From: Membranipora membranacea | Lineage: Eukaryota > Bryozoa > Gymnolaemata > Cheilostomatida > Membraniporidae | Length of the DNA: 64,000 bases | Assembly: GCA_914767715.1 (NCBI GenBank) | Contig: OU612069.1 | Span: forward strand, 29,077,387 to 29,141,386 | Reading direction: 5' to 3' | Shown here: positions 1 to 64,000 of the stretch, one piece after another | How positions within the stretch are numbered: the first letter of the stretch is position 1 | How the letters are laid out: each line of letters opens with the position of its first letter | The notes under the pieces: generated by a model | Told to the model about the DNA's origin: nothing | Seen by the model: only the letters and a program-made list of their open reading frames with translations | The model's database searches: none | Translations under genes and position numbers: made by a program

Positions 1-1130
1 AGGTATTCTCATAGTTTATGACAAGACAGTTGGTGATACACCATTCATTTATCAGAGGTAAATTGCTCTTCGTATATTCAGGTTCAGTGCTAAAATTATT
101 AGTATTGTCAGCAAAAAAATTTCAATTTAGATCAAGTTATACATTTAAAAGGTCAACATTATAAATTATAAATAGTGCTGGCCGAGAACCGAACCCTGGG
201 GAGCACCGACCATGACAGGCAGTAAACCGACTTAATTTATTTACCAATACAAACTGTTTTCTATTCAAAAGATAATTTTCTAACAGTCGCTATGAGGGGG
301 ATAATATCTGAAAAAAATATCTGTTTACTTATTAGAACGCTGTGATTTATTGTATCAAAAGCATTTGAAAGATATAAAATTAAACCCTGGGTGATTCTTC
401 CCTCAATAAAATGGCCGTAAAGTTATTCCATTATAATATTGATTGTGTCAGTTGAACTGCGCCCATCTAATGCCAAATTTGTTACAATGATTTTTAAATT
501 TCCTCTATGGTTTTTGAATGCTTTTTGCTTATTTTGTGAAGTTTAGTACCCTCTTTGGTGAGTGTAAATAACTACATAGTCATCCAAGGTTTCTTGATAG
601 TAGGGCGTTGATGCTTTCTGGCGCTAATTTTGTTGCTGGCATTATCAATGCATGAGCTTGGTTTTCCATTGAAAGTTGGTGTCAGATATTTCTGTAACAA
701 TTTTGTTATTGTATAATTTCTTATAATAACACATTAATTTATTTTAGTTGTGTTCATCCGTAAGGAATTGTTGATCTGAAATGTTTAAATCTAAGGTGCA
801 CATTTTTAGTTCGGATTTAATAATAGTAATAGTTAATATATAATAATTATTTTGGTTTCACAAATTCTTGTTCGGGATCTAATAAGAATATAAAAATATT
901 GGCTTCAACTCAACTTGCTTTAGTCTTTTGAAGCTAAGTCAAAATTTTTTTCTGGATTCAAATCAATGTTGATGTCACCAACAATAAGTCAGTTCGTGGG
1001 AGCTAAATCCTCCAGTAAATTTTTGGGTTGAACATATAAAATTCTCAACATTCTTTTTAAATGGAATCAAAAGAAGTTACATTACATAACTATTTAAGAG
1101 AAACAAAAGCTCAGCATAGTAACACCACAT
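1..1130 (-). mobile_element. Non-LTR retrotransposon (LINE) fragment, endonuclease and reverse transcriptase remnants
   Basis: Minus-strand translation gives pieces of a LINE polyprotein in the right order. Near 960-1010 there is an AP-endonuclease-like VGDINIDL motif. Near 270-490 is the RT core with STTDTIN and AFDTIN, and near 181-215 the RT motif PQGSVLG. Frames are interrupted, so this is a dead copy; the paralogue at 24,674-26,000 preserves the RT part better. The family is probably a Jockey/CR1-like clade by motif style, but the clade is inferred. It sits inside the inverted-repeat element that ends at 2024. I see no host gene in this stretch. Confidence 0.75.
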
Positions 1131-2024
1131 TTTGACGAAACGGCTCTGTAGACTATGTAGCATTTATACCCTCGAGTAGGAAAACAAATTTTGTTGAATG
1201 AGTATATGGTCAGAAGAGATGTTAAAAACTTATCCATATCCATCATCACCATTTATACTAGATTTACAACATGAAATTCATGTTGTGAACATCCTGTGAG
1301 TCACAAGCCCCTATTAAATGACTTTGCTGAATACTATGGCCATGGCCTAACCGTGAAAGTTCATTTTGGGTGAACAGAGTTTTTCCTTCCTGTTAGTTGT
1401 AACTGTAACTTTTTATACAACTACTAAATACAGAGATAACCGGCTCTATGTTCAATCCTCGTAGTCTTATCAATGTCATTAGTACGCATGAGTCTCTAGG
1501 GCAGCGATGAGTCAAGACTTGGCTTTCAAAAAAATAATAATAATCCAAAGTTATTGTCATATTATTCTAAAGAATGGTTGGGAAATATTTATTACAAGTC
1601 ACTAGCTCTCAGTTTGTTGATCCCAACAAACCCCAGATATCATTGAAATTGAACGAAGAAACTTCGACTGAACCACCCCCTACTCTGATCAAGCAACCCG
1701 CAGCTGTAATGTGACCAAAAAAAATACAACGTGGCTTGATCTCCTTTGGTTATATATTTTGGCATTTTGGCAATGGTATTTTGGGATATGGTATGTTGTC
1801 CCGCATGGTATTATGTCCAATCTGGCTTTATATCCGTTGGTATTTTGACACATCTGGCTTTATATCCACTGGTATCTTGACACAACTGGCGTTTTTTACA
1901 ACTGGTATTTTGGCATTGGTATATTGTACAGTGGTGTTTTCACCTATGGCATTATGGCCATGGCATTATGACAATGGCATTATGGCAATGGCATTTTGTC
2001 CCAATGGCATTTTGACACGGAATC
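1..2024. mobile_element. Right part of an inverted-repeat (foldback-like) element, cut by the window start
   Basis: This stretch is the same as 24,674-26,712, the right portion of a 3.1 kb insertion. Its right arm (about 1650-2024) is rich in degenerate GGCATTNTGGC/GGTATTTTGGC words and holds a tRNA-like SINE head in reverse. It ends at the same place as the other copy, followed by AATTTATA (2025-2032), the 8-bp target duplication seen at 26,713. The left arm lies outside the window. Confidence 0.65.
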
Positions 2025-2385
2025 AATTTATACACTATAATATATTTGTACAGAGTACTAGTGTTGTGGTATTCTATAGCTTGTCTCTATATTGTATATC
2101 TTTTCTGATTTCCTGAATAATAACTGTAACTTGTCTGTTTGTATATAAGCTGAGGGTGTTCAGTTATAAGTTTGATTTATTGAGCCTTGTTACTTGGATA
2201 GGTAAGAAGAGGCATTAAAAGGTAATTTATGTAATCGTATACATCACAAGTTTAGAAAGACATAAATAGTCAAAGAGAATTCAGAGCTAGAAGATATTGT
2301 GCGATGAATTCAGTGCCATATATTTCAAAATATCCAACGTTTGACGGCCGACTGCACTGCGTTTTCTGTTCATTAGCGCCCGTAA

Positions 2386-3320
2386 CTACCACCAAGCACA
2401 ATGTTCATCGGCACAACAACGTCCTGAATCACATTGAGCGTTAGAATTGCAGGCATCATTCCAGGCTGAAAAACATGATCATTCATCATAACCTCTGAAA
2501 TAAGTTCTGAAACTTCTGAAACCAAAAGAGGATTTTATTAAACATTGGTTGTTTGGTGCAACACTAAGGACTTAAAGTTGATGTTTTAACTACTTATTAA
2601 GTGAATGAAGATTGATGTATATTATAGTTAGATGTATGAAAGGGGATTAACAAGAACTGCACGACAAATTGGGAGTTTGAAGCTTCCTGGTTATCTAATG
2701 ATAAACGGATATTACTTAATCGATACTGTTCAATCTGGGGCAGCACCAAGTCCTGGTGTCAAACAAACCAATCTACATTATCTGCACTGCTTGTTAAACT
2801 CAAAACTCTCATCTTAAGCGATAAATAGGAACATACAAAATGATTATTTTTTTCGGCATAGTAGATCAGTCATTCATTCGCAAAACTTCCCAACTCTAAA
2901 AAAATGGTGATTCAAAGTCAAACATTGCCCTCATGCATGTGACCTGTGGGTTCCCACAGAATAAATCCCCTCAAATTTCTCCTTGGTGACAAAATTACTA
3001 AATAATTTACCCTGCAGATCCTGTGATCATTGAGGCTACAAACATCAGAGCCTGAAAATATAAATAACACCATGTCAATGCAGTGACCACAAGAGTGTAT
3101 ATTAGTCATGGGATTAGCTGGTCAATAATTTCAAATAATATAAATTGCTAAATAATCATCATTTCCTTGAACCATAAACGCTCTCTGCGGTCAGGAAGAA
3201 GCACCAGAGAATAGTTTATTAAGTGTAGGTATTATTATTACATTATTTTCTCCAGTCACATCTACAATAATATCAGAGGGGTGGGATACTTACAACAAGG
3301 ATGATATAAGTGAAGTTCAT
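2386..3320 (-). pseudogene. Small secreted cysteine-rich peptide gene, copy 1 (nonsense mutation)
   Basis: This is a three-exon gene read on the minus strand. Exon 1 coding part is 3294-3320 (start ATG at 3320, MNFTYIILV, then a GTAAGT donor). Exon 2 is 3011-3051 (ALMFVASMITGSA, phase 2 end). Exon 3 runs from 2515 to the stop at 2386. The first two exons make a typical signal peptide. In exon 3 the codon before the cysteine domain, GGA in copies 2 and 3, is TGA here (2479-2481). The product would stop before the six cysteines, although the downstream cysteine-domain frame remains open. A poly(A) signal AATAAA lies at 2176-2181. This copy is therefore probably inactive, unless an unseen acceptor skips the stop. 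Confidence 0.7.
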
Positions 3321-3419
3321 TGTGTAGATTTTCTCCTGTACTTATCAGATAGATAACAATGTGCCTCTGTGTGTTGTCCTGTGGTGAGCTGTAATAGTAC
3401 AGACCTGTCCGCCTCTCTG

Positions 3420-3427
3420 CTTTTATA
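3420..3427 (-). promoter_or_regulatory. TATA box of cysteine-rich peptide gene, copy 1
   Basis: TATAAAAG on the minus strand lies about 100 bases upstream of the start codon. It is preserved at the same distance in the other three copies. Transcription would start near 3395. Confidence 0.65.
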
Positions 3428-4445
3428 TTACTCCTCTAGAGATCTTATATCCGGTTCCAGTTTGCAGGGTATTATGGCTACCATTGGCTGACAACCGACA
3501 CGTGTACGTATTCGGATCTGATTTCTGTCGGTCTGCAGCAAATCGAGGGTCTTTCAAATATTAATCTCTATGACGGCTGAAGCATGTCTTTTATCTCGTT
3601 CCCATTATTTCTCCCTGCGTGTAGATCAAAGGTTTAATTTCTTCATTTGTGGTTTTCTTGCTCATTTTGTCAAAAAGGAATGGGGATGCGTGCCAACAGA
3701 GGTCCGCAGTGCTTTTTATCCTTGAGAAAATGGGTTTCATTAAGAGCTGAATACAAATTTTAAAATTGCTAAGTATAAACAAGCTAACAATAAATCACTT
3801 CTTGCTTGAAAATGCTTTGGTCCCACGATATCTTAAGATAAATGCTATTTCTTGAAAGTTCCATCTTGGCACAAACATGTTATTTTGATTTCCTCACACC
3901 TTCTTACCGCTGAGTTCACCAACTCATCCAGCCAATCAATGAGAATGTGACAATGAGAGGTCAGTGACCTTGACATCAAATGATACTGATACAAAAAAGG
4001 GTCTAGTCAAATCAAAAGTACACCTCATCTTCAACTCACAATCAAACTGTGACTAACATATCACAGACATCTCATTTAAAAAACTAATCTTTTTCTTTTA
4101 TATTGTATTCAACGGCAAAAATGGTCTGGCTTTTGACGATTTCAGGCAGACATATTATCATAAAATCATGGTTTGACCTTACCCAAGGACAAACTATTCA
4201 CGGCATTAGCTCAGGTTGTGGTGATCATGGTTTGAGCCAAGGTCGCTTTTAATCAGGATATAATCTAAAGCCGCGGTGTTTATAACTTATGGGAGATAAC
4301 AGGAGTGTGAAATAAGGTTACGTCATCCACAAGTTTTCACAAGAGAGAACTCAGACAGAAACGAAATTCTTCTTTGAGTATAGTGAATACCAAGTATACC
4401 CTTCTTTACTTATTCCATACTGATTTCTTGCCCTGCTTTTCTCGG

Positions 4446-4553
4446 CATTCTACATCTGAAACACCGCAGATAGATTCTGGTACAATCTCTTATGATGGAG
4501 TAGCTGGTCCACAATCAGAGTGGGTAGTTATAGGAACAGCAAGTGATTGATAC
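4446..4553 (+). pseudogene. Degenerate 'HSISET' exon, unit 1
   Basis: This matches the exon at 14,313-14,435 (reading HSISETQQIASG...EWVVIGTASDTC). Here the acceptor AG has become GG at 4444-4445, and an extra TGAT after the ASD codons shifts the frame into a stop. It is the broken unit-1 copy of an exon that stays open in units 2, 3 and 4. Confidence 0.55.
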
Positions 4554-4588
4554 ATGTGAGGAGGCCGCCTAACTAACACTGCTGCATC

Positions 4589-4700
4589 ATGCTTATCCCT
4601 CCTGCAAACTGGTGTGAACCACCAAAGATAATATTTTGGAAAAGTGCTACAAACGCCGTCAAACATCTAACTACTTGGAAATGGCTGAACTTTATCATGT
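4589..4700 (+). pseudogene. Degenerate sushi first-half exon, unit 1
   Basis: The start (PPANWCEPPKI) agrees with the unit-3 exon at 29,541-29,736. Small indels near 4635 then break the frame, and the second half is lost to a SINE-like tail. It is a decayed copy. Confidence 0.5.
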
Positions 4701-4890
4701 GTAACAAATTGATCTATTTTGACTGTGAGGCACATGTACATGCTATCGTAGGTGAAGACAGGCAGCATTTGTGTAAAGAGGAGAAAATAGGGGCAGATAT
4801 CGCAGCCTCGCCATTGAGGCACTACAATTCGCATTAGGATGTGGCGAGTGATATGACATCCGACTTTAATCAAATTTTTAAAAAAAATCG
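4700..4890 (+). mobile_element. Decayed tRNA-derived SINE, body and tail only
   Basis: The segment matches the body of the SINEs at 16,800 and 58,580: the GGCAGATATCGCAGCCTCGCC block, the conserved GGATGTGGCGAGTGATATGACATCC block, then a T-rich end. The tRNA-like head is missing. Confidence 0.6.
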
Positions 4891-6338
4891 ATCTGATAAT
4901 GGCGATCCCAAAAATAAAGGCAACTGAGTATTGATTCCTGAGTGTACTACCTATACAGTTATAATCTACTGCTGCCACACAGGGGAATGTCTGCTTATAG
5001 AATTTTGTATAACTCAAAGTTAACTAATTGAGGCTCAGATCTTGAAATTGTCACCTAATGGGCAAATAATAAGCAGAAACTGATCTTCAATATCAGGGTA
5101 TGAAGTAAACGCACTGGTTGATGCCTTCATCATTGTCAACTAATAAGACTGTAATAGCCATTACATACGCCAGATAACTAATATCATACCCTGTTTTTAC
5201 AATCAGTTTGTGCAAATTATTTTCCCATTAGGTGACCATGCCAAGATTGCAGCCTCATAATTATTAGTTTTGAGCTATGTGCAGAATTCAATAAGCACAC
5301 AGTCAGCATTCTTTATCTGAAACATGGCCCTGCTGTGATAACCATTTATTTGTATGTAATGACAGCTATGAACTATCTAAAATCACGCTCAAGATACAAA
5401 ATAAATTTCATCAAATAACATACCCATTCAAATTCAGTCATATAGATTTGATCAAATGTAGAATTTGTCAGCAAAAATGGTGACATTTTGCATCAGTTTT
5501 TTGAATAAAACTCTGTGACTTGGTTCATTGACCTCGTGCTTAAAACTTCTGAACACTTCAAGCTATAATCTTCATGAATAAGTTTTTGCTAATCAACTGT
5601 GATTGAAGGTTAAATAACAATGTTGTTTTTCTCGCCATATTCTGCATTTGAGAATACAGTCACATGGTTGCTTAGCACTTTTCTTGCTTTCAGTATAAAT
5701 CCGGCATGCTGAGTATTAAAGGAAGTCTGATTAATCAAAGTATGTCAATGTTTCACACAAATTGACACTTTTGATGTTGTATTGTTATTTCTTTCCTGAG
5801 GCAAACACATCAATCTAATCTTATTTTGTACTCAGTATTCTTCGTAGTTCTAAACAGATTCTGGTATCCTTTATATCAATTGTAGGTGCTGTTCTTTTCA
5901 TGTTTCGGAGAATCTGCCGGTTCTCTGGCAAAACCCTTTGTATGTGTGGTGATGGCTTGGTATATGTGTGTGAATGAACTCTTAATGTGATCATGCACAG
6001 CGGGATATGGTTTAGGCAATGTGGAGCTCAGTATATCCTGTTCTATGTTGGTTTGAATGCCAACAGAAATCCGGTTTAGCGATAAACATTCTCTTGTACG
6101 TTTAGATATTTCGCTTATTGTAGACCAGGTGGTATTATCTTCCTATCAGGCATCTGTCACACAAAAACTGAATGACACACCTTCTTTCAGCTTCTGCACA
6201 TTTATTATATAAAAAAATTAGCAGCTTTATCGTTTGACTTTATAATGTTAATGTCTTCAGAAAAAATTTTCTGATTTATTCTTGAAATTTTGTGTTTTAT
6301 TTTTCTTAAAAACAAAGACACCTACAACTTAACTTTAG
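4890..6338 (+). other. Start of duplicated block C, unit 1; one candidate small exon
   Basis: This is the same sequence as 17,040-18,446. It includes a relic of the HSISET exon near 5310. A candidate exon sits at 5886-5977, preceded by a TTGTAG acceptor, which reads GAVLFMF...LCMCGDGLVYVCE to a stop. It is open in both copies (here and 18,099-18,190). Its parent gene is not recognised. Otherwise I see no gene here. Confidence 0.35.
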
Positions 6339-6864
6339 GCTGTTCGAATAATGTTTGGACCACTTTGCCACCAAGTTGCTCCCATCCTTTTGGGGCTGTC
6401 AGCTGCCTGAAGATGAGGGAACAACTCGAAATTCAGGCAAACTGGGTCATTCCAAAATTGGACGGTTTTAATAGTGACCTACATTGATCCATTAAACACA
6501 GTAAATACACTCAGAGCCTATCTATGTGTTACAGGACAGCAGGTGGAGTACTGTAGGCAGCACGTCGATCTGTTTGTGTGGGATGGAGACAAGAGTTGAT
6601 TCTGACTGCATCGCTAAAAAGTTCACAGGTAGATCAGCTTCAACTAAAGCAGACCCACCTCACCTCACTTGAGAGAATCAGATAGCTGTCTTCTAACCAA
6701 AAACAATTCTGGGGATTTGATTGTAATCCAATATTCACTTCTCATTTAGCCAAACACTTTGTGTTCGAATGGAAGAAACTGTCAACATATCTAACAAAAC
6801 AGTGCGAAGACGAGATTGCATTGCGAGAATGAATGTTTACCAGACAGTCTGTGGAGTAGAGTAG
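6339..6864 (+). pseudogene. Sushi second-half exon (frameshifted) and the following small exon, unit 1
   Basis: The exon from 6339, after a CTTTAG acceptor, begins with CSNNVWTTLPPSC, which is the closing CxxNxW...PxC signature of a sushi/CCP domain. A run of four G near 6392, against five in units 2 and 3, shifts the frame, so this copy is broken. A second candidate exon at 6750-6864 follows a CATTTAG acceptor. It reads LCVRMEET...NKTVRRRDC and runs to a stop, open in all three copies of the block. Confidence 0.5.
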
Positions 6865-7148
6865 AGAAGTGTAGTGGTCACAGGAGCAAATGCTCTGAAT
6901 TTGGCACCTGCCTGAAATAGCTAACTTTGAGGCTAGCTTACATTTGATCTACATAAACCCACACCTCAGCTAGCCAAATTTAGTGCTAGCTAACATAAAG
7001 TCACCCTCTCATTAGCTAAACTAAACTCTAGCTAATATTTTTAATCGTCTGAAGAATATCTGATATTTGATGTTAAAATTGTCAAATTATGTTGATGTAA
7101 CACAATGTTGAGGAGTTCAGTAATCCATGTTTAACAATCTGATTACAG

Positions 7149-7731
7149 AGGACTTGAAGTGCAATGTATTCGGATATCAGCCCTCATCAGCCACCTGGGA
7201 TGATGTCGTTCTCCCGATAGTGCTGACCGCCTGCTTCCTATGTCACATGACCGACGTTAAACTGTGCTCTCAGTACATGAAGTCTATACTGGAAGGCCTG
7301 CGGTGGGTGATCGAACGCCTCGGACAGTCAAAGATCAAATGCCTCAGAGACCGGGTGAGAATACGCTAAGGGTTATGTGCTCATGTCAACTGAGAGGACA
7401 ACTTAAGTAATCAAGAATACATAATAAATAATTGACATGATCGATTTTGTTCTGAGCTTGTCTTGATGATTTTAGAGATATCAATGGCTATCAAATAGCC
7501 TGATTATGCTGTTTTGGTTTGTAAAATCAAGCACATAAGACATCATAACATAATAATTTTTGCCCGCAGATTGCGTTGTACAAACACTATGAGGTTTGCC
7601 CCTGTGCCCAGCCCTCTTCTCCCTGTGATAAGAAGGAGATGGCGAGAGTCGCTGAAGCAGAACCTTGTATGCAGAAAACAGCACAGGATGTCATGAACTG
7701 CTACGCTGACCTCATGACTACAGAAAACTGA
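7149..7731 (+). CDS. Two-exon 3' part of an unknown cysteine-containing protein (exons K-L), unit 1
   Basis: Exon K (7149-7354) follows a GATTACAG acceptor and ends at a GTGAGA donor. Exon L (7570-7731) follows a GCCCGCAG acceptor and ends in a stop. The junction is phase 0/0 and the joined frame stays open. Exon K contains TACFLCHMTD, a cysteine, and a predicted helix (MKSILEGLRWVIERLG). Exon L is cysteine-rich (VCPCAQPSSPC, then EPCMQKTAQ and MNCYADLM). I do not recognise the family; a small secreted or ectodomain protein is only a guess. The exon before K is not identified, and it must end in phase 1. Paralogues are at 18,992-19,591 (open) and 44,330-44,898 (broken). Confidence 0.55.
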
Positions 7732-8104
7732 AAGTTCCGATCATAACGACCTGCTTATCTGTATCTCCCAAGTCAATGTGGGCAATCTGATGCACCTTAA
7801 TACCCTTATGTTCGCCTGAATATCACAGCCAGCTTGTTTTGTCTCACCGAGATCTTTGTGAACAACGTTAAGCGTCCTTGATGTCAGGCTTCCCAGTGCC
7901 ATCTGATATTTGAAGGGACTCACATATTGAAGGGTTTATAAAGAAACTAAGGGTAGCAGTATCTCAGAAGCCCTACACTATTTCTGTTTACGGACATGTA
8001 GGGCTTTTGAGGTATTGCTAGCCTTAGTTTCTTAGTTCCTAAACTTCTCGGACGAGGGTAACTATGGTGAACATCAGATAAATACAGATATCGTGATGTT
8101 ACAG

Positions 8105-8320
8105 GAGGCCTAGAGCCCTGTACCAGCGATCGGACACTCAGGTCTGTCTGTAGTGGCGGAGGGTAGAGAGATAGCTTTAGAGCCCTGTACCAGTGATCGG
8201 ACACACAGGTCTGTGTGTGGTGGCGGAGGGTAAAGAGATAGCTCTAGAGCCCTGTATAAGTGATCGGACACTCAGGTCTGTCGGTAGTGGCGGAGGGTAG
8301 AGAGATAGCTCTAGATTTTA
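8105..8320 (+). repeat. Tandem repeat, about 70 bp x 3
   Basis: Three units begin GAGCCCTGTA(C)CAGTGATCGG and end GGAGGGTAGAGAGATAGCT. The same array occurs at 19,970-20,180. It also occurs split around the LTR element (45,285-45,328 and 50,932-51,035). Confidence 0.8.
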
Positions 8321-8325
8321 TCCAG

Positions 8326-8419
8326 CACTTCCTGAAAATGAATATGTCGTACCTGAGTAATGTCTCCTGTGAGCTCAGCCCTGTCCTGGAGAGGAGAATA
8401 TGCCTCAGGAGGATATATG
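8326..8419 (+). CDS. Candidate internal exon M (YLSNVSCELSPVLERR), unit 1
   Basis: This is a 94-bp exon between a TTTTATCCAG acceptor and a GTAAGA donor. It reads HFLKMNMSYLSNVSCELSP and ends in phase 1. Copies with identical boundaries are at 20,187-20,280 and 51,046-51,139. In unit 1 the acceptor of the next exon (Q) is changed from CAG to CCG at 8498-8500, so splicing to it would fail. The family is unknown. Confidence 0.45.
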
Positions 8420-9514
8420 GTAAGACACAAGAATACACACTCGATGAACTCTTCTGAATCATCACCTTTGAAGCAGAGGGAGTTATCCTCTCTTGGGTGC
8501 CGGTACTGGGACCCATAGTACTCATGCCCCACCCTTTCCTTTGCCTGCTGGAAACCTGGCTACTCTTCATGTCAAAAAGGTAGAGAGGGGTTAATTTTTA
8601 ATGCGTGTGGTGTGTGCAACCAGTCGGTAGTCTCGTTCAACTAGGCCCTGGCTAGGATGAATGGTGTGCCAGTTCCAAATCAAGAATGAATTGCAAGACT
8701 GGGAATATAACCTGGTCCCTAAGGACCCCAAGGCCGTAACCTTAACCATTGACCACACCCCTAACTAAAAAGAAAAGCAAAAGACTCATATTTGGTCAGA
8801 AGAGTGGTCAGTGAAAAGTGGGCCATACTATTTGTTTATTAATTTTCTTCTTTAGCTCTAGTATTGAGACCGAATAAGTTTGTTCTCGGATGATGAAACT
8901 GATCGATGCTTGGAAAAAAGATGCTTTGAGTCAAGTACGGCCACCATCTATTATATACCATAAGAGTATGACATTTAATTATTATCCAGATAGCTCTCCG
9001 ATACAAAATACATCATGTTCTGTCCAATTTTGCCTGAATTGTAGATGGGGGGGGGCACGGTTGCAACACCAAAGGCTGCAGGTAAATTGGATCATACTTC
9101 TAACAAATGTGTATGCTACAATTCTCATTGCTGTTATATCTGACAGCTGAATATTTCATATTTGACAGCTGAGTGTAACTGTGTAGCCCGACAGGTGGTT
9201 GCAGATCACACCAGTCAGCTAACTTGTCTCTTCCGCAGCTTCAAGAATATTGATCTACTCAAAATTAAACTACAAGTCAGTATCTTACACAAAGTTCTGA
9301 GTTATTGAGAAGCTAAAATGTGGCAGGTCCTCAAGTTTGATAGTTATCAATCCCTTCTAATAGTCAAGAAAGTTTAAACAGATATAAAATTCAGGATAAA
9401 TTGTTATGAGCATTAAAATAGTATTCTAATTTGGCAAGATCAAAAGCATTCAACAAGCCCTTTAATATAGCAGATGGGGCCATACATGTAATCCTATTTG
9501 CATATGGTTGTTTC

Positions 9515-9580
9515 AACTATCTCAGCGTAACTATCTCAGTGTAACTATCTTAGCGTAACTATCTCAGCGTAACTATTGCG
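9515..9580 (+). repeat. 15-bp tandem repeat (AACTATCTCAGCGTA)
   Basis: Four to five copies of a 15-bp unit. The same array is at 21,405-21,485 and 52,262-52,340 with varying copy number. Confidence 0.85.
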
Positions 9581-9659
9581 GGGCTGGGTTAAGACTGCAC
9601 ACTGTTCTATACTTTACATCTGTGGATTGTATCTCATGATGCACTGCTGTGTTTTCCAG

Positions 9660-9788
9660 CCTTGTGCTCCATATTTTACAGAAAAAAGTTGCGTTGTGGG
9701 AAGGGTGGTGGCTGCTGTATTGGATACTTTATATGATATCAAAGAATCAATTAATGAATATTATAAAATAAGTGGTGCTGTTGCCTAA
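9660..9788 (+). CDS. Candidate terminal exon P (CAPYFTEKSCVVGRVVAAVL), unit 1
   Basis: A 129-bp exon follows a GTGTTTTCCAG acceptor. It reads PCAPYFTEKSC and then a helical stretch to a stop (SGAVA). The copy at 21,565-21,693 has the same boundaries. In unit 2 it can be joined in phase 0 to exon O. In unit 1 exon O carries TAA at its YVC site, so this copy is probably dead. Confidence 0.45.
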   Translation, partial: PCAPYFTEKSCVVGRVVAAVLDTLYDIKESINEYYKISGAVA

Positions 9789-9859
9789 TCTATCATTTTG
9801 TCTTCGAATATATAACTGAATGGAAAATACCAGATATTCTGCTAGTTAGATAATAAAAA

Positions 9860-11190
9860 AGGTGTTTTATATGTTTTGTTGACTGCTGGATAGGGAGAAC
9901 CATACCATGGATATGGAGTCATGTCGAGTCATGCAATAGTTATCCAAGGGCATCAACCACATCAATCACTAGGCCGACACTCACCAACGTACCTGGGATA
10001 GTTTGAATAACATTGTGACACCAAAACAACATAAATCAATATTACCTTGTGTGATGAATTCCCGGAACTGGGATTAAAAACTGGAGATTGAAAATTGTTA
10101 CGGATTCACAAATATTTTGATGTACCTTTGGAAAAAAATTAGGAGAAATATTGGTTTTAGTCCTATTTATTTCCCCTCAAGTGTACCATAAAATCTATAT
10201 ATAAATACCAAGGTCATTGTTTAGGTGAAGCATGAGTAACCTAGGCTATAGTCTCAATCACTATAATACTGGTTTTTCTAGAAATGATTAGCGTATTGAG
10301 CTAAGGCATTCACTTCCTGGGTCTCTGATCGATAACATTACCAGACCTGATCATGATTTCAATTTTTTGACTATTTCATATCTATTGCATATCTTATACA
10401 AAAAGGTTTGCAGTAACCCGCCGCTACCTCTGTCATCAGAAGAGTTTTTGGTCTGTGAAAAAAGAGGCAATATATCATGTTGAAATAAAGGTTATGTGTT
10501 GGTTAAAACTATGGGCCAAATTCGCAAGTTTTCTTCTGTCCAAAGACTGGGAAATGGCGACTAAAAAGCTGCCAAGTTTTATAATGACACATTTTTTGAA
10601 TACTTTTATTTCTCGACAGTTTTTTATAAACCATCTCTTATGGTAAATCTACAGAACAAATTTCACAACATGTAATTTATCTGCAAAAATAAAACATACA
10701 TAAAAACACACAAGTTGTCTCAGTTTGCAGGCACACCTGGGGCCAAGTAGTCAGTACACTGCAGCGGAACTCGAACTCGGATCCTCCAACACCACATTTG
10801 AGGACAGGCGCTCTAACCAACTTAGCTACATCCTATTTCTATGTGTATCTCAAAAAGGGAAAGCAAATGTCAGAACAAACTAGTGGTTGCTCTATTTCTG
10901 TTGCCGACACAAATCTATACAATCTGGTGAATATTACCTCAGCGGGTCTCACAGGTGAGCAGCTGTAAATCAGCAAAAGAAATAAATATTTAATAAGATC
11001 CCTCAAAATTGATTGATCCGCTGTTCTGTCCTACAACTGTAACTATTCATAAAGGACACCGCGCTGCTTTCCAGGTCTAGACTAGAGAAAAGCCAAGATT
11101 TGGTTTTCCTTGGACAACCTAAATTATTCAGGCCAGTATTTCAGTAAAATTATCATGTGAAGTCCTGTCATTCATATCTGTATAATTTAT
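9860..11190. other. Intergenic block D with a minus-strand SINE head; no gene seen
   Basis: The block is repeated at 22,970-23,562 and 52,780-53,480. A tRNA-like SINE head on the minus strand (10,735-10,840) carries a GGTTAGAGCGCC D-arm and a degenerate GAGTTCGAGTTCC T-arm. I found no convincing coding exon. Confidence 0.55.
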
Positions 11191-11541
11191 ACACTATAAT
11201 ATACTAGCACAGAGTACTAGTGTTGTGGTATTCTATAGCTTGTCTCTATATTGTATATCTTTTCTGATTTCCTGAATAATAACTGTAACTTGTCTGTTTG
11301 TATATAAACTGAGGGTGTTTAGTTATAAGTTTGATTTATTGAGCCTTGTTACTTGGATAGAACAGGCATTAAAAGCTAATTTATGTAATCGTATACATCA
11401 CAAGTTTAGAAAAATACAAATAGTCAAAGAGAATTCTGAGCTGGAAGATATTGTGCGATGAATTCAGTGCCATATATTTCAAAATAGTCAACGTTTGAAG
11501 GCGACTGCACTGCTTTTTCTGTTCATTAGCGTCCGTAACTA

Positions 11542-13164
11542 CTACCGAGCACAATGTTCATTGGCACAACAACGTCCTGAATCACATTGAGCATTAGAAT
11601 TGCAGGGATCACCCCAGGCTGAAAAACATGATCCTTCATCATAACCATAATCATAATGATAACCTCTGAGACTGCTGAGATAATGTCTGAAACTAAAAGA
11701 TAATTTATTAAACATTTGTGGTTTGGTGCAACACTTAGGACTTAAAGTTGATGTTTTAACTACTTATTAAGTGAATGAAGATTGATGTATATTATAGTTA
11801 GCTGTATGTAAGGGGAGTTTGAAGCTTCCTGGTTATCAAATGATACACAGATATTACTTAATCGATACTGTTCAATCTGGGGCAGCACCAAGTCCTGGTG
11901 TCAAACAAACCAATCTACATTATCTGCACTGCTTGTTAAACTCAAAACTCTCATCATCAGCGATAAATAGGAACATACAGAATGATTATTTGTTTTGGCA
12001 TAGTAGATCAATCATTCATTCGCGAAACTTCCCAACTTTAAAAAAATGGTGAGTCAAAGTCAAACATTGCCCTCCAGCATGTGACCTGTGGGTTCCCACA
12101 GAAGAAATCCCCTCAAATTTCACCTTGGTGACAAATTTACTACCATTCTACGTCACACCCACAGAATATGACTTTAAGTATGATTTAGTGTTCACTGTTA
12201 ATAAGATGGTTTATAAATGTCAGAGCAATAAATTACTTTCACCTATGTCAGTCACCGACCAAAACACAACTGGGTTCGAATCTAATCATTGACTTCTGTG
12301 ATTTAGATTAAAGTTATGAGATAAATAGACAGTTTTCTGAGCTCTTATTTAAGCCTCAATTCGGATTTGTCCTCTCTCCAGTTTGGTACTTTTAACCCAC
12401 GCCGCATAGGAAAAACCTGCTGAAAGAGGGTTATCTTGAATATCGCATATGTTACGATAAAAATGAGTTTTGATTCAGAGTCTGCACCATTGAAAACCCT
12501 GTGAGACAGGGTTTCCAAATCATTGGAGGCTTGAATGTTGATAAACCTTAATTTTAGTGACGAAACTCATTAAAAATTCTGCCAAATGGTCCGCAAAACA
12601 GGCAGAAAATGCTTTAATTAACTATCCAAATACTAAAATTATTTCCCAAACTCTATCCATATGAGTTTTTAATGCTGCAGATTATGAATCAAAAACAATT
12701 TTTATCCTATTATAAGCGTTTATCAAGATAACCCTCTTTTCAGCACGTTTTTCCTATGCGGCGTGGGTTAAAAGTACCAAACTGGGGAGAGGACAACTCC
12801 GAATTGAGGCCTAAATCAGAGCCCAGAAAACTGTCTATATACTAAATAATTTACCCTGCAGATCCTGTGATCATTGAGGCTACAAACATCAGAGCCTGAA
12901 AATATAAATAACACCATGTCAATGCAGTGACCACAAGAGTGTATATTAGTCATGGGATTAGCTGGTCAATAATTTCAAATAATATAAATTGCTAAATAAT
13001 TATCATTTCATTGAACCATAAATGCTCTCTGCGGTCAGGAAGAAGCACCAGAGAATAGTTTTTTAAGTGTAGGTATTTTTATTACATTATTTTCTCCAGT
13101 CACATCTACAATAATATCAGAGGGGTGGGATACTTACAACAAGGATGATATAAGTAAAGTTCAT
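11542..13164 (-). CDS. Small secreted cysteine-rich peptide gene, copy 2
   Basis: The three exons are 13,138-13,164 (start), 12,855-12,895 and 11,542-11,686 (to the stop TAG). Junction phases fit (0, then 2/1) and all splice sites are GT/AG. The predicted product is 70 aa. Residues 1-22 form a signal peptide (MNFTYIILV, then ALMFVASMITGSA). A short Tyr/Gly/Asp-rich segment follows, then six cysteines spaced C-x7-C-x5-C-x4-CC-x4-C. The NSNAQCDSGRCC core resembles the start of colipase/Dickkopf/prokineticin-type knots, but the domain is short and I cannot assign a family. It is probably secreted. Promoter TATA is at 13,266-13,273 and AATAAA at 11,335-11,340. Intron 2 carries a MITE (12,328-12,835). 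Its spacer is longer than in copies 3 and 4, and it ends AR instead of AWW. Confidence 0.72.
12328..12835. mobile_element. MITE with long terminal inverted repeats, TA target site
   Basis: A 508-bp insertion begins GACAGTTTTCTG and ends with its exact complement CAGAAAACTGTC. The two arms (about 12,328-12,447 and 12,722-12,835) are roughly 90% complementary. Units 3 and 4 have the empty site in the same intron. It is flanked by TA, as in Tc1/mariner-type elements. It contains no reading frame. Confidence 0.85.
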
Positions 13165-13265
13165 TGTGTAGATTCTCTCTCCTGTACTTATCAGATAGAT
13201 AACAATGTGCCTCTGTGTGTTGTCCTGTGGTGAGCTGTAATAGTACAGACATGTCCGCCTCTCTG

Positions 13266-13273
13266 CTTTTATA
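13266..13273 (-). promoter_or_regulatory. TATA box of cysteine-rich peptide gene, copy 2
   Basis: TATAAAAG on the minus strand, at the same place relative to the start codon as in the other copies. Confidence 0.65.
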
Positions 13274-14312
13274 TTACTCCTCTAGAGATCTTATATCCGG
13301 TTCCAGTTTGCAGGGTATTATGGCTACCATTGGCTGACAACCGACATTGGTTGTCATACACGGTATGTATTCAGATCTGATTTCTGTCGGTCTGCAGCAA
13401 ATCGAGGGTCTTTCACATATTAATCTCTATGACGGCTGAAGCATGTCTTTTATCTCATTCCGATTATTTCTCCCTGTGTGTAGATCAAAGGCTTAATTTC
13501 TTCATTTGTGGTTTTCTTGCTCATTTTGTCAACAAGGAATGGGGATGCGTGCCAACAGAGGTCCGCAGTACTTTTTATCCTTGAGAAAACGAGTTACATT
13601 AAGAGCTGAATACAAATTTTTGAATTGCTTAGTATGAATGAGTGTTAACACAAATACGCTTTGACGACCTGTTTTGTTCCCTCAATATCTCAATAACCCG
13701 CTAACAATAAATCACTTCTTGCTTGAAAATGCTTTGGTCCCTCGATATCTTAATATAAATGCTATTTTTTGAAAGTTTCATCTTGGCACAAACATGTTGT
13801 TTTGATTTCCTCACACATTCTCACCGCTGAGTTCACCCACTCTTCCAGCCAATCAACACGGATGTCACTATGATAGGTCAGTGACCTTTACATCAGATCA
13901 TACTGATACAAAAAGGGGTGTAGTCAAATCAAAAGAACACCACACCTTCAACTCACAAACAAACTGTGACTAAAATATCACAGACATCTCATTTAAAAAA
14001 CTAATCTTTTACTTTTATATTGTTTTCAACGGCAAAAGTGGTCTTACTTACTTTACCCAAGGCCAAACTGTTCATGGCATTAGCTAAGGTTGTGGTGATC
14101 ATGGTCTGAGTCAACGTTGCTTTTAATCAGGATGTAATCTAAAGCCGTGGTGTTCATAACCTGAGTGTAAAATAAGGTTACGTCATCCACAAAATTTGAC
14201 AATAGAGAAATCAGAAAGATAGGAAACTCATTCTTTGAGGATAGTGAATACCGAGTATACCGAGTATATCTTTTATTTATTCCGTACTGATTTGTTGCCC
14301 TGCTTGTCTCAG

Positions 14313-14435
14313 CATTCTATATCTGAAACACAGCAGATAGCTTCTGGTACAATCACATATGATGGAGTAGCTGATCCACAATCAGAGTGGGTAGTTATAG
14401 GAACAGCAAGTGATACATGTCAGGAGGCTAACTAA
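14313..14435 (+). CDS. Candidate exon 'HSISETQQ' ending in a stop, unit 2
   Basis: The exon follows a strong acceptor (CCTGCTTGTCTCAG) and reads HSISETQQIASGTITYDG, then EWVVIGTASDTCQEAN and stop. It is conserved and open in units 2, 3 and 4 with mostly conservative changes. Units 1 and 3 have a GTGAGG that could serve as a donor after ASDT, where units 2 and 4 have GTCAGG. So it may be terminal or internal depending on the copy. I do not recognise the domain. Confidence 0.45.
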   Translation, partial: HSISETQQIASGTITYDGVADPQSEWVVIGTASDTCQEAN

Positions 14436-14451
14436 CTAACACTGCTGTATC

Positions 14452-14485
14452 TAGCCTGTCTTGACAAGCTTGTCAAGACAGGTTA
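14452..14485. mobile_element. 34-bp near-perfect palindrome insertion with 9-bp flanking repeat
   Basis: The core 14,455-14,482 is a perfect 28-bp palindrome centred on AAGCTT. It is flanked by TGCTGTATC (14,443-14,451 and 14,486-14,494). Units 1 and 4 have a single TGCTG(C/T)ATC and no palindrome. Unit 3 has the same insertion (core 29,501-29,528). Confidence 0.75.
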
Positions 14486-14494
14486 TGCTGTATC

Positions 14495-14690
14495 ATGCTT
14501 TCCCCTCCTGCAAACTGATGTGAACCACCAAAGATAATAATCTGGAAAAAGAGCTACAACTGCCGTCAAACATACAACTATTTAGAAATGGCTGAACTTT
14601 ACCATGTGAGTGAGTGTTATCTAGGTCAGCCGGTGACCTTATTTTGTCTAGCACCAAATTTTAACAAGCTGGGTTCAAAGTATAATCAAA
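14495..14690 (+). pseudogene. Sushi first-half exon, unit 2 (stop at the conserved Trp)
   Basis: This is the homologue of the unit-3 exon at 29,541-29,736. The NWCEPP of unit 3 is interrupted here because TGG is TGA (14,516-14,518). The rest (YLGQPVTLFC, LAPNFNKLGS) and the GTAAGG donor at 14,691 are intact. If this exon is used as inferred, the copy is broken. No clear acceptor lies upstream. Confidence 0.5.
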
Positions 14691-14747
14691 GTAAGGAGGG
14701 TTTTAAATGTTAGCTAGCTGTTTAAATGTTAGCTAGCTGTTTCCAGA

Positions 14748-14978
14748 ATGGACAGAATGGCGAAATTTAACACTTATGACTTCTTTACTCCTCTAGTAAA
14801 GTACTTCATTCCTTTGCAGCTAGTTATCTTAGTCTTTATCTGCTACCTCACTTCATTCAAATATGAGAGACTTGTGGATTATAGGTGGAGACTTAGATCT
14901 GCTTCAAAATTCCCTCCAAAGCGCCCTCAGGCAGTTACTATACTGCAAAATACCAGTGCTATCGGTAATGACTGTTAG
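14748..14978 (+). CDS. Candidate exon with a transmembrane-like segment, unit 2
   Basis: It follows a TTTCCAG acceptor and reads DRMAKFNTYDFFTPLVKYF, then a hydrophobic run (LQLVILVFICYLTSF), then a basic tail ending AIGNDC and stop. Unit 4 (56,601-56,834) is also open, with a clean 3-bp insertion. Unit 3 (29,776 onward) is broken. A second open frame (MRDLWIIGGDL...) overlaps and is kept in all copies, so the true frame is uncertain. Confidence 0.35.
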   Translation: MDRMAKFNTYDFFTPLVKYFIPLQLVILVFICYLTSFKYERLVDYRWRLRSASKFPPKRPQAVTILQNTSAIGNDC

Positions 14979-14999
14979 TCCTGCGATGCCTTATTATAC

Positions 15000-16682
15000 C
15001 TTGAACAAATTTTTTAAACACAAAGAAGAATATTCATCAATGCAAAACCCTCAAGGTTCATAAGGCAATGTTGCAGTTTACACCCTGAAGTATCTTTTTT
15101 TTGTGCTAATGATAAATTCAGTCAATTCAAGCAATCAACCAATTGGTCAGTCGATCGGTCAGTCGATCAGTCAGTTGTTCGTTTAATTATTCTGTTAGTT
15201 GGTCAGTCTGCCTGCCTATCAGTCATACCTTCATCAATGAATCAATCTATCAATATATTGACCAAGCGATCTATCAATCAGTCAAGTAGAGTATACAACA
15301 TGATATATTTAAATTTAATTGTATTTTCCCTGTAAACTTTAAATCAAACTAGGACATCGGGAGTCATTACTATAGAATGATAATAAATTCTTGACGGACA
15401 GCGGTTTGTAGTTAAATCTTACAATAGGCATATTGAGTATTCTCCCCACAAAACACGGTAACACTATGTACTGTTTAGCAGGTGCAGTACAAAAATAGAT
15501 CAACTATAGGCATCACCAGGATTAGCTTCTCAAATTGAAAAAATCTAATAGCCCTTCAAACTCTAGGGTACTATTTATGTTTTGTGGCACTTGCAGCCAG
15601 ACTTGTTATAGAAATCACCTGCATGATCCAGATACCAAAATAGATTTTATACGCTTGAGCAAATTTGTCCATAAATCATGCCTGAGTCATTTATCATGTG
15701 GTGCAGATCTTTTGTTACTTTCATCATGAGACTCCCTAATAATCTGTGACATTGCTGGCGCATTCCACATGACGGGTATTCAGGAAAAAACTGGCCTGGG
15801 TTTATGTGATTATCAATTTATGGACAGGGCTTCATAGGATTGGTAGTATGCTACCATGTTGATCCATAATAGAAGATGACAGTATTTAAATATGATATTT
15901 CCCTTAATTAATATTAGAGCCAAACTATTTTTAACCCTGTTAGATTGTTGACTATAAAAATAACAATATAACCTTTCTATTGCTTCTAGAAATGATCAAC
16001 TATGTTTGTCTGAGAAAACAAATCCAAAACACCAATAACGGTAATATGGAAACTGAACTTCTGTTAACATAAACTTATTTTTCATGTTAATTTTCTGTTT
16101 GTTTGAGCGCGTTGATGGTGTTTTATCCTAGCACCTTGATCTCTCACATAGGGGAGGGAGGGGAGAGGAGAGGTGAGGGTGATTTGGGGGGTGGTAGGGT
16201 AATTGTAAATGCTACAATCTGTGTTTTTGATATGAGGCTATTCTAATACATCCAATGTCTTATGATCTGTCAGCGTTATTTTATTTCTAATAATTTGCCA
16301 AACTCAATTATCTTGATTTGACATAAAAACTTACATTTCTCTCATCGTCCTGCAGCTACGTGCATGAGCTAATTTGTTTATTAAGGGATTTTAGAGTCAC
16401 TCGATGGAATCGGTTCCACCTGGATCTGTTTGTTTGAGAGCGTTGATGGTGTTATATGTCTTAGCACCTTGATCTCCTACATAGGAGAGGGGGGGGGGGG
16501 GGATTGTAAATGCTTGAATCAGGTGCTTCTGATAAGAGACTATGTCGATGTCTTCTGATCTGTCATCGTCAATTCTATTTCAAATTTAACAAACTCCATT
16601 TTGATTCTAAGTTTTGACGAGTTCAGGCAGGTAAGATGAATCTCATAACATTCTGCATGACACAGTTTGGGCTTGACCGAGG
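15000..16682. other. Non-coding block E with a TCAGTC-type simple repeat
   Basis: Positions 15,120-15,290 are a degenerate array of CAGTCGATCGGT/ATCAATC words, also present at 30,145-30,345 and 56,970-57,150. The rest matches 30,350-30,800 and 57,150-58,170. There are poly-purine and poly-G runs near 16,150 and 16,490. I see no supported gene. Confidence 0.6.
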
Positions 16683-16775
16683 GCATGCTTCTCATGGCTA
16701 AAGCTGCAGGCTTCTCATGGCTAAAGCTAAGGCTTCTCGTGGCTAAAGCTAAGCTTTCTCAATGCTAAAGCTGCA
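16683..16775 (+). repeat. Tandem repeat of GGCTTCTCATGGCTAAAGCT
   Basis: About four copies of a 22-bp unit; the same unit is expanded at 58,170-58,440. Confidence 0.8.
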
Positions 16776-16797
16776 GTGAGAGGGTCAGGGTCAGGGT

Positions 16798-17050
16798 CAA
16801 GAGGTGGCTCAGTTGGTTAGAGCGCCGTCCTTTAGCATGGACATGTTGAAGGTCATGGGTTGGAATCCCACTGCAGTTTATTGACTACCATTGTTTGGTT
16901 TGCCGCCAGGTCTGCCCCGACCTGCCTGCAAACAGAGAGAAAATTGGCGCAGATATCGCGGCCTCGCCAATAAGGCACCACATTTTGCCGCCCATGCTTT
17001 GGGATGTGGCGAGTGATATGACATCCGTGTTTAATCAATTTATTTTTTAT
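16798..17050 (+). mobile_element. tRNA-derived SINE
   Basis: The head resembles a tRNA (GGTGGCTCAGTTGGTTAGAG as D-arm and A box, GGGTTGGAATCCC as T-arm) but its acceptor stem does not pair. The body has GATATCGCGGCCTCGCCAAT and GGATGTGGCGAGTGATATGA, and it ends in a T-rich tail. Related copies are at 22,683 and 58,579. Confidence 0.8.
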
Positions 17051-18446
17051 AAATCAACCTGATAATAGAGAACCCAAAGAGAAGGGCCGCTGAGTATTGA
17101 TTACTGAGTATACTACCTATACAGTTTTAATCTACTGCTGCCACTCAGGGAAATGTTTCTTAATGAATTCTGTATGCTCAAAGATAACTAATTGAGGCTT
17201 AGATCTTCAGATTATCGCCGAATGGGCAAATAATAAGCAGAAACTGATCTTAAAGATCGGGTATGAAGTAAACATACTGGTTGATGCTGTCATTATTGTC
17301 AACTAACAAGAATGTAACAGCCATTAAGTACCGCTAGATAATTAATTTCATACCCTGTTTTTACTATCAGTTTGTGCAAATTATTTTGCCATTAGGTGAC
17401 CATGCCAAGACTGCAGCCTCATAATGTTAATTTTGAGCTATATACAGAATTCAATAAGCACACAGTTGCCTGAGCGGCAGCAGTGGTTGAGTATAGATTT
17501 CTAACCCTGCTTGTCTCAGCATTCTTTATCTGAAACATGGCCCTGTTGTGATAACCATTTATTTGTATTTAATGACAGCCATGAATTATCTAAAATCACG
17601 CTCAAGATACCAAATAAATTTCATCAAATAACATACCCATTCAAACTCAGTCATATAGATTTGATCAGATGTACAATTTGTCAGCAAAAATGGTGACATT
17701 TTGCATCAGTTTTCTGAATAAAACTCTGTGACTTGGTTCATTGACCTCGTGCCTCAAACTTCTGAACACTTCAAGCTATGATCTTCATGAATAAGTTTTT
17801 GCTAATCAACTGTGATTGAAGTTTAAATAACAATGTTGTTTTGCTCGCCATATTCTGCATTTGAGATTACAGTCACATGATTGCTTAGCACTTTTCTGGC
17901 TATCAGTGTAAATCCGGCATTCTGAGTATTAAAGGAAGTCTGATTAATCAAATTATGTCAACGTTTCACACAAATTGACACTTTTGATGTTGTATTCTTA
18001 TTTCTTTCCTGAGGCAAACACATCAATCTCATCTTATTTTGTACTCAGTATTCTTCGTAGTTCTAAACAGATTCTGGTATCCTTTATATCAATTGTAGGT
18101 GCTGTTCTTTTCATGTTTTGGAGAATCTGCCGGTTCTCTGGCAAAGCCCTTTGTATGTGTGGTGATGGCTTGGTATATGTGTGTGAATGAACTCTTAATG
18201 TGATCATGAACAGAGGGCATGGTTTAGGCAATGTGGAGCTCAGTATATCCTGTTCTGTGTGGGTTTGAATGCCAACAGAAATCCGGTTTAGCGATAAACA
18301 TTCTCAAGAACGTTTATATATATCGCTTATTGTAGACCAGATGGTACTTAGCAGCTTTATCGTTTAACTTTATAATGTTAATGTCATTCTTGAAATTTTG
18401 AGTTTTATTTTTCTTGAAAACAAAGACACCTACAACTTAACTTTAG
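17050..18446 (+). other. Start of duplicated block C, unit 2; one candidate small exon
   Basis: It corresponds to 4,890-6,338. A relic of the HSISET exon lies just after the TGTCTCAG acceptor at about 17,513. A candidate exon at 18,099-18,190 (GAVLFMFWRICRF, then LCMCGDGLVYVCE and stop) follows a TTGTAG acceptor and is open as in unit 1. No family is recognised. Confidence 0.35.
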
Positions 18447-18709
18447 GCTGTTCGAATAATGTTTGGACCACTTTGCCACCAAGTTGCTCCCATCCTTTTG
18501 GGGGCTGTCAGCTGCCTGAAGATGAGGGAACAACTCAAAATTCAGGCAAACTGGGTCATTCCAAAATTGGACAGTTTTCACACTTCTCAATTAACCAAAC
18601 ACTTTGTGTTCGAATGGAAGAAACTGGCAACATATCTAACAAAACAGTGAGAAGACGAGATTGTATTGTGAGAATGAATGTTTACCAGACAGCCTGTAGC
18701 GTAGAGTAG
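18447..18709 (+). CDS. Sushi second-half exon, unit 2
   Basis: After a CAACTTAACTTTAG acceptor, the exon starts in phase 1 with CSNNVWTTLPPSC and then HPFGGCQLPEDEG. Together with the phase-1 exon ending LGSKYNQ (29,736 and equivalents), the joined frame makes a regular sushi/CCP ending: Gly-Ser, Cys, Asn, Trp, Pro-x-Cys. The 3' limit is uncertain. The acceptor of the following LCVRMEET exon has mutated from TTAG to TTAA, so the open frame simply runs on to 18,709. Confidence 0.5.
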
Positions 18710-18991
18710 AGAAGTGTAGTGGTCACGGGAGCAAATACTCTGAATTTGGCACCTGCCTGAAATAGCTAACTTTGAGGCTAGCATACATTTAATCTACATA
18801 TAGCCACACCTCAGCTAGCCAAATTTAGTGCTAGCTAACATAAAGTCACCCTCTCATTAGCTAAACTAAACTGTAGCTAAAATTTACTCGTCTGAAGAAT
18901 ATCTAATATTTGATGTTAAAATTGTCAAATTATGTTGATGTAACACAATGTTGAGGAGGTCAGTAATCCATGTTTAACAATCTGATTACAG

Positions 18992-19591
18992 AGGACTTGA
19001 AGTTTATTGTATTAGGATATCAGCCCTCATCAGCCACCTGGGATGATGTCGTTCTCCCGATAGTGCTGACCGCCTGCTGCATATGTCACATGACCGACGG
19101 GAAACTGTCCTCTCAGTACATGAAGTCTCTACTGGAAGGCCTGCAGTGGGTGATCGAACGCCTCGGAGAGTCAAAGATCAAATGCCTCGGAGACTGGGTG
19201 AGAATACGCTGTGGGTTATGTGCTCATGTCAACTGAGAGGACAACTTGAGTAGTCTTAATCAAGAATAGATAATAAATAATTGACATGATCGATTTTGTT
19301 CTGAGCTCGCTTGATGATTTTCAGAGAGATATCAATGGCTATCAAATAGCCTGATTATGCTGTTTTGGTTTGTAACATCAAGTACATAAGACATCATAAC
19401 ATAATAATTTTTGCCCACAGATGGCGTTGTACAAACACTATGAGGTTTGCCCCTGTGCCCAGCCCTCTTCTCCCTGTGCTAAGAAGGAGATGGTGAGAGT
19501 TGCTGAAGCAGAACCTTGTATGCAGAAAACAGCACAGGATATCATGAACTGCTACGCTGACCTCATGACTACAGAAAACCGAAAGTTCTGA
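18992..19591 (+). CDS. Two-exon 3' part of an unknown cysteine-containing protein (exons K-L), unit 2
   Basis: Exon K is 18,992-19,197 and exon L is 19,421-19,591, joined in phase 0 with GTGAGA/CCCACAG sites. The frame is fully open. Compared with unit 1, the cysteine in KLCSQYM is Ser (KLSSQYM). The stop TGA is CGA, extending the tail by four residues (TENRKF). The cysteine-rich VCPCAQPSSPC block is kept. The function is not recognised. Confidence 0.55.
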
Positions 19592-19969
19592 TCATAACGA
19601 CCTGCTTATCTGTATCTCCCAAGTCAATGTGGGCAATCTGATGCACCTTAATACCCGTATGTTCGCCTGAATATCACAGCCAGCTTGTTTTTTCTCACCG
19701 AGATCTTTGTAAACAACGTTAAGCGTCCCTGATGTCAGGCTTCCCAGTGCCATCTGATATTTGAAGGGACTTACATATTGAACGGTTTATAAAGAAACTA
19801 AGGCTAGCAGTATCTCAGAAGCCCTACATTAATTCTGTTTACGAACAAAGTAATGTAGGGCTTTTGAGGTATTGCTAGCCTGAGTTTCTTAGTTAGTTCC
19901 TAAACTTCTCGGACGAGGGTAACTATGGTGAACATCAGATAAATACTGATATCGTGATGTTACAGGAAG

Positions 19970-20180
19970 CCTAGAGCCCTGTACCAGTGATTGGACACTC
20001 AGGTCTGTCTGTAGCGGCGGAGGGTAGAGAGATAGCTTTAGAGCCCTGTACCAGTGATCGGACACACAGGTCTGTGTGTAGCGGCGGAGGGTAGAGAGAT
20101 AGCTTTAGAGCCCTGTACCAGTGATCTGACACTCAGGTCTGTCTGTAGTGGCGGAGGGTAGAGAGATAGCTCTAGATTTT
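19970..20180 (+). repeat. Tandem repeat, about 70 bp x 3
   Basis: The same array as 8,105-8,320, just upstream of exon M. Confidence 0.8.
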
Positions 20181-20186
20181 ATCCAG

Positions 20187-20449
20187 CATTTCATGAAAAT
20201 TAATCTGTCGTACCTGAGTAACGTCTCCTGTGAGCTCAGCCCTGTCCTGGAGAGGAGAATATGCTTCAGGAGGAAATATGGTAAGACACAAGAATACACA
20301 CTCGGTGAGTTCTGATGTACTCTTCTGAATCATCATCTTGGAAGCAGAGAGAGTATCCTCTCTTGGGTGCAGGTACTGGGACCCATAGAACTCATGCCCC
20401 ACCCTTTCCTTTGCCTGCTGGAAACCCGGCTACTCTTCATGTCCAAAAG
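20187..20449 (+). CDS. Candidate exons M-Q, unit 2
   Basis: Exon M (20,187-20,280; HFMKINLSYLSNVSCELSP) is joined by a 92-bp intron to exon Q (20,373-20,449; TGTHRTHAPPFPLPAGNPA). Phases match (1/1). The acceptor of Q, CTCTTGGGTGCAG, and its donor AAG|GTAGAG are kept in unit 4 too. What follows Q (phase 0) is uncertain; exon P fits in phase. The family is unknown. Confidence 0.45.
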
Positions 20450-20725
20450 GTAGAGAGGGGTTTCTTTTTTATGCCTGTGGTGTGTGCAACCAGTGGGTAG
20501 TCTCGTTCAACTAGGCCCTGGCTAGGATGAATGGTTTGCCAGTTCCAAATCAAGATTGAATTGCAGGACTGGGAATGTAACCTGGTCCCTAAGGACCCCA
20601 AGGCCGTAACCTTAACCATTGACCACACCCCTAGCTAAAAAGAAAAGCAAAAAACTCATGTTTGGTCAGAAGATTGGTCAGTGAAAAGTGGGCAGTACTA
20701 TTTGTTTATTCATTTTCTTCTTCAG

Positions 20726-21693
20726 CTCTAGTATTGAGACCGAATACGTTTGTTCTCCGCTCATAAAACTGATTGATGCTTGGAAAAAAGATGCTTTGAG
20801 TCAAGTACGGCCACCATCTATTATATACCATAAGAGGATGACATTATATTATTATTCAGATAGCTCTCAGATACAAAAAGGCCAGCTATACATACGCTTG
20901 ACATCATGTTCTGTCCAATTTTGCCTGAATTGTAGATGGGGGGGGGACGGTTGCAACACCAAAGGCTGCAGGTAAATTGGATCATACTTCTAACAAATGT
21001 GTATGCTACAATTCTCATTGCTCTTATATCTGACAGCTGAGTGTTTCATATTTGACAGCTGAGTATGACTGTGTAACCGGACAGGTGGTTGCAGATCACA
21101 CCAGTCAGCTAACTTGTCTCTTCCGCAGCTTCAAGAATAACGATCTACTCAAAATTAAACTACAAAGTCAGTATCTTACACAAAGTTCTGAGTTATTGAG
21201 AAGCTAAAATGTGGGAGGTGCTCAAGTTTGATAGTTATCAATCCCTTCTCATAGTCAAGAAAGTTAATTCAGAGATAAAATTCAGGATAAATTGTTATAA
21301 GCATTAAAATAGTATTCAAATTTGGCAAGATCAAAAGCATTCAACAAGCCCTTTAATATAGCAGATGTGGCCATACATGTAATCCTATATGCATATGGTT
21401 GTTTTAACTATCTCAGCGTAACTATCTCAGCGTAACTATCTCAGCGTAACTATTTCAGCGTAACTATCTAAGCCTAACTATCGCGGGGCTGGGCCAAGAC
21501 TGCACACTGTTCTATACTTTACATCTGTTGATTGTATCCCATGATGCACTGCTATGTTTTCCAGACTTGTGCTCCTAATTTTACAGAGAAAAGTTGCATT
21601 GTAGGAAGGGTGGTGGCTGCTGTATTGGATACTTTATATGATATCAAAGAATCAGTTAATGTATATTTTAAAATACGTGGTGCTGTTGCCTAG
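20726..21693 (+). CDS. Candidate exons O-P with stop, unit 2
   Basis: Exon O (20,726-20,804) reads SSIETEYVCSPLIKLIDAWK and ends in phase 0 at a GTACGG donor. Exon P (21,565-21,693) starts TCAPNFTEKSCIVG and ends GAVA and stop. The joined frame is open only here: units 1 and 4 have TAA in place of the TAC of YVC. The product is helical with a few cysteines. No family is recognised. Confidence 0.45.
21405..21485 (+). repeat. 15-bp tandem repeat (AACTATCTCAGCGTA)
   Basis: About five copies; the same as 9,515-9,580. Confidence 0.85.
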
Positions 21694-21749
21694 TCTATCA
21701 TTTTGTCTTTGAATATATAATTGAATGGAAAATACCAGATATTCTGCTA

Positions 21750-22682
21750 GTTATAGATATTTATGTGTGTGATTGTAATGTATTTTGTGTGTAACGTCCT
21801 ATCTAAGTTACCACACATCGACTGGTCTGCAGTGATGGCTCTGTTTATGCTCAGCCGTAGTCTGAGACAGACAGCCTGATGTGAGAACATAGATAATACT
21901 CCGATCTATTCCTCTGTATAATAGATGGTATGTACGGAGCTCTGAGATGTAGTGAGACTATGATATCTAGCTGCCTTAGAGGCTGGGTAAGTATATCGTC
22001 TACCTCCACTCTATAACTTTACCGTCGGTTAGAATATTTGATGGTTTTGCTAAGAACCTTTCACTTCGATGAACAGCCTTGCTTTCTCGGTCTTTCAATT
22101 AGGCAAGATCGAGCCAGGAACATTCACCAAGGATGTATTTAGTTCATTTAAGGAGTGAGCAATTTGGGAAGAGAACTCTAGCAAGAAGTTATTGAATTTG
22201 ACAGATTTAATTAAATGACCGCCTACCTGACAAAACAATCGCACTTATCACCACATTGGGCAATAAAACTGTCAATTGAATCGAGAATTTAATTTTTTTC
22301 TGGTACACAGTCTTTATTTTTATTTTATTTTTACTTTCAGATTGGTTTCGAGGAGCAGGGAAAGATGTATTGCTTATGAGTGGTTAGCAGTTTATATACA
22401 GACTATAGTCACACTGGCATTGAGACACTCCTAGTATTGAATGTGACGGGTTTAGGGATATGAACATTAGTTTTACATTTTGTGTATCAGATTTAATCTG
22501 TAGATTCGTAAATAAAGCTGAATACTGAATTATAGATGAAGCCTTCATAAAAAGAAAATAGAAACATGAAGAAATTCAAATATTTAAAGAAGCTGTCCCC
22601 AGTCCCTTGTAGCTTGGGTTTGCCCACTCATTCCAGGTGACAAACTGAGCACAGTAGAGTGTGGTGGAGGATAGTTTGTTTA
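21750..22682. other. Unit boundary sequence, no gene seen
   Basis: This sequence appears once in the window. It contains short AT-rich stretches but no convincing exon, repeat or element. Confidence 0.4.
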
Positions 22683-22935
22683 GAGAAGAGGTGGCTCAGT
22701 TGATTAGAGCGCCGGTCTTTCAGCATGCAAGTGATGAAGGCCGTGGATTCGAATTCCACTGCAGCCCATCTACAACACTGGGGTTTGGTTGCCCCCAGCT
22801 GTGCTCCCACCTGCCTGCAAACAGAGATAAGCCTGGCACAGGGATTGCAGCCTAGCCCATAAAACAATTAATATTTGGATGTGGCTGTGTGATGTGACAT
22901 CTGATTTTAATCAACCTTTCATCAACCTTTATCTA
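22683..22935 (+). mobile_element. tRNA-derived SINE
   Basis: The head has AGGTGGCTCAGTTGATTAGAG and GTGGATTCGAATTCCAC, the T-arm of which pairs well. The body has CCTGCCTGCAAACAGAGATA and ends near TTTTAATCAACC. It is the same family as at 16,798. Confidence 0.8.
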
Positions 22936-22969
22936 TGCGCTATGGTTGCACCATAAAACATAAAAAAGG

Positions 22970-23562
22970 TGTTTTTTTATGTTTTTATTGACTGCTGGAT
23001 AGGGAGAACCATACCATGGATATGGAGTTATGTCGAGTCATGCAATAGTTATCCAAGGGCATCAACTGCATCAATCACTAGGCCGACACTCACCAACGTA
23101 CCTGGGTTTGTGTGCATAACATTGTGACACCAAAACAACATAAATCAATATTACCTTGCGTGATGAATTCCCAGAATTGAATACTTTTATTTCTCGACAT
23201 CTGTTATTGTAAATCTACAGAACAAATTTCACAACATGTAATTTATCTGCAAAAATAAAACATACATAAAAACACAAGTTGTCTCGGTTTTCAGGCACAC
23301 CTGGGGCCAAGTAGTCAGTACACTGCAGCGGAACTCGAACTCGGATCCTCCAACACAACATTTGAGGACAGGCGCTCTAACCAACTGAGCTATATCCTAT
23401 TCCTATATCCTACAACTGTAACTATTCATAAAGGACACCGCGCTGCCTTTCAGGTCTAGACTAGAGAAAAGCCAAGATTTGATTTTCCTTGGACAACCTA
23501 AATTATTCAGGCCAGTATTTCAGTAAAACAATCATGTGAAGTCCCGTCATTCATATCTGTAT
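22970..23562. other. Intergenic block D, shortened copy, with minus-strand SINE head
   Basis: Matches 9,860-11,190 with deletions. The SINE head lies at about 23,300-23,400 on the minus strand. No gene seen. Confidence 0.5.
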
Positions 23563-23570
23563 AATTTATA

Positions 23571-26500
23571 CGGTACCCGGCCATAATGCCATTGCCATAA
23601 TGCCATTGTCATAATGCCATGGCCATAATGCCATAGGTGAAAACACCACTGCACAATATACCAATGCCAAAATACCAGCCGTACAAAACGCCAGTTGTGT
23701 AAAAAAACCAGTGGATATAAAGCCAGATGTGTCAAAATACCAATGGTATAAAGCCAGATTGGACATAATACCATGCGGGACAACATACCATATACCAAAA
23801 TACCATTGCCAAAATGCCAAAATATATAACCAAAGGAGATCAAGCCACGTTGTACTTTTTTTTAGTCACATTACAGCTGCGGATTGCTCGATCAGAGTAG
23901 GGGGTGGTTCAGTTGGTAAGAGCCATCTCTTTCACTGTTCAAGTCTCGAAGTTTGTACATTTGAATTTTTTTCTCTTGGGTTAGTTGGGCCCCATTGTAC
24001 TGAAGGCTAGTGTGTGTTGCAGATATTGCAGCCAAATATTGCGCCGTCATGTCGCCAACTCTGTGGGTTATGGCAAGTTAATTGACTCTCTAAATTTGAC
24101 CATCTTTATGTCTTGGCTTGAAGGGTTTTAACTGGTCTTTTCTGATGCTATTACCGGCGTCATGAAGGCTAGCATGATTGCACTCTGGCCCTACCCACAC
24201 CCCCGGCATGAACTTTTTGAACAAGCCTATGCAATTTCTTAACAAGGACCTCTCTCCTCGCTTGTTATTGGTTTTCATAAATTCAAGTTTGTTGGATCAA
24301 GCGTTGTATTCATGGTTAGTTATCATATTGAAAATATTTTGAATTGAGTATGAAATTAATAAAAGTTTCAAAACTTTATTATTCAAAAAGCATTTGTAAT
24401 GGCATGATTTGTAGTTTTTCAAAAATATGAGAACTGTGACCCCTGTTTTAATTCCCTTGATGTCACACAGAGTCCTATCTGGCTATCACTTGCGTGGCCC
24501 CAGAACTCTAATTCTAGATTCTGCTCAATGGCTGGACCGAGGGTTAAATCTAATTCCTTTTTCAGGCTTCTAAAATGTTCATAGATAGTTATGCTGTTCC
24601 TCTTTCTTCTAAAAAAGTTCAGGAATATGAGCTGTTATTCTTCTGGTTAAAAATGTTGTTCGAGGTCTCGAAAAGGTATTCTCATAGTTTATGACAAGAC
24701 AGTTGGTGATACACCATTCATTTATCAGAGGTAAATTGCTCTTCGTAATTTCAGGTTCAGTGCTAAAATTATTAGTCTTGCCAGCAAAAAAATTTCAATT
24801 TAGATCAAGTTATACATTTAAAAGGTCAACATTATGAATTATAAATAGTGCTGGCCGAGAACCGAACCCTGGGGAGCACCGATCATGACAGGCAGTAAAC
24901 CGACTTAATTTATTTACCAATACAAACTGTTTTCTATTCAAAAGATAATTTTCTAACAGTCGCTATGAGGGGGATAATATCTGAAAAAAATATCTGTTTA
25001 CTTATTAGAACGCTGTGATTTATTGTATCAAAAGCATTTGAAAGATATAAAATTAAACCTTGGGTGATTCTTCCCTCAATAAAATGGCCGTAAAGTTGTT
25101 CCATTATAATATTGATTGTGTCAGTTGTACTGCGCCTATCTGATGCCAAATTTGTTACAATGATTTTTAAATTTCCTCTATGGTTTTTGAATGCTTTTTG
25201 CTTATTTTGTGAAGTTTAGTACCCTCTTTGGTGAGTGTAAATAACTACTTAGTCATCCAAGGTTTCTTGATAGTAGGGCGTTGATGCTTTCTGGCGCTAA
25301 TTTTGGCATTATCAATGCATGAGCTTGGTTTTCCATTGAAAGTTGGTGGTCAGATATTTCTGTAACAATTTTGTTATTGTATAATTTCTTATAATAACAC
25401 ATTAATTTATTTTAGTTGTGTTCATCCGTAAGGAATTGTTGATCTGAAATGTTTAAATCTAAGGTGCACATTTTTATGTTCGGATTTAATTATAATAATA
25501 GTTAATATAAAAAAATTATTTTGGTTTCACAAATTCTTGTTCGGGATCTAATAAGAATATAAAAATATTGGCTTCAACTCAACTTGCTTTAGTCTTTTGA
25601 AGCTAAGTCAAAATTTTTTTCTGGATTCAAATCAATGTTGATGTCACCAACAATAAGTCAGTTCGTGGGGAGCTAAATCCTCCAGTAAATTTTTGGGTTG
25701 AACATATAAAATTCTCAACATTCTTTTTTAAATGGAATCAAAAGAAGTTACATTACATAACTATTTAAGAGAAACAAAAGCTCAGCATAGTAACACCACA
25801 TTTTGACGAAACGGCTCTGTAGACTATGTAGCTTTTATACCCTCGAGTAGGAAAACAAATTTTGTTGAATGTGTATATGGTCAGAAGAGATGTTAAAAAC
25901 TTATCCATATCCATCATCATCATTTATACTAGATTTACAACATGAAATTCAAGTTGTGAACATCCTGTGAGTCACAAGCCCCTATTAAATGACTTTGCTG
26001 AATACTATGGCCATGGCCTAACCGTGAAAGTTCATTTTGGGTGAACAGAGTTTTTCCTTCCTGTTAGTTGTAACTGTAACTTTTTAAACAACAAATAAAT
26101 ACAGAGATAACCGGCTCTATGTTCAATCATCGTAGTCTTATCAATGTCATTAGTAAGCATGAGTCTCTAGGGCAGCGATGAGTCAAGACTTGGCTTTCAA
26201 AAAAAAGTTGGTAATAATCCAAAGTTATTGTCATATGGTTGGTTGGGAAATATTTATTACAAGTCACTAGCTCTCAGTTTGTGGATCCCAACAAACCCCA
26301 GAAATCATTGAAATTGAACGAAGAAACTCCAACACTTGAACAGCGAAGGAGATGGCTCTAACCAACTGAACCACCCCCTACTCTGATCAAGCAACCCGCA
26401 GCTGTAATGTGACCAAAATAAATACAACGTGGCTTGATCTCCTTTGGTTATATATTTGGATGTGGTATGTTGTCCCGCATGGTATTATGTCCAATCTGGC

Positions 26501-26712
26501 TTTATATCCGTTGGTATTTTGACACATCTGGCTTTATATCAACTGGTATTTTGACACAACTGACGTTTTTTACAACTGGTATTTTGGCATTGGTATATTG
26601 TACAGTGGTGTTTTCACCTATGGCATTATGGCCATGGCATTATGACAATGGCATTTTGGCAATGGCATTTTGTCCCAATGGCATTTTGGCCATGGCATTT
26701 TGACACGGAATC
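23571..26712. mobile_element. 3.1 kb inverted-repeat (foldback-like) element with 8-bp target duplication
   Basis: AATTTATA flanks it on both sides (23,563-23,570 and 26,713-26,720). Units 2 and 4 show the empty site with one AATTTATA. The arms (about 23,571-23,950 and 26,328-26,712) are inverted copies of each other. They are made of degenerate GGCATTNTGGC words plus a tRNA-like SINE head. Between them lie unique sequence and the LINE fragment. An 8-bp duplication is typical of hAT-like or foldback elements. No transposase is visible, so it is probably non-autonomous. Confidence 0.7.
24674..26000 (-). mobile_element. LINE fragment inside the inverted-repeat element
   Basis: On the minus strand, VGDINIDL lies near 25,622-25,670 (endonuclease). 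Positions 24,934-25,149 read RSTTDTINIIMEQL and LSNAFDTINHS (RT core), and 24,842-24,890 read GAPQGSVLG (RT). The frame is interrupted and the 5' and 3' ends are absent. Confidence 0.78.
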
Positions 26713-27068
26713 AATTTATACACTATAATATACTTGCACAGATTACTAGTGTTGTTGTATTCTATAGCTTGTCTCTATATTGTATATCTTTCTTGATTTC
26801 CTGAATAATAACTGTAACTTGTCTGTTTGTATATAAGCTGAGGGTGTTTAGTTATAAGTTTGATTTATTGAGCCTTCCTACTTGGATAGAACAGGCATTA
26901 AAAGCTAATTTATGTAATCATATACATTGCAAGTGTAGAAAAACACAAATAGTCAAACAGAATTCAGAGCTAGAAGATATTGTGCGATTAATTCAGTGCC
27001 ATATATTTCAAAATATCCAACGTTTGACGGCCGACTGCACTGCGTTTTCTGTTCATTAGCGCCCGTAA

Positions 27069-28208
27069 CTACCACCAAGCACACTGTTCATCAGCACAAC
27101 AACGTCCTGAATCACATTGAGCATTAGAATTGCAGGGATCACCCCAGGCTGAAAAACATGATCCTTCATCATTACCATAATCATAATGATAAGGTCTGTA
27201 ACGTCTGAAACCAAAAGATGATTTATTAAACATTGGTGGTTTGGTGCAACACTTAGGACTTACAGTTAATGTTTTAACTACTTATTAAGTGAATGAAGAT
27301 TGATGTATATTATAGTTAGCTGTATGTAAGGGGATTAACAAGAACTGCACGACAAATTGGGAGCTTGAAGCTTCCTGGTTATCTAATGATACACGATATT
27401 ACTTAATCGATACTGTTCAATCTGGGGCAGCACCAAGTCCTGGTGTCAAACAAACCAATCTACATTATCTGCACTGCTTGTTAAACTCAAAACTCTCATC
27501 ATCAGCGATAAATAGGAACATACAGAATGATTATTTGTTTTGGCATAGTAGATCAATCATTCATTCGCAAAACTTCCCAACTTTAAAAAAATGGTGAGTC
27601 AAAGTCAAACATTGCCCTCCAGCATGTGACCTGTGGGTTCCCACAGAATAAATCCCCTCAAATTTCTCCTTGGTGACAAAATTACTACCATTCTATGTCA
27701 CACCCACAGAATATGACTTTGAGTATGATTTAGTGTTCACTGTTAATAAGATGGTTTATAAATGTCAGAGCAATAAATTACTTTCACCTATGTCAGTCAA
27801 CGACCAAAACACATCTGGGTTCGAATCTAATCATTGACTTCTGTGATTTAGATTAAAATTATGAAATAAATATACAAAATAATTTACCCCGCAGATCCTG
27901 TGATCATTGAGGCTACAAACATCAGAGCCTGAAAATATAAATAACACCATGTCAAAACAGTGACCACAAGAGTGTATATTAGTCATGGGATTAGCTGGTC
28001 AATAATTTCAAATAATATAAATTGCTAAATAATTATCATTTCCTTGAACCATAAATGCTCTCTGCAGTCAGGAAGAAAGTGCCAGAGAATAGTTTATTAA
28101 GTGTAGGTATTATTATTACATTATTTTCTCCAGTCACATCTACAATAATAAATATAGAGATCAGGGGGGTGGGATACTTACAACAAGGATGATATAAGTG
28201 AAGTTCAT
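27069..28208 (-). CDS. Small secreted cysteine-rich peptide gene, copy 3
   Basis: The exons are 28,182-28,208 (start), 27,888-27,928 and 27,069-27,204 (to the stop TAG). All splice sites are canonical and the phases fit. The predicted product is 67 aa: a signal peptide of about 22 residues, a spacer (RYRPYHYDYGNDEGS), then six cysteines with spacing C-x7-C-x5-C-x4-CC-x4-C, ending CAWW. TATA is at 28,310-28,317 and AATAAA at 26,864-26,869. Signal-peptide exons are nearly identical among copies, while the spacer just after it differs by substitutions and indels. A role as a secreted defence, signalling or other peptide cannot be decided from sequence alone. Confidence 0.75.
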
Positions 28209-28309
28209 AGTGTAGATTCTCTCTCCTGTACTTATCAGATAGATAACAATGTGCCTCTGTGTGTTGTCCTGTGGTGAGCTGTAATAGTACAGACATGTCC
28301 GCCTCTCTG

Positions 28310-28317
28310 CTTTTATA
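28310..28317 (-). promoter_or_regulatory. TATA box of cysteine-rich peptide gene, copy 3
   Basis: TATAAAAG on the minus strand, placed as in copies 1, 2 and 4. Confidence 0.65.
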
Positions 28318-29358
28318 TTACTCCTCTAGAGACCTTATATCCGGTTCCAGTTTGCAGGGTATTATGGCTACCATTGGCTGACAACCGACACGTGTTTGTC
28401 ATACACGGTATGTATTCAGATCTGATTTCTGTCGGTCTGCAGCAAATCGAGGGTCTTTCAAATATTAATCTCTTTGACGGCTGAAGCATGTCTTTTATCT
28501 CATTGCCATTATTTCTCCCTGTGTGTAGATCAAAGGTTTAATTTCTTCATTTGTGGTTTTCTTGCTCATTTTGTCAACAAGGAATGGGGATGCGTGCCAA
28601 CAGAGGTCCGCAGTACTTTTTATCCTTGAGAAAACGAGTTACATTAAGAGCTGAATACAAATTTTAAAATTGCTAAGTATTAATGAGTGTTAACACAAAT
28701 ATGCTTTGATGACCTGTTTTGTTCCCTCAATATCTCAATAACCCGCTAACAATAAATCACTTCTTGCTTGAAAATGCTTTGGTCCCTCGATATCTTAATA
28801 TAAATGCTATTCTTTGAAAGTTTCATGTTGGCACAAACATGTTGTTTTGATTTCCTCACACATTCTCACCGCTGAGTTCACCCACTCTTCCAGCCAATCA
28901 ACACAGATGTCACTATGATAGGTCAGTGACCTTGACATCAGATCATACTGATACAAAAAGGGGTGTAGTCAAATCAAAAGTACACCTCATCTTCAACTCA
29001 AAACCAAACTGTGACTAAAATATCACAGACATCTCATTTAAAAAAACTAATCTTTTACTTTTATATTGTATTCAACGGCAAAAGTGGTCTTACTTACTTT
29101 ACCCAAGGCCAAACTGTTCATGGCATTAACTAAGGTTGTGGTGATCATGGTCTGAGTCAACGTTGCTTTTAATCAGGATGTAATCTAAAGCCGTGGTGTT
29201 CATAACCTGAGTGTAAATTAAGCTTGCGTCATCCACAAAATTTGACAATAAAGAAATCAGAAAGCAAGGAAACTCATTCTTTGAGGATAGTGAATACCGA
29301 GTATACCGAGTATACCCTTTATTTATTCCGTACTGATTTCTTGCCCTGCTTGTCTCAG

Positions 29359-29481
29359 CATTCTACATCTGAAACACAGCAGATAGCTTTTGGTACAATC
29401 TCATATGATGGGGTAGCTGATACACAATCAGAGTGGGTAGTTATAGGAACAGCAAGTGATACATGTGAGGAGGCTACCTAA
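29359..29481 (+). CDS. Candidate exon 'HSTSETQQ' ending in a stop, unit 3
   Basis: The homologue of 14,313-14,435, with the same TGTCTCAG acceptor. It reads HSTSETQQIAFGTISYDGVA and ends SDTCEEAT and stop. A GTGAGG within the last codons could act as a donor. It is followed by the 34-bp palindrome insertion (core 29,501-29,528). Confidence 0.45.
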   Translation, partial: HSTSETQQIAFGTISYDGVADTQSEWVVIGTASDTCEEAT

Positions 29482-29540
29482 CTAAGACTGCTGTATCTAG
29501 CCTGTCTTGACAAGCTTGTCAAGACAGGTTATGCTGTATC

Positions 29541-29736
29541 ATGCTTTCCCCTCCTGCAAACTGGTGTGAACCACCAAAGATAATAATCTGGAAAAAGAGC
29601 TACAACTGCCGTCAAACATACAACTATTTAGAAATGGCTGAACTTGACCATGTGAGTGAGTGTTATCTAGGTCAGCCGGTGACCTTATTTTGTCTAGCAC
29701 CAAATTTTAACAAGCTGGGTTCAAAGTATAATCAAA
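29541..29736 (+). CDS. Sushi first-half exon, unit 3 (best copy)
   Basis: It reads MLSPPANWCEPPKIIIWKK, then NCRQTYNYLEMAE, SECYLGQPVTLFC and FNKLGSKYNQ. It ends in phase 1 at a GTAAGA donor (29,737). CEPP and VTLFC are the first two cysteines expected of a sushi/CCP domain, with two extra cysteines between. The matching second half (CSNNVW...PxC) is in block C, also in phase 1. In this unit that block lies beyond element 1, at 43,520, so the present gene would need a very large intron or is broken. No convincing upstream acceptor was found; the ATG at 29,541 is only one possible start. Confidence 0.5.
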
Positions 29737-29775
29737 GTAAGAAGGGTTTTAAATGTTAGCTAGCTGTTTCCAGAA

Positions 29776-30130
29776 TGGACAGAATGGCGAAATTTAACAC
29801 TTATGACTTCTTTACTCCTCTAGTAAAGTACTTCATTCCTTTGCAGCTAGTCATCTCAGTCTTTATCTGCTACCTCACTTCTTAAAATATGATAGACCTG
29901 TGGATTATAGGTGAAGACTTAGACGATCTGCTTCAAAATTCCCTGCAAAGCGCCCTCAGGCAGTTACCATATTGCAAAATACCAGTGCCATCGATAATGA
30001 CTGTTAGTCCTGCGACGCCTTATTATACTTTGAACAAATTTTTTTAACACCAAAAAGAATATTCATCAACGCAAAACCCTCAAGGTTCACAAGGCAATAT
30101 TGCAGTATGCACCCTGAAATATCTTTTTTT
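29776..30130 (+). pseudogene. Degenerate transmembrane-type exon, unit 3
   Basis: The homologue of 14,748-14,978. The CACTTCATTC of the other copies is CACTTCTT here, which breaks the first frame. The overlapping frame (MIDLWIIGEDLDD) stays open to a stop. Confidence 0.35.
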
Positions 30131-30144
30131 CTTGTGATAATGAT

Positions 30145-31130
30145 AAAGTCAGTCAATTCAATCAATCAACCAATTGGTCAGTCGATCGGTCAGTCAATCA
30201 GTCAGTTGTTCGTTTAATCAGTCTGTTAATTGGTCAGTCAGTCAGTCTGCCCATCAGTCATACCTTCATCAAATGATCGTTCATCAATGAATCAATCTAT
30301 CAATATATTGACCAAGCGATCAATCAATCAATCAGTCGAGCAGAGTATATAAAATGATATATTTAAATTTAATCGCATTTTTCCTGTAAACTTTAAATCA
30401 AACTAGAACATTGTCCGTGATTATTAAAGGATGATAATTGATTCTTGACGGACAGCGGTTTGTAGTTAAATCTTACAACAGTCATATTGAGTATCCTCCC
30501 AACAAAACATGATAACACTATGCACTGTTTAGCAGGGGCAGTGCAAAAACAGATCAGCTCTAGGCATCACCAGGGTTAGCTTCCTAAATTGAATAAATCT
30601 AATAGCCCTTCAAACTCGAGGGTACTATTTATGTTTTGTGGCACTTGCAGCCAGACTCGCTGCAGAAATCACCTGCATGATCCAGATACCAAAAAAAGAT
30701 TTTATGTGCATGAGAAAATTTGTCTATAAATCATGCCTGAGTCATTTATCATGTGGTGCAGATCTTTTGCTACTTTCATCGTGAGAATGATACTCCCTAA
30801 TAATCTGTGACATTGCATAAGTCAACCTGATAATAGATCCGAAAAATAAAGGCAACTGAGTATACCTATACAGTTAAAATCTACTGCTGCCATTCAGGAA
30901 AATTTCTGCTTAAAGTCCAAAGAGGGGTATAAAAGGCTCAGTCAACATAAAGCGATCACCCAGCCATATCAATTTCAGATGGGGTTAGCAGCATTCAAAT
31001 TCATCATGCTTTTTCGGAATTAGGAGGAGAAGCAGTGAATTATTTTTAATGGGAATCAGACGCGCTGATGCGGAATTGTGTGATACATGTGCCCAATAAA
31101 TTTTCATTCCAATAATGGCATCAGAAAATA
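30145..31130. other. Block E remainder and flank of element 1, no gene seen
   Basis: A simple CAGT/ATCA repeat (30,145-30,345) is followed by sequence matching 15,300-15,730 and a short piece of the start of block C. A TATAAAAGG on the plus strand at about 30,938 has no obvious transcript. Confidence 0.4.
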
Positions 31131-31133
31131 TAA

Positions 31134-31215
31134 CTGCAGTGGGATTCGAACCCACGACATCCAACACTTTCGTGTTTAAGTCCGGCGCTCTAACCAACTG
31201 AGCCACCTCCTACTC
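31134..31215 (-). mobile_element. tRNA-like SINE head
   Basis: On the minus strand: GGTGGCTCAGTTGGTTAGAG, then GTGGGTTCGAATCCCAC, a perfect T-arm. The anticodon region folds as AACAC/GTGTT with a four-base loop, and the acceptor ends do not pair. It is therefore SINE- or pseudo-tRNA-derived. The body after it differs from the other SINEs. Confidence 0.7.
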
Positions 31216-31422
31216 CTAGAAAAAAAGGGTTCAGCACTTTTTTTGGACTTATATGCCTCGAATGGAGTCCAATGTACATATGCCTAGTGTATTTATGTTC
31301 AGTTTCATAGAAGAATATTAAAATTTTGATGATAGATACTTTCTAATAAGTGGAAAGTTCAGAATTTAGAAGTTGCTGGTTAGGTAGGAGATAGGTTAGG
31401 AGAATATACACGGTGATGATTG

Positions 31423-31453
31423 AGTTCCGCCAAATCACTGCCATCTAATCTGG
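31423..31453. repeat. 31-bp direct repeat, left copy, at the end of element 1
   Basis: An exact match to 41,947-41,977. It encodes the last codons (QIRWQ, stop) of the large minus-strand frame, exactly where the RNase H domain should begin. Confidence 0.9.
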
Positions 31454-34400
31454 TTTGGATATGCTAACACTGGTTCAGAGGTTACTGCTGCTTTTAGAGT
31501 CTGAAAAGCCTTTTCCTGTTCATCTTTCCAATAAAACTTCTTTCCCCCTTCTGCCAATAAATCAGTTAGTGGTTTGGCAATATCAGAATATCGATATATG
31601 GCTCTTCTTAGGTATCCCATAGTACCCAAAAAGCCTCTAACCTGTTTTATTCGCTCTGGTCTTGGCAGATCTCTTACTTTATTGATATTTCTTTCGCTAA
31701 TTGACAGCCCGTTACCTGATAACTGAAAACCTACATATTCAACTGCTGGTTTAAAAAGATTGCATTTTCTTGGTTCTAGGCATACACCGGCTTGGCGAAT
31801 TCTTTCAAACACGGTATCTAACACCTCCAGATGCTCCTCAAGATTTGAAGTCATTACCAAGAAATCATCGATATATACCTGGATAACATCATCGGGGATA
31901 CCGGCAGCGATGACATTGGTGAGGGTTGTCATCCATAACGGGGATAGCTTCATTCCCTGTGGAACAACCTTGAGCTCTACTGCAGGTAATCGAACATTTG
32001 CCCCAAATGAAAAGGCCAGCAATTGTCGACTCCTTGGATCTGAAATTGGGATTTGGAAGAAACTTGATTTTAGATCCATGGTGGAGAACATCTGTTTCCC
32101 ATGACAATTCCAGCTAATACTGCTTAGAGACGGTAGAACTGTAGCTGAATCCTTGATTACACTATTTAATTTTCTGAGATCCAGAGTCATCCTTAGATCT
32201 CCATTTTTCTTGCGCACCCAATGAGCAGGGCTCAAGTATGGGCTATTAGTCACCTGCACTAAGCCTGAATCCATCATTTCCTTTGCAATTTTGTAAACTT
32301 GATCGAGCAATTGTGGAGCGACATGATATGGTCTGCATATAAATGGTTTGTGTGGTATTGTCTGAATTACTGGATCAATGATTGAAGTTTTACCCAAACA
32401 TTTTGGATCTCCATTGTAAAACGTGTCTTTGTTTCTTTCCAGGAAGGCTTTGATCCTGGCTTGATCATCTAGGCTGAATAGTTCCCAAGAAACATCAACT
32501 AGGCTGACTGGATCAATGATTTTCTCTGCTGGTAAAAGTACAGGATACTCAAGAGTTTCTTCCAATGACTCCAGTTCCACTTGCTTATTGTCTCCTGAGG
32601 TAGGTGTTTCTTCACAATTCAATTCCTCAGGCCCTTCTGTCACCAAGTTACAAGTCTCCTCTTCTTCTTTAGTCAGATTTACCTCATTTTTCCTTATTCC
32701 ATGGACTAGTGGCAAAATATTTCCTCCGAAATCAATGTATCCCTTTTTTATACAAAGGGACACATATCGAAAATTCCACGTGCTTCTGAATCCTAGGATA
32801 ACTTCAGAGGCGATTCCTTCGGCCCCAATTAAGAATGGCTGATGAAATACAGTATCTCCTATTCTTACCAAAATTTCTGCTTGACCTTCCAACTTTACTT
32901 GGTGTTGTGTGATTGATATTGGTTTGGCATTTGTAGGTTGTATCTTTAGTTGTAACGACTTTGCCACTGTGTACGGGATCATATTGTGACACGCTCCTGT
33001 GTCAAACAGTGCGTTGGTGCTAAAAGGATTCAATGCCCCTCTGTTGGTGAGGATCATACTGGGATTATACAACTCAATGCTAAACACCGGCAATATAAAT
33101 GGCGTATTTTCCCAGGTATGTAGTTCAGGCACTTCAGCAAATGTGTAAAATTCTTTGTCTCTCATCATATAATATCTGTCCCGTAGTTTTTGCGGAACTA
33201 AAGTTTTAATTCCACTCTTGGTGCATTGAAACAATATAATTATCAAGAAGAGTGTTACTAGACCGTTTACTGCAATTGTCCAGTACTGTAGAAATTCGTG
33301 CCATCCTGCCGTGAACCAATCCAAAAAGTTTAATTTTGGCGCTTTGGTAACGTTATCTGACGTGGCTATTTTTCCTGAATTTGGCCATAAGCCAACTCTT
33401 CTCATTCTTGTTCGTTCGACAGCCATTGTTTCCACAAAATCATTTAACAATTCTCCTTTTGAGTAAATGTCCTCGATGGGTACCATTTCTTGGTCTTCTC
33501 GATATATGTTCAGTGGTAAAGGATGAAATGTAACATTAGGGTGAAAGGCCTTAGTCCTCATTTCAGTGATGCTGTTCATAGGTTTATACTTTCCGTCCTT
33601 CCATGTATATTCATATGTTGTTCCGTTTAAAGTGATCACTGTTGATGAAGCAGCGTGGCACTGTATTTTGATCGCTTCCTTATGTATTATATTAGTGTAT
33701 GGATCCAGGTAACCAGTTGTGTTATTTCCCATCCAATTAAAATAGATAGGCACTCTGTTTAGACAACCCTGTGGTTTATGATTTATTGCAAGATCGTAAC
33801 CTTCAACAGGTATGCAGGAGTCTACTGCCACTATGGAGCCAGTTAACATTCTAGCTGTTATATAAGGATCAGATAGAAGATTTCTCATTGTGAAGGTCGG
33901 CTGAGCTTTAATTATCGCTCCGAAGAATTGTAACGCAGACCTTTCATGCTCGCAAAGGTATTGTATTCCAGTCCAAAATGTCTTTAGAGCGTTTTTTCGT
34001 ATGGAAATGGTTAGTGATTGTCCAATCGAGTTAAATGTTGCATAAGTTCCTAGTATGTCCGGAGAAGCATTCTGAGGTGGTATTGCGGGGAGGTATTCCG
34101 GGCTTGCTTGTTCCGTCTTAATTTTTGAAGTGTTAGATACATAGAATCCTTGATCAGACATAAGAGCTGAAATAGCTGTTTGATTTTCAGTTTCTGGACA
34201 TAGCTCTGTCCTTTCAAGTCCATGTTCCGTAAAGCTGAGACCCATTATTCTGTCTGAGGACAACCAATTCCCATTCCAAAATTCTCCTGTCTTGGTGCCC
34301 CATTCTGTATACCTACAGACCTCATTGAGCTGTGGTTCCCATATGACGGTTCCATAACTTGGTATTTTGCAATATCCACTCCGGTAGTTACATCCATGAA

Positions 34401-37400
34401 GATTTCCTAGTGATGTTTTGATCGTTTTTGACTTCCTGTTGTAGTACAAGTATCCCTTTTCTAATACATAGTCGTGCACAGTTTCGTTGAACCACTTACA
34501 GCACCAGGTGTAAGTTGGAGTGGTAGAGGCATGAATAGAAATTTCCCCATTTTTTTCATATAACATGTTACCGACGAGTCCTTTACGGTTTATCATATCC
34601 TGACATGTTTCCCTTGATACTGGCTCATATTGCTCAGTTTGGTGATGGACTCGTTCATCCGCAAAAAAATATAGAAAGGTCATTATAGTTGTTATGCGTT
34701 CATAACACAAAAACCCGATTTCTTGCTCCATAACTGGTCGTTGTTGATAGAATGTCATGTTAATGTTTTGAATAGTATGATTTGAATCTTCATATTTTGG
34801 ACAACTCGTAGTTTTTTCCAACTGCATAAGTAATGGTGAACGTGAGTCTAGGCCAGAATTCTGGTGACATACCATTGGTTTTACATGTTCGCCAGAATTG
34901 CCCTCCGTTTTGTGAATCAGTATTAACATCAGTATGGTAAGACATTTTGCCCCAAACAAGAATGTGAAGCATTGTCGTCTCAGTTTTGTTTGTTGTGTAG
35001 TTAACTCGTCATTCCTCTTGACTAAATTCTCTAGATCGCTTTTGTATCTATTCCTCTTATGTGTCTGCCGTTTAGTAGGGTTTTGTAGGGTTGTTTTCTG
35101 TGGCTTAATTCTATCCTTATTTACCATTAGATTGTCAAATATTATTGATACTGAGTAGTGACGTCCTTTTTCTGGATAAGGTCCTGTTATTGTACGATAA
35201 TCTGGCACATTGCACCATAGTTGCTCGTTTAAATGTTCCCATACTTTGTAGTCACTTAACTCCATTGTTAATGTGGCCTCAACTTTGCGAAGCCAAAATT
35301 CCCAGTGTTTTATTGCGGATAGAAAAAGTTCTGCCTCCCGTTCTTCTTTTGATGAGAAAACCTGGTCCTTGTTCAGGCATTCTTGATAGCTTCCTACTTT
35401 GTTGTAACCCGAGCTTACATCATAAGCTTGGGATAAGTTTATAATTCTTTTTCCAGAATCTAATGTAGCTTCATGCATTCTATAAATGTAATCGGCTGAC
35501 TGTGATATTGTAGATGTGTTGCTAAATGATGCGTACTTGGACACTGGCTCACTGGGTGATGTTACATCAGGAATTTTATCTTGGATATCTTCTTTTTTAC
35601 AGGTTAGTGAGGTTTTATCAACTTCTTCTTTTACACCGTAAACCTTTTTCTGATGTATGACCGGAAGAACCTTCTCGCTGTCTTGACGTGTGCTTTTTGC
35701 AACAGCAATCTTTACCGTAAATGGCTCAACTTTGTGTAAAAGTGTGTGATGTTTGTTGATTTTGGCAATCTTTCTTCTCTGCACCAGCATTGGCCAGACG
35801 ATGTCATCTTCAGTCATCATTCCAAATGTAGTCCTGTTTGCAGGAGGGTTGTTCCTGCATGAGTAGGCATTATGGCCTATAGCCAGACAGCGTGAGCATC
35901 GTTGTCCTCCACGATGAGTAAGGTTATTAGTTGGCTGTAGATTTTGTCTAGCGTAGTTTCTTAAAGTAGTTTCAGGATCCGACCTATTATTTTGTAAACT
36001 TCCGTTTGGCCTAATATTTCCAGTAGGAAACTGACCAGGTGTTGCTGTAGCACTATTACTGCGGCCCTGATTTGATTCATATGTCGTTCTGGCATGATTT
36101 TGAGTAGGACCTCTGTTATTTGTTGAATACTGTGGTCTAGCACTGTAGCCGTTATTATTGTACCGGGGTGCATTGCTGTAAGTTTGATTATATTGTGTTC
36201 TGTACGGATTTCCAAAGCGATCAACATTAGGTCTAAATTGTGTTCCCTGCGGTCGTGAGTTAAACCTAGTTTGACCCGAATTTTGGTTATATGGGTGATA
36301 CCTATTATTATTATAACCAGATTTAGACTGCCAGTCTCGTGTCTGATTGTTTAGCTGCTTATCTTGATCTGCTACCTGTTGCCGATTCCTTATATCCAAG
36401 TCTTTTACTTGTTTAACTAAGGATTGCATTAATTCGTTATCTTGTGATGCCATAATTGCGTTAGTATGGCCCTGCGTTGGGCGCCTAGCGTTGCGCATCT
36501 CAGGGTCATTATCCAGTACAGCACTAGTATTTTCGATGCGTTCGGCCATTCTAAACGCCTCTTGTAAGGTGATCTGTCCTCTATTAAGGACTTGTCGTTT
36601 AGTTCGACTATCTAATCCTCTAATAAATTGAGATTTTATAATCTCAGTCAATGCTGCCTCTCCTAGGTCAGGAAATGTTTGTTTTGCAAGACTAGTTATG
36701 GTAGTGAAATATTTGCCTACTGTGTCTGAGCCTTTAGCTCTAGTAAACAACTCTGTAGATTTAATGAGCCCGCCTTTTGAGCTGAATTTCTTCTTCAGTT
36801 TAGCTACGAGTTTATCATAATTATCGGCTATAAGTGGTTTGTCCTTAATTAATGATTGATACGCTAATAATGCGCTATCCTTAAAATATGTTGCTATTAA
36901 CCTAGCCCACTGATACTTCGGGATTCCCAGTCCATGACTTTGCAATTCAAAAGTTTCTAATAGCTCAGTGAAAGTCAACGTATCTTGAAAGGAGTTATAA
37001 AACTTACCGATTTCCGGTATTTTTCCATGCATTCCGATGAAGCGAATAGTGTGTTCCTTATCTCTTGTTTTCTTTACCTTTTTCTCCTTTCTTATCCTGT
37101 TCATATTGTCATCCTCTGACTGGGACTCGTCACTGCCGGAGTCTGAAGAGTTTGGGTCACTGTCACCTCCTCCTCCTCCGTCATTTTGTCTTTTCTGTCT
37201 TCTGTCGTCCTTGCTATCTCGCCATCTGGGAAGATTGTTGTCATCATTCCTTTTGTGGCGACCATCTTTACCATTCTTCTTTCCACGGTGTTCATCATCA
37301 TCATCATCATCGTCATCATCATCATCATCATCCCGTCTGCGGCGACCATCTTTACCATTTTTCTTATCACGGCGTTTGTCACCATCATCATCATCATCAT

Positions 37401-39771
37401 CCCGTCTACGGCGACCATCTTTACCATTTTTCTTATCACGGCGTTTGTCACCATCATCATCATCGTCATCATCATCCCGTCTGCGGCGACCATCTTTACC
37501 ATTTTTCTTATCACGGCGTTTGTCACCATCATCATCATCGTCATCATCATCCCGTCTGCGGCGACCATCTTTACCATTTTTCTTATCACGGCGTTTGTCA
37601 CCATCATCATCATCGTCATCATCATCCCGTCTGCGGCGACCATCTTTACCATTTTTCTTATCACGGCGTTTGTCACCATCATCATCATCGTCATCATCAT
37701 CCCGTCTGCGGCGACCATCTTTACCATTTTTCTTATTACGGTGATCATCCTCATCATCATCCCGTCTTTGGTGACCATCTTTACCATCTTTCCTACCACG
37801 GCGTTCGTCATCATCAATTTTCCTGCGATGGTCATCTGTACCATCCCTATTACCACGGTGATTATTGTTGTCATCATTATTCCTTCTGCGATGGTCATCT
37901 TCATACCATCTGGGTGGGTCATTTGTACCGTCCTCCTTGTCTGATGAGCTATTGTCTGATGGAGAGTTGCCAGGTCCTCCATTAGTTGCTGTTTGATTTT
38001 GTGGTTTTGCCCTATCTCTTATCCTTCTCTTATTATTCTCCGCAAGTTTTCGTCGAAGGTCTAGGTATCGCAAAAATTCTTCAGTTGGGTCCTCAACCTC
38101 TGGTTCTGGTTTTGCTGTCTTGTGATCTACAAAATCAGACTTGGGACTCTTTTTTACTGAAATGTGAGGAGCCAATTGATCAAGATAAGATTGAGGTGGT
38201 TGCATTAAATTAGGCAAGTCAAAGTCTGTGACGGAACTGTCATCGTCACTTGCTACATCAATAATTTTAGTTTTACAATCTATAAATGGATTAGTTTGCA
38301 CTGGTGACTTACCTTCAACTGTTACTTTATTTTGCAGGAGTTGTTCCGGCTTATGCTGATATAACCGTCTCTCTGCTGGTGTCATCTGCATCATTACAGC
38401 GGACATATTCTGTGCTGAAGCCGGAGCTGTATGTCTTACTATCTGTTTCCTGTCTTTACTTTCCGGTATAGGGCTACTATGACAGACAGGTACGTAATTA
38501 CTATGCTGCGTGGTTCCTCTGACTCCATATGTATCTTTATGAGGGTCTGTTCCAATATTGGGCTCCGTAATTCCGGTTTTGTGCAGAGTTTTATTGAGTG
38601 ATTTATGCCTTGTAGTCATATCTGCTGCACAAGTCATAAATGCAGTATCATTATTTGAGTCAGATGATGAGACATCCATTTGCTCTGGCTGATCCATTTG
38701 TTCTGGCTTAGCCTTTTGTTGATTAGGATCATCAGAAGTTTGACTGCGGTGATTTCTTTCAGATGTAGAAGTTGGCCTATAACTTTCATATAGATCGTGA
38801 TCCGGTGAAGGAGCGGTGGGTATTGTTTGAGTATATTGCGTATCTGTGTCATCCTTCAACTTATTCTTCTTTGACGGTGCGTCTCTCCCTGATTTTGGAG
38901 TTATTTTGACTTCCGAGTAACTTGAAGGGTTAACTTGTTGCGGACTTTCATTACTTTCCCGTAGCTTCAATTTTAGTTTAGTCAGGGGCATATTGCTATT
39001 TCTAGTCCCGATCATCTCCTGTAACAAATCCATTTCTTCTCTTGCTTTTATCAGTTCTGCTTTTATGTCCGGATAAATTCCCTGACTAGTATTGGAATCT
39101 TCCTCCCTTGTATTGGGGTAAGTGGCTGATGACTGACCCATTACTGCTGGAGTGGGTTCAAAGCGTATTTTTCTTGCTACTCCTGGAGTTATTTCCGCTC
39201 TGATTTTTATCTTGTTTGATGATGGATCAGGATTAATTTTATTCTGTGAGCTTGATTCCTTCTGGCGATCACCAGATGTTGATTCTAGTTTCTTTGCAGT
39301 AGTTTTGGTATGCTGTTTCTTAGTCTTAGGCTTAGTTGTATCTATTACTGGCAGGTAGTCTGAGACAGATTCCTCCGTCTCTGTTGAAGAATCAGAGCTG
39401 TTAGAGTTTTCCGATTCAGAAGACGAGGACTGTTCAATGGTGTCCTTGTGAGCAGATCTTTGTTTTTTGTCTGTTGATTTGCGGAGTTTCCGTTTAGATT
39501 TTCCCCAATTTTCACCATCCTCTTCAGCACTGCTGCTGTTGGAACTGCTAATTTCTGGTTCCTTCATCTTTTTCTTGGTTTTTATGTTGCGTTTTTCTGA
39601 GGATAATTTTGAAAATTCCTTTGGGATGTGAACGACAGTACTTCCTTGTTCTTCAGAATCGCTACTGCTACAGCTACTGCTACTGCTACTAGAGTATGTA
39701 CCATTCTTTTGCCTTGACTTCTCCTTGTCTGGTGTAACAAATTTCCAGAATTTCTTGAAGGCTTTTGACAT
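31435..39771 (-). CDS. Retroviral-like polyprotein: gag, envelope-like glycoprotein, protease and reverse transcriptase in one frame
   Basis: The uninterrupted frame is 2778 codons. Residues 1-680 are Ser-rich and charged. At about 680-840 an acidic/basic block is repeated six to seven times. At 905-1085 there is a retrotransposon gag-type helical domain, and at 1292-1305 a CX2CX4HX4C zinc knuckle. About 1601-1620 is a hydrophobic segment (signal or anchor). An ectodomain follows with N-glycosylation sites, CCKWF (1757), CNYRSGYC (1794-1801) and a basic RTRMRR (2120). A transmembrane segment lies at about 2161-2183. Then come the aspartic protease (DTGA, 2257-2260) and RT (YIDD, 2633-2636), cut off after AYPN before RNase H. 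RNase H, integrase and a 3' LTR are absent. Ty3/gypsy-like elements normally carry env after pol; here it lies before protease. The element is defective for integration, but the long open frame argues that it is young or maintained. Confidence 0.85.
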   Translation of the reverse strand: MSKAFKKFWKFVTPDKEKSRQKNGTYSSSSSSSCSSSDSEEQGSTVVHIPKEFSKLSSEKRNIKTKKKMKEPEISSSNSSSAEEDGENWGKSKRKLRKSTDKKQRSAHKDTIEQSSSSESENSNSSDSSTETEESVSDYLPVIDTTKPKTKKQHTKTTAKKLESTSGDRQKESSSQNKINPDPSSNKIKIRAEITPGVARKIRFEPTPAVMGQSSATYPNTREEDSNTSQGIYPDIKAELIKAREEMDLLQEMIGTRNSNMPLTKLKLKLRESNESPQQVNPSSYSEVKITPKSGRDAPSKKNKLKDDTDTQYTQTIPTAPSPDHDLYESYRPTSTSERNHRSQTSDDPNQQKAKPEQMDQPEQMDVSSSDSNNDTAFMTCAADMTTRHKSLNKTLHKTGITEPNIGTDPHKDTYGVRGTTQHSNYVPVCHSSPIPESKDRKQIVRHTAPASAQNMSAVMMQMTPAERRLYQHKPEQLLQNKVTVEGKSPVQTNPFIDCKTKIIDVASDDDSSVTDFDLPNLMQPPQSYLDQLAPHISVKKSPKSDFVDHKTAKPEPEVEDPTEEFLRYLDLRRKLAENNKRRIRDRAKPQNQTATNGGPGNSPSDNSSSDKEDGTNDPPRWYEDDHRRRNNDDNNNHRGNRDGTDDHRRKIDDDERRGRKDGKDGHQRRDDDEDDHRNKKNGKDGRRRRDDDDDDDDGDKRRDKKNGKDGRRRRDDDDDDDDGDKRRDKKNGKDGRRRRDDDDDDDDGDKRRDKKNGKDGRRRRDDDDDDDDGDKRRDKKNGKDGRRRRDDDDDDGDKRRDKKNGKDGRRRRDDDDDDDDDDDDDEHRGKKNGKDGRHKRNDDNNLPRWRDSKDDRRQKRQNDGGGGGDSDPNSSDSGSDESQSEDDNMNRIRKEKKVKKTRDKEHTIRFIGMHGKIPEIGKFYNSFQDTLTFTELLETFELQSHGLGIPKYQWARLIATYFKDSALLAYQSLIKDKPLIADNYDKLVAKLKKKFSSKGGLIKSTELFTRAKGSDTVGKYFTTITSLAKQTFPDLGEAALTEIIKSQFIRGLDSRTKRQVLNRGQITLQEAFRMAERIENTSAVLDNDPEMRNARRPTQGHTNAIMASQDNELMQSLVKQVKDLDIRNRQQVADQDKQLNNQTRDWQSKSGYNNNRYHPYNQNSGQTRFNSRPQGTQFRPNVDRFGNPYRTQYNQTYSNAPRYNNNGYSARPQYSTNNRGPTQNHARTTYESNQGRSNSATATPGQFPTGNIRPNGSLQNNRSDPETTLRNYARQNLQPTNNLTHRGGQRCSRCLAIGHNAYSCRNNPPANRTTFGMMTEDDIVWPMLVQRRKIAKINKHHTLLHKVEPFTVKIAVAKSTRQDSEKVLPVIHQKKVYGVKEEVDKTSLTCKKEDIQDKIPDVTSPSEPVSKYASFSNTSTISQSADYIYRMHEATLDSGKRIINLSQAYDVSSGYNKVGSYQECLNKDQVFSSKEEREAELFLSAIKHWEFWLRKVEATLTMELSDYKVWEHLNEQLWCNVPDYRTITGPYPEKGRHYSVSIIFDNLMVNKDRIKPQKTTLQNPTKRQTHKRNRYKSDLENLVKRNDELTTQQTKLRRQCFTFLFGAKCLTILMLILIHKTEGNSGEHVKPMVCHQNSGLDSRSPLLMQLEKTTSCPKYEDSNHTIQNINMTFYQQRPVMEQEIGFLCYERITTIMTFLYFFADERVHHQTEQYEPVSRETCQDMINRKGLVGNMLYEKNGEISIHASTTPTYTWCCKWFNETVHDYVLEKGYLYYNRKSKTIKTSLGNLHGCNYRSGYCKIPSYGTVIWEPQLNEVCRYTEWGTKTGEFWNGNWLSSDRIMGLSFTEHGLERTELCPETENQTAISALMSDQGFYVSNTSKIKTEQASPEYLPAIPPQNASPDILGTYATFNSIGQSLTISIRKNALKTFWTGIQYLCEHERSALQFFGAIIKAQPTFTMRNLLSDPYITARMLTGSIVAVDSCIPVEGYDLAINHKPQGCLNRVPIYFNWMGNNTTGYLDPYTNIIHKEAIKIQCHAASSTVITLNGTTYEYTWKDGKYKPMNSITEMRTKAFHPNVTFHPLPLNIYREDQEMVPIEDIYSKGELLNDFVETMAVERTRMRRVGLWPNSGKIATSDNVTKAPKLNFLDWFTAGWHEFLQYWTIAVNGLVTLFLIIILFQCTKSGIKTLVPQKLRDRYYMMRDKEFYTFAEVPELHTWENTPFILPVFSIELYNPSMILTNRGALNPFSTNALFDTGACHNMIPYTVAKSLQLKIQPTNAKPISITQHQVKLEGQAEILVRIGDTVFHQPFLIGAEGIASEVILGFRSTWNFRYVSLCIKKGYIDFGGNILPLVHGIRKNEVNLTKEEEETCNLVTEGPEELNCEETPTSGDNKQVELESLEETLEYPVLLPAEKIIDPVSLVDVSWELFSLDDQARIKAFLERNKDTFYNGDPKCLGKTSIIDPVIQTIPHKPFICRPYHVAPQLLDQVYKIAKEMMDSGLVQVTNSPYLSPAHWVRKKNGDLRMTLDLRKLNSVIKDSATVLPSLSSISWNCHGKQMFSTMDLKSSFFQIPISDPRSRQLLAFSFGANVRLPAVELKVVPQGMKLSPLWMTTLTNVIAAGIPDDVIQVYIDDFLVMTSNLEEHLEVLDTVFERIRQAGVCLEPRKCNLFKPAVEYVGFQLSGNGLSISERNINKVRDLPRPERIKQVRGFLGTMGYLRRAIYRYSDIAKPLTDLLAEGGKKFYWKDEQEKAFQTLKAAVTSEPVLAYPNQIRWQ
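37250..37800 (-). repeat. 69-75 bp tandem repeat inside gag
   Basis: Six to seven units encode KKNGKDGRRRRDDDD and then DGDKRRD, with varying Asp number. The unit length is always a multiple of three, so the frame is kept. The GAT repeats (ATC on the plus strand) create long shadow frames in all other phases. Confidence 0.9.
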
Positions 39772-39884
39772 TTTGAAAATTATAAGATAAGTAAAAAAAA
39801 ATAAAAGTAAAAGTAAAAAAAAAATATAGGTATCCGCTTATGTTAAATTATACAATACCAAGTTTGTGTTTTGATCCGGGAGTT

Positions 39885-39908
39885 CAAGTCTGCTTGAAAA
39901 GCCCAGCT
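39885..39908 (-). other. Possible LTR end and primer-binding site of element 1
   Basis: On the minus strand the sequence reads CCTCACA, two bases, then TGGGCTTTTCAAGCAG. A CA end followed closely by TGG is what an LTR 3' end and tRNA primer site look like. The TGG-initiated stretch runs on into a TTCAAGT-like T-loop complement at the correct 16-nt distance. It is 113 bases upstream of the polyprotein start. No second LTR exists here to confirm it. Confidence 0.35.
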
Positions 39909-41084
39909 GTGAGGAACGGAAATTAATACTAGTATAGTAATATACCAAAATCGTATACTAAATACTTAAAATATTCAAGGTTCCAACACGTAATTTAATG
40001 TATAATTTGTCTAGTTCTGATTATAATTGGAGTTGTATTCTCCTTGAACTTTCTTCCTAAACAATGGAAGATAACTACAACTTACTAAGGTTCTTGTGTA
40101 AAATTTTGGTAGCAAGTTAATTCAAATGTAGCAAATTAACCTTAACAAAATTTAAAACGACGAACAGCTGGCTCCCCGTTCCCAGTTTAGAGAAACCCTT
40201 AGAATTGTTTTATTTAAGTCTGACCCCTCTTGGACTTCGGAGAAGTTGGCTCCTAGCCTTTTTAAAGAGTGGCTCCTGCCGATATACTGCCGAAACTCCT
40301 TGGTTGTTCTAGCAGTAACTCGAGTGGAGTTGAAAATATTCATGCACCACAAAGCAATTATATAACCCTTTTTGGGATATGAGCGTGCGGTTAATTTAAA
40401 ATTGATCTTTGTATAGTGCCTGGAAGCCCAATTAGGTAGCTTAGGCAGTTTAATCAGAATCACAGGCCTTATAACTTAATGTTCGTTATAGACTTCAATC
40501 CACTTCCCTTTGGGACCAAGAGAAGCTTTAGGTCGCTTCAAATTTCGCAGTAGATTTATAATTGGAGTTATCTTTGATTATTCAAAGGTAATACAACTCC
40601 TATTTTGTGTCTGATTTGAATTTTGCAAAGTTAATTTTATAAATGACTCTTGAATCCTAAAACTTGGTGTTGTTTAAAATAACTGATTCGGAATATCAAG
40701 CGGGTGTCAAATGAGGTTAAATAATTCTATTTAGTTTGTTTTTCTGAAAGTATTTCTAAAAATTCCAATAATGTTGAGATGTCAAAATATAATATGGTAA
40801 AAAAATATAAAGATAGTAATTACCAAAAAAATCCTTCCGTTAGCCTTTCTTCAGTAGTTAATGTCCAATATAAATCCTTATAAGATGTGTGTAGAAAAAA
40901 TATGATTCAAAGTATAAGGTGTACTTAAATAATTTAGCTTTTGATAAAATGATTCAAATATTGTTTGTAATACAATTCTTATAATTGTATTAATAAGTGT
41001 TCTGTGAGTGTGTACTCTCTCGTTGTGTGTCGTGTGTGTGTGCGTGTGTTTGTGTGTGTTATTCTTAGTGACGGGTCTTCACTC

Positions 41085-41230
41085 CTTTTATACCCTTTGT
41101 TTGGTTTTCCAGCACGTGTTGCTAACATGTGTGTAATATCATCTCGTGTTTATACCTGCTGTTTTAAGTTTGGTTTTCCAGCACGTGTTGCCACCATGTG
41201 TGTAATAGCAGCACGTGTTTAAAACTGCTG
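41085..41230 (-). promoter_or_regulatory. Probable U3 promoter of element 1: TATA box with duplicated CACGTG-containing enhancer
   Basis: TATAAAAG lies at 41,085-41,092 on the minus strand. Upstream of it are two copies of a unit of about 70 bp (41,098-41,230). CACGTG palindromes (E-boxes) are at 41,113, 41,182 and 41,212. A start near 41,055 would give a leader of about 1.3 kb before the ATG at 39,771. Duplicated enhancers upstream of TATA are common in LTR U3 regions. Confidence 0.5.
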
Positions 41231-41946
41231 TTCTGTGACGTTCTATGAGGTTCTAGGGTGTTCTGTATTTACTGGTTCAAACTGGTTTTAGCTGGGGTTT
41301 TTTTATCATCTGGTGTTTTCCTCGGAGCCATCACTGCTTTTCTCTATAAAATAAAACATGTTATCTTAGTCTTAATATTTCACCATATGTGAGTAATAAT
41401 GTTGTGGCCTAATTAGTTCTAGGAAACTGGAATTCCCAGTTTCCTATAATTTTCTCAGTCTTACTAACGATCATAATTTATTATACTTAACTAGAGTTTT
41501 TGTTTAGTTGTTTTTCAAATGTGGCGGTATCACTAGATGCCATTGGCTTCCGGTTTTGAGTAATTTTTAGGTAGTCTAATTTCCTGGTTTGATTTAGATT
41601 TCCAAATTTCAGCATCATCGGATAAAATGTACAGCGATAAATCATAAATAAAGGTTTAGCTTGTTATGACTAAGCATCATGTTAATTGGCAGCTTATTCA
41701 AGGCTTTGATATTTGTTAAGCTGTTCTGCCGTAGTACATTATTATTAACGATGTTACGCTGAAATAAATTTAATGTATGATTCAAATGTGAAAATATCTA
41801 AATAACGCAATGTAACAATGATTCTTTGCCATAAACCATGGATGTTATTTATACCTGCTGTTCTAAAATCTAGCTGGGTATATAAGCATTTGCGGTAACT
41901 TAAAATGGCAGTGTTTTAGCGTTGTTTTCCTTTTTTCTGTGCTGAC

Positions 41947-41977
41947 AGTTCCGCCAAATCACTGCCATCTAATCTGG
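41947..41977. repeat. 31-bp direct repeat, right copy
   Basis: Identical to 31,423-31,453. Together they bracket 10.5 kb. Sequence outside both copies appears to be the host duplicated segment. Confidence 0.9.
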
Positions 41978-43519
41978 GGGAGCAAATTGTGATGTCCAAT
42001 TATAACTGATCTTCATAATTCATAAGGTAAACACAAACTTCAGATAATCAGCAAACTGAGGATAGTGAAAATTTCATAGTAGACCAGATGGTCTTTCACA
42101 AAACTCTATAGGTTTGAGAAATGAGTATGACAACAAGAGATAGGCTGGAAATTGATTGGTTTGGTTGACGTGTAGGTTTGACTGGATGAAACTTTAATTA
42201 TGGAACGGGTAAACAGAAACCTAGCCCACTGCCGGGAGCTGTGTCGTCTCCTGGGTTAAAGCTAAATTTTTTCCATTTTAAGAACGATTATTTGCTACAA
42301 CAGATGGTCGCTACCAAGCAAAACATCACAAATCAATTGATCACTTTTTATGTTATAGATGAAAACAATTGTAATGATAGAATTTAATATAAGATGATGA
42401 CATATTATAATATATAACTTACCCCTCAGATCATGTGATCATTAAGGCTACAAACATCAGAGCCTGAAAAGATAAATGACCCCTGGTCAATGCAGTCAAC
42501 GGAGAATGTATGTCATGGGATTATTAATCAGATTGAAATAATAATAATCGTTAATCAATTATCCTTTCCTTGAATCATAAGTGCTCTCTGCAGTCAGGAA
42601 GAAGCACCAGAGAATTCTGCATAGCTCCAAGATAATTAGTTGAGACTTAAATCTCAAATTTTTCACCTAAGGGGCAAATAATTGGTACAAACTGATCTTC
42701 AAAATAAGGGCATGAAATTAATTGTCTACTGCAACAAGTGACGTTGTTACCATCTTACTAGTGCTATGAATGCGTCCTCTCACTGGCATTCTGTTGGGAC
42801 AGTTTCTGGCTTGGAGATGTTCAGCCATTAACTGGCAGATGGTAGCCTTCATCATTAATCAGTTCGTATATGGCAGGATTACCAGCGGAATAACATGTCT
42901 ACAGTAGATTAAATCTAACCTGACTCACGATGATCTATGTCCAGCTCATGTTCTCTTTTAGTGGGTATACAAAGCTTGGTGAATTCTACCAAGTTACGGT
43001 CTGTCCTCCCAAGTAAACTGCGACTCAGAGGGTAAACAGGGCTCTACTTCATTGAAGATTTAAATTAGAAGAGGATAGTGTTTAAGCAGTTATCTCATTA
43101 AATAATTAAAAATGTAAACCCAAACCTTGCCCACTGCCGGGAGGTCATAGTCTACTATATTCAAGCGTAATTTAATATAAGCTAAAATTATGTCTATTTC
43201 AAGAATGACCAATTTCTACAACAGATTGTCGCCAACAAGGATAACATCAAACATCAATTGATCCTTTTTTATGTTCTTAATTAAAATAATAGTAATAAAG
43301 TATGAAATGAAATAAAACAAACACAATACAATAAAATAAACTGTGTCTAGCCCTAGCATTGCATTAGCAGCGTCTGCACATTTATTTATATCAAAAAATC
43401 TGCAGCTTTATTGTTTGACTTTATAATGCTAATGTCTTCAGAAAAAATTTTCTGATTCATTTTTGAAATTTTGAGTTTTATTTTCTTTAAAAACAAAGAC
43501 ACCTGCAACTCAACTTTAG
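41978..43519. other. Rearranged host sequence with a relic of the cysteine-rich peptide gene
   Basis: Positions 42,404-42,620 match exon 2 and the preceding intron of the secreted peptide gene on the minus strand. The exon reads ALMFVALMIT and then TGA instead of GGA. Exons 1 and 3 are missing. This is a fifth, dead fragment. The rest shows scattered block C similarity and no gene. Confidence 0.5.
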
Positions 43520-44047
43520 GCTGTTCGAATAATGTTTGGACCACTTTGCCAGCAAGTTGCTCCCATTTTTTTGGGGGCTGTCAGCTTCCTGAAGATGAGG
43601 GAACAACTCAAAATTCAAGCAATACTTGGTCATACCAAAATTGGACAGTTTTAATAATAACCTACATTGATCCATTAAACACGGTAAATACACTCAGAGC
43701 CTATCTATGTGTTACAGGACAGCAGGTAGAGTACTGTAGGCAGCACGTCGATCTGTTTGTGTGGGATGGAGACAAGAGTTGATTCTGACTGCATCGCTAA
43801 AAAGTTCACAGGTAGATCAGCTTCAACTAAAGCAGACCCACTTCACCTCACCTGAGAGATACAGATAGCTGTCTTCTAACCAAAAACAATTCTGAGGATT
43901 TGATTGTAATCAAATATTCACTTCTCAATTAGCCATACACTTTGTGTTCGAATGGAAGAAACTGGCAACATATCTAACAAAACAGTGAGAAGACGAGATT
44001 GCATTGTGAGAATGAATGTTTACCAGACAGCCTGTAGAGAAGAGTAG
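43520..44047 (+). CDS. Sushi second-half exon and following small exon, unit 3
   Basis: The exon from 43,520 reads CSNNVWTTLPASC and HFFGGCQLPEDEG after a CTTTAG acceptor. The frame stays open up to 43,782 (LCVTGQQVEYCRQHVDLF, then DGDKS and stop). That may be read-through or a longer terminal exon. A further candidate exon at 43,933-44,047 (after CAATTAG) reads LCVRMEETGNISNKTVRRRD and runs to a stop. The 3' limits are not certain. Confidence 0.45.
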
Positions 44048-44329
44048 AGAAGTGTAGTGGTCACGGGAACAAATGCTTTGAATTTGGCACCTGCCTGAAA
44101 TAGATAACTTTGAAGCTAGCTTACATTTAATCTACATATAGCCACACCTCAGCTAGCCAAATTTAGTGCTAGCTAACATAAAGTCACCCTCACATTAGCT
44201 AAACTAAACTCTAGCTAATATTTACTCGTCTGAAGAATTTCTAATATTTGATGTTAAAATTGTCAAATTATGTTGATGTAACACAATGTTGAGGAGTTCA
44301 GTAATCCATGTTTAACTATCTGATTACAG

Positions 44330-44898
44330 AGGACTTGACGTGTGATGTATTCGGATATCAGCCCTCATCAGCCACCCGGGATGATGTCGTTCTCCCGAAA
44401 ATGCTGACCGCCTGCTTCATATGTCACATGACCGACGGTAAACTGTGCTCTCAGTACATGAAGTCTATACTAAAAGGCCTGCAGTGGGTTATCGAACGCC
44501 TCGGAGAGTCATAGATCAAAAGCCTCGGAGACTGGGTGAGAATACGCTAAGGGTTATGTGCTCATGTCAACGGAGAGGATAACTTAAGTAGTCTTAATCA
44601 CGAATACACAATAAATAATTGACATGATCGATTTGATTTTAGAGATATCAATGGCTATCAAATAGCCTGATTATGCTGTTTTGGTTTGTAACATCAAGCA
44701 CATAAGACATCATAACATAACAATTTTTGTCCACAGATGACGTTGTACAAACACTACGTGATTTGTCCCTGTGCCCAGCCCTCTTCTCCCTGTGCTAAGA
44801 AGGAGATAGTGAGAGTCGCTGAAACAGAACCTTGTATGCAGAAAACAGCACAGGACGTCATGAACTGCTACGCTGACATCATGACTACAGAAAACTGA
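44330..44898 (+). pseudogene. Exons K-L, unit 3, with nonsense mutation
   Basis: The homologue of 18,992-19,591. In exon K the AAG after GES is TAG (near 44,512) and the following conserved cysteine codon is AGC. Exon L (44,737-44,898) is open. This copy is probably dead. Confidence 0.6.
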
Positions 44899-45328
44899 AA
44901 GTTCTGATCATAACGACCTGCTTATCTGTCTCTCCCAAGTCAATGTGGGCAATCTGATGCACCTCAATATCCGTATGTTCGCCTGAATATCACAGCCAGC
45001 TTGTTTTGTCTCACCGAGATCTTTGTAAACAACGTTAAGCGTCCCTGATGTCAGGCTTGCCAGCGCCATCTGATATTTGAAGGGATTTACAAAGAAACTA
45101 TGGCTAGCAGTATCTCAGAAGCTAAGGCTAGCAGTATCTCAGAAGCGCTACATTAATTCTGTTTACGGACATGTAGGGCTTTTGAGGTATTGCTAGCCTC
45201 AGTTTCTTAGTTCCTAAACTTCTCGGATGAGGGTAGCTATGGCAAACATCAGATATTATAAATACTGATATCGTGATGTTACAGGAAGCCTAGAGCCCTG
45301 TACCAGTGATCGAACACACAGGTCTCTC

Positions 45329-45659
45329 TGTAAGGATGACATCAGATGTGAATAGACAAATTCATATCATCATCATTAATAGGTCATCATGTTAAGAATG
45401 TGCCAAGATTCATGACTGATTGTGCTGTCATCGAAATTAATTGATTGAATATTCATTTGCTCGCTGTATCCTGATTACATTTTGTTACCATCATATGAAC
45501 TGCTGTATTACTATTGGTTTAGATATTTTATGTCTCATATATATATATAAGAAGTTTTACTATCAAATAAACCAGTTAATAAGTTGCAACGAAGTAGCGT
45601 AGTACTTCTAAGTGATCACAAATACCCACCACAACTTGTAAGGACAGCGCACCCTTACA
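45329..45659 (+). repeat. 5' LTR (331 bp)
   Basis: It starts TGTAAGG and ends CCTTACA (7-bp terminal inverted repeat). It has a TATA-like (AT)6 run near 45,535-45,550 and AATAAA at 45,566-45,571. The only difference I find from the 3' LTR is one extra AT unit in the (AT)n run. Confidence 0.95.
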
Positions 45660-45661
45660 TC

Positions 45662-45680
45662 TGGTGACAGAACTGGGATT
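45662..45680 (+). other. Primer-binding site
   Basis: TGGTGACAGAACTGGGAT begins two bases after the LTR. TGG matches a tRNA CCA end. I cannot name the tRNA. Confidence 0.7.
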
Positions 45681-45694
45681 TGAAAGTTGAGACA

Positions 45695-48600
45695 ATGGAT
45701 CCTGGAAATCTCAACGAATATGACGGTGGCGAGGAGGTCAACCGCAATGAATATGACGGTGTCGAGGAGGTCAACCGCAATAAAAAAACGGTGGCGAGGA
45801 GGTCAACCGCAATGAATATGACGGTGGCGAGGAGGTCAACCGCAATGAAACAGACGGTGGCAAGGAGGTCGACCGCAACGAAAAAGACAGTGGCGAGGAG
45901 GTCGACCGCAACAAAAAAGACGGTGGCGAGGAGGTCAACCGCAACGAAAAAGACGGTGGCGAGGAGGTCGACCGCAATGAAAAAGACGGTGGCGAGGAGG
46001 TCGACCGCAATGAAAAAGACGGTGGCGAGGAGGTCAACCGCAATGAAAAAGACGGTGACGAGCAGGTCGACCGCAACCTCGAGAACGAGGAAGCGGAGCC
46101 AGTAGACGAGGCTCTGCAACAAATAAATGATTACTTGGGAGCTATCAGGCAGGATATGCAAGCCCAGGAGGAAGCGTGGAAGGAGGACCTTGTGCAGTTT
46201 ACAATGACATTTGCTGCTCAACAAAAACAGCTAATGGAACAGCTCACTGAGCAGGTGACCAAGCAAATTGAGGAGATGGGGAAACAGATGATGACAAAAA
46301 TGGCAAATGAGAGATCAGGGACGACAATGGGACGGATGGCTACAGCACCAGTAATAAACACAAACATGAGGACACAGACACAGCTGAATGTTGAACAAAC
46401 ACCAAGCCCAGGTAAGAGTTATCCATCAGCAAGCAGTAATTCAAATAATTCAGGAAAGAAAGATTGGGTAAAGTTTGGTCTCAAATTTACTGCCAAATCC
46501 ATCCAGCAACAATCAGGTGAAAATGTGAAAACCAGTCAACATGGTAATATTAGAGATCATAATCAATTTAGAGAACACGCCCGTGGTAGAGGCAGAGGCA
46601 GAGGAGGTCGTGGTACACACACTATGGCCAATTCTCAGGTCCCTCAGGAGCCTCCAGATCCAGGTATTAATCAACCATCTGAAAATACAAATAATAGGCA
46701 TTATGAGGAGTTTGACAATCGCATATTTGACCCATGTGCCATTGATGTGATTGATGTCATTGACTATGACAATAGGAATGTGACCACTGGATTTTCAAAT
46801 GACACGCCACAGTATGTGTCAAAGAAAACAATGACTGGGACAAAAATTCCCAAATATAGACTAACATCTGGACTTGTTTTTATCATCTTAGCTATTTGTA
46901 TGACCCTACTAGGTTTTGTCGGTAACGTGAATGTAACAACACCAATGATATGCAAAACTGATCATCCGGTTGCTAAATTCAGACTGCCAAAACTATCAGG
47001 TTGTGATCTCAAACGTGGCCACATGGACTTGCATGCATCAATAGACCAGAATGTGACTTTGTTCAAACCGAATCTGATTCAATATAAATCCAAGGCACAT
47101 CACTGTAACATACTTAGAACTGACATCACAGCACATGCAGGATTTTTTGGTGAGTATAGGAATAGGACGACTACACACACAAATGAACTCGTGACAATGG
47201 AAACTTGCAAAAACATGGTACAATTTAAAAGGGCACCTTTTGGTGACATGACTGAAATAGGTGGAATATACCAAACTCAAATTACAACTGATTTTAAATA
47301 TCACACAGGATTTAAGTGCTGCACTGACTGTGACTTTTCATCTAAGAATGCTTTTCTCTGTGAATCTGTGGTAATTATCAGACATGGCAAAGATGAGGAC
47401 ATGCAGAGTCCGGTGGGTAGCACAGCTCACTGTGACTACCATTCTGGTTTTTGTAATTTGTTTGATGAATCAGGACTGTTATGGACACAAAATGAAAAAG
47501 AAAAATGTCTCTATTTACCGCATATATTCTATCAAGGAAAACTACTGCAGAGGACTTGGCTATCAAATGACGGGGAATTGGCCTTGACTTTTGCAAACCC
47601 AAAGCGTATTCAGCAAAACGAGGACTGTGGCGGGGTTGTAGACATAACTGACCAGGGTGTCGCAGTTAAAGTTGGTGACCTAACTAAGACAAGGGAGAAA
47701 CGACAGATAGAGGGGACCGTTTTAGCGACTGAATTGAATTCTAGACTACAGGCAATTGGAATACATGTTTCACAGAATTTTAACAAGATGTTTCACACAA
47801 CATTTAGGCTAACTTGTCAAAATATGATGAAGATGGCGGACCTTTTACTTGTATCACTTGATGAATATCCTATTCTGTCTGCGAGACATCTGTTGAATAA
47901 TTCATACATTTATGCACAGAAACCACATGATTTCATAACCATCTATCCTTGTCAGCCAGTGGACCACTATGAGATTATCTCTTCACCAGAACAATACACG
48001 AAACGAATTCCAATGGCTGTTTCATTAGGTGTCACCAACAGGACTATGTGGTTAAGCCCTCATGACAACAATCTGCATGACACTCCAAGCCTCATTGACT
48101 TTGCATTAAATCAGGAGATTCCAATGGTAATTGGTGGAGATTTATTCTTCTATGCACATATTTATGGGACTGTCAGGAGGGCCAGTGGCATTGACAAGCT
48201 GAATACGATAGCGCTTGATTTTTCTGATTTGGGAAACAATATTGGTCTACCTGTCATACATAAACTACTATTATATGATTGGCATTTATTTAGAGGAAAA
48301 TTTACATTGAATAACTTGACAGGTGCCATGCAATATCAACATACGATACTTGGGAATCTAATAGGCATTACAGACAATAATAATGCAAACAAAAACCCCC
48401 TTGAGGAAATGCATGATTCCTTGAAGGTTGCATGGGCATTGGCAAGGGATAACTTGGAATGTGCGCAAACTAACTATAAATACTACCATGATCTTAATAC
48501 TAACAGACATCAATATAAGGTTGGGGATGTGGTTTACGTGAAGGTTCCCCATATGGCAGTTGGCAATATTAAGAAATTTTCTTCTTCATATCTAAAGCCT

Positions 48601-48882
48601 TATCTGATTGTTATGTTAAATGGATTAAATGCTGATGTTAGGGCACTAGGCACAACTGGTTTGCCAGTGGGCACTCAGTTCACTACCCACCTGGTGCGTT
48701 TGAAGAAAGCTAAGGCACCTTTGACATCTGATTTTACTCCTGCCAGCTATGTATCTGTAAAGAGGAAACCTGCAACTAATCCTGCTGTGGCCGTTCCAGC
48801 TTCTAACTCCGCTACACCAGCTCAGAATGATTCTACTAAGACAAGTTCACATGGCTATAATCTACGAGCTAGGAATAACTAA
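45695..48882 (+). pseudogene. Gag N-terminus-like, envelope-like glycoprotein and integrase C-terminus in one gene (frameshifted near its start)
   Basis: The start ATG is at 45,695. About eleven 30-bp repeats encode NEKDGGEEV(N/D)R-type units. One repeat is a base short in an A-run near 45,781, putting the start out of frame with the rest. From about 45,784 the frame is open to 48,882. It encodes a coiled coil (about 46,108-46,320), an RGRGRGGRG segment (46,582-46,615), and a hydrophobic anchor (46,870-46,930). An ectodomain follows with a CC pair (47,317), CDYHSGFC (47,431-47,454), a furin-like REKR (47,692-47,703) and PCQPVDHY (47,947). The last part, 48,405-48,720, is a gypsy-type integrase C-terminal domain (A..N...AQTNYKYYHD, then YKVGDVVYVK). 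The usual C-terminal membrane anchor of env is missing. The deletion joins env directly to integrase. Confidence 0.8.
45713..46075 (+). repeat. 30-bp tandem repeat (charged, coding)
   Basis: Eleven or so units of GACGGTGGCGAGGAGGTC plus 12 variable bases. One unit is 29 bp and causes the frameshift. Confidence 0.9.
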
Positions 48883-50590
48883 TCCCTTCGCACATACACT
48901 TATGACAGCTTATGACAGCTTATGCAATTATTATTCTATTTATAAATGTATCTGACTTAATAATAACCGCTATAAACTAACTGCTTCATCGCTATGGCAT
49001 GGGCATATACAATAACATTGGTGATGTCTGGCTGAATGATGTGTTATTCAGTTGACATGTAATTGTGCCCAAAAATTATTACCCACAATTAATACCCACA
49101 ATTAATACCCAAAATTATCACACGAGCTTATAACAAAAAAAAAAAAAAAAAGGAAAAAGAAAAGAGAATTGGTATCTAAGACGAAATTGGTCCCACCTGA
49201 ATATTTTGAGTGCGTTTTGAGTTGTTGTGCACTCTTTTGGCTGGCCACTTGGATTGAGCAGTCTCTCTTCTGTGGATCTGGAGTCTTGACGCTCTATGGA
49301 GGAGTGGTATGGCGTATCCTGGACTGGAAAGTTGCTTGGATGGAAACATTGCACACTGTGGACATGCAAAACAGTGCTGCGTGGATTTGGAATCTTCACA
49401 CTCTATGGACGAGTGGTATGGCGGGACCTGGACTGGAAAATTGCTTGGATGGAGACATCGCACACTGTGGGCATGGAAAACAGTGCTGCATGGATCTGGA
49501 ATCTTTCTTCTGACCTCACCAAGTTCAAAGAGATGGTCGTATATGAAGGATAAAGAAGCCAAGGGAGTTTGGCGCCTCCTACTACTGGTCTGCCGAAGAC
49601 TTCCATCTCTGGTGTGTGTCACAGCTCTTGATTGTCAGGATGGGCTGTACCTGTGTGCATTCAGCACCTGGATTTCCGATGGAGTGAAGGATGAATCGGC
49701 GTGGTAGTGGAATGTGAAGGACATAGTAATGGATGGTCTGAGTGATGAAACCCTCTAGTATGACTGGATCGGAGAAGAGATGGAGTGGAATAATAACCCT
49801 TAAGTTAAGTTTAAAGATATGACATATTGACATTGAAACTTGAGAGGGGAGGGATGCATTCTATTGATAGACAACCATAAAAACAAAAAGAAATTGCATT
49901 CCTCATGTATTTAGTGGCATGAATCACCTTCATAATTAAATGATCTATAAAATTTTAATATCTTTATATCGGATACAACCAATGCATAACATAATATTCT
50001 TTACATTGAACATTTACATGTAGGTTAGCTGATTAATATTTTTAATGAATACATTTTATTACTTTCAGAGACAGAATAGTCCTTCGGACTTTCTTGAGTA
50101 AAACCATACTAGTGCGACTGATCCCTATGATGGTAACCGAAAGTAATCCAGTATACACAGCGGAAGCGTTAAACCCTGAGTTGAAAAGGCAGTACAATTT
50201 TAGTAAAGTATGGCACAAACAATGAAGTCTACCCAACCTAATGACCTTCATTACACAACTAAGACAAGTCATGTTCTCCTACAGTAAAAGAGGACAACTC
50301 CTGATACATCAACAGAATGCACCAGAGATGAACACTGAAGGCTGATTAAGAACCAACAACACCACATCAACAAACACCAGCCTCACCAACATAACCAAGA
50401 AATCCCCAACAACACCAAACAACAACAAAGAACAATCTAAGCTGAGAGATAAACCTACAAGAACCAAAACTCCCCCCCCCCTTACCTGACGACAATAGAT
50501 CTTCACCAACTACATCATCGACTACCAACTACTCAACAATTCCAGAAGCTAACATTACCACAAGATACAACAAACTCTATCGGCTTCGCC
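48883..50590 (+). other. 3' non-coding part of the LTR element
   Basis: A direct duplication of about 112 bp lies at 49,285-49,505 (GGAGTGGTATGGCG...GGACTGGAAA and its second copy). A TGAGAGGGGAGG at 49,841-49,852 is identical to the polypurine tract at the LTR. Several short frames overlap on both strands, without family features. Confidence 0.6.
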
Positions 50591-50602
50591 TGAGAGGGGA
50601 GG
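50591..50602 (+). other. Polypurine tract
   Basis: TGAGAGGGGAGG directly abuts the 3' LTR, as expected for plus-strand priming. Confidence 0.85.
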
Positions 50603-50931
50603 TGTAAGGATGACATCAGATGTGAATAGACAAATTCATATCATCATCATTAATAGGTCATCATGTTAAGAATGTGCCAAGATTCATGACTGATTGTGCT
50701 GTCATCGAAATTAATTGATTGAATATTCATTTGCTCGCTGTATCCTGATTACATTTTGTTACCATCATATGAACTGCTGTATTACTATTGGTTTAGATAT
50801 TTTATGTCTCATATATATATAAGAAGTTTTACTATCAAATAAACCAGTTAATAAGTTGCAACGAAGTAGCGTAGTACTTCTAAGTGATCACAAATACCCA
50901 CCACAACTTGTAAGGACAGCGCACCCTTACA
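50603..50931 (+). repeat. 3' LTR (329 bp)
   Basis: Matches the 5' LTR except for one AT unit. Near-identity implies a recent insertion. Confidence 0.95.
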
Positions 50932-51045
50932 TCTCTGTAGTGGCGGAGGGTAGAGAGATAGCTTTAGAGCCCTGTACCAGTGATCGGACACTCAGATCTG
51001 TCTGTAGTGGCGGAGGGTAGAGGGATAGCACTAGATTTTATCCAG

Positions 51046-51308
51046 CATTTTCTGAAAATGAATCTGTCGTACCTGAGTAACGTCTCCTGTGAGCTCAGCC
51101 CTGTCCTGGAGAGGAGAATAAGACTCAGGAGGAAATATGGTAAGATGCAAGAATACACACTCTGTGAGTTCTGATGTACTCTTCTGAATCATCATCTTGG
51201 AAGCAGAGAGAGTATCCTCTCTTGGGTGCAGGTACTGGGACCCATAGTACTCATGCCCCTCCCTTTCCTCTGCCTGCTGGACACCCGGCTACTCTTCACG
51301 TCAATAAG
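51046..51308 (+). CDS. Candidate exons M-Q, third block copy
   Basis: Exon M is 51,046-51,139 and exon Q is 51,232-51,308, with a 92-bp intron and phase 1/1. The second cysteine of M is Arg here (RRIRLRR). Exon O further on has TAA in the YVC site and exon P is absent, so the gene is incomplete. Confidence 0.4.
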
Positions 51309-52261
51309 GTAGAGAGGGGCTTCTTTTTAATGCATGTGATGTGTGCAACCAGTGGGTAGTCTCATCCAACTAGGCCCTGGCTAGGATGAATGGTGTGCCA
51401 GTTCAGAATCAAGAATGAAATCCCAGGACTGGGAATTGAACCTGATCCCCAAGGATCCCAAAGCCGTAACCTTAACATTTGACCACACCCCTAACTAAAA
51501 AGAAAAGCAAAAAGCTCATGTTTGGTTTGAAGATTGGTCAGTGAAAAGTGGGCAGTACTATTTGTTTATACATTTTCGTCTTCAGCTCTAGTATTGAGAC
51601 CGAATAAGTTTGTTCTCCGCTGATGAAACTGATCGATGCTTGGAAAAAAGATGCTCTGAGTCAAGTACGGCCACCATCTATTATATACCATAAGAGTATG
51701 ACATTTAATTATTATCCAGATAGCTCTCAGATACAAAAAGGCCAGCTATTCATACGCTTAACATCATGTTCGGTCCAATTTTGCCTGAATTGTAGATGGG
51801 GGGGACGGTTGCAACACCAAAGGCTGCAGGTAAATTGGATCATACTTCTAACAAATGTGTATGCTACAATTCTCATTGCTCTTATATCTGACAGCTGAAT
51901 GTTTCATATTTGACAGCTGAGTGGAACTGTGTAGCCCGACAGGTGGTTGCAGATCACACCAGTCAGCTAACTTGTCTCTTCCGCAGCTTCAGGAATAATG
52001 ATCTACTCAAAATTAAACTACAAGTCAGTATCTTACACAAAGTTCTGAGTTATTGAGAAGCTAAAATGTGGCAGGCCCTCAAGTTTGATAGTTATCAATC
52101 CCTTCTAATAGTCAAGAAAGTTAATTCAGAGATAAAATTCAGGATAAATTGTTATGAGCATTAAAATAGTATTCAAATTTGGCAAGATCAAAAGCATTCA
52201 ACAAGCCCTTTAATATTGCAGATGGGGCCATACATGTAATCCTATTTGCATTTATGGTTGT

Positions 52262-52340
52262 TTTAACTATCTCAGCGTAACTATCTCAGCGTAACTATCT
52301 CACCGTAACTATCTCAGTGTAACTATCTCAGCGTAACTAT
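52262..52340 (+). repeat. 15-bp tandem repeat (AACTATCTCAGCGTA)
   Basis: Five copies; the block ends here without the terminal exon P seen in units 1 and 2. Confidence 0.85.
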
Positions 52341-53480
52341 GATCTGTTCTGAATGAATGATTGAAATTTCACATGTTTTGACGGCTTCTCAAAAAAAAAA
52401 GTGTTGTATGGCGTGACGTAAAAAGTCAGTTTAGACTAGTCATATATCACAGAAAATCTAATTTTACTATGAACTCAATCTCTAAGTATACATTCCACCT
52501 GTTTTGAAATTTCTTGCAATTAATTTGACTCCTGCATCTGCTTTGACAAAAACAGCGTTTTTTGCCTCATTTCCTCCCTTTAATGACACAACGTCATCGA
52601 ATCAAGTTTTTGTTCAGGTATTCATTTTCAGTAGCTCAGCAGCTTTCCAACGGTATATGATATGTTGATATTCGGATCGGTCTTTGACATTACCTTAAGT
52701 ATTTCAATAGTGTATTGATTGCATTGCATATCTGATTCAAAAAAGGACGCAGTATCTTCGTCCCGCCTCTAACTAATTAACTAACTAAACTAACTCTAAA
52801 TAAAGGTTGTGTGTTGGTTCAAATTATGGCCGAATTCGCAAGTTTTCTTCTTCCCAAAGACTGGGAAATGGCGACAAAAAAGCTGCCAAGTTTTATAATC
52901 ACACATTTTTTTGAATACTTTTATTTCTCGACAGTTTTTTAGAAACCATCTCTTATGGTAAATCTACAGAACAAATTTCACAACATGTAATTTATTTGCA
53001 AAAATAAAACAAACATAAAACACACACAAGTAAATAGTCAGTACACTGCAGTGGAACTCGAACTCGGATCCTCCAACACCACATTTGAGGACAGGAGCTC
53101 TAACCAACTGAGCTAAATCCTATTTCCATTTGTATCTCAAAAAGGGAAAGCAAATCTCAGAACAAACTAGTGGTTGCTCTATTTCTGTTGCCGACACAAA
53201 TCTATACAATCTGGTGAATATAACCTCAGCGGGTCTCACAGGTGAGCAGCTGTAAATCAGCAAAAAAAATAAATATTTAATAAGATCCCTTAAAATTGAT
53301 TGATCCGCTGTTCTGTCCTACAACTGTAACTATTCATAAAGGACACCGCGCTGCTTTCCAGGTCTAGGCTAGAGAAAAGCCAAGATTTAATTTTCCTTGG
53401 ACAACCTAAATTATTCAGGTCAGTATTTCAATAAAACTATCATGTGAAGTCCTGTCATTCATATCTGTATAATTTATACG
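52341..53480. other. Unique sequence, then block D with minus-strand SINE head; no gene
   Basis: Positions 52,341-52,790 have no match elsewhere in the window. Positions 52,800-53,480 match 10,490-11,190. The SINE head is at 53,030-53,130, minus strand. Confidence 0.5.
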
Positions 53481-53832
53481 CTATAATATACTTGCACAGA
53501 TTACTAGTGTTGTGGTATTCTATAGCTTGTCTCTATATTGTACATCTTTTCTCTATTTCCTGAATAATAACTGTAACTTGTCTGTTTGTATATAAACTGA
53601 GGGTGTTTAGTTATAATTTTGATTTATTGAGTCTTGCTACTTGGATAGGTAAGAACAGGCATTAAAAGCTAATTTATGTCATCATATACATCGCAAGTTT
53701 AGAAAAACATAAATAGTCAAAAAGAATTCAGAGCTAGAAGATATTGTGCGATTAATTCAGTGCCATATATTTCAAAATATCCAACGTTTGACGGCCGACT
53801 GCACTGCGTTTTCTGTTCATTAGCGCCCGTAA

Positions 53833-55068
53833 CTACCACCAAGCACAATGTTCATCGGCACAACAACGTCCTGAATCACATTGAGCGTTAGAATTGCAGG
53901 CATCATTCCAGGCTGAAAAACATAATCTTTCATCATAACCATAATCGTAATGATAATGTCCGAAACCTCTGAAACCAAAAGATGATTTATTAAACATTGG
54001 TGGTTTGGTGCAACACTTAGGACTTACAGTTAATGTTTTAACTACTTATTAAGTGAATGAAGATTGATGTATATTATAGTTAGCTGTATGTAAGGGGATT
54101 AACAAGAACTGCGTGACAAATTGGGAGTTTGAAGCTTCCTGGTTATCTAATGATACACAATATTACTTAATCGATACTGTTCAATCTGGGGTAGCACCAA
54201 GTCCTGGTGTCAAACAAACCAATCTACATTATCTGCACTGCTTGTTAAACTCAAAACTCTCATCATAAGCGATAAATAGGAACATACAGAATCTTTTTTT
54301 TTTGGCATAGTAGATCAATCATTCATTCGCAAAACTTCCCAACTTTAAAAAAATGGTGAGTCAAAGTCAAACATTGCCCTCCAGCATGTGACCTGTGGGT
54401 TCCCACAGAATAAATCCCCTCAAATTTCTCCTTGGTGACAAAATTACTACCATTCTGTGTCACACCCACAGAATATGACTTTAAGTATGATTTAGTGTTC
54501 ACTGTTAATAAGATGGTTTATAAATGTCAGAGCAATAAATTACTTTCACCTATGTCAGTCACCGACCAAAACACAACTGGGTTCGAATCTAATCATTGAC
54601 TTCTGTGATTTAGATTAAAGTTATGAAATAAATATACTATATGATTTACCCAGCAGATCCTGTGATCATTGAGGCTACAAACATCAGAGCCTGAAAATAT
54701 AAATAACAGGACGTCAATGCAGTGTCCACAAGAGTGTATATTAGTCATGGGATTAGCTGGTCAATAATTTCAAATAATATAAATCGCTAAATAATTATCA
54801 TTTCCTTGAACCATAAATGCTCTCTGCTGTCAGGAAGAAGCACCAGAGAATAGTTTATTAAGTGTAGGTATTATTGTTACATTATTTCTCCAGTCACAAT
54901 CACAGTAATAAAGATAAATATCAGAGGGGTGGGATACTATAGAGATCATGGTGGTGTGATACTATAGAGATCATGGTGGTGTGACACGATAGAGATCATG
55001 GTGGTGTGACACGATAGAGATCATGGTGGTGTGATACTTACAACAAGGATGATATAAGTGAAGTTCAT
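53833..55068 (-). CDS. Small secreted cysteine-rich peptide gene, copy 4
   Basis: The exons are 55,042-55,068 (start), 54,650-54,690 and 53,833-53,968 (stop TAG). Splice sites and phases are intact and the product is 67 aa. The signal peptide is unchanged. The spacer reads GFGHYHYDYGYDERL. All six cysteines keep the C-x7-C-x5-C-x4-CC-x4-C spacing, with WNDAC as in copy 1 against WGDPC in copies 2 and 3, and it ends CAWW. TATA is at 55,170-55,177 and AATAAA at 53,623-53,628. Confidence 0.75.
54938..55034. repeat. 25-bp tandem repeat in the first intron of copy 4
   Basis: Four units of ATAGAGATCATGGTGGTGTG plus five bases, found only in this copy. Confidence 0.85.
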
Positions 55069-55169
55069 TGTGTAGATTCTCTCTCCTGTACTTATCAGAT
55101 AGATAACAATGTGCCTCTGTGTGTTGTCCTGTGGTGAGCTGTAATAGTACAGACCTGTCCGCCTCTCTG

Positions 55170-55177
55170 CTTTTATA
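55170..55177 (-). promoter_or_regulatory. TATA box of cysteine-rich peptide gene, copy 4
   Basis: TATAAAAG on the minus strand, in the conserved position. Confidence 0.65.
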
Positions 55178-56215
55178 TTACTCCTCTAGAGACCTTATAT
55201 CCGGTGCCAGTTTGCAGGGTCTTATGGCTACCATTGGCTGACAACCGACACGTGCATGTCATACATGGTATGTATTCAGATCTGATTTCTGTCGGTCTGC
55301 AGCAGATCGAGGGTCTTTCACAGAATAATCTCTATGACAGCTGAAGCATGTCTTTTATCTCATTGCCATTATTTCTCCCTGTGTGTAGATTAAAGGTTTA
55401 ATTTCTTCATTTGTGGGTTTCTTGCTCATTTTGTCAACAAGGAATGGGGATGCGTGCCAAGAGAGGTCCGCAGTACTTTTTATCCTTGAGAAAATGGGTT
55501 ACATTAAGAGCTGAATACAAATTTTATAATTGCTAAGTATGAATAAGTTTTAACACAAATATGCTTTGATGACCTGTTTTGTTCCCTCAATATCTCAATA
55601 ACCCGCTAACAATTAATCACTTCTTGCTTGAAAATGCTTTGGTCCCTCGATATCTTAATATAAATGCTATTCTTTGAAAGTTTCATCTTGGCACAAACAT
55701 GTTGTTTTGATTTCCTCACACATTCCAATCAACACAGATGTCACTATGATAGGTCAGTGACCTTGACATCAGATCATACTGATACAAAAAGGGGTGTAGT
55801 CAAATCAAAAGTACACCTCACCTTCAACTCAAAATCAAACTGTGACTAAAATATCACAGACATCTCATTTAAAAAACTAATCTTTTACTTTTATATTGTA
55901 TTCAACGGCAAAAATGGTCTTACTTACTTTTGACGATTGCAGGCAGATATATTATCATAACAACACGGTTTGACCTTACCCAAGGCCGAATTGTTCATGG
56001 CATTAGCTAAGGTTGTGGTGATCATGGTCTGGGTCAACGTTGCTTTTGATCAGGATGTAATCTAAAGCCGTGGTGTTTATAACCAGAGTGTAAAATAAGC
56101 TAATGTCATCCACAAACTTTGACAATAGAGAACTGAGAAAGCAAGGAAACCCATTCTTTGAGGATAGTGAATACTTTAATTATTCCGTACTGATTACTAG
56201 CCCTGCTTGTCTCAG

Positions 56216-56338
56216 CATTCTATATCTGAAACACAGCAGATAGCTTCTGGTACAATCTCATATGATGGAGTAGCTGATCCACAATCAGAGTGGGTAGTTA
56301 TAGGAACAGCAAGTGATACATGTCAGGAGGCTACCTAA
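56216..56338 (+). CDS. Candidate exon 'HSISETQQ' ending in a stop, unit 4
   Basis: After a TGTCTCAG acceptor, it reads HSISETQQIASGTISYDGVA and ends SDTCQEAT and stop. The palindrome insertion is absent. Confidence 0.45.
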   Translation, partial: HSISETQQIASGTISYDGVADPQSEWVVIGTASDTCQEAT

Positions 56339-56368
56339 CCAACACTGCTGTATCATGCTTTTTTCTCC

Positions 56369-56543
56369 TGGTGTGAACCGCCAAAGATAATGATCTGGAA
56401 AAAGAGCTACAACTGCCGTCAAACATACAGCTATTTAGATATGGCTGAACTTTACCATGTGAGTGAGTGTTATCTAGGTCAGCCGGTGACCTTATTTTGT
56501 CTAGCACCTAATTTAAACAAGCTGGGTTCAGAGTATAAACAAA
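56369..56543 (+). CDS. Sushi first-half exon, unit 4
   Basis: It reads WCEPPKIMIWKKSYNCRQTY, then SECYLGQPVTLFC and LNKLGSEYKQ. The donor is GTTAGG instead of GTAAG, and a 7-bp deletion removes the PPAN codons. Splicing may be weak. The second half is not present downstream in the window. Confidence 0.4.
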
Positions 56544-56600
56544 GTTAGGAGGGTTTTAAATGTTAGCTAGCTGTTTAAATGTTAGCTAGCTGTTTCCAGA

Positions 56601-56834
56601 ATGGACAGAATGGCGAAATTTAACACTTATGACTTCTTTACTCCTCTAGTAAAGTACTTCATTCCTTTGCAGCTAGTTATCTTAGTCTTTATCTGCTACC
56701 TCACTTCATTCAAATATGAGAGACTTGTGGATTATAGGTGGAGACTTAGACGATCTGCTTCAAAATTCCCTGCAAAGCGCCCTCAGGCAGTTACCATACT
56801 GCAAAATACCAGTGCCATCGGTAATGACTGTTAG
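56601..56834 (+). CDS. Candidate exon with a transmembrane-like segment, unit 4
   Basis: The homologue of 14,748-14,978, open to AIGNDC and stop, with one extra Arg codon. It has the same frame ambiguity as unit 2. Confidence 0.35.
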   Translation: MDRMAKFNTYDFFTPLVKYFIPLQLVILVFICYLTSFKYERLVDYRWRLRRSASKFPAKRPQAVTILQNTSAIGNDC

Positions 56835-56969
56835 TCCTGCGATGCCTTATTATACTTTGAACAAATTTTTTAGACACCAAAAAGAATATCCATCAATGCA
56901 AAACCCTCAAGGTTCACCAGGCACTTTTACAGTATACACCCTTAAATATCTTTTTTTATTGTGATACTG

Positions 56970-58165
56970 ATAAATTCAGTCAATTCAATCAATCGACCAA
57001 TTGGTCAGTCGATTGGTCAGTCGATCAATCAGTTGTTCGTTTAATCAGTCTGTTAGTTGGTCAGTCAGTCCGCCTATCGGTCATACCTTCATCAATGAAT
57101 CAATCTATCAATAGATTGACCAAGCGATCTATCAATCAGTCGAGCAGAGTATATGAAATGATATAATTAAATTTAATTGTATTTTTCCTGTAAACTTTAA
57201 ACCAAACTAGGACATTGTCAGTCACTATTAAAGGATGATAATTGTTTCTTGACGGACAGTGGTTTGTAGTTAAATCTTATAACAGTCATATTGAGTATCC
57301 TCCCAACAAAACATGATAACATTACGTACTGTTTAGCAGGTGCAGTGCAAAAATAGATCAGCTCTAGGCATCACCAGGGTTAGCTTCTCAAATTGAAAAA
57401 AATCTAAAAGCCCTTTAAACTCGAGCGTAATATTTATGTTTTGGGGCACTTGCAGCCAGACCCGATGTTGAACTCACCTGCACGATCGAGATACCAAAAT
57501 ACATGTTATGTTCATGAGTACATTTCTCCATAAATCATGTCTGAGTCATTTATTATGTGGTGCGGATCTTGTTCTATTTTTATTGAGAGACTGATATACT
57601 CCCTTATAATATGTGACATTGCTGGTGAATTCCACATGACGGGTATTCAGGAAAACATGGCCTGGGTTTATGCGATTATCAATTTATGGACAGGGCTTCA
57701 TAGGATTGGTAGTATGCTACCATGTTGATCCATATGAGGCTATTTCAATGTATCCAATGTCTTATGATCTGTAATCGTTATTTTATTTGTAATAATTTGC
57801 CAAACTCAATCTTGATTTGTTACAAAAACTTACATTTCTCTAATCGTCCTGCAGTTATGTGCATGAGCTAATTTGTTTATTAAGGGACTGTAGAGTCACT
57901 CGATGGAATCGTTTCCACCTGGATCTGTTTGATCGAGAGTGTTGATGGTGTTATGTCTTAGCACCTTGATCTCCTACATAGGAGGGGGGGGGGGGGGTGA
58001 ATGTAAATGCTTGAACCTGCCATTTCTGATATGAGACTATGTCAATGTCTTCTTATCTGTCATCGCTAATTTTATTTCAAATTTGTCAAACTCCATTTTG
58101 ATTCTAAATATTGACGAGTTCAATCAGGTAAGATGAATCTCATAACATTCTGCATAACACAGTTT
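56970..58165. other. Block E: simple repeat and non-coding sequence
   Basis: CAGT/ATCA simple repeat at 56,970-57,150, then sequence matching 15,300-16,680. No supported gene. Confidence 0.5.
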
Positions 58166-58169
58166 GGGC

Positions 58170-58440
58170 TTACCCGAGGGCAGGCTTCTCATGGCTAAAC
58201 CTGCAGGCTTCTCACGGCTAAAGCTAAGGCTTCTCATGGCTAAACCTGCAGGCTTCTCACGGCTAAAGCTAAGGCTTCTCATGGCTAAACCTGCAGGCTT
58301 CTCATTGCTGAAGCTAAGGTTTCTCATGACTAAACCTGCAGGCTTCTCATGGCTAAACCTGCAGGCTTCTCGTGGCCAAAGCTAAGGCTTCTCATGGCTA
58401 AGGCTGCAGGCTTCTCACGGCTACAGCTGCAGGCTGCAGT
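58170..58440 (+). repeat. Tandem repeat of GGCTTCTCATGGCTAAACCT
   Basis: About twelve 21-23-bp units alternating CTGCA and CTAA ends. It is an expansion of the array at 16,683. Confidence 0.88.
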
Positions 58441-58578
58441 GATCATGGTCTAACTTAAGGTCGCAGTGTCCTAAAGCCATGGACATGTTGCTTTCAAACA
58501 AAGAAACCTGTGATAATTAGTTTAGGCTACCATTTAAATGAGATAATGATGTTGTGTCCATGTGAGAGGGTCAGGGTC

Positions 58579-58850
58579 AGGAGGTGGCTCAGTTGGTTAG
58601 AGTGCCGTCCTTTAGCATGCACATGTTGAAGGTCATGGGTTGGAATCAAACTGCAGTTTATTGACTACTATTGCTTGGTTGGCCCCAGGTCTGCTCCAAC
58701 CTGCCTGCAAACAGAGAGAAAATTGGTGCAGATATCGCAGCCTCTCCAATAAGGCACCACATTTTTGCCGCCCATGCTTCGGGATGTGGCGAGTGATATG
58801 ACATCCGAGTTTAATCAACCTATTTTTTAAAAATCAACCTGAAAATAGAG
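58579..58850 (+). mobile_element. tRNA-derived SINE
   Basis: The same family as 16,798-17,050, and the same position in the unit, so it was inserted before the duplication. Confidence 0.8.
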
Positions 58851-60113
58851 AACCCAAAAAGAAGGGCAGCTGAGCATTGATTACTGAGTATACTACCTAT
58901 ACAGTTATAATCTACTGCTGCCACTCAGGCCAATGTTTGCTTAATGAATTCTGTATAGCTGAAAGATAACTAATTGAGGCTTAGATCTCCAAATTATCCC
59001 CGAATGGGCAAATAATAAGCAGAAACTGATCTTAAAGATCAGGGTATGAAGTAAACATACTGGGTGATGCTGTCATTATTGTCAACTAACAAGAATGTAA
59101 CGGCCATTACATATGCTAGATAATTAATTTCATACCTTGTTTTTACTATCAGTTTGTGTAAATTATTTTCCCATTAGACAATTTCAAGATCACAACTTCT
59201 GCACCACCAATCGCCTGGCAGTGAATAGCAGGCAGCTAAGTAATTTCTCTATCTCACCTTAGAAATCACATGAATGGATTGTTAGCGTTATTTAGTACTT
59301 GCACCCCAGTGGACAGTCAGTCAGAATTCCCCTGTTGCAACCCTTAGCAACACAGCGTATATGTTGATGTGCTGGCTATATAAATGCTCAATGCTAGGAC
59401 CCCTGTGTATTTTCTTGAAGCAAGTAAGTCGTAGAAGACAATTTAATCGATGATTCATAACAATGCTTCAAACCCAGAAGAAAGCATTCCCATTCAAATT
59501 CAGTCATATAGATTAAATCAGATGTACAATTTGTCAGCAAGCATGTTGACATTTTGCATCAGTTTTTTGAATAAAAGTCTGGTTCATTGACCTCGTGCTT
59601 AAAACTTCTGAACACTTCAAGCTATGATCTTCATGAATAAGTTTTTGCTAATCAACTGTGATTGAAGTTTAAAGACTTAGTTTGAGGGTAGGTTAATTAT
59701 GTTAGGATTATGTTTCTTGACTTGATATCCCATGTGAGCAAGATACAGCAGGTGTAAACACTGATTTACAAGAGTTGTCATCTCTGGAAAAAAGTGGGTG
59801 TAACCCCCTTGGAATTATGTAACATTTGCAACATGGCCGATCACGTCACGTGATCATATTGTGATGACATACTACGAGGGAATTAGCGAGCAATTTTTTT
59901 TTCCCAGCATCTCAGGAGTAGCCAATCAAAGTGTGTGAATTATAGCTCTATTTCCTCATTGATTGTAAACAAGATTGGTGAGGATGAGAATACCTCAACC
60001 CGCAATTTATTCACTGATCATTTGACATTAAAATTAAAAGTCATTCATCGACAAGAATCCAACAAAACGAGTCACACATTCCATAGAACATTTAATTTAC
60101 TCCTTGCTTTATT
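58851..60113. other. Fragment of block C, then new sequence upstream of the P2X7-like gene
   Basis: Positions 58,851-59,160 and 59,480-59,690 match the start of block C. Similarity to the tandem units ends at about 59,690. No gene is seen before 60,114. Confidence 0.5.
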
Positions 60114-61865
60114 ATGTCTTCATCTAGTTCCTCCAGCCTTGAGGCCCTGGACAACCCTTGGGATTTGCAGCCTAGAAGAGTTGTTGCACAAAGGCTGCAA
60201 GAGAATGTTGGGCAGCAGGAAGAGCAGCAACAAGAAGAGATGCCACAGCAGGTAGGAAATAAAAATGTCACTTGACTTGTATTTCCATTCAATAGCATAC
60301 AGGGAATAAAATTTGTGGTATTGGTATGACAAAATTATTATCAACACTAAGCTTAGTAATTGGACAGGACAGAACCAATGAACTAAACCTTAGTTCATTG
60401 ACAGAGGTTTAGTTCATTGATTGAGGTTTAGTTCATTGACAGAACATAGACAGGGCTAGACAAAACTGTAACTTCATTATTGTTGGAGTAAATGAGCAGA
60501 GCACAGAAAGCTTGCTGTAGACTAATAGAGAGCGATCAACTATACGAAACACTGCAAGTGTTGGATGTTTGCATACAAGGAGTTACAGCTGCCTCCTTGG
60601 TGCATATACTACTGGCAGTCCATCGGTTCCGATGATGACTTCTACTTCTGAATCAATTTGCGCTAACTCGCTCTGTTATTTGTCAGCTTCTGCCAACCAT
60701 TTGTTGGTAATGTCGAGATATTTGAGACTCCTCTTGACTGTGCCCTTGTATCGCAGCTTTGGTGTATATAATATATAATTATATATTATATCATATCAAG
60801 GGGTAACTCCTCTATTCCTCCTTGATTATATATTATGTATATCTGTGCTGATTTTGTAGGAGCAGATGGCTGTAGATCTCAATCCAGAATGGTGCTTGTG
60901 TGGGAAGTGTCATGTGTGGCCCGATCACCACATGAATAACTGCTGTGCTACGCACAAGATTTGGGAGCAGAAGAGACCAGAGGAAGACATCAGGTGTATG
61001 GCTGACTCACAGGACGTACACGACCTCTTAAGACCTGCTCCACTGAGAGTTATGTACAGGAATTATGCCTGCCATCATCGTAAGTATAGGCAAAGAGTAA
61101 CAGTAAGTTACTCCTTGGTACAGGCGCTCAGTAACTATTAGCGTAGTAATGTTGTAATAAGCAATTATTTTGCTGATCGCTCCCCAAAACAACAGTCAAT
61201 TTAAATTAAACACACTAATACAGATCCAGGACTTGCCAAAACAATGCAAGTCAAAATCTGCTCATGTTTGTGTTGGGAGATAATTTTAATTGTGTGAAAT
61301 CACTGGAGCACTCTTTATTGCAATGTGTGAGAGGTTTTTAAACCACTGATTACCACTCTCAATTTCCTAACTGTGTTCACTCTTCTGGCCTCTCAATCAA
61401 CCAAATTATTTGCTAACAGTTGAATGAAAAGGTTTCTTGTTCGATCAATGAAGGGATTTGGAAATGAGACAGGCAAGTCTCGCCAACTCAGCAAAGAGTG
61501 ATCATGTAACAGAGATTTCAGAAGTTTTCAATGGAATTCAATATGAAATGTCTGAACTTAGCTTCATAATCTCACTACCAATATTTTTTTTTATCATAGC
61601 TGAACGATATCCTGATGCGGAGACACTGGTCCCCAGTAATGTCTGGTCTGAAGACCAGATCAACAGATTAAAGAGGAGACAGCAGCGCCTAGCTGCATAT
61701 AGATCAATCATCTTTTGGACGTTTCCAGAGATAAGGAAGAAAGAGAGAAGACCTCTGCCATCATGTATATACATGATGGTCAGAGCTTGCTATTTTGACA
61801 CTGACTCTGATGAGGAGTTCGCCAATCATGACTTTTCTATATATATTCCCGAGACAATAAACTAA
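60114..61865 (+). CDS. Stand-alone P2X7 cytoplasmic (ballast) domain-like protein
   Basis: The three exons are 60,114-60,251 (start MSSSSSSLEALDNPWD, ends phase 0 at GTAGG), 60,860-61,079 (ends phase 1 at GTAAGT) and 61,600-61,865 (stop). The joined frame is open, 207 aa. Exon 2 has WCLCGKCHVWP and NNCCATHKIWE. Exon 3 has RLAAYRSIIFW and PLPSCIYMMVR. The order CxCGxC, CC, YR...W, lPSC...iR matches the zinc-binding C-terminal ballast domain of P2X7 receptors. The P2X channel itself (two membrane segments) is absent. Such solitary domains are known in invertebrates and fish. The domain is cytosolic and binds metal and nucleotide in P2X7; here that function is inferred. Exon 1 is Ser- and Gln/Glu-rich and probably disordered. 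Confidence 0.8.
60370..60445 (+). repeat. Short direct and inverted repeats of TTTAGTTCATTGA in intron 1
   Basis: Three direct copies, plus one inverted copy (AATGAACTAAAC) at the left. Confidence 0.75.
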
Positions 61866-62384
61866 AAATCTTTTAAATTAATATTAAAATTAAATATTGT
61901 ACCATCTGTTTAGTCAAGTTTTAAGGAGCTCATATTGTAAACCACCTTAATTTTTCTATACATGTAGATAGCATTATATCTAATTTCAATTCAAAGACTT
62001 TATTACTTTGCCAACTGAAAGTGCTAGGCATGAATACCGATGGTTAATACAAATCTTATTGTGCCAATGTATGTCCTTTAGCCACTTATGCTGCTTCAGC
62101 TTGGTTTTTACTGTGATATTATGCAATATTACTGGACATTACATTCTATTCTGACATTCAATTCCCTCAATATGTTTTGTCTGTCATAACAGGTTACAAT
62201 AATAATTTATTATAACAATTATAAATGTTCCGACTGTAACTATTTTTAGCAACCTTACACTCTTGACACTTTATGTAGCCAACTAAACCAAATGTGTGCA
62301 TATTATTTGTCCACTGTACTAATCAAATTGCATCCCGTTTCTCTTTTAGTTTCTCTGTTAGCGTTAGATAGTAAGTTGTATAAA
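61866..62384. other. 3' flank of the P2X7-like gene, no gene
   Basis: AT-rich. An AATAAA overlaps the stop codon region at 61,856-61,861; no better poly(A) signal was identified. Confidence 0.4.
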
Positions 62385-62860
62385 CATAGTATGGTTGATA
62401 AACAGCATAATTTATTGTCTGGCTGATAGCCGTGTGAAACAGACTTTCGGACTGGCAGGTTTCCGTTAGGCTTTATGCGTTCATCCTAACATTTTGGATA
62501 GCAGGAACAATAAGCCTAGCCCATGCTGGCTATGCATAAAAAATCAAAGTATGGTTGATAAACAGCATGTCTGATTGCCTGGCTGATAGCCGTGTGGAAC
62601 AGACTTTTTGACTGGCAGGTTTCCGTTAGGCTTTATGCGTTCATCCTAACAAGTTGGATAGCGGGAATAAATAAGCCAAGCCCATGCTTGCTATGCATAT
62701 AAAATCATAGTAAAGTTGATAAACAGCATATTTTATTGCCTGGCTGATAGCCGTGTGAAACAGACTTTTCGACTGGCAGGTTTCTGTTAGGCTTTACACG
62801 GTCATCCTAACAAGTTGGATAACAGGAGCAAATAAGCCAAGCCCATGCTGGCTATGACTA
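62385..62860 (+). repeat. 160-bp tandem repeat x 3
   Basis: Units start near 62,389, 62,549 and 62,708, with core CTGGCTGATAGCCGTGTG, GACTGGCAGGTTTC and GGCTTTATGCGTTCATCC. A fourth partial unit is at about 62,960-63,000. Confidence 0.88.
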
Positions 62861-62861
62861 T

Positions 62862-64000
62862 GGTTTCAAAATGAAAATGAACTGTGACAATAATTTCTTT
62901 GCCCTTCATCGGTGCTTTCCCCTCGGCTTTGGTTTTTTTAGAGATAACAATTACCTTACTCAACGGGAATATTTAAGCCAAGCCCATGCTGGCTGTCCTG
63001 ACGAGGAAGAATTTCCCGACAATTTGATAGATAAGTAATAAGAACACTTAGTCTATTGTTTGGAATATAAGTATATAATGCACAAAACTGAAAATCCCTT
63101 GACTATGTTTCAAAATGAAAAGTCATGATTTCTTTGACGGGGATTTGCCCTTCATCGGTGCTTTCCCCTTGGAAATGATCTGACAGCAGGTAGAAAAAAA
63201 AAAGTGTAATTATATAGCGTACATGGAATAAAAGTTGACTTGACTGTGTTTTCAAAATGAAAATGAAAAGTCACGATGATTTCTTTGACGGGGATATGCC
63301 CTTCATCGGTGCTTTCCCCCTTGAAATGATGCAACAGCAGGTAGAAAATAAAAATGTGTAATTATATAGCGTACATGGAATAAAAATTGACTTGACTGTG
63401 TTTTCAAAATTGTTTTCACAATGAAAATGAAAAGTCACGATGATTTCTTTGGCGGGGATATGCCCTTCATCGGTGCTTTCCCCCTGGAAATGATGCAACA
63501 GCAGGTAGAAAATAAAAATGTGTAATTATATAGCGTACATGGAATAAAAATTGACTTGACTGTGTTTTCAAAATTGTTTTCAAAATGAAAATGAAAAGTC
63601 ACGATGATTTCTTTGACGGGGATTTGCCCTTCATCGGTGCTTTCCCCTTGGAAATGATCCAACAGCAGGTAGAAAAAAAAAAGTGTAATTATATAGCGTA
63701 CATGGAATAAAAGTTGACTTGACTGTGTTTTCAAAATTGTTTTCAAAATGAAAATGAAAAGTCACGATGATTTCTTTGACGGGGATATGCCCTTCATCGG
63801 TGCTTTCCCCCTGGAAATGATGCAACAGCAGGTAGAAAATAAAAATGTGTAATTATATAGCGTACAAGGAATAAAAATTAACTTGACTGTGTTTTCAAAA
63901 TGAAAATGAAAAGTCACGATGATTTCTTTGGCGGGGATATGCCCTTCATCGGTGCTTTCCCCCTGGAAATGATGCAACAGCAGGTAGAAAATAAAAATGT
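62862..64000 (+). repeat. 152-164 bp tandem array with exon-like units, running off the window
   Basis: Six units have splice-donor-like CAGCAG|GTAGA at about 63,187, 63,341, 63,502, 63,664, 63,828 and 63,980. There is one degenerate unit at 62,870. Most units read ATG, KSHDDFFDGDMPFIGAFPLE, then MMQQQ up to the donor. The unit at 63,116 has a stop. The part around the donor is similar to exon 1 and intron 1 of the P2X7-like gene at 60,236-60,310 (CAGCAGGTAG(G/A)AAATAAAAATG, then TA(G)C...GGAATAAAA). Confidence 0.85.

What the first reader, a model, noticed from the sequence alone, without database searches (positions are those of the whole stretch)
31435..39771. Envelope-like glycoprotein lies between gag and protease-RT in one continuous 2778-codon frame
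Seen: zinc-knuckle gag, then hydrophobic segment, cysteine-rich glycosylated ectodomain, transmembrane segment, then DTGA protease and YIDD RT, with no stop or frame change. Known: retroviruses and env-bearing Ty3/gypsy or BEL elements place env 3' of pol, usually expressed from a spliced RNA. Inference: this is a different genome order. The envelope-like protein would be made as part of the Gag precursor, or released by cleavage, and packaged differently. It may represent an undescribed lineage.
Basis: partly seen in the sequence, partly recalled or inferred. Interest (0 to 1): 0.88.

Follow-up and report, generated by a model that had tools for sequence, protein, structure and literature searches.

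The report
Retroelement with envelope between gag and pol
A family of virus-like jumping genes in what appears to be a sea-mat (bryozoan) genome carries its envelope protein in the middle of its main protein rather than at the end; the same odd order has been reported in flatworms, and here it looks like an old, stable design.

Summary
Minus-strand ORF 39771-31435 (2778 codons) reads Gag, signal segment, glycoprotein, TM, DTGA protease, YIDD RT and the start of RNase H; integrase and 3' LTR are missing, so this copy is truncated. The glycoprotein is a class III fusogen: PF24664 E 1e-12, model like herpes gB and mononegaviral G. Of 63 env places in the genome, 17 have RT within 8 kb downstream on the same strand, none upstream, two opposite only, 44 none. 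Eight env lineages share the order; one copy is a single 3338-codon frame. Env-bearing RTs fall on one side of an RT tree (89/88), suggesting one capture. Env and the linker before it are conserved as protein in lineage A. In lineages E and H a CAA-UGA-C stop follows env; in D it follows the protease. I infer a membrane-threaded Gag-Env(-Pol) polyprotein; a spliced env message is not excluded. The order is not new: it was published in 2019 for planarian Burro elements (PMC6431247).

The parts
39908..42093 (-). 5' LTR of element 1, about 2.2 kb; inner end (TTCCGTTCCTCACA) at 39908, outer end extrapolated and approximate
   Evidence: Similarity to LTRs of the C10 and C3 relatives; inner end located
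39880..39905 (-). primer-binding-site-like stretch starting TGG, two bases after the LTR (approximate, by eye)
   Evidence: Sequence shown
31435..39771 (-). Single 2778-codon open frame: gag-env-PR-RT-partial RNase H
37226..37896 (-). 75-bp tandem repeats in N-terminal gag (Lys/Arg/Asp-rich)
36520..36987 (-). Capsid-like domain (Ty3_capsid E 7e-4; Retrotrans_gag E 0.01; both below cut-off)
35857..35898 (-). CCHC zinc knuckle
34975..35751 (-). Linker between knuckle and signal; aligns with a segment that in the 58% family matches RNase H (Pfam E 1.8e-5, 1.9e-5, 1.1e-4 in three copies). The window copy itself gives no Pfam match
34915..34971 (-). Hydrophobic signal/anchor segment preceded by basic residues
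33283..34914 (-). Class III fusion glycoprotein ectodomain; PF24664 match at 33550-33966
33229..33279 (-). Transmembrane segment
32788..33018 (-). Aspartic protease (DTGA at 32992-33003)
31720..32217 (-). Reverse transcriptase (YIDD at 31864-31875)
31450..31530 (-). First part of RNase H; homology ends just after
45329..45659 (+). Element 2, 5' LTR (TGTAAGG...CCTTACA), 99.4% identical to its 3' LTR; flanked by TCTC (by eye)
45784..48882 (+). Element 2, 1032-codon frame: charged repeats, env ectodomain 92% identical to the 2469-codon family, then an integrase C-terminal stretch 94% identical over 35 residues; internal deletion removed env TM through most of integrase
50603..50931 (+). Element 2, 3' LTR

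Best explanation
Truncated copy of a Ty3/gypsy-type provirus from an old, diversified group in what is most likely the bryozoan Membranipora membranacea, with the order LTR-gag-env-PR-RT-RNaseH-IN-LTR. Env is a class III fusion glycoprotein of mononegaviral (nyamivirus/chuvirus-like) type, placed in frame at the gag/pol junction (shown: order, fold class, largely agreeing env and RT trees; inferred: one capture). Most likely working (inferred): one message is translated from Gag onwards; the hydrophobic segment after Gag enters the ER membrane as a signal anchor, the ectodomain is threaded into the lumen, the second segment stops transfer, and protease-RT-IN continue in the cytosol. Signal peptidase and the viral protease then separate Gag, Env and Pol, much as capsid and spike are separated in alphavirus and flavivirus polyproteins (recalled). 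Env is thus made together with Gag. In lineages E and H a UGA stop in a leaky-type context follows env, and in D one follows the protease, so that Gag-Env would be the abundant product and Pol a readthrough extension.
Against: No transcript or protein data. Several copies are broken: B_C7 has stops within its protease, G has env and RT in different frames, H has a second stop just after the TM. 44 of 63 env places have no RT match within 8 kb, and two have one on the opposite strand only. Capsid and knuckle matches in the window are below Pfam's cut-offs. The env model is of middling confidence (pLDDT 62.7, pTM 0.36) and TM-scores to gB are about 0.3; L024's env has no PF24664 match and L021's and element 2's are below cut-off. 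Met codons lie close to or within the signal in D, E, G and element 2, so a separate start is possible there. Env dN/dS is weaker elsewhere: B pairs 0.225, 0.276, 0.23 and 0.703, E pair 0.154, F against derivatives 0.335 and 0.338, derivative pair 0.76. The TM-protease linker of two B copies differs by 3 non-synonymous and 0 synonymous changes. As labelled, the RT tree needs two changes (shuffled mean 6.9, 0 of 500 as low) because L050 was entered as env-less; it has long branches and support below 95 at the key split. D groups differently in env (77/83 with EH) and RT (93/91 with FG).
Confidence: 0.62

Rival explanations
1. Env is expressed from a spliced message that joins a leader or the gag start to a site shortly before the signal segment; the unspliced frame stays open only because Gag-Pol must read through env.
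For: Spliced env mRNA is the rule in simple retroviruses (introduction of the Cer1 paper, passages). Met codons lie near the signal in D, E, G and element 2. No RNA data here exclude it.
Against: Gag-Pol would still have to contain a whole ectodomain. The linker directly before the signal is conserved as protein in lineage A, stops lie after env and not before it in D, E and H, and three 58%-family copies have no Met in the last 85-100 residues before the signal.
Confidence: 0.28
2. A vestigial or one-off insertion: env was carried in by recombination and has no role.
For: The window copy is truncated and many copies are broken. Deletion derivatives of family F differ from each other almost neutrally in env (dN/dS 0.76).
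Against: The order recurs in eight lineages with env identities to the window copy down to about 20%; 28 columns of 642, many of them cysteines, are invariant; strong purifying selection in lineage A.
Confidence: 0.03
3. The elements here and planarian Burro are one lineage, inherited or passed between hosts, rather than two independent arrivals at the same order.
For: Burro has env in frame between gag and PR with hits to arthropod and fish mononegaviral fusion glycoproteins (PMC6431247 section 7), the same type of env as here.
Against: Burro ORF1 of 4,873 or 5,140 residues carries BCL2-like, BIR, ankyrin and dUTPase-like parts not matched in the pieces scanned here. No Burro sequence could be compared.
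Confidence: 0.4

Closest known systems
Burro gypsy-like LTR retrotransposons of planarians (Schmidtea, Dugesia; PMC6431247, section 7 read)
   Same: Env in frame between gag and PR in one polyprotein; env resembles mononegaviral fusion glycoproteins; PR-RT-RH-IN follow.
   Different: Burro is far larger (ORF1 4,873 or 5,140 aa) with accessory domains; here 2,469-3,338 codons in the longest frames without matches to them; some lineages here have a stop after env; the host appears to be a bryozoan. Kinship not tested.
Anakin, BEL/Pao elements with chuvirus-like glycoprotein in mosquitoes (PMC7642597, abstract and passages)
   Same: Retroelement that captured a chuvirus-type glycoprotein.
   Different: Different superfamily (BEL/Pao). 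[quoted passage not shown] Anakin's own order was not seen.
Lokiretroviruses (as described in PMC9040795, passages)
   Same: Env resembles fusion glycoproteins of Mononegavirales.
   Different: Retrovirus relatives with dual RNase H; the place of their env was not stated in the passages seen (recalled as 3' of pol).
Errantiviruses and gypsy (recalled)
   Same: Ty3/gypsy pol with a viral-type env.
   Different: Env 3' of pol as a separate ORF, usually from a spliced RNA (recalled).
Herpesvirus gB and nyamivirus/chuvirus G
   Same: Class III fold; furin-type sites REKR and RGKR in the ectodomain of lineages F and G.
   Different: Here part of a retroelement polyprotein; 10-18% identity in the structural alignments shown.

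Membership tests
Ty3/gypsy (Metaviridae) LTR element | PR-RT-RNaseH-IN order | tested here: met
   Window PR-RT-partial RH; protease by tblastn or by motif, then RT-RH-IN, in relatives L022, L024, L026, L028. The window copy lacks IN.
Ty3/gypsy (Metaviridae) LTR element | Two LTRs with TG...CA ends and 4-6 bp target duplication | tested here: inconclusive
   Element 2 yes (TCTC duplication by eye); paired LTRs in several relatives; element 1 has only the 5' LTR.
Ty3/gypsy (Metaviridae) LTR element | RT grouping with named Ty3/gypsy elements | not tested
   The RT tree held only rows of this genome
Ty3/gypsy (Metaviridae) LTR element | Gag with capsid and CCHC knuckle | tested here: inconclusive
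   Both found in the window but below curated cut-offs; Retrotrans_gag and zf-CCHC above cut-off in L025
Burro-type gag-env-pol element | Env in frame between gag and PR | tested here: met
Burro-type gag-env-pol element | Shared ancestry of RT and env with Burro | not testable with these tools
   No planarian sequence held; protein database switched off
Burro-type gag-env-pol element | Accessory BCL2/BIR/ankyrin/dUTPase-like domains | tested here: not met
   No such Pfam match in the pieces scanned
Class III viral fusion glycoprotein (Monjiviricetes type) | PF24664 profile match | tested here: met
   E 1e-12, 47.3 bits against cut-off 27; 13 of 14 pieces at E 0.01 or less, some below cut-off
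Class III viral fusion glycoprotein (Monjiviricetes type) | gB/G-like fold | tested here: met
   middling model confidence, TM about 0.3
Retrovirus (Retroviridae) | env 3' of pol | tested here: not met
   0 of 63 env places with an RT match upstream on the same strand within 8 kb (119 RT places entered)

The most novel reading that the evidence does not exclude
A retroelement group in which the envelope belongs to the structural precursor: Gag-Env is one membrane-threaded polyprotein, made one-to-one, with the recoding stop moved to the far side of env in some lineages so that only Pol is made sparingly, and with budding-type motifs (YPxL) in the env tail in lineages D, E, G and H. Entry protein and capsid would then be linked at birth, with no separate env message.
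Probability: 0.5. Interest if true: 0.78.

Novelty: new variant of a known kind. Interest (0 to 1): 0.6.

Why it matters
Capsid and envelope genes of retroviruses are normally expressed apart. A stable group that fuses them asks how Gag can assemble while tethered to a lumenal spike, and gives a test bed for how env genes are captured. It also extends a layout reported for planarians to what appears to be a second phylum, with eight lineages, a conserved linker and stops placed after env, which makes the expression question directly testable.

Tried and rejected
Homology search in the large protein database: switched off. Viral contigs: no match with the single env, and with the alignment 54 pattern matches, none confirmed. 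PDB by sequence: no match. Single-sequence fold of env: useless, pLDDT 36. 2A peptides: no NPGP in the ten env-region pieces scanned. A retroviral class I envelope: no support; the 50 PDB rows shown are herpesvirus gB entries, one titled only as a varicella-zoster glycoprotein. Env 3' of integrase: no RT match upstream of env on the same strand. An env-less relative (C8:6704952, RT 34%) has a separate gag-sized frame, PR, and a pol frame ending in a long tail after integrase motifs, with no env seen in the pieces fetched, so middle env is not general in this genome. An RNase H-like segment before env as a rule: significant only in the 58% family; no Pfam match to it in the C, D, E, F, C10 or window pieces; window 0.008 with my own profile. 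YPxL motifs are absent from the A, B, C and F pieces scanned. L020:5071-6780 holds an RVT_1 match downstream of a B env that the lineage RT query did not hit; I take it for an unrelated element, untested.

Counting notes: env matches were merged by hand from 77 to 63 places; 119 of 120 RT matches were entered, a second fragment of one place being left out. One of the 17 downstream pairs (C8:4021196, 4.5 kb apart) may be two elements; the other 16 lie about 0.7-1.6 kb apart. Both searches score only the best candidates (74 of 107; 119 of 653), so counts are lower bounds. The deletion derivatives were found with env as query, so that they keep env is biased by the search. The 16 rows called env-less in the RT tree were picked by me as having no env match within 8 kb.
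Full report
What is there. The frame on the minus strand runs from ATG 39771 to the stop at 31435, 2778 codons. Scanned in pieces against Pfam it shows a Ty3_capsid match (E 7e-4) and a CCHC knuckle (E 6e-4), both below cut-off, PF24664 Monjiviricetes_fusion (E 1e-12), aspartic protease (E 9e-6), RVT_1 (E 5e-28) and the first 27 profile positions of RNase H. Two hydrophobic segments, starting at residues 1601 and 2165, bracket the glycoprotein. The frame ends in RNase H; no integrase was found in window 26001-32000 and no second LTR copy in the window. A 5' LTR of about 2.2 kb, recognised by likeness to relatives, ends at 39908.

Host. The window is C5:29077387-29141386 of a 339,339,785-base genome. 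The eleven chromosome lengths printed with the loci equal the sizes in Table 2 of the Membranipora membranacea genome paper to the precision given (PMC10290214, search listing and one passage seen). The species is inferred from that.

Is the order fixed? The env piece finds 77 matches in the genome, merged to 63 places; RT finds 120, 119 entered. Within 8 kb on the same strand, 17 env places have RT downstream and none upstream; two have RT on the other strand only; 44 have none. Pieces of fetched copies show RT, RNase H and integrase after env in L022, L024, L026 and L028, and integrase in L018; tblastn adds L030 and L031. I call the lineages A (window), B (58% env identity), C (34%), D, E, F, G, H (22-26%). 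Frames unbroken from gag through RT are those of the window, one C copy (3338 codons) and four F copies (2469 codons); the other fetched copies have stops or frame breaks somewhere. Element 2 in this window (45329-50931, plus strand, LTRs 99.4% identical) is a deletion derivative of F: its env is 92% identical and a 35-residue integrase stretch 94%, with the TM, protease and RT between them lost, so env is 5' of integrase there too. Eleven places at 90-93% identity end at F env residue 502-503, which I take for one shared break. In A, two relatives have LTRs 99.2% and 99.9% identical around gag and env, with no protease or RT match; their frames are not continuous.

One origin? In a tree of 24 RTs, the eight env-bearing rows and L050 lie on one side (support 89/88), 15 rows without an env match on the other. 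L050 was labelled env-less, so the label needs two changes (shuffles: mean 6.9, 0 of 500 as low); but it retains the tail of the G envelope, 35 residues at 100%, in the open frame in front of its protease. Env and RT trees of the eight lineages share the groups AB, ABC, EH and FG and differ in D. This fits one capture followed by common descent; long branches and support below 95 keep it open.

Translation. In lineage A, env has dN/dS 0.068 and 0.078 (dS near saturation) between the window and two relatives, and 0.096 between those two (11 synonymous, 4 non-synonymous changes). Elsewhere it is weaker: B pairs 0.225, 0.276, 0.23 and 0.703, E pair 0.154, F against derivatives 0.335 and 0.338, two derivatives 0.76. 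The A linker before the signal, 176 codons, has dN 0.334 and dS 1.2, and its last 24 codons 8 non-synonymous and 11 synonymous changes. Between TM and protease, A and B align as protein with dN 0.5 and saturated dS; two B copies differ by 3 non-synonymous and no synonymous changes, which says nothing for constraint. More basic than acidic residues precede the signal in 9 of 9 pieces that show it and follow the TM in 10 of 10. Three B copies have no Met in the last 85-100 residues before the signal, whereas D, E, G and element 2 have one near or in it. On balance these point to a chain read without a break, crossing the membrane twice with Gag and Pol on the cytosolic side.

Stops. The fetched A, B, C, F and G pieces show no stop between TM and the protease motif. 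Two near-identical E copies have CAA TGA CAA TCA about 95 residues after the TM, and H has CAA TGA CGC at the matching place after LYPSLQ; D has CAA TGA CTA after its protease. UGA-C, UGA-CUA and CAA-stop-CAA are known leaky contexts (recalled). H has a further stop right after the TM. YPxL motifs occur in the tails of D, E, G and H; each arises in 1.3-2.8% of shuffled tails. They resemble ALIX-binding late domains (recalled) and are absent from the A, B, C and F pieces.

An RNase H-like segment lies between knuckle and signal in B (Pfam E 1.8e-5, 1.9e-5 and 1.1e-4 in three copies); the window's linker aligns with it but is not significant itself. It may be a relic of how env arrived, with a piece of pol upstream; that is speculation.

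Known or new. Arkhipova & Yushenova 2019 describe planarian Burro with env in frame between gag and PR and call it the first case (PMC6431247, passages and section 7). Anakin (PMC7642597, abstract and passages) is a BEL/Pao element with chuvirus-type glycoprotein. Lokiretroviruses have mononegaviral-type env (PMC9040795, passages). Troyka has no env (PMC12440569, abstract and section 12). [quoted passage not shown] In the three answered literature searches on this point I saw no other case of middle env in the listings, but I opened only the papers named here, and most subscription papers and bioRxiv itself are not held. The gene order is thus a known kind; what is added is the group in this genome, its depth, the conserved linker and the stops after env.

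Noticed in passing
window 1-64000: Host DNA is a repeated segmental duplication with long blocks about 79-96% alike (for example 1-3000 with 24674-27687; 12837-15755 with 27870-30816), into which both elements inserted; it gives a near-empty site for element 2.
   Followed up: partly
window 31127-31224, 22674-22767, 16799-16887 and others: tRNA-derived SINE-like repeats on both strands (by eye), one called by ARAGORN as a tRNA with an odd anticodon.
   Followed up: no
window 45684-46111: 33-bp tandem repeats at the start of element 2's frame; element 1 has unrelated 75-bp charged repeats in its Gag, perhaps a common property.
   Followed up: no
L009/L010 and L011/L012: Elements with 2.2-2.35 kb LTRs 99.2-99.9% identical around gag and env, without a protease or RT match: recently moved, apparently pol-less.
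   Followed up: partly
L013, L017, L019 (58% family), between CCHC knuckle and env: Degenerate RNase H-like segment upstream of env.
   Followed up: partly
L025/L026 and three other places (C5, C7, C8): Four copies with 2469-codon frames and env identical over 561 residues; LTRs of the fetched copy 100% identical over 326 bp, so recently inserted.
   Followed up: partly
L035:78-3101: An env-less relative's pol frame continues after integrase into a long tail with zinc-finger-like cysteine/histidine pairs (by eye).
   Followed up: no
L023/L024: Lineage D has an array of about 335-bp repeats beside its LTR.
   Followed up: no
L020:5071-6780: An RVT_1 match not hit by the window RT query lies downstream of a B env; probably another element.
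   Followed up: no
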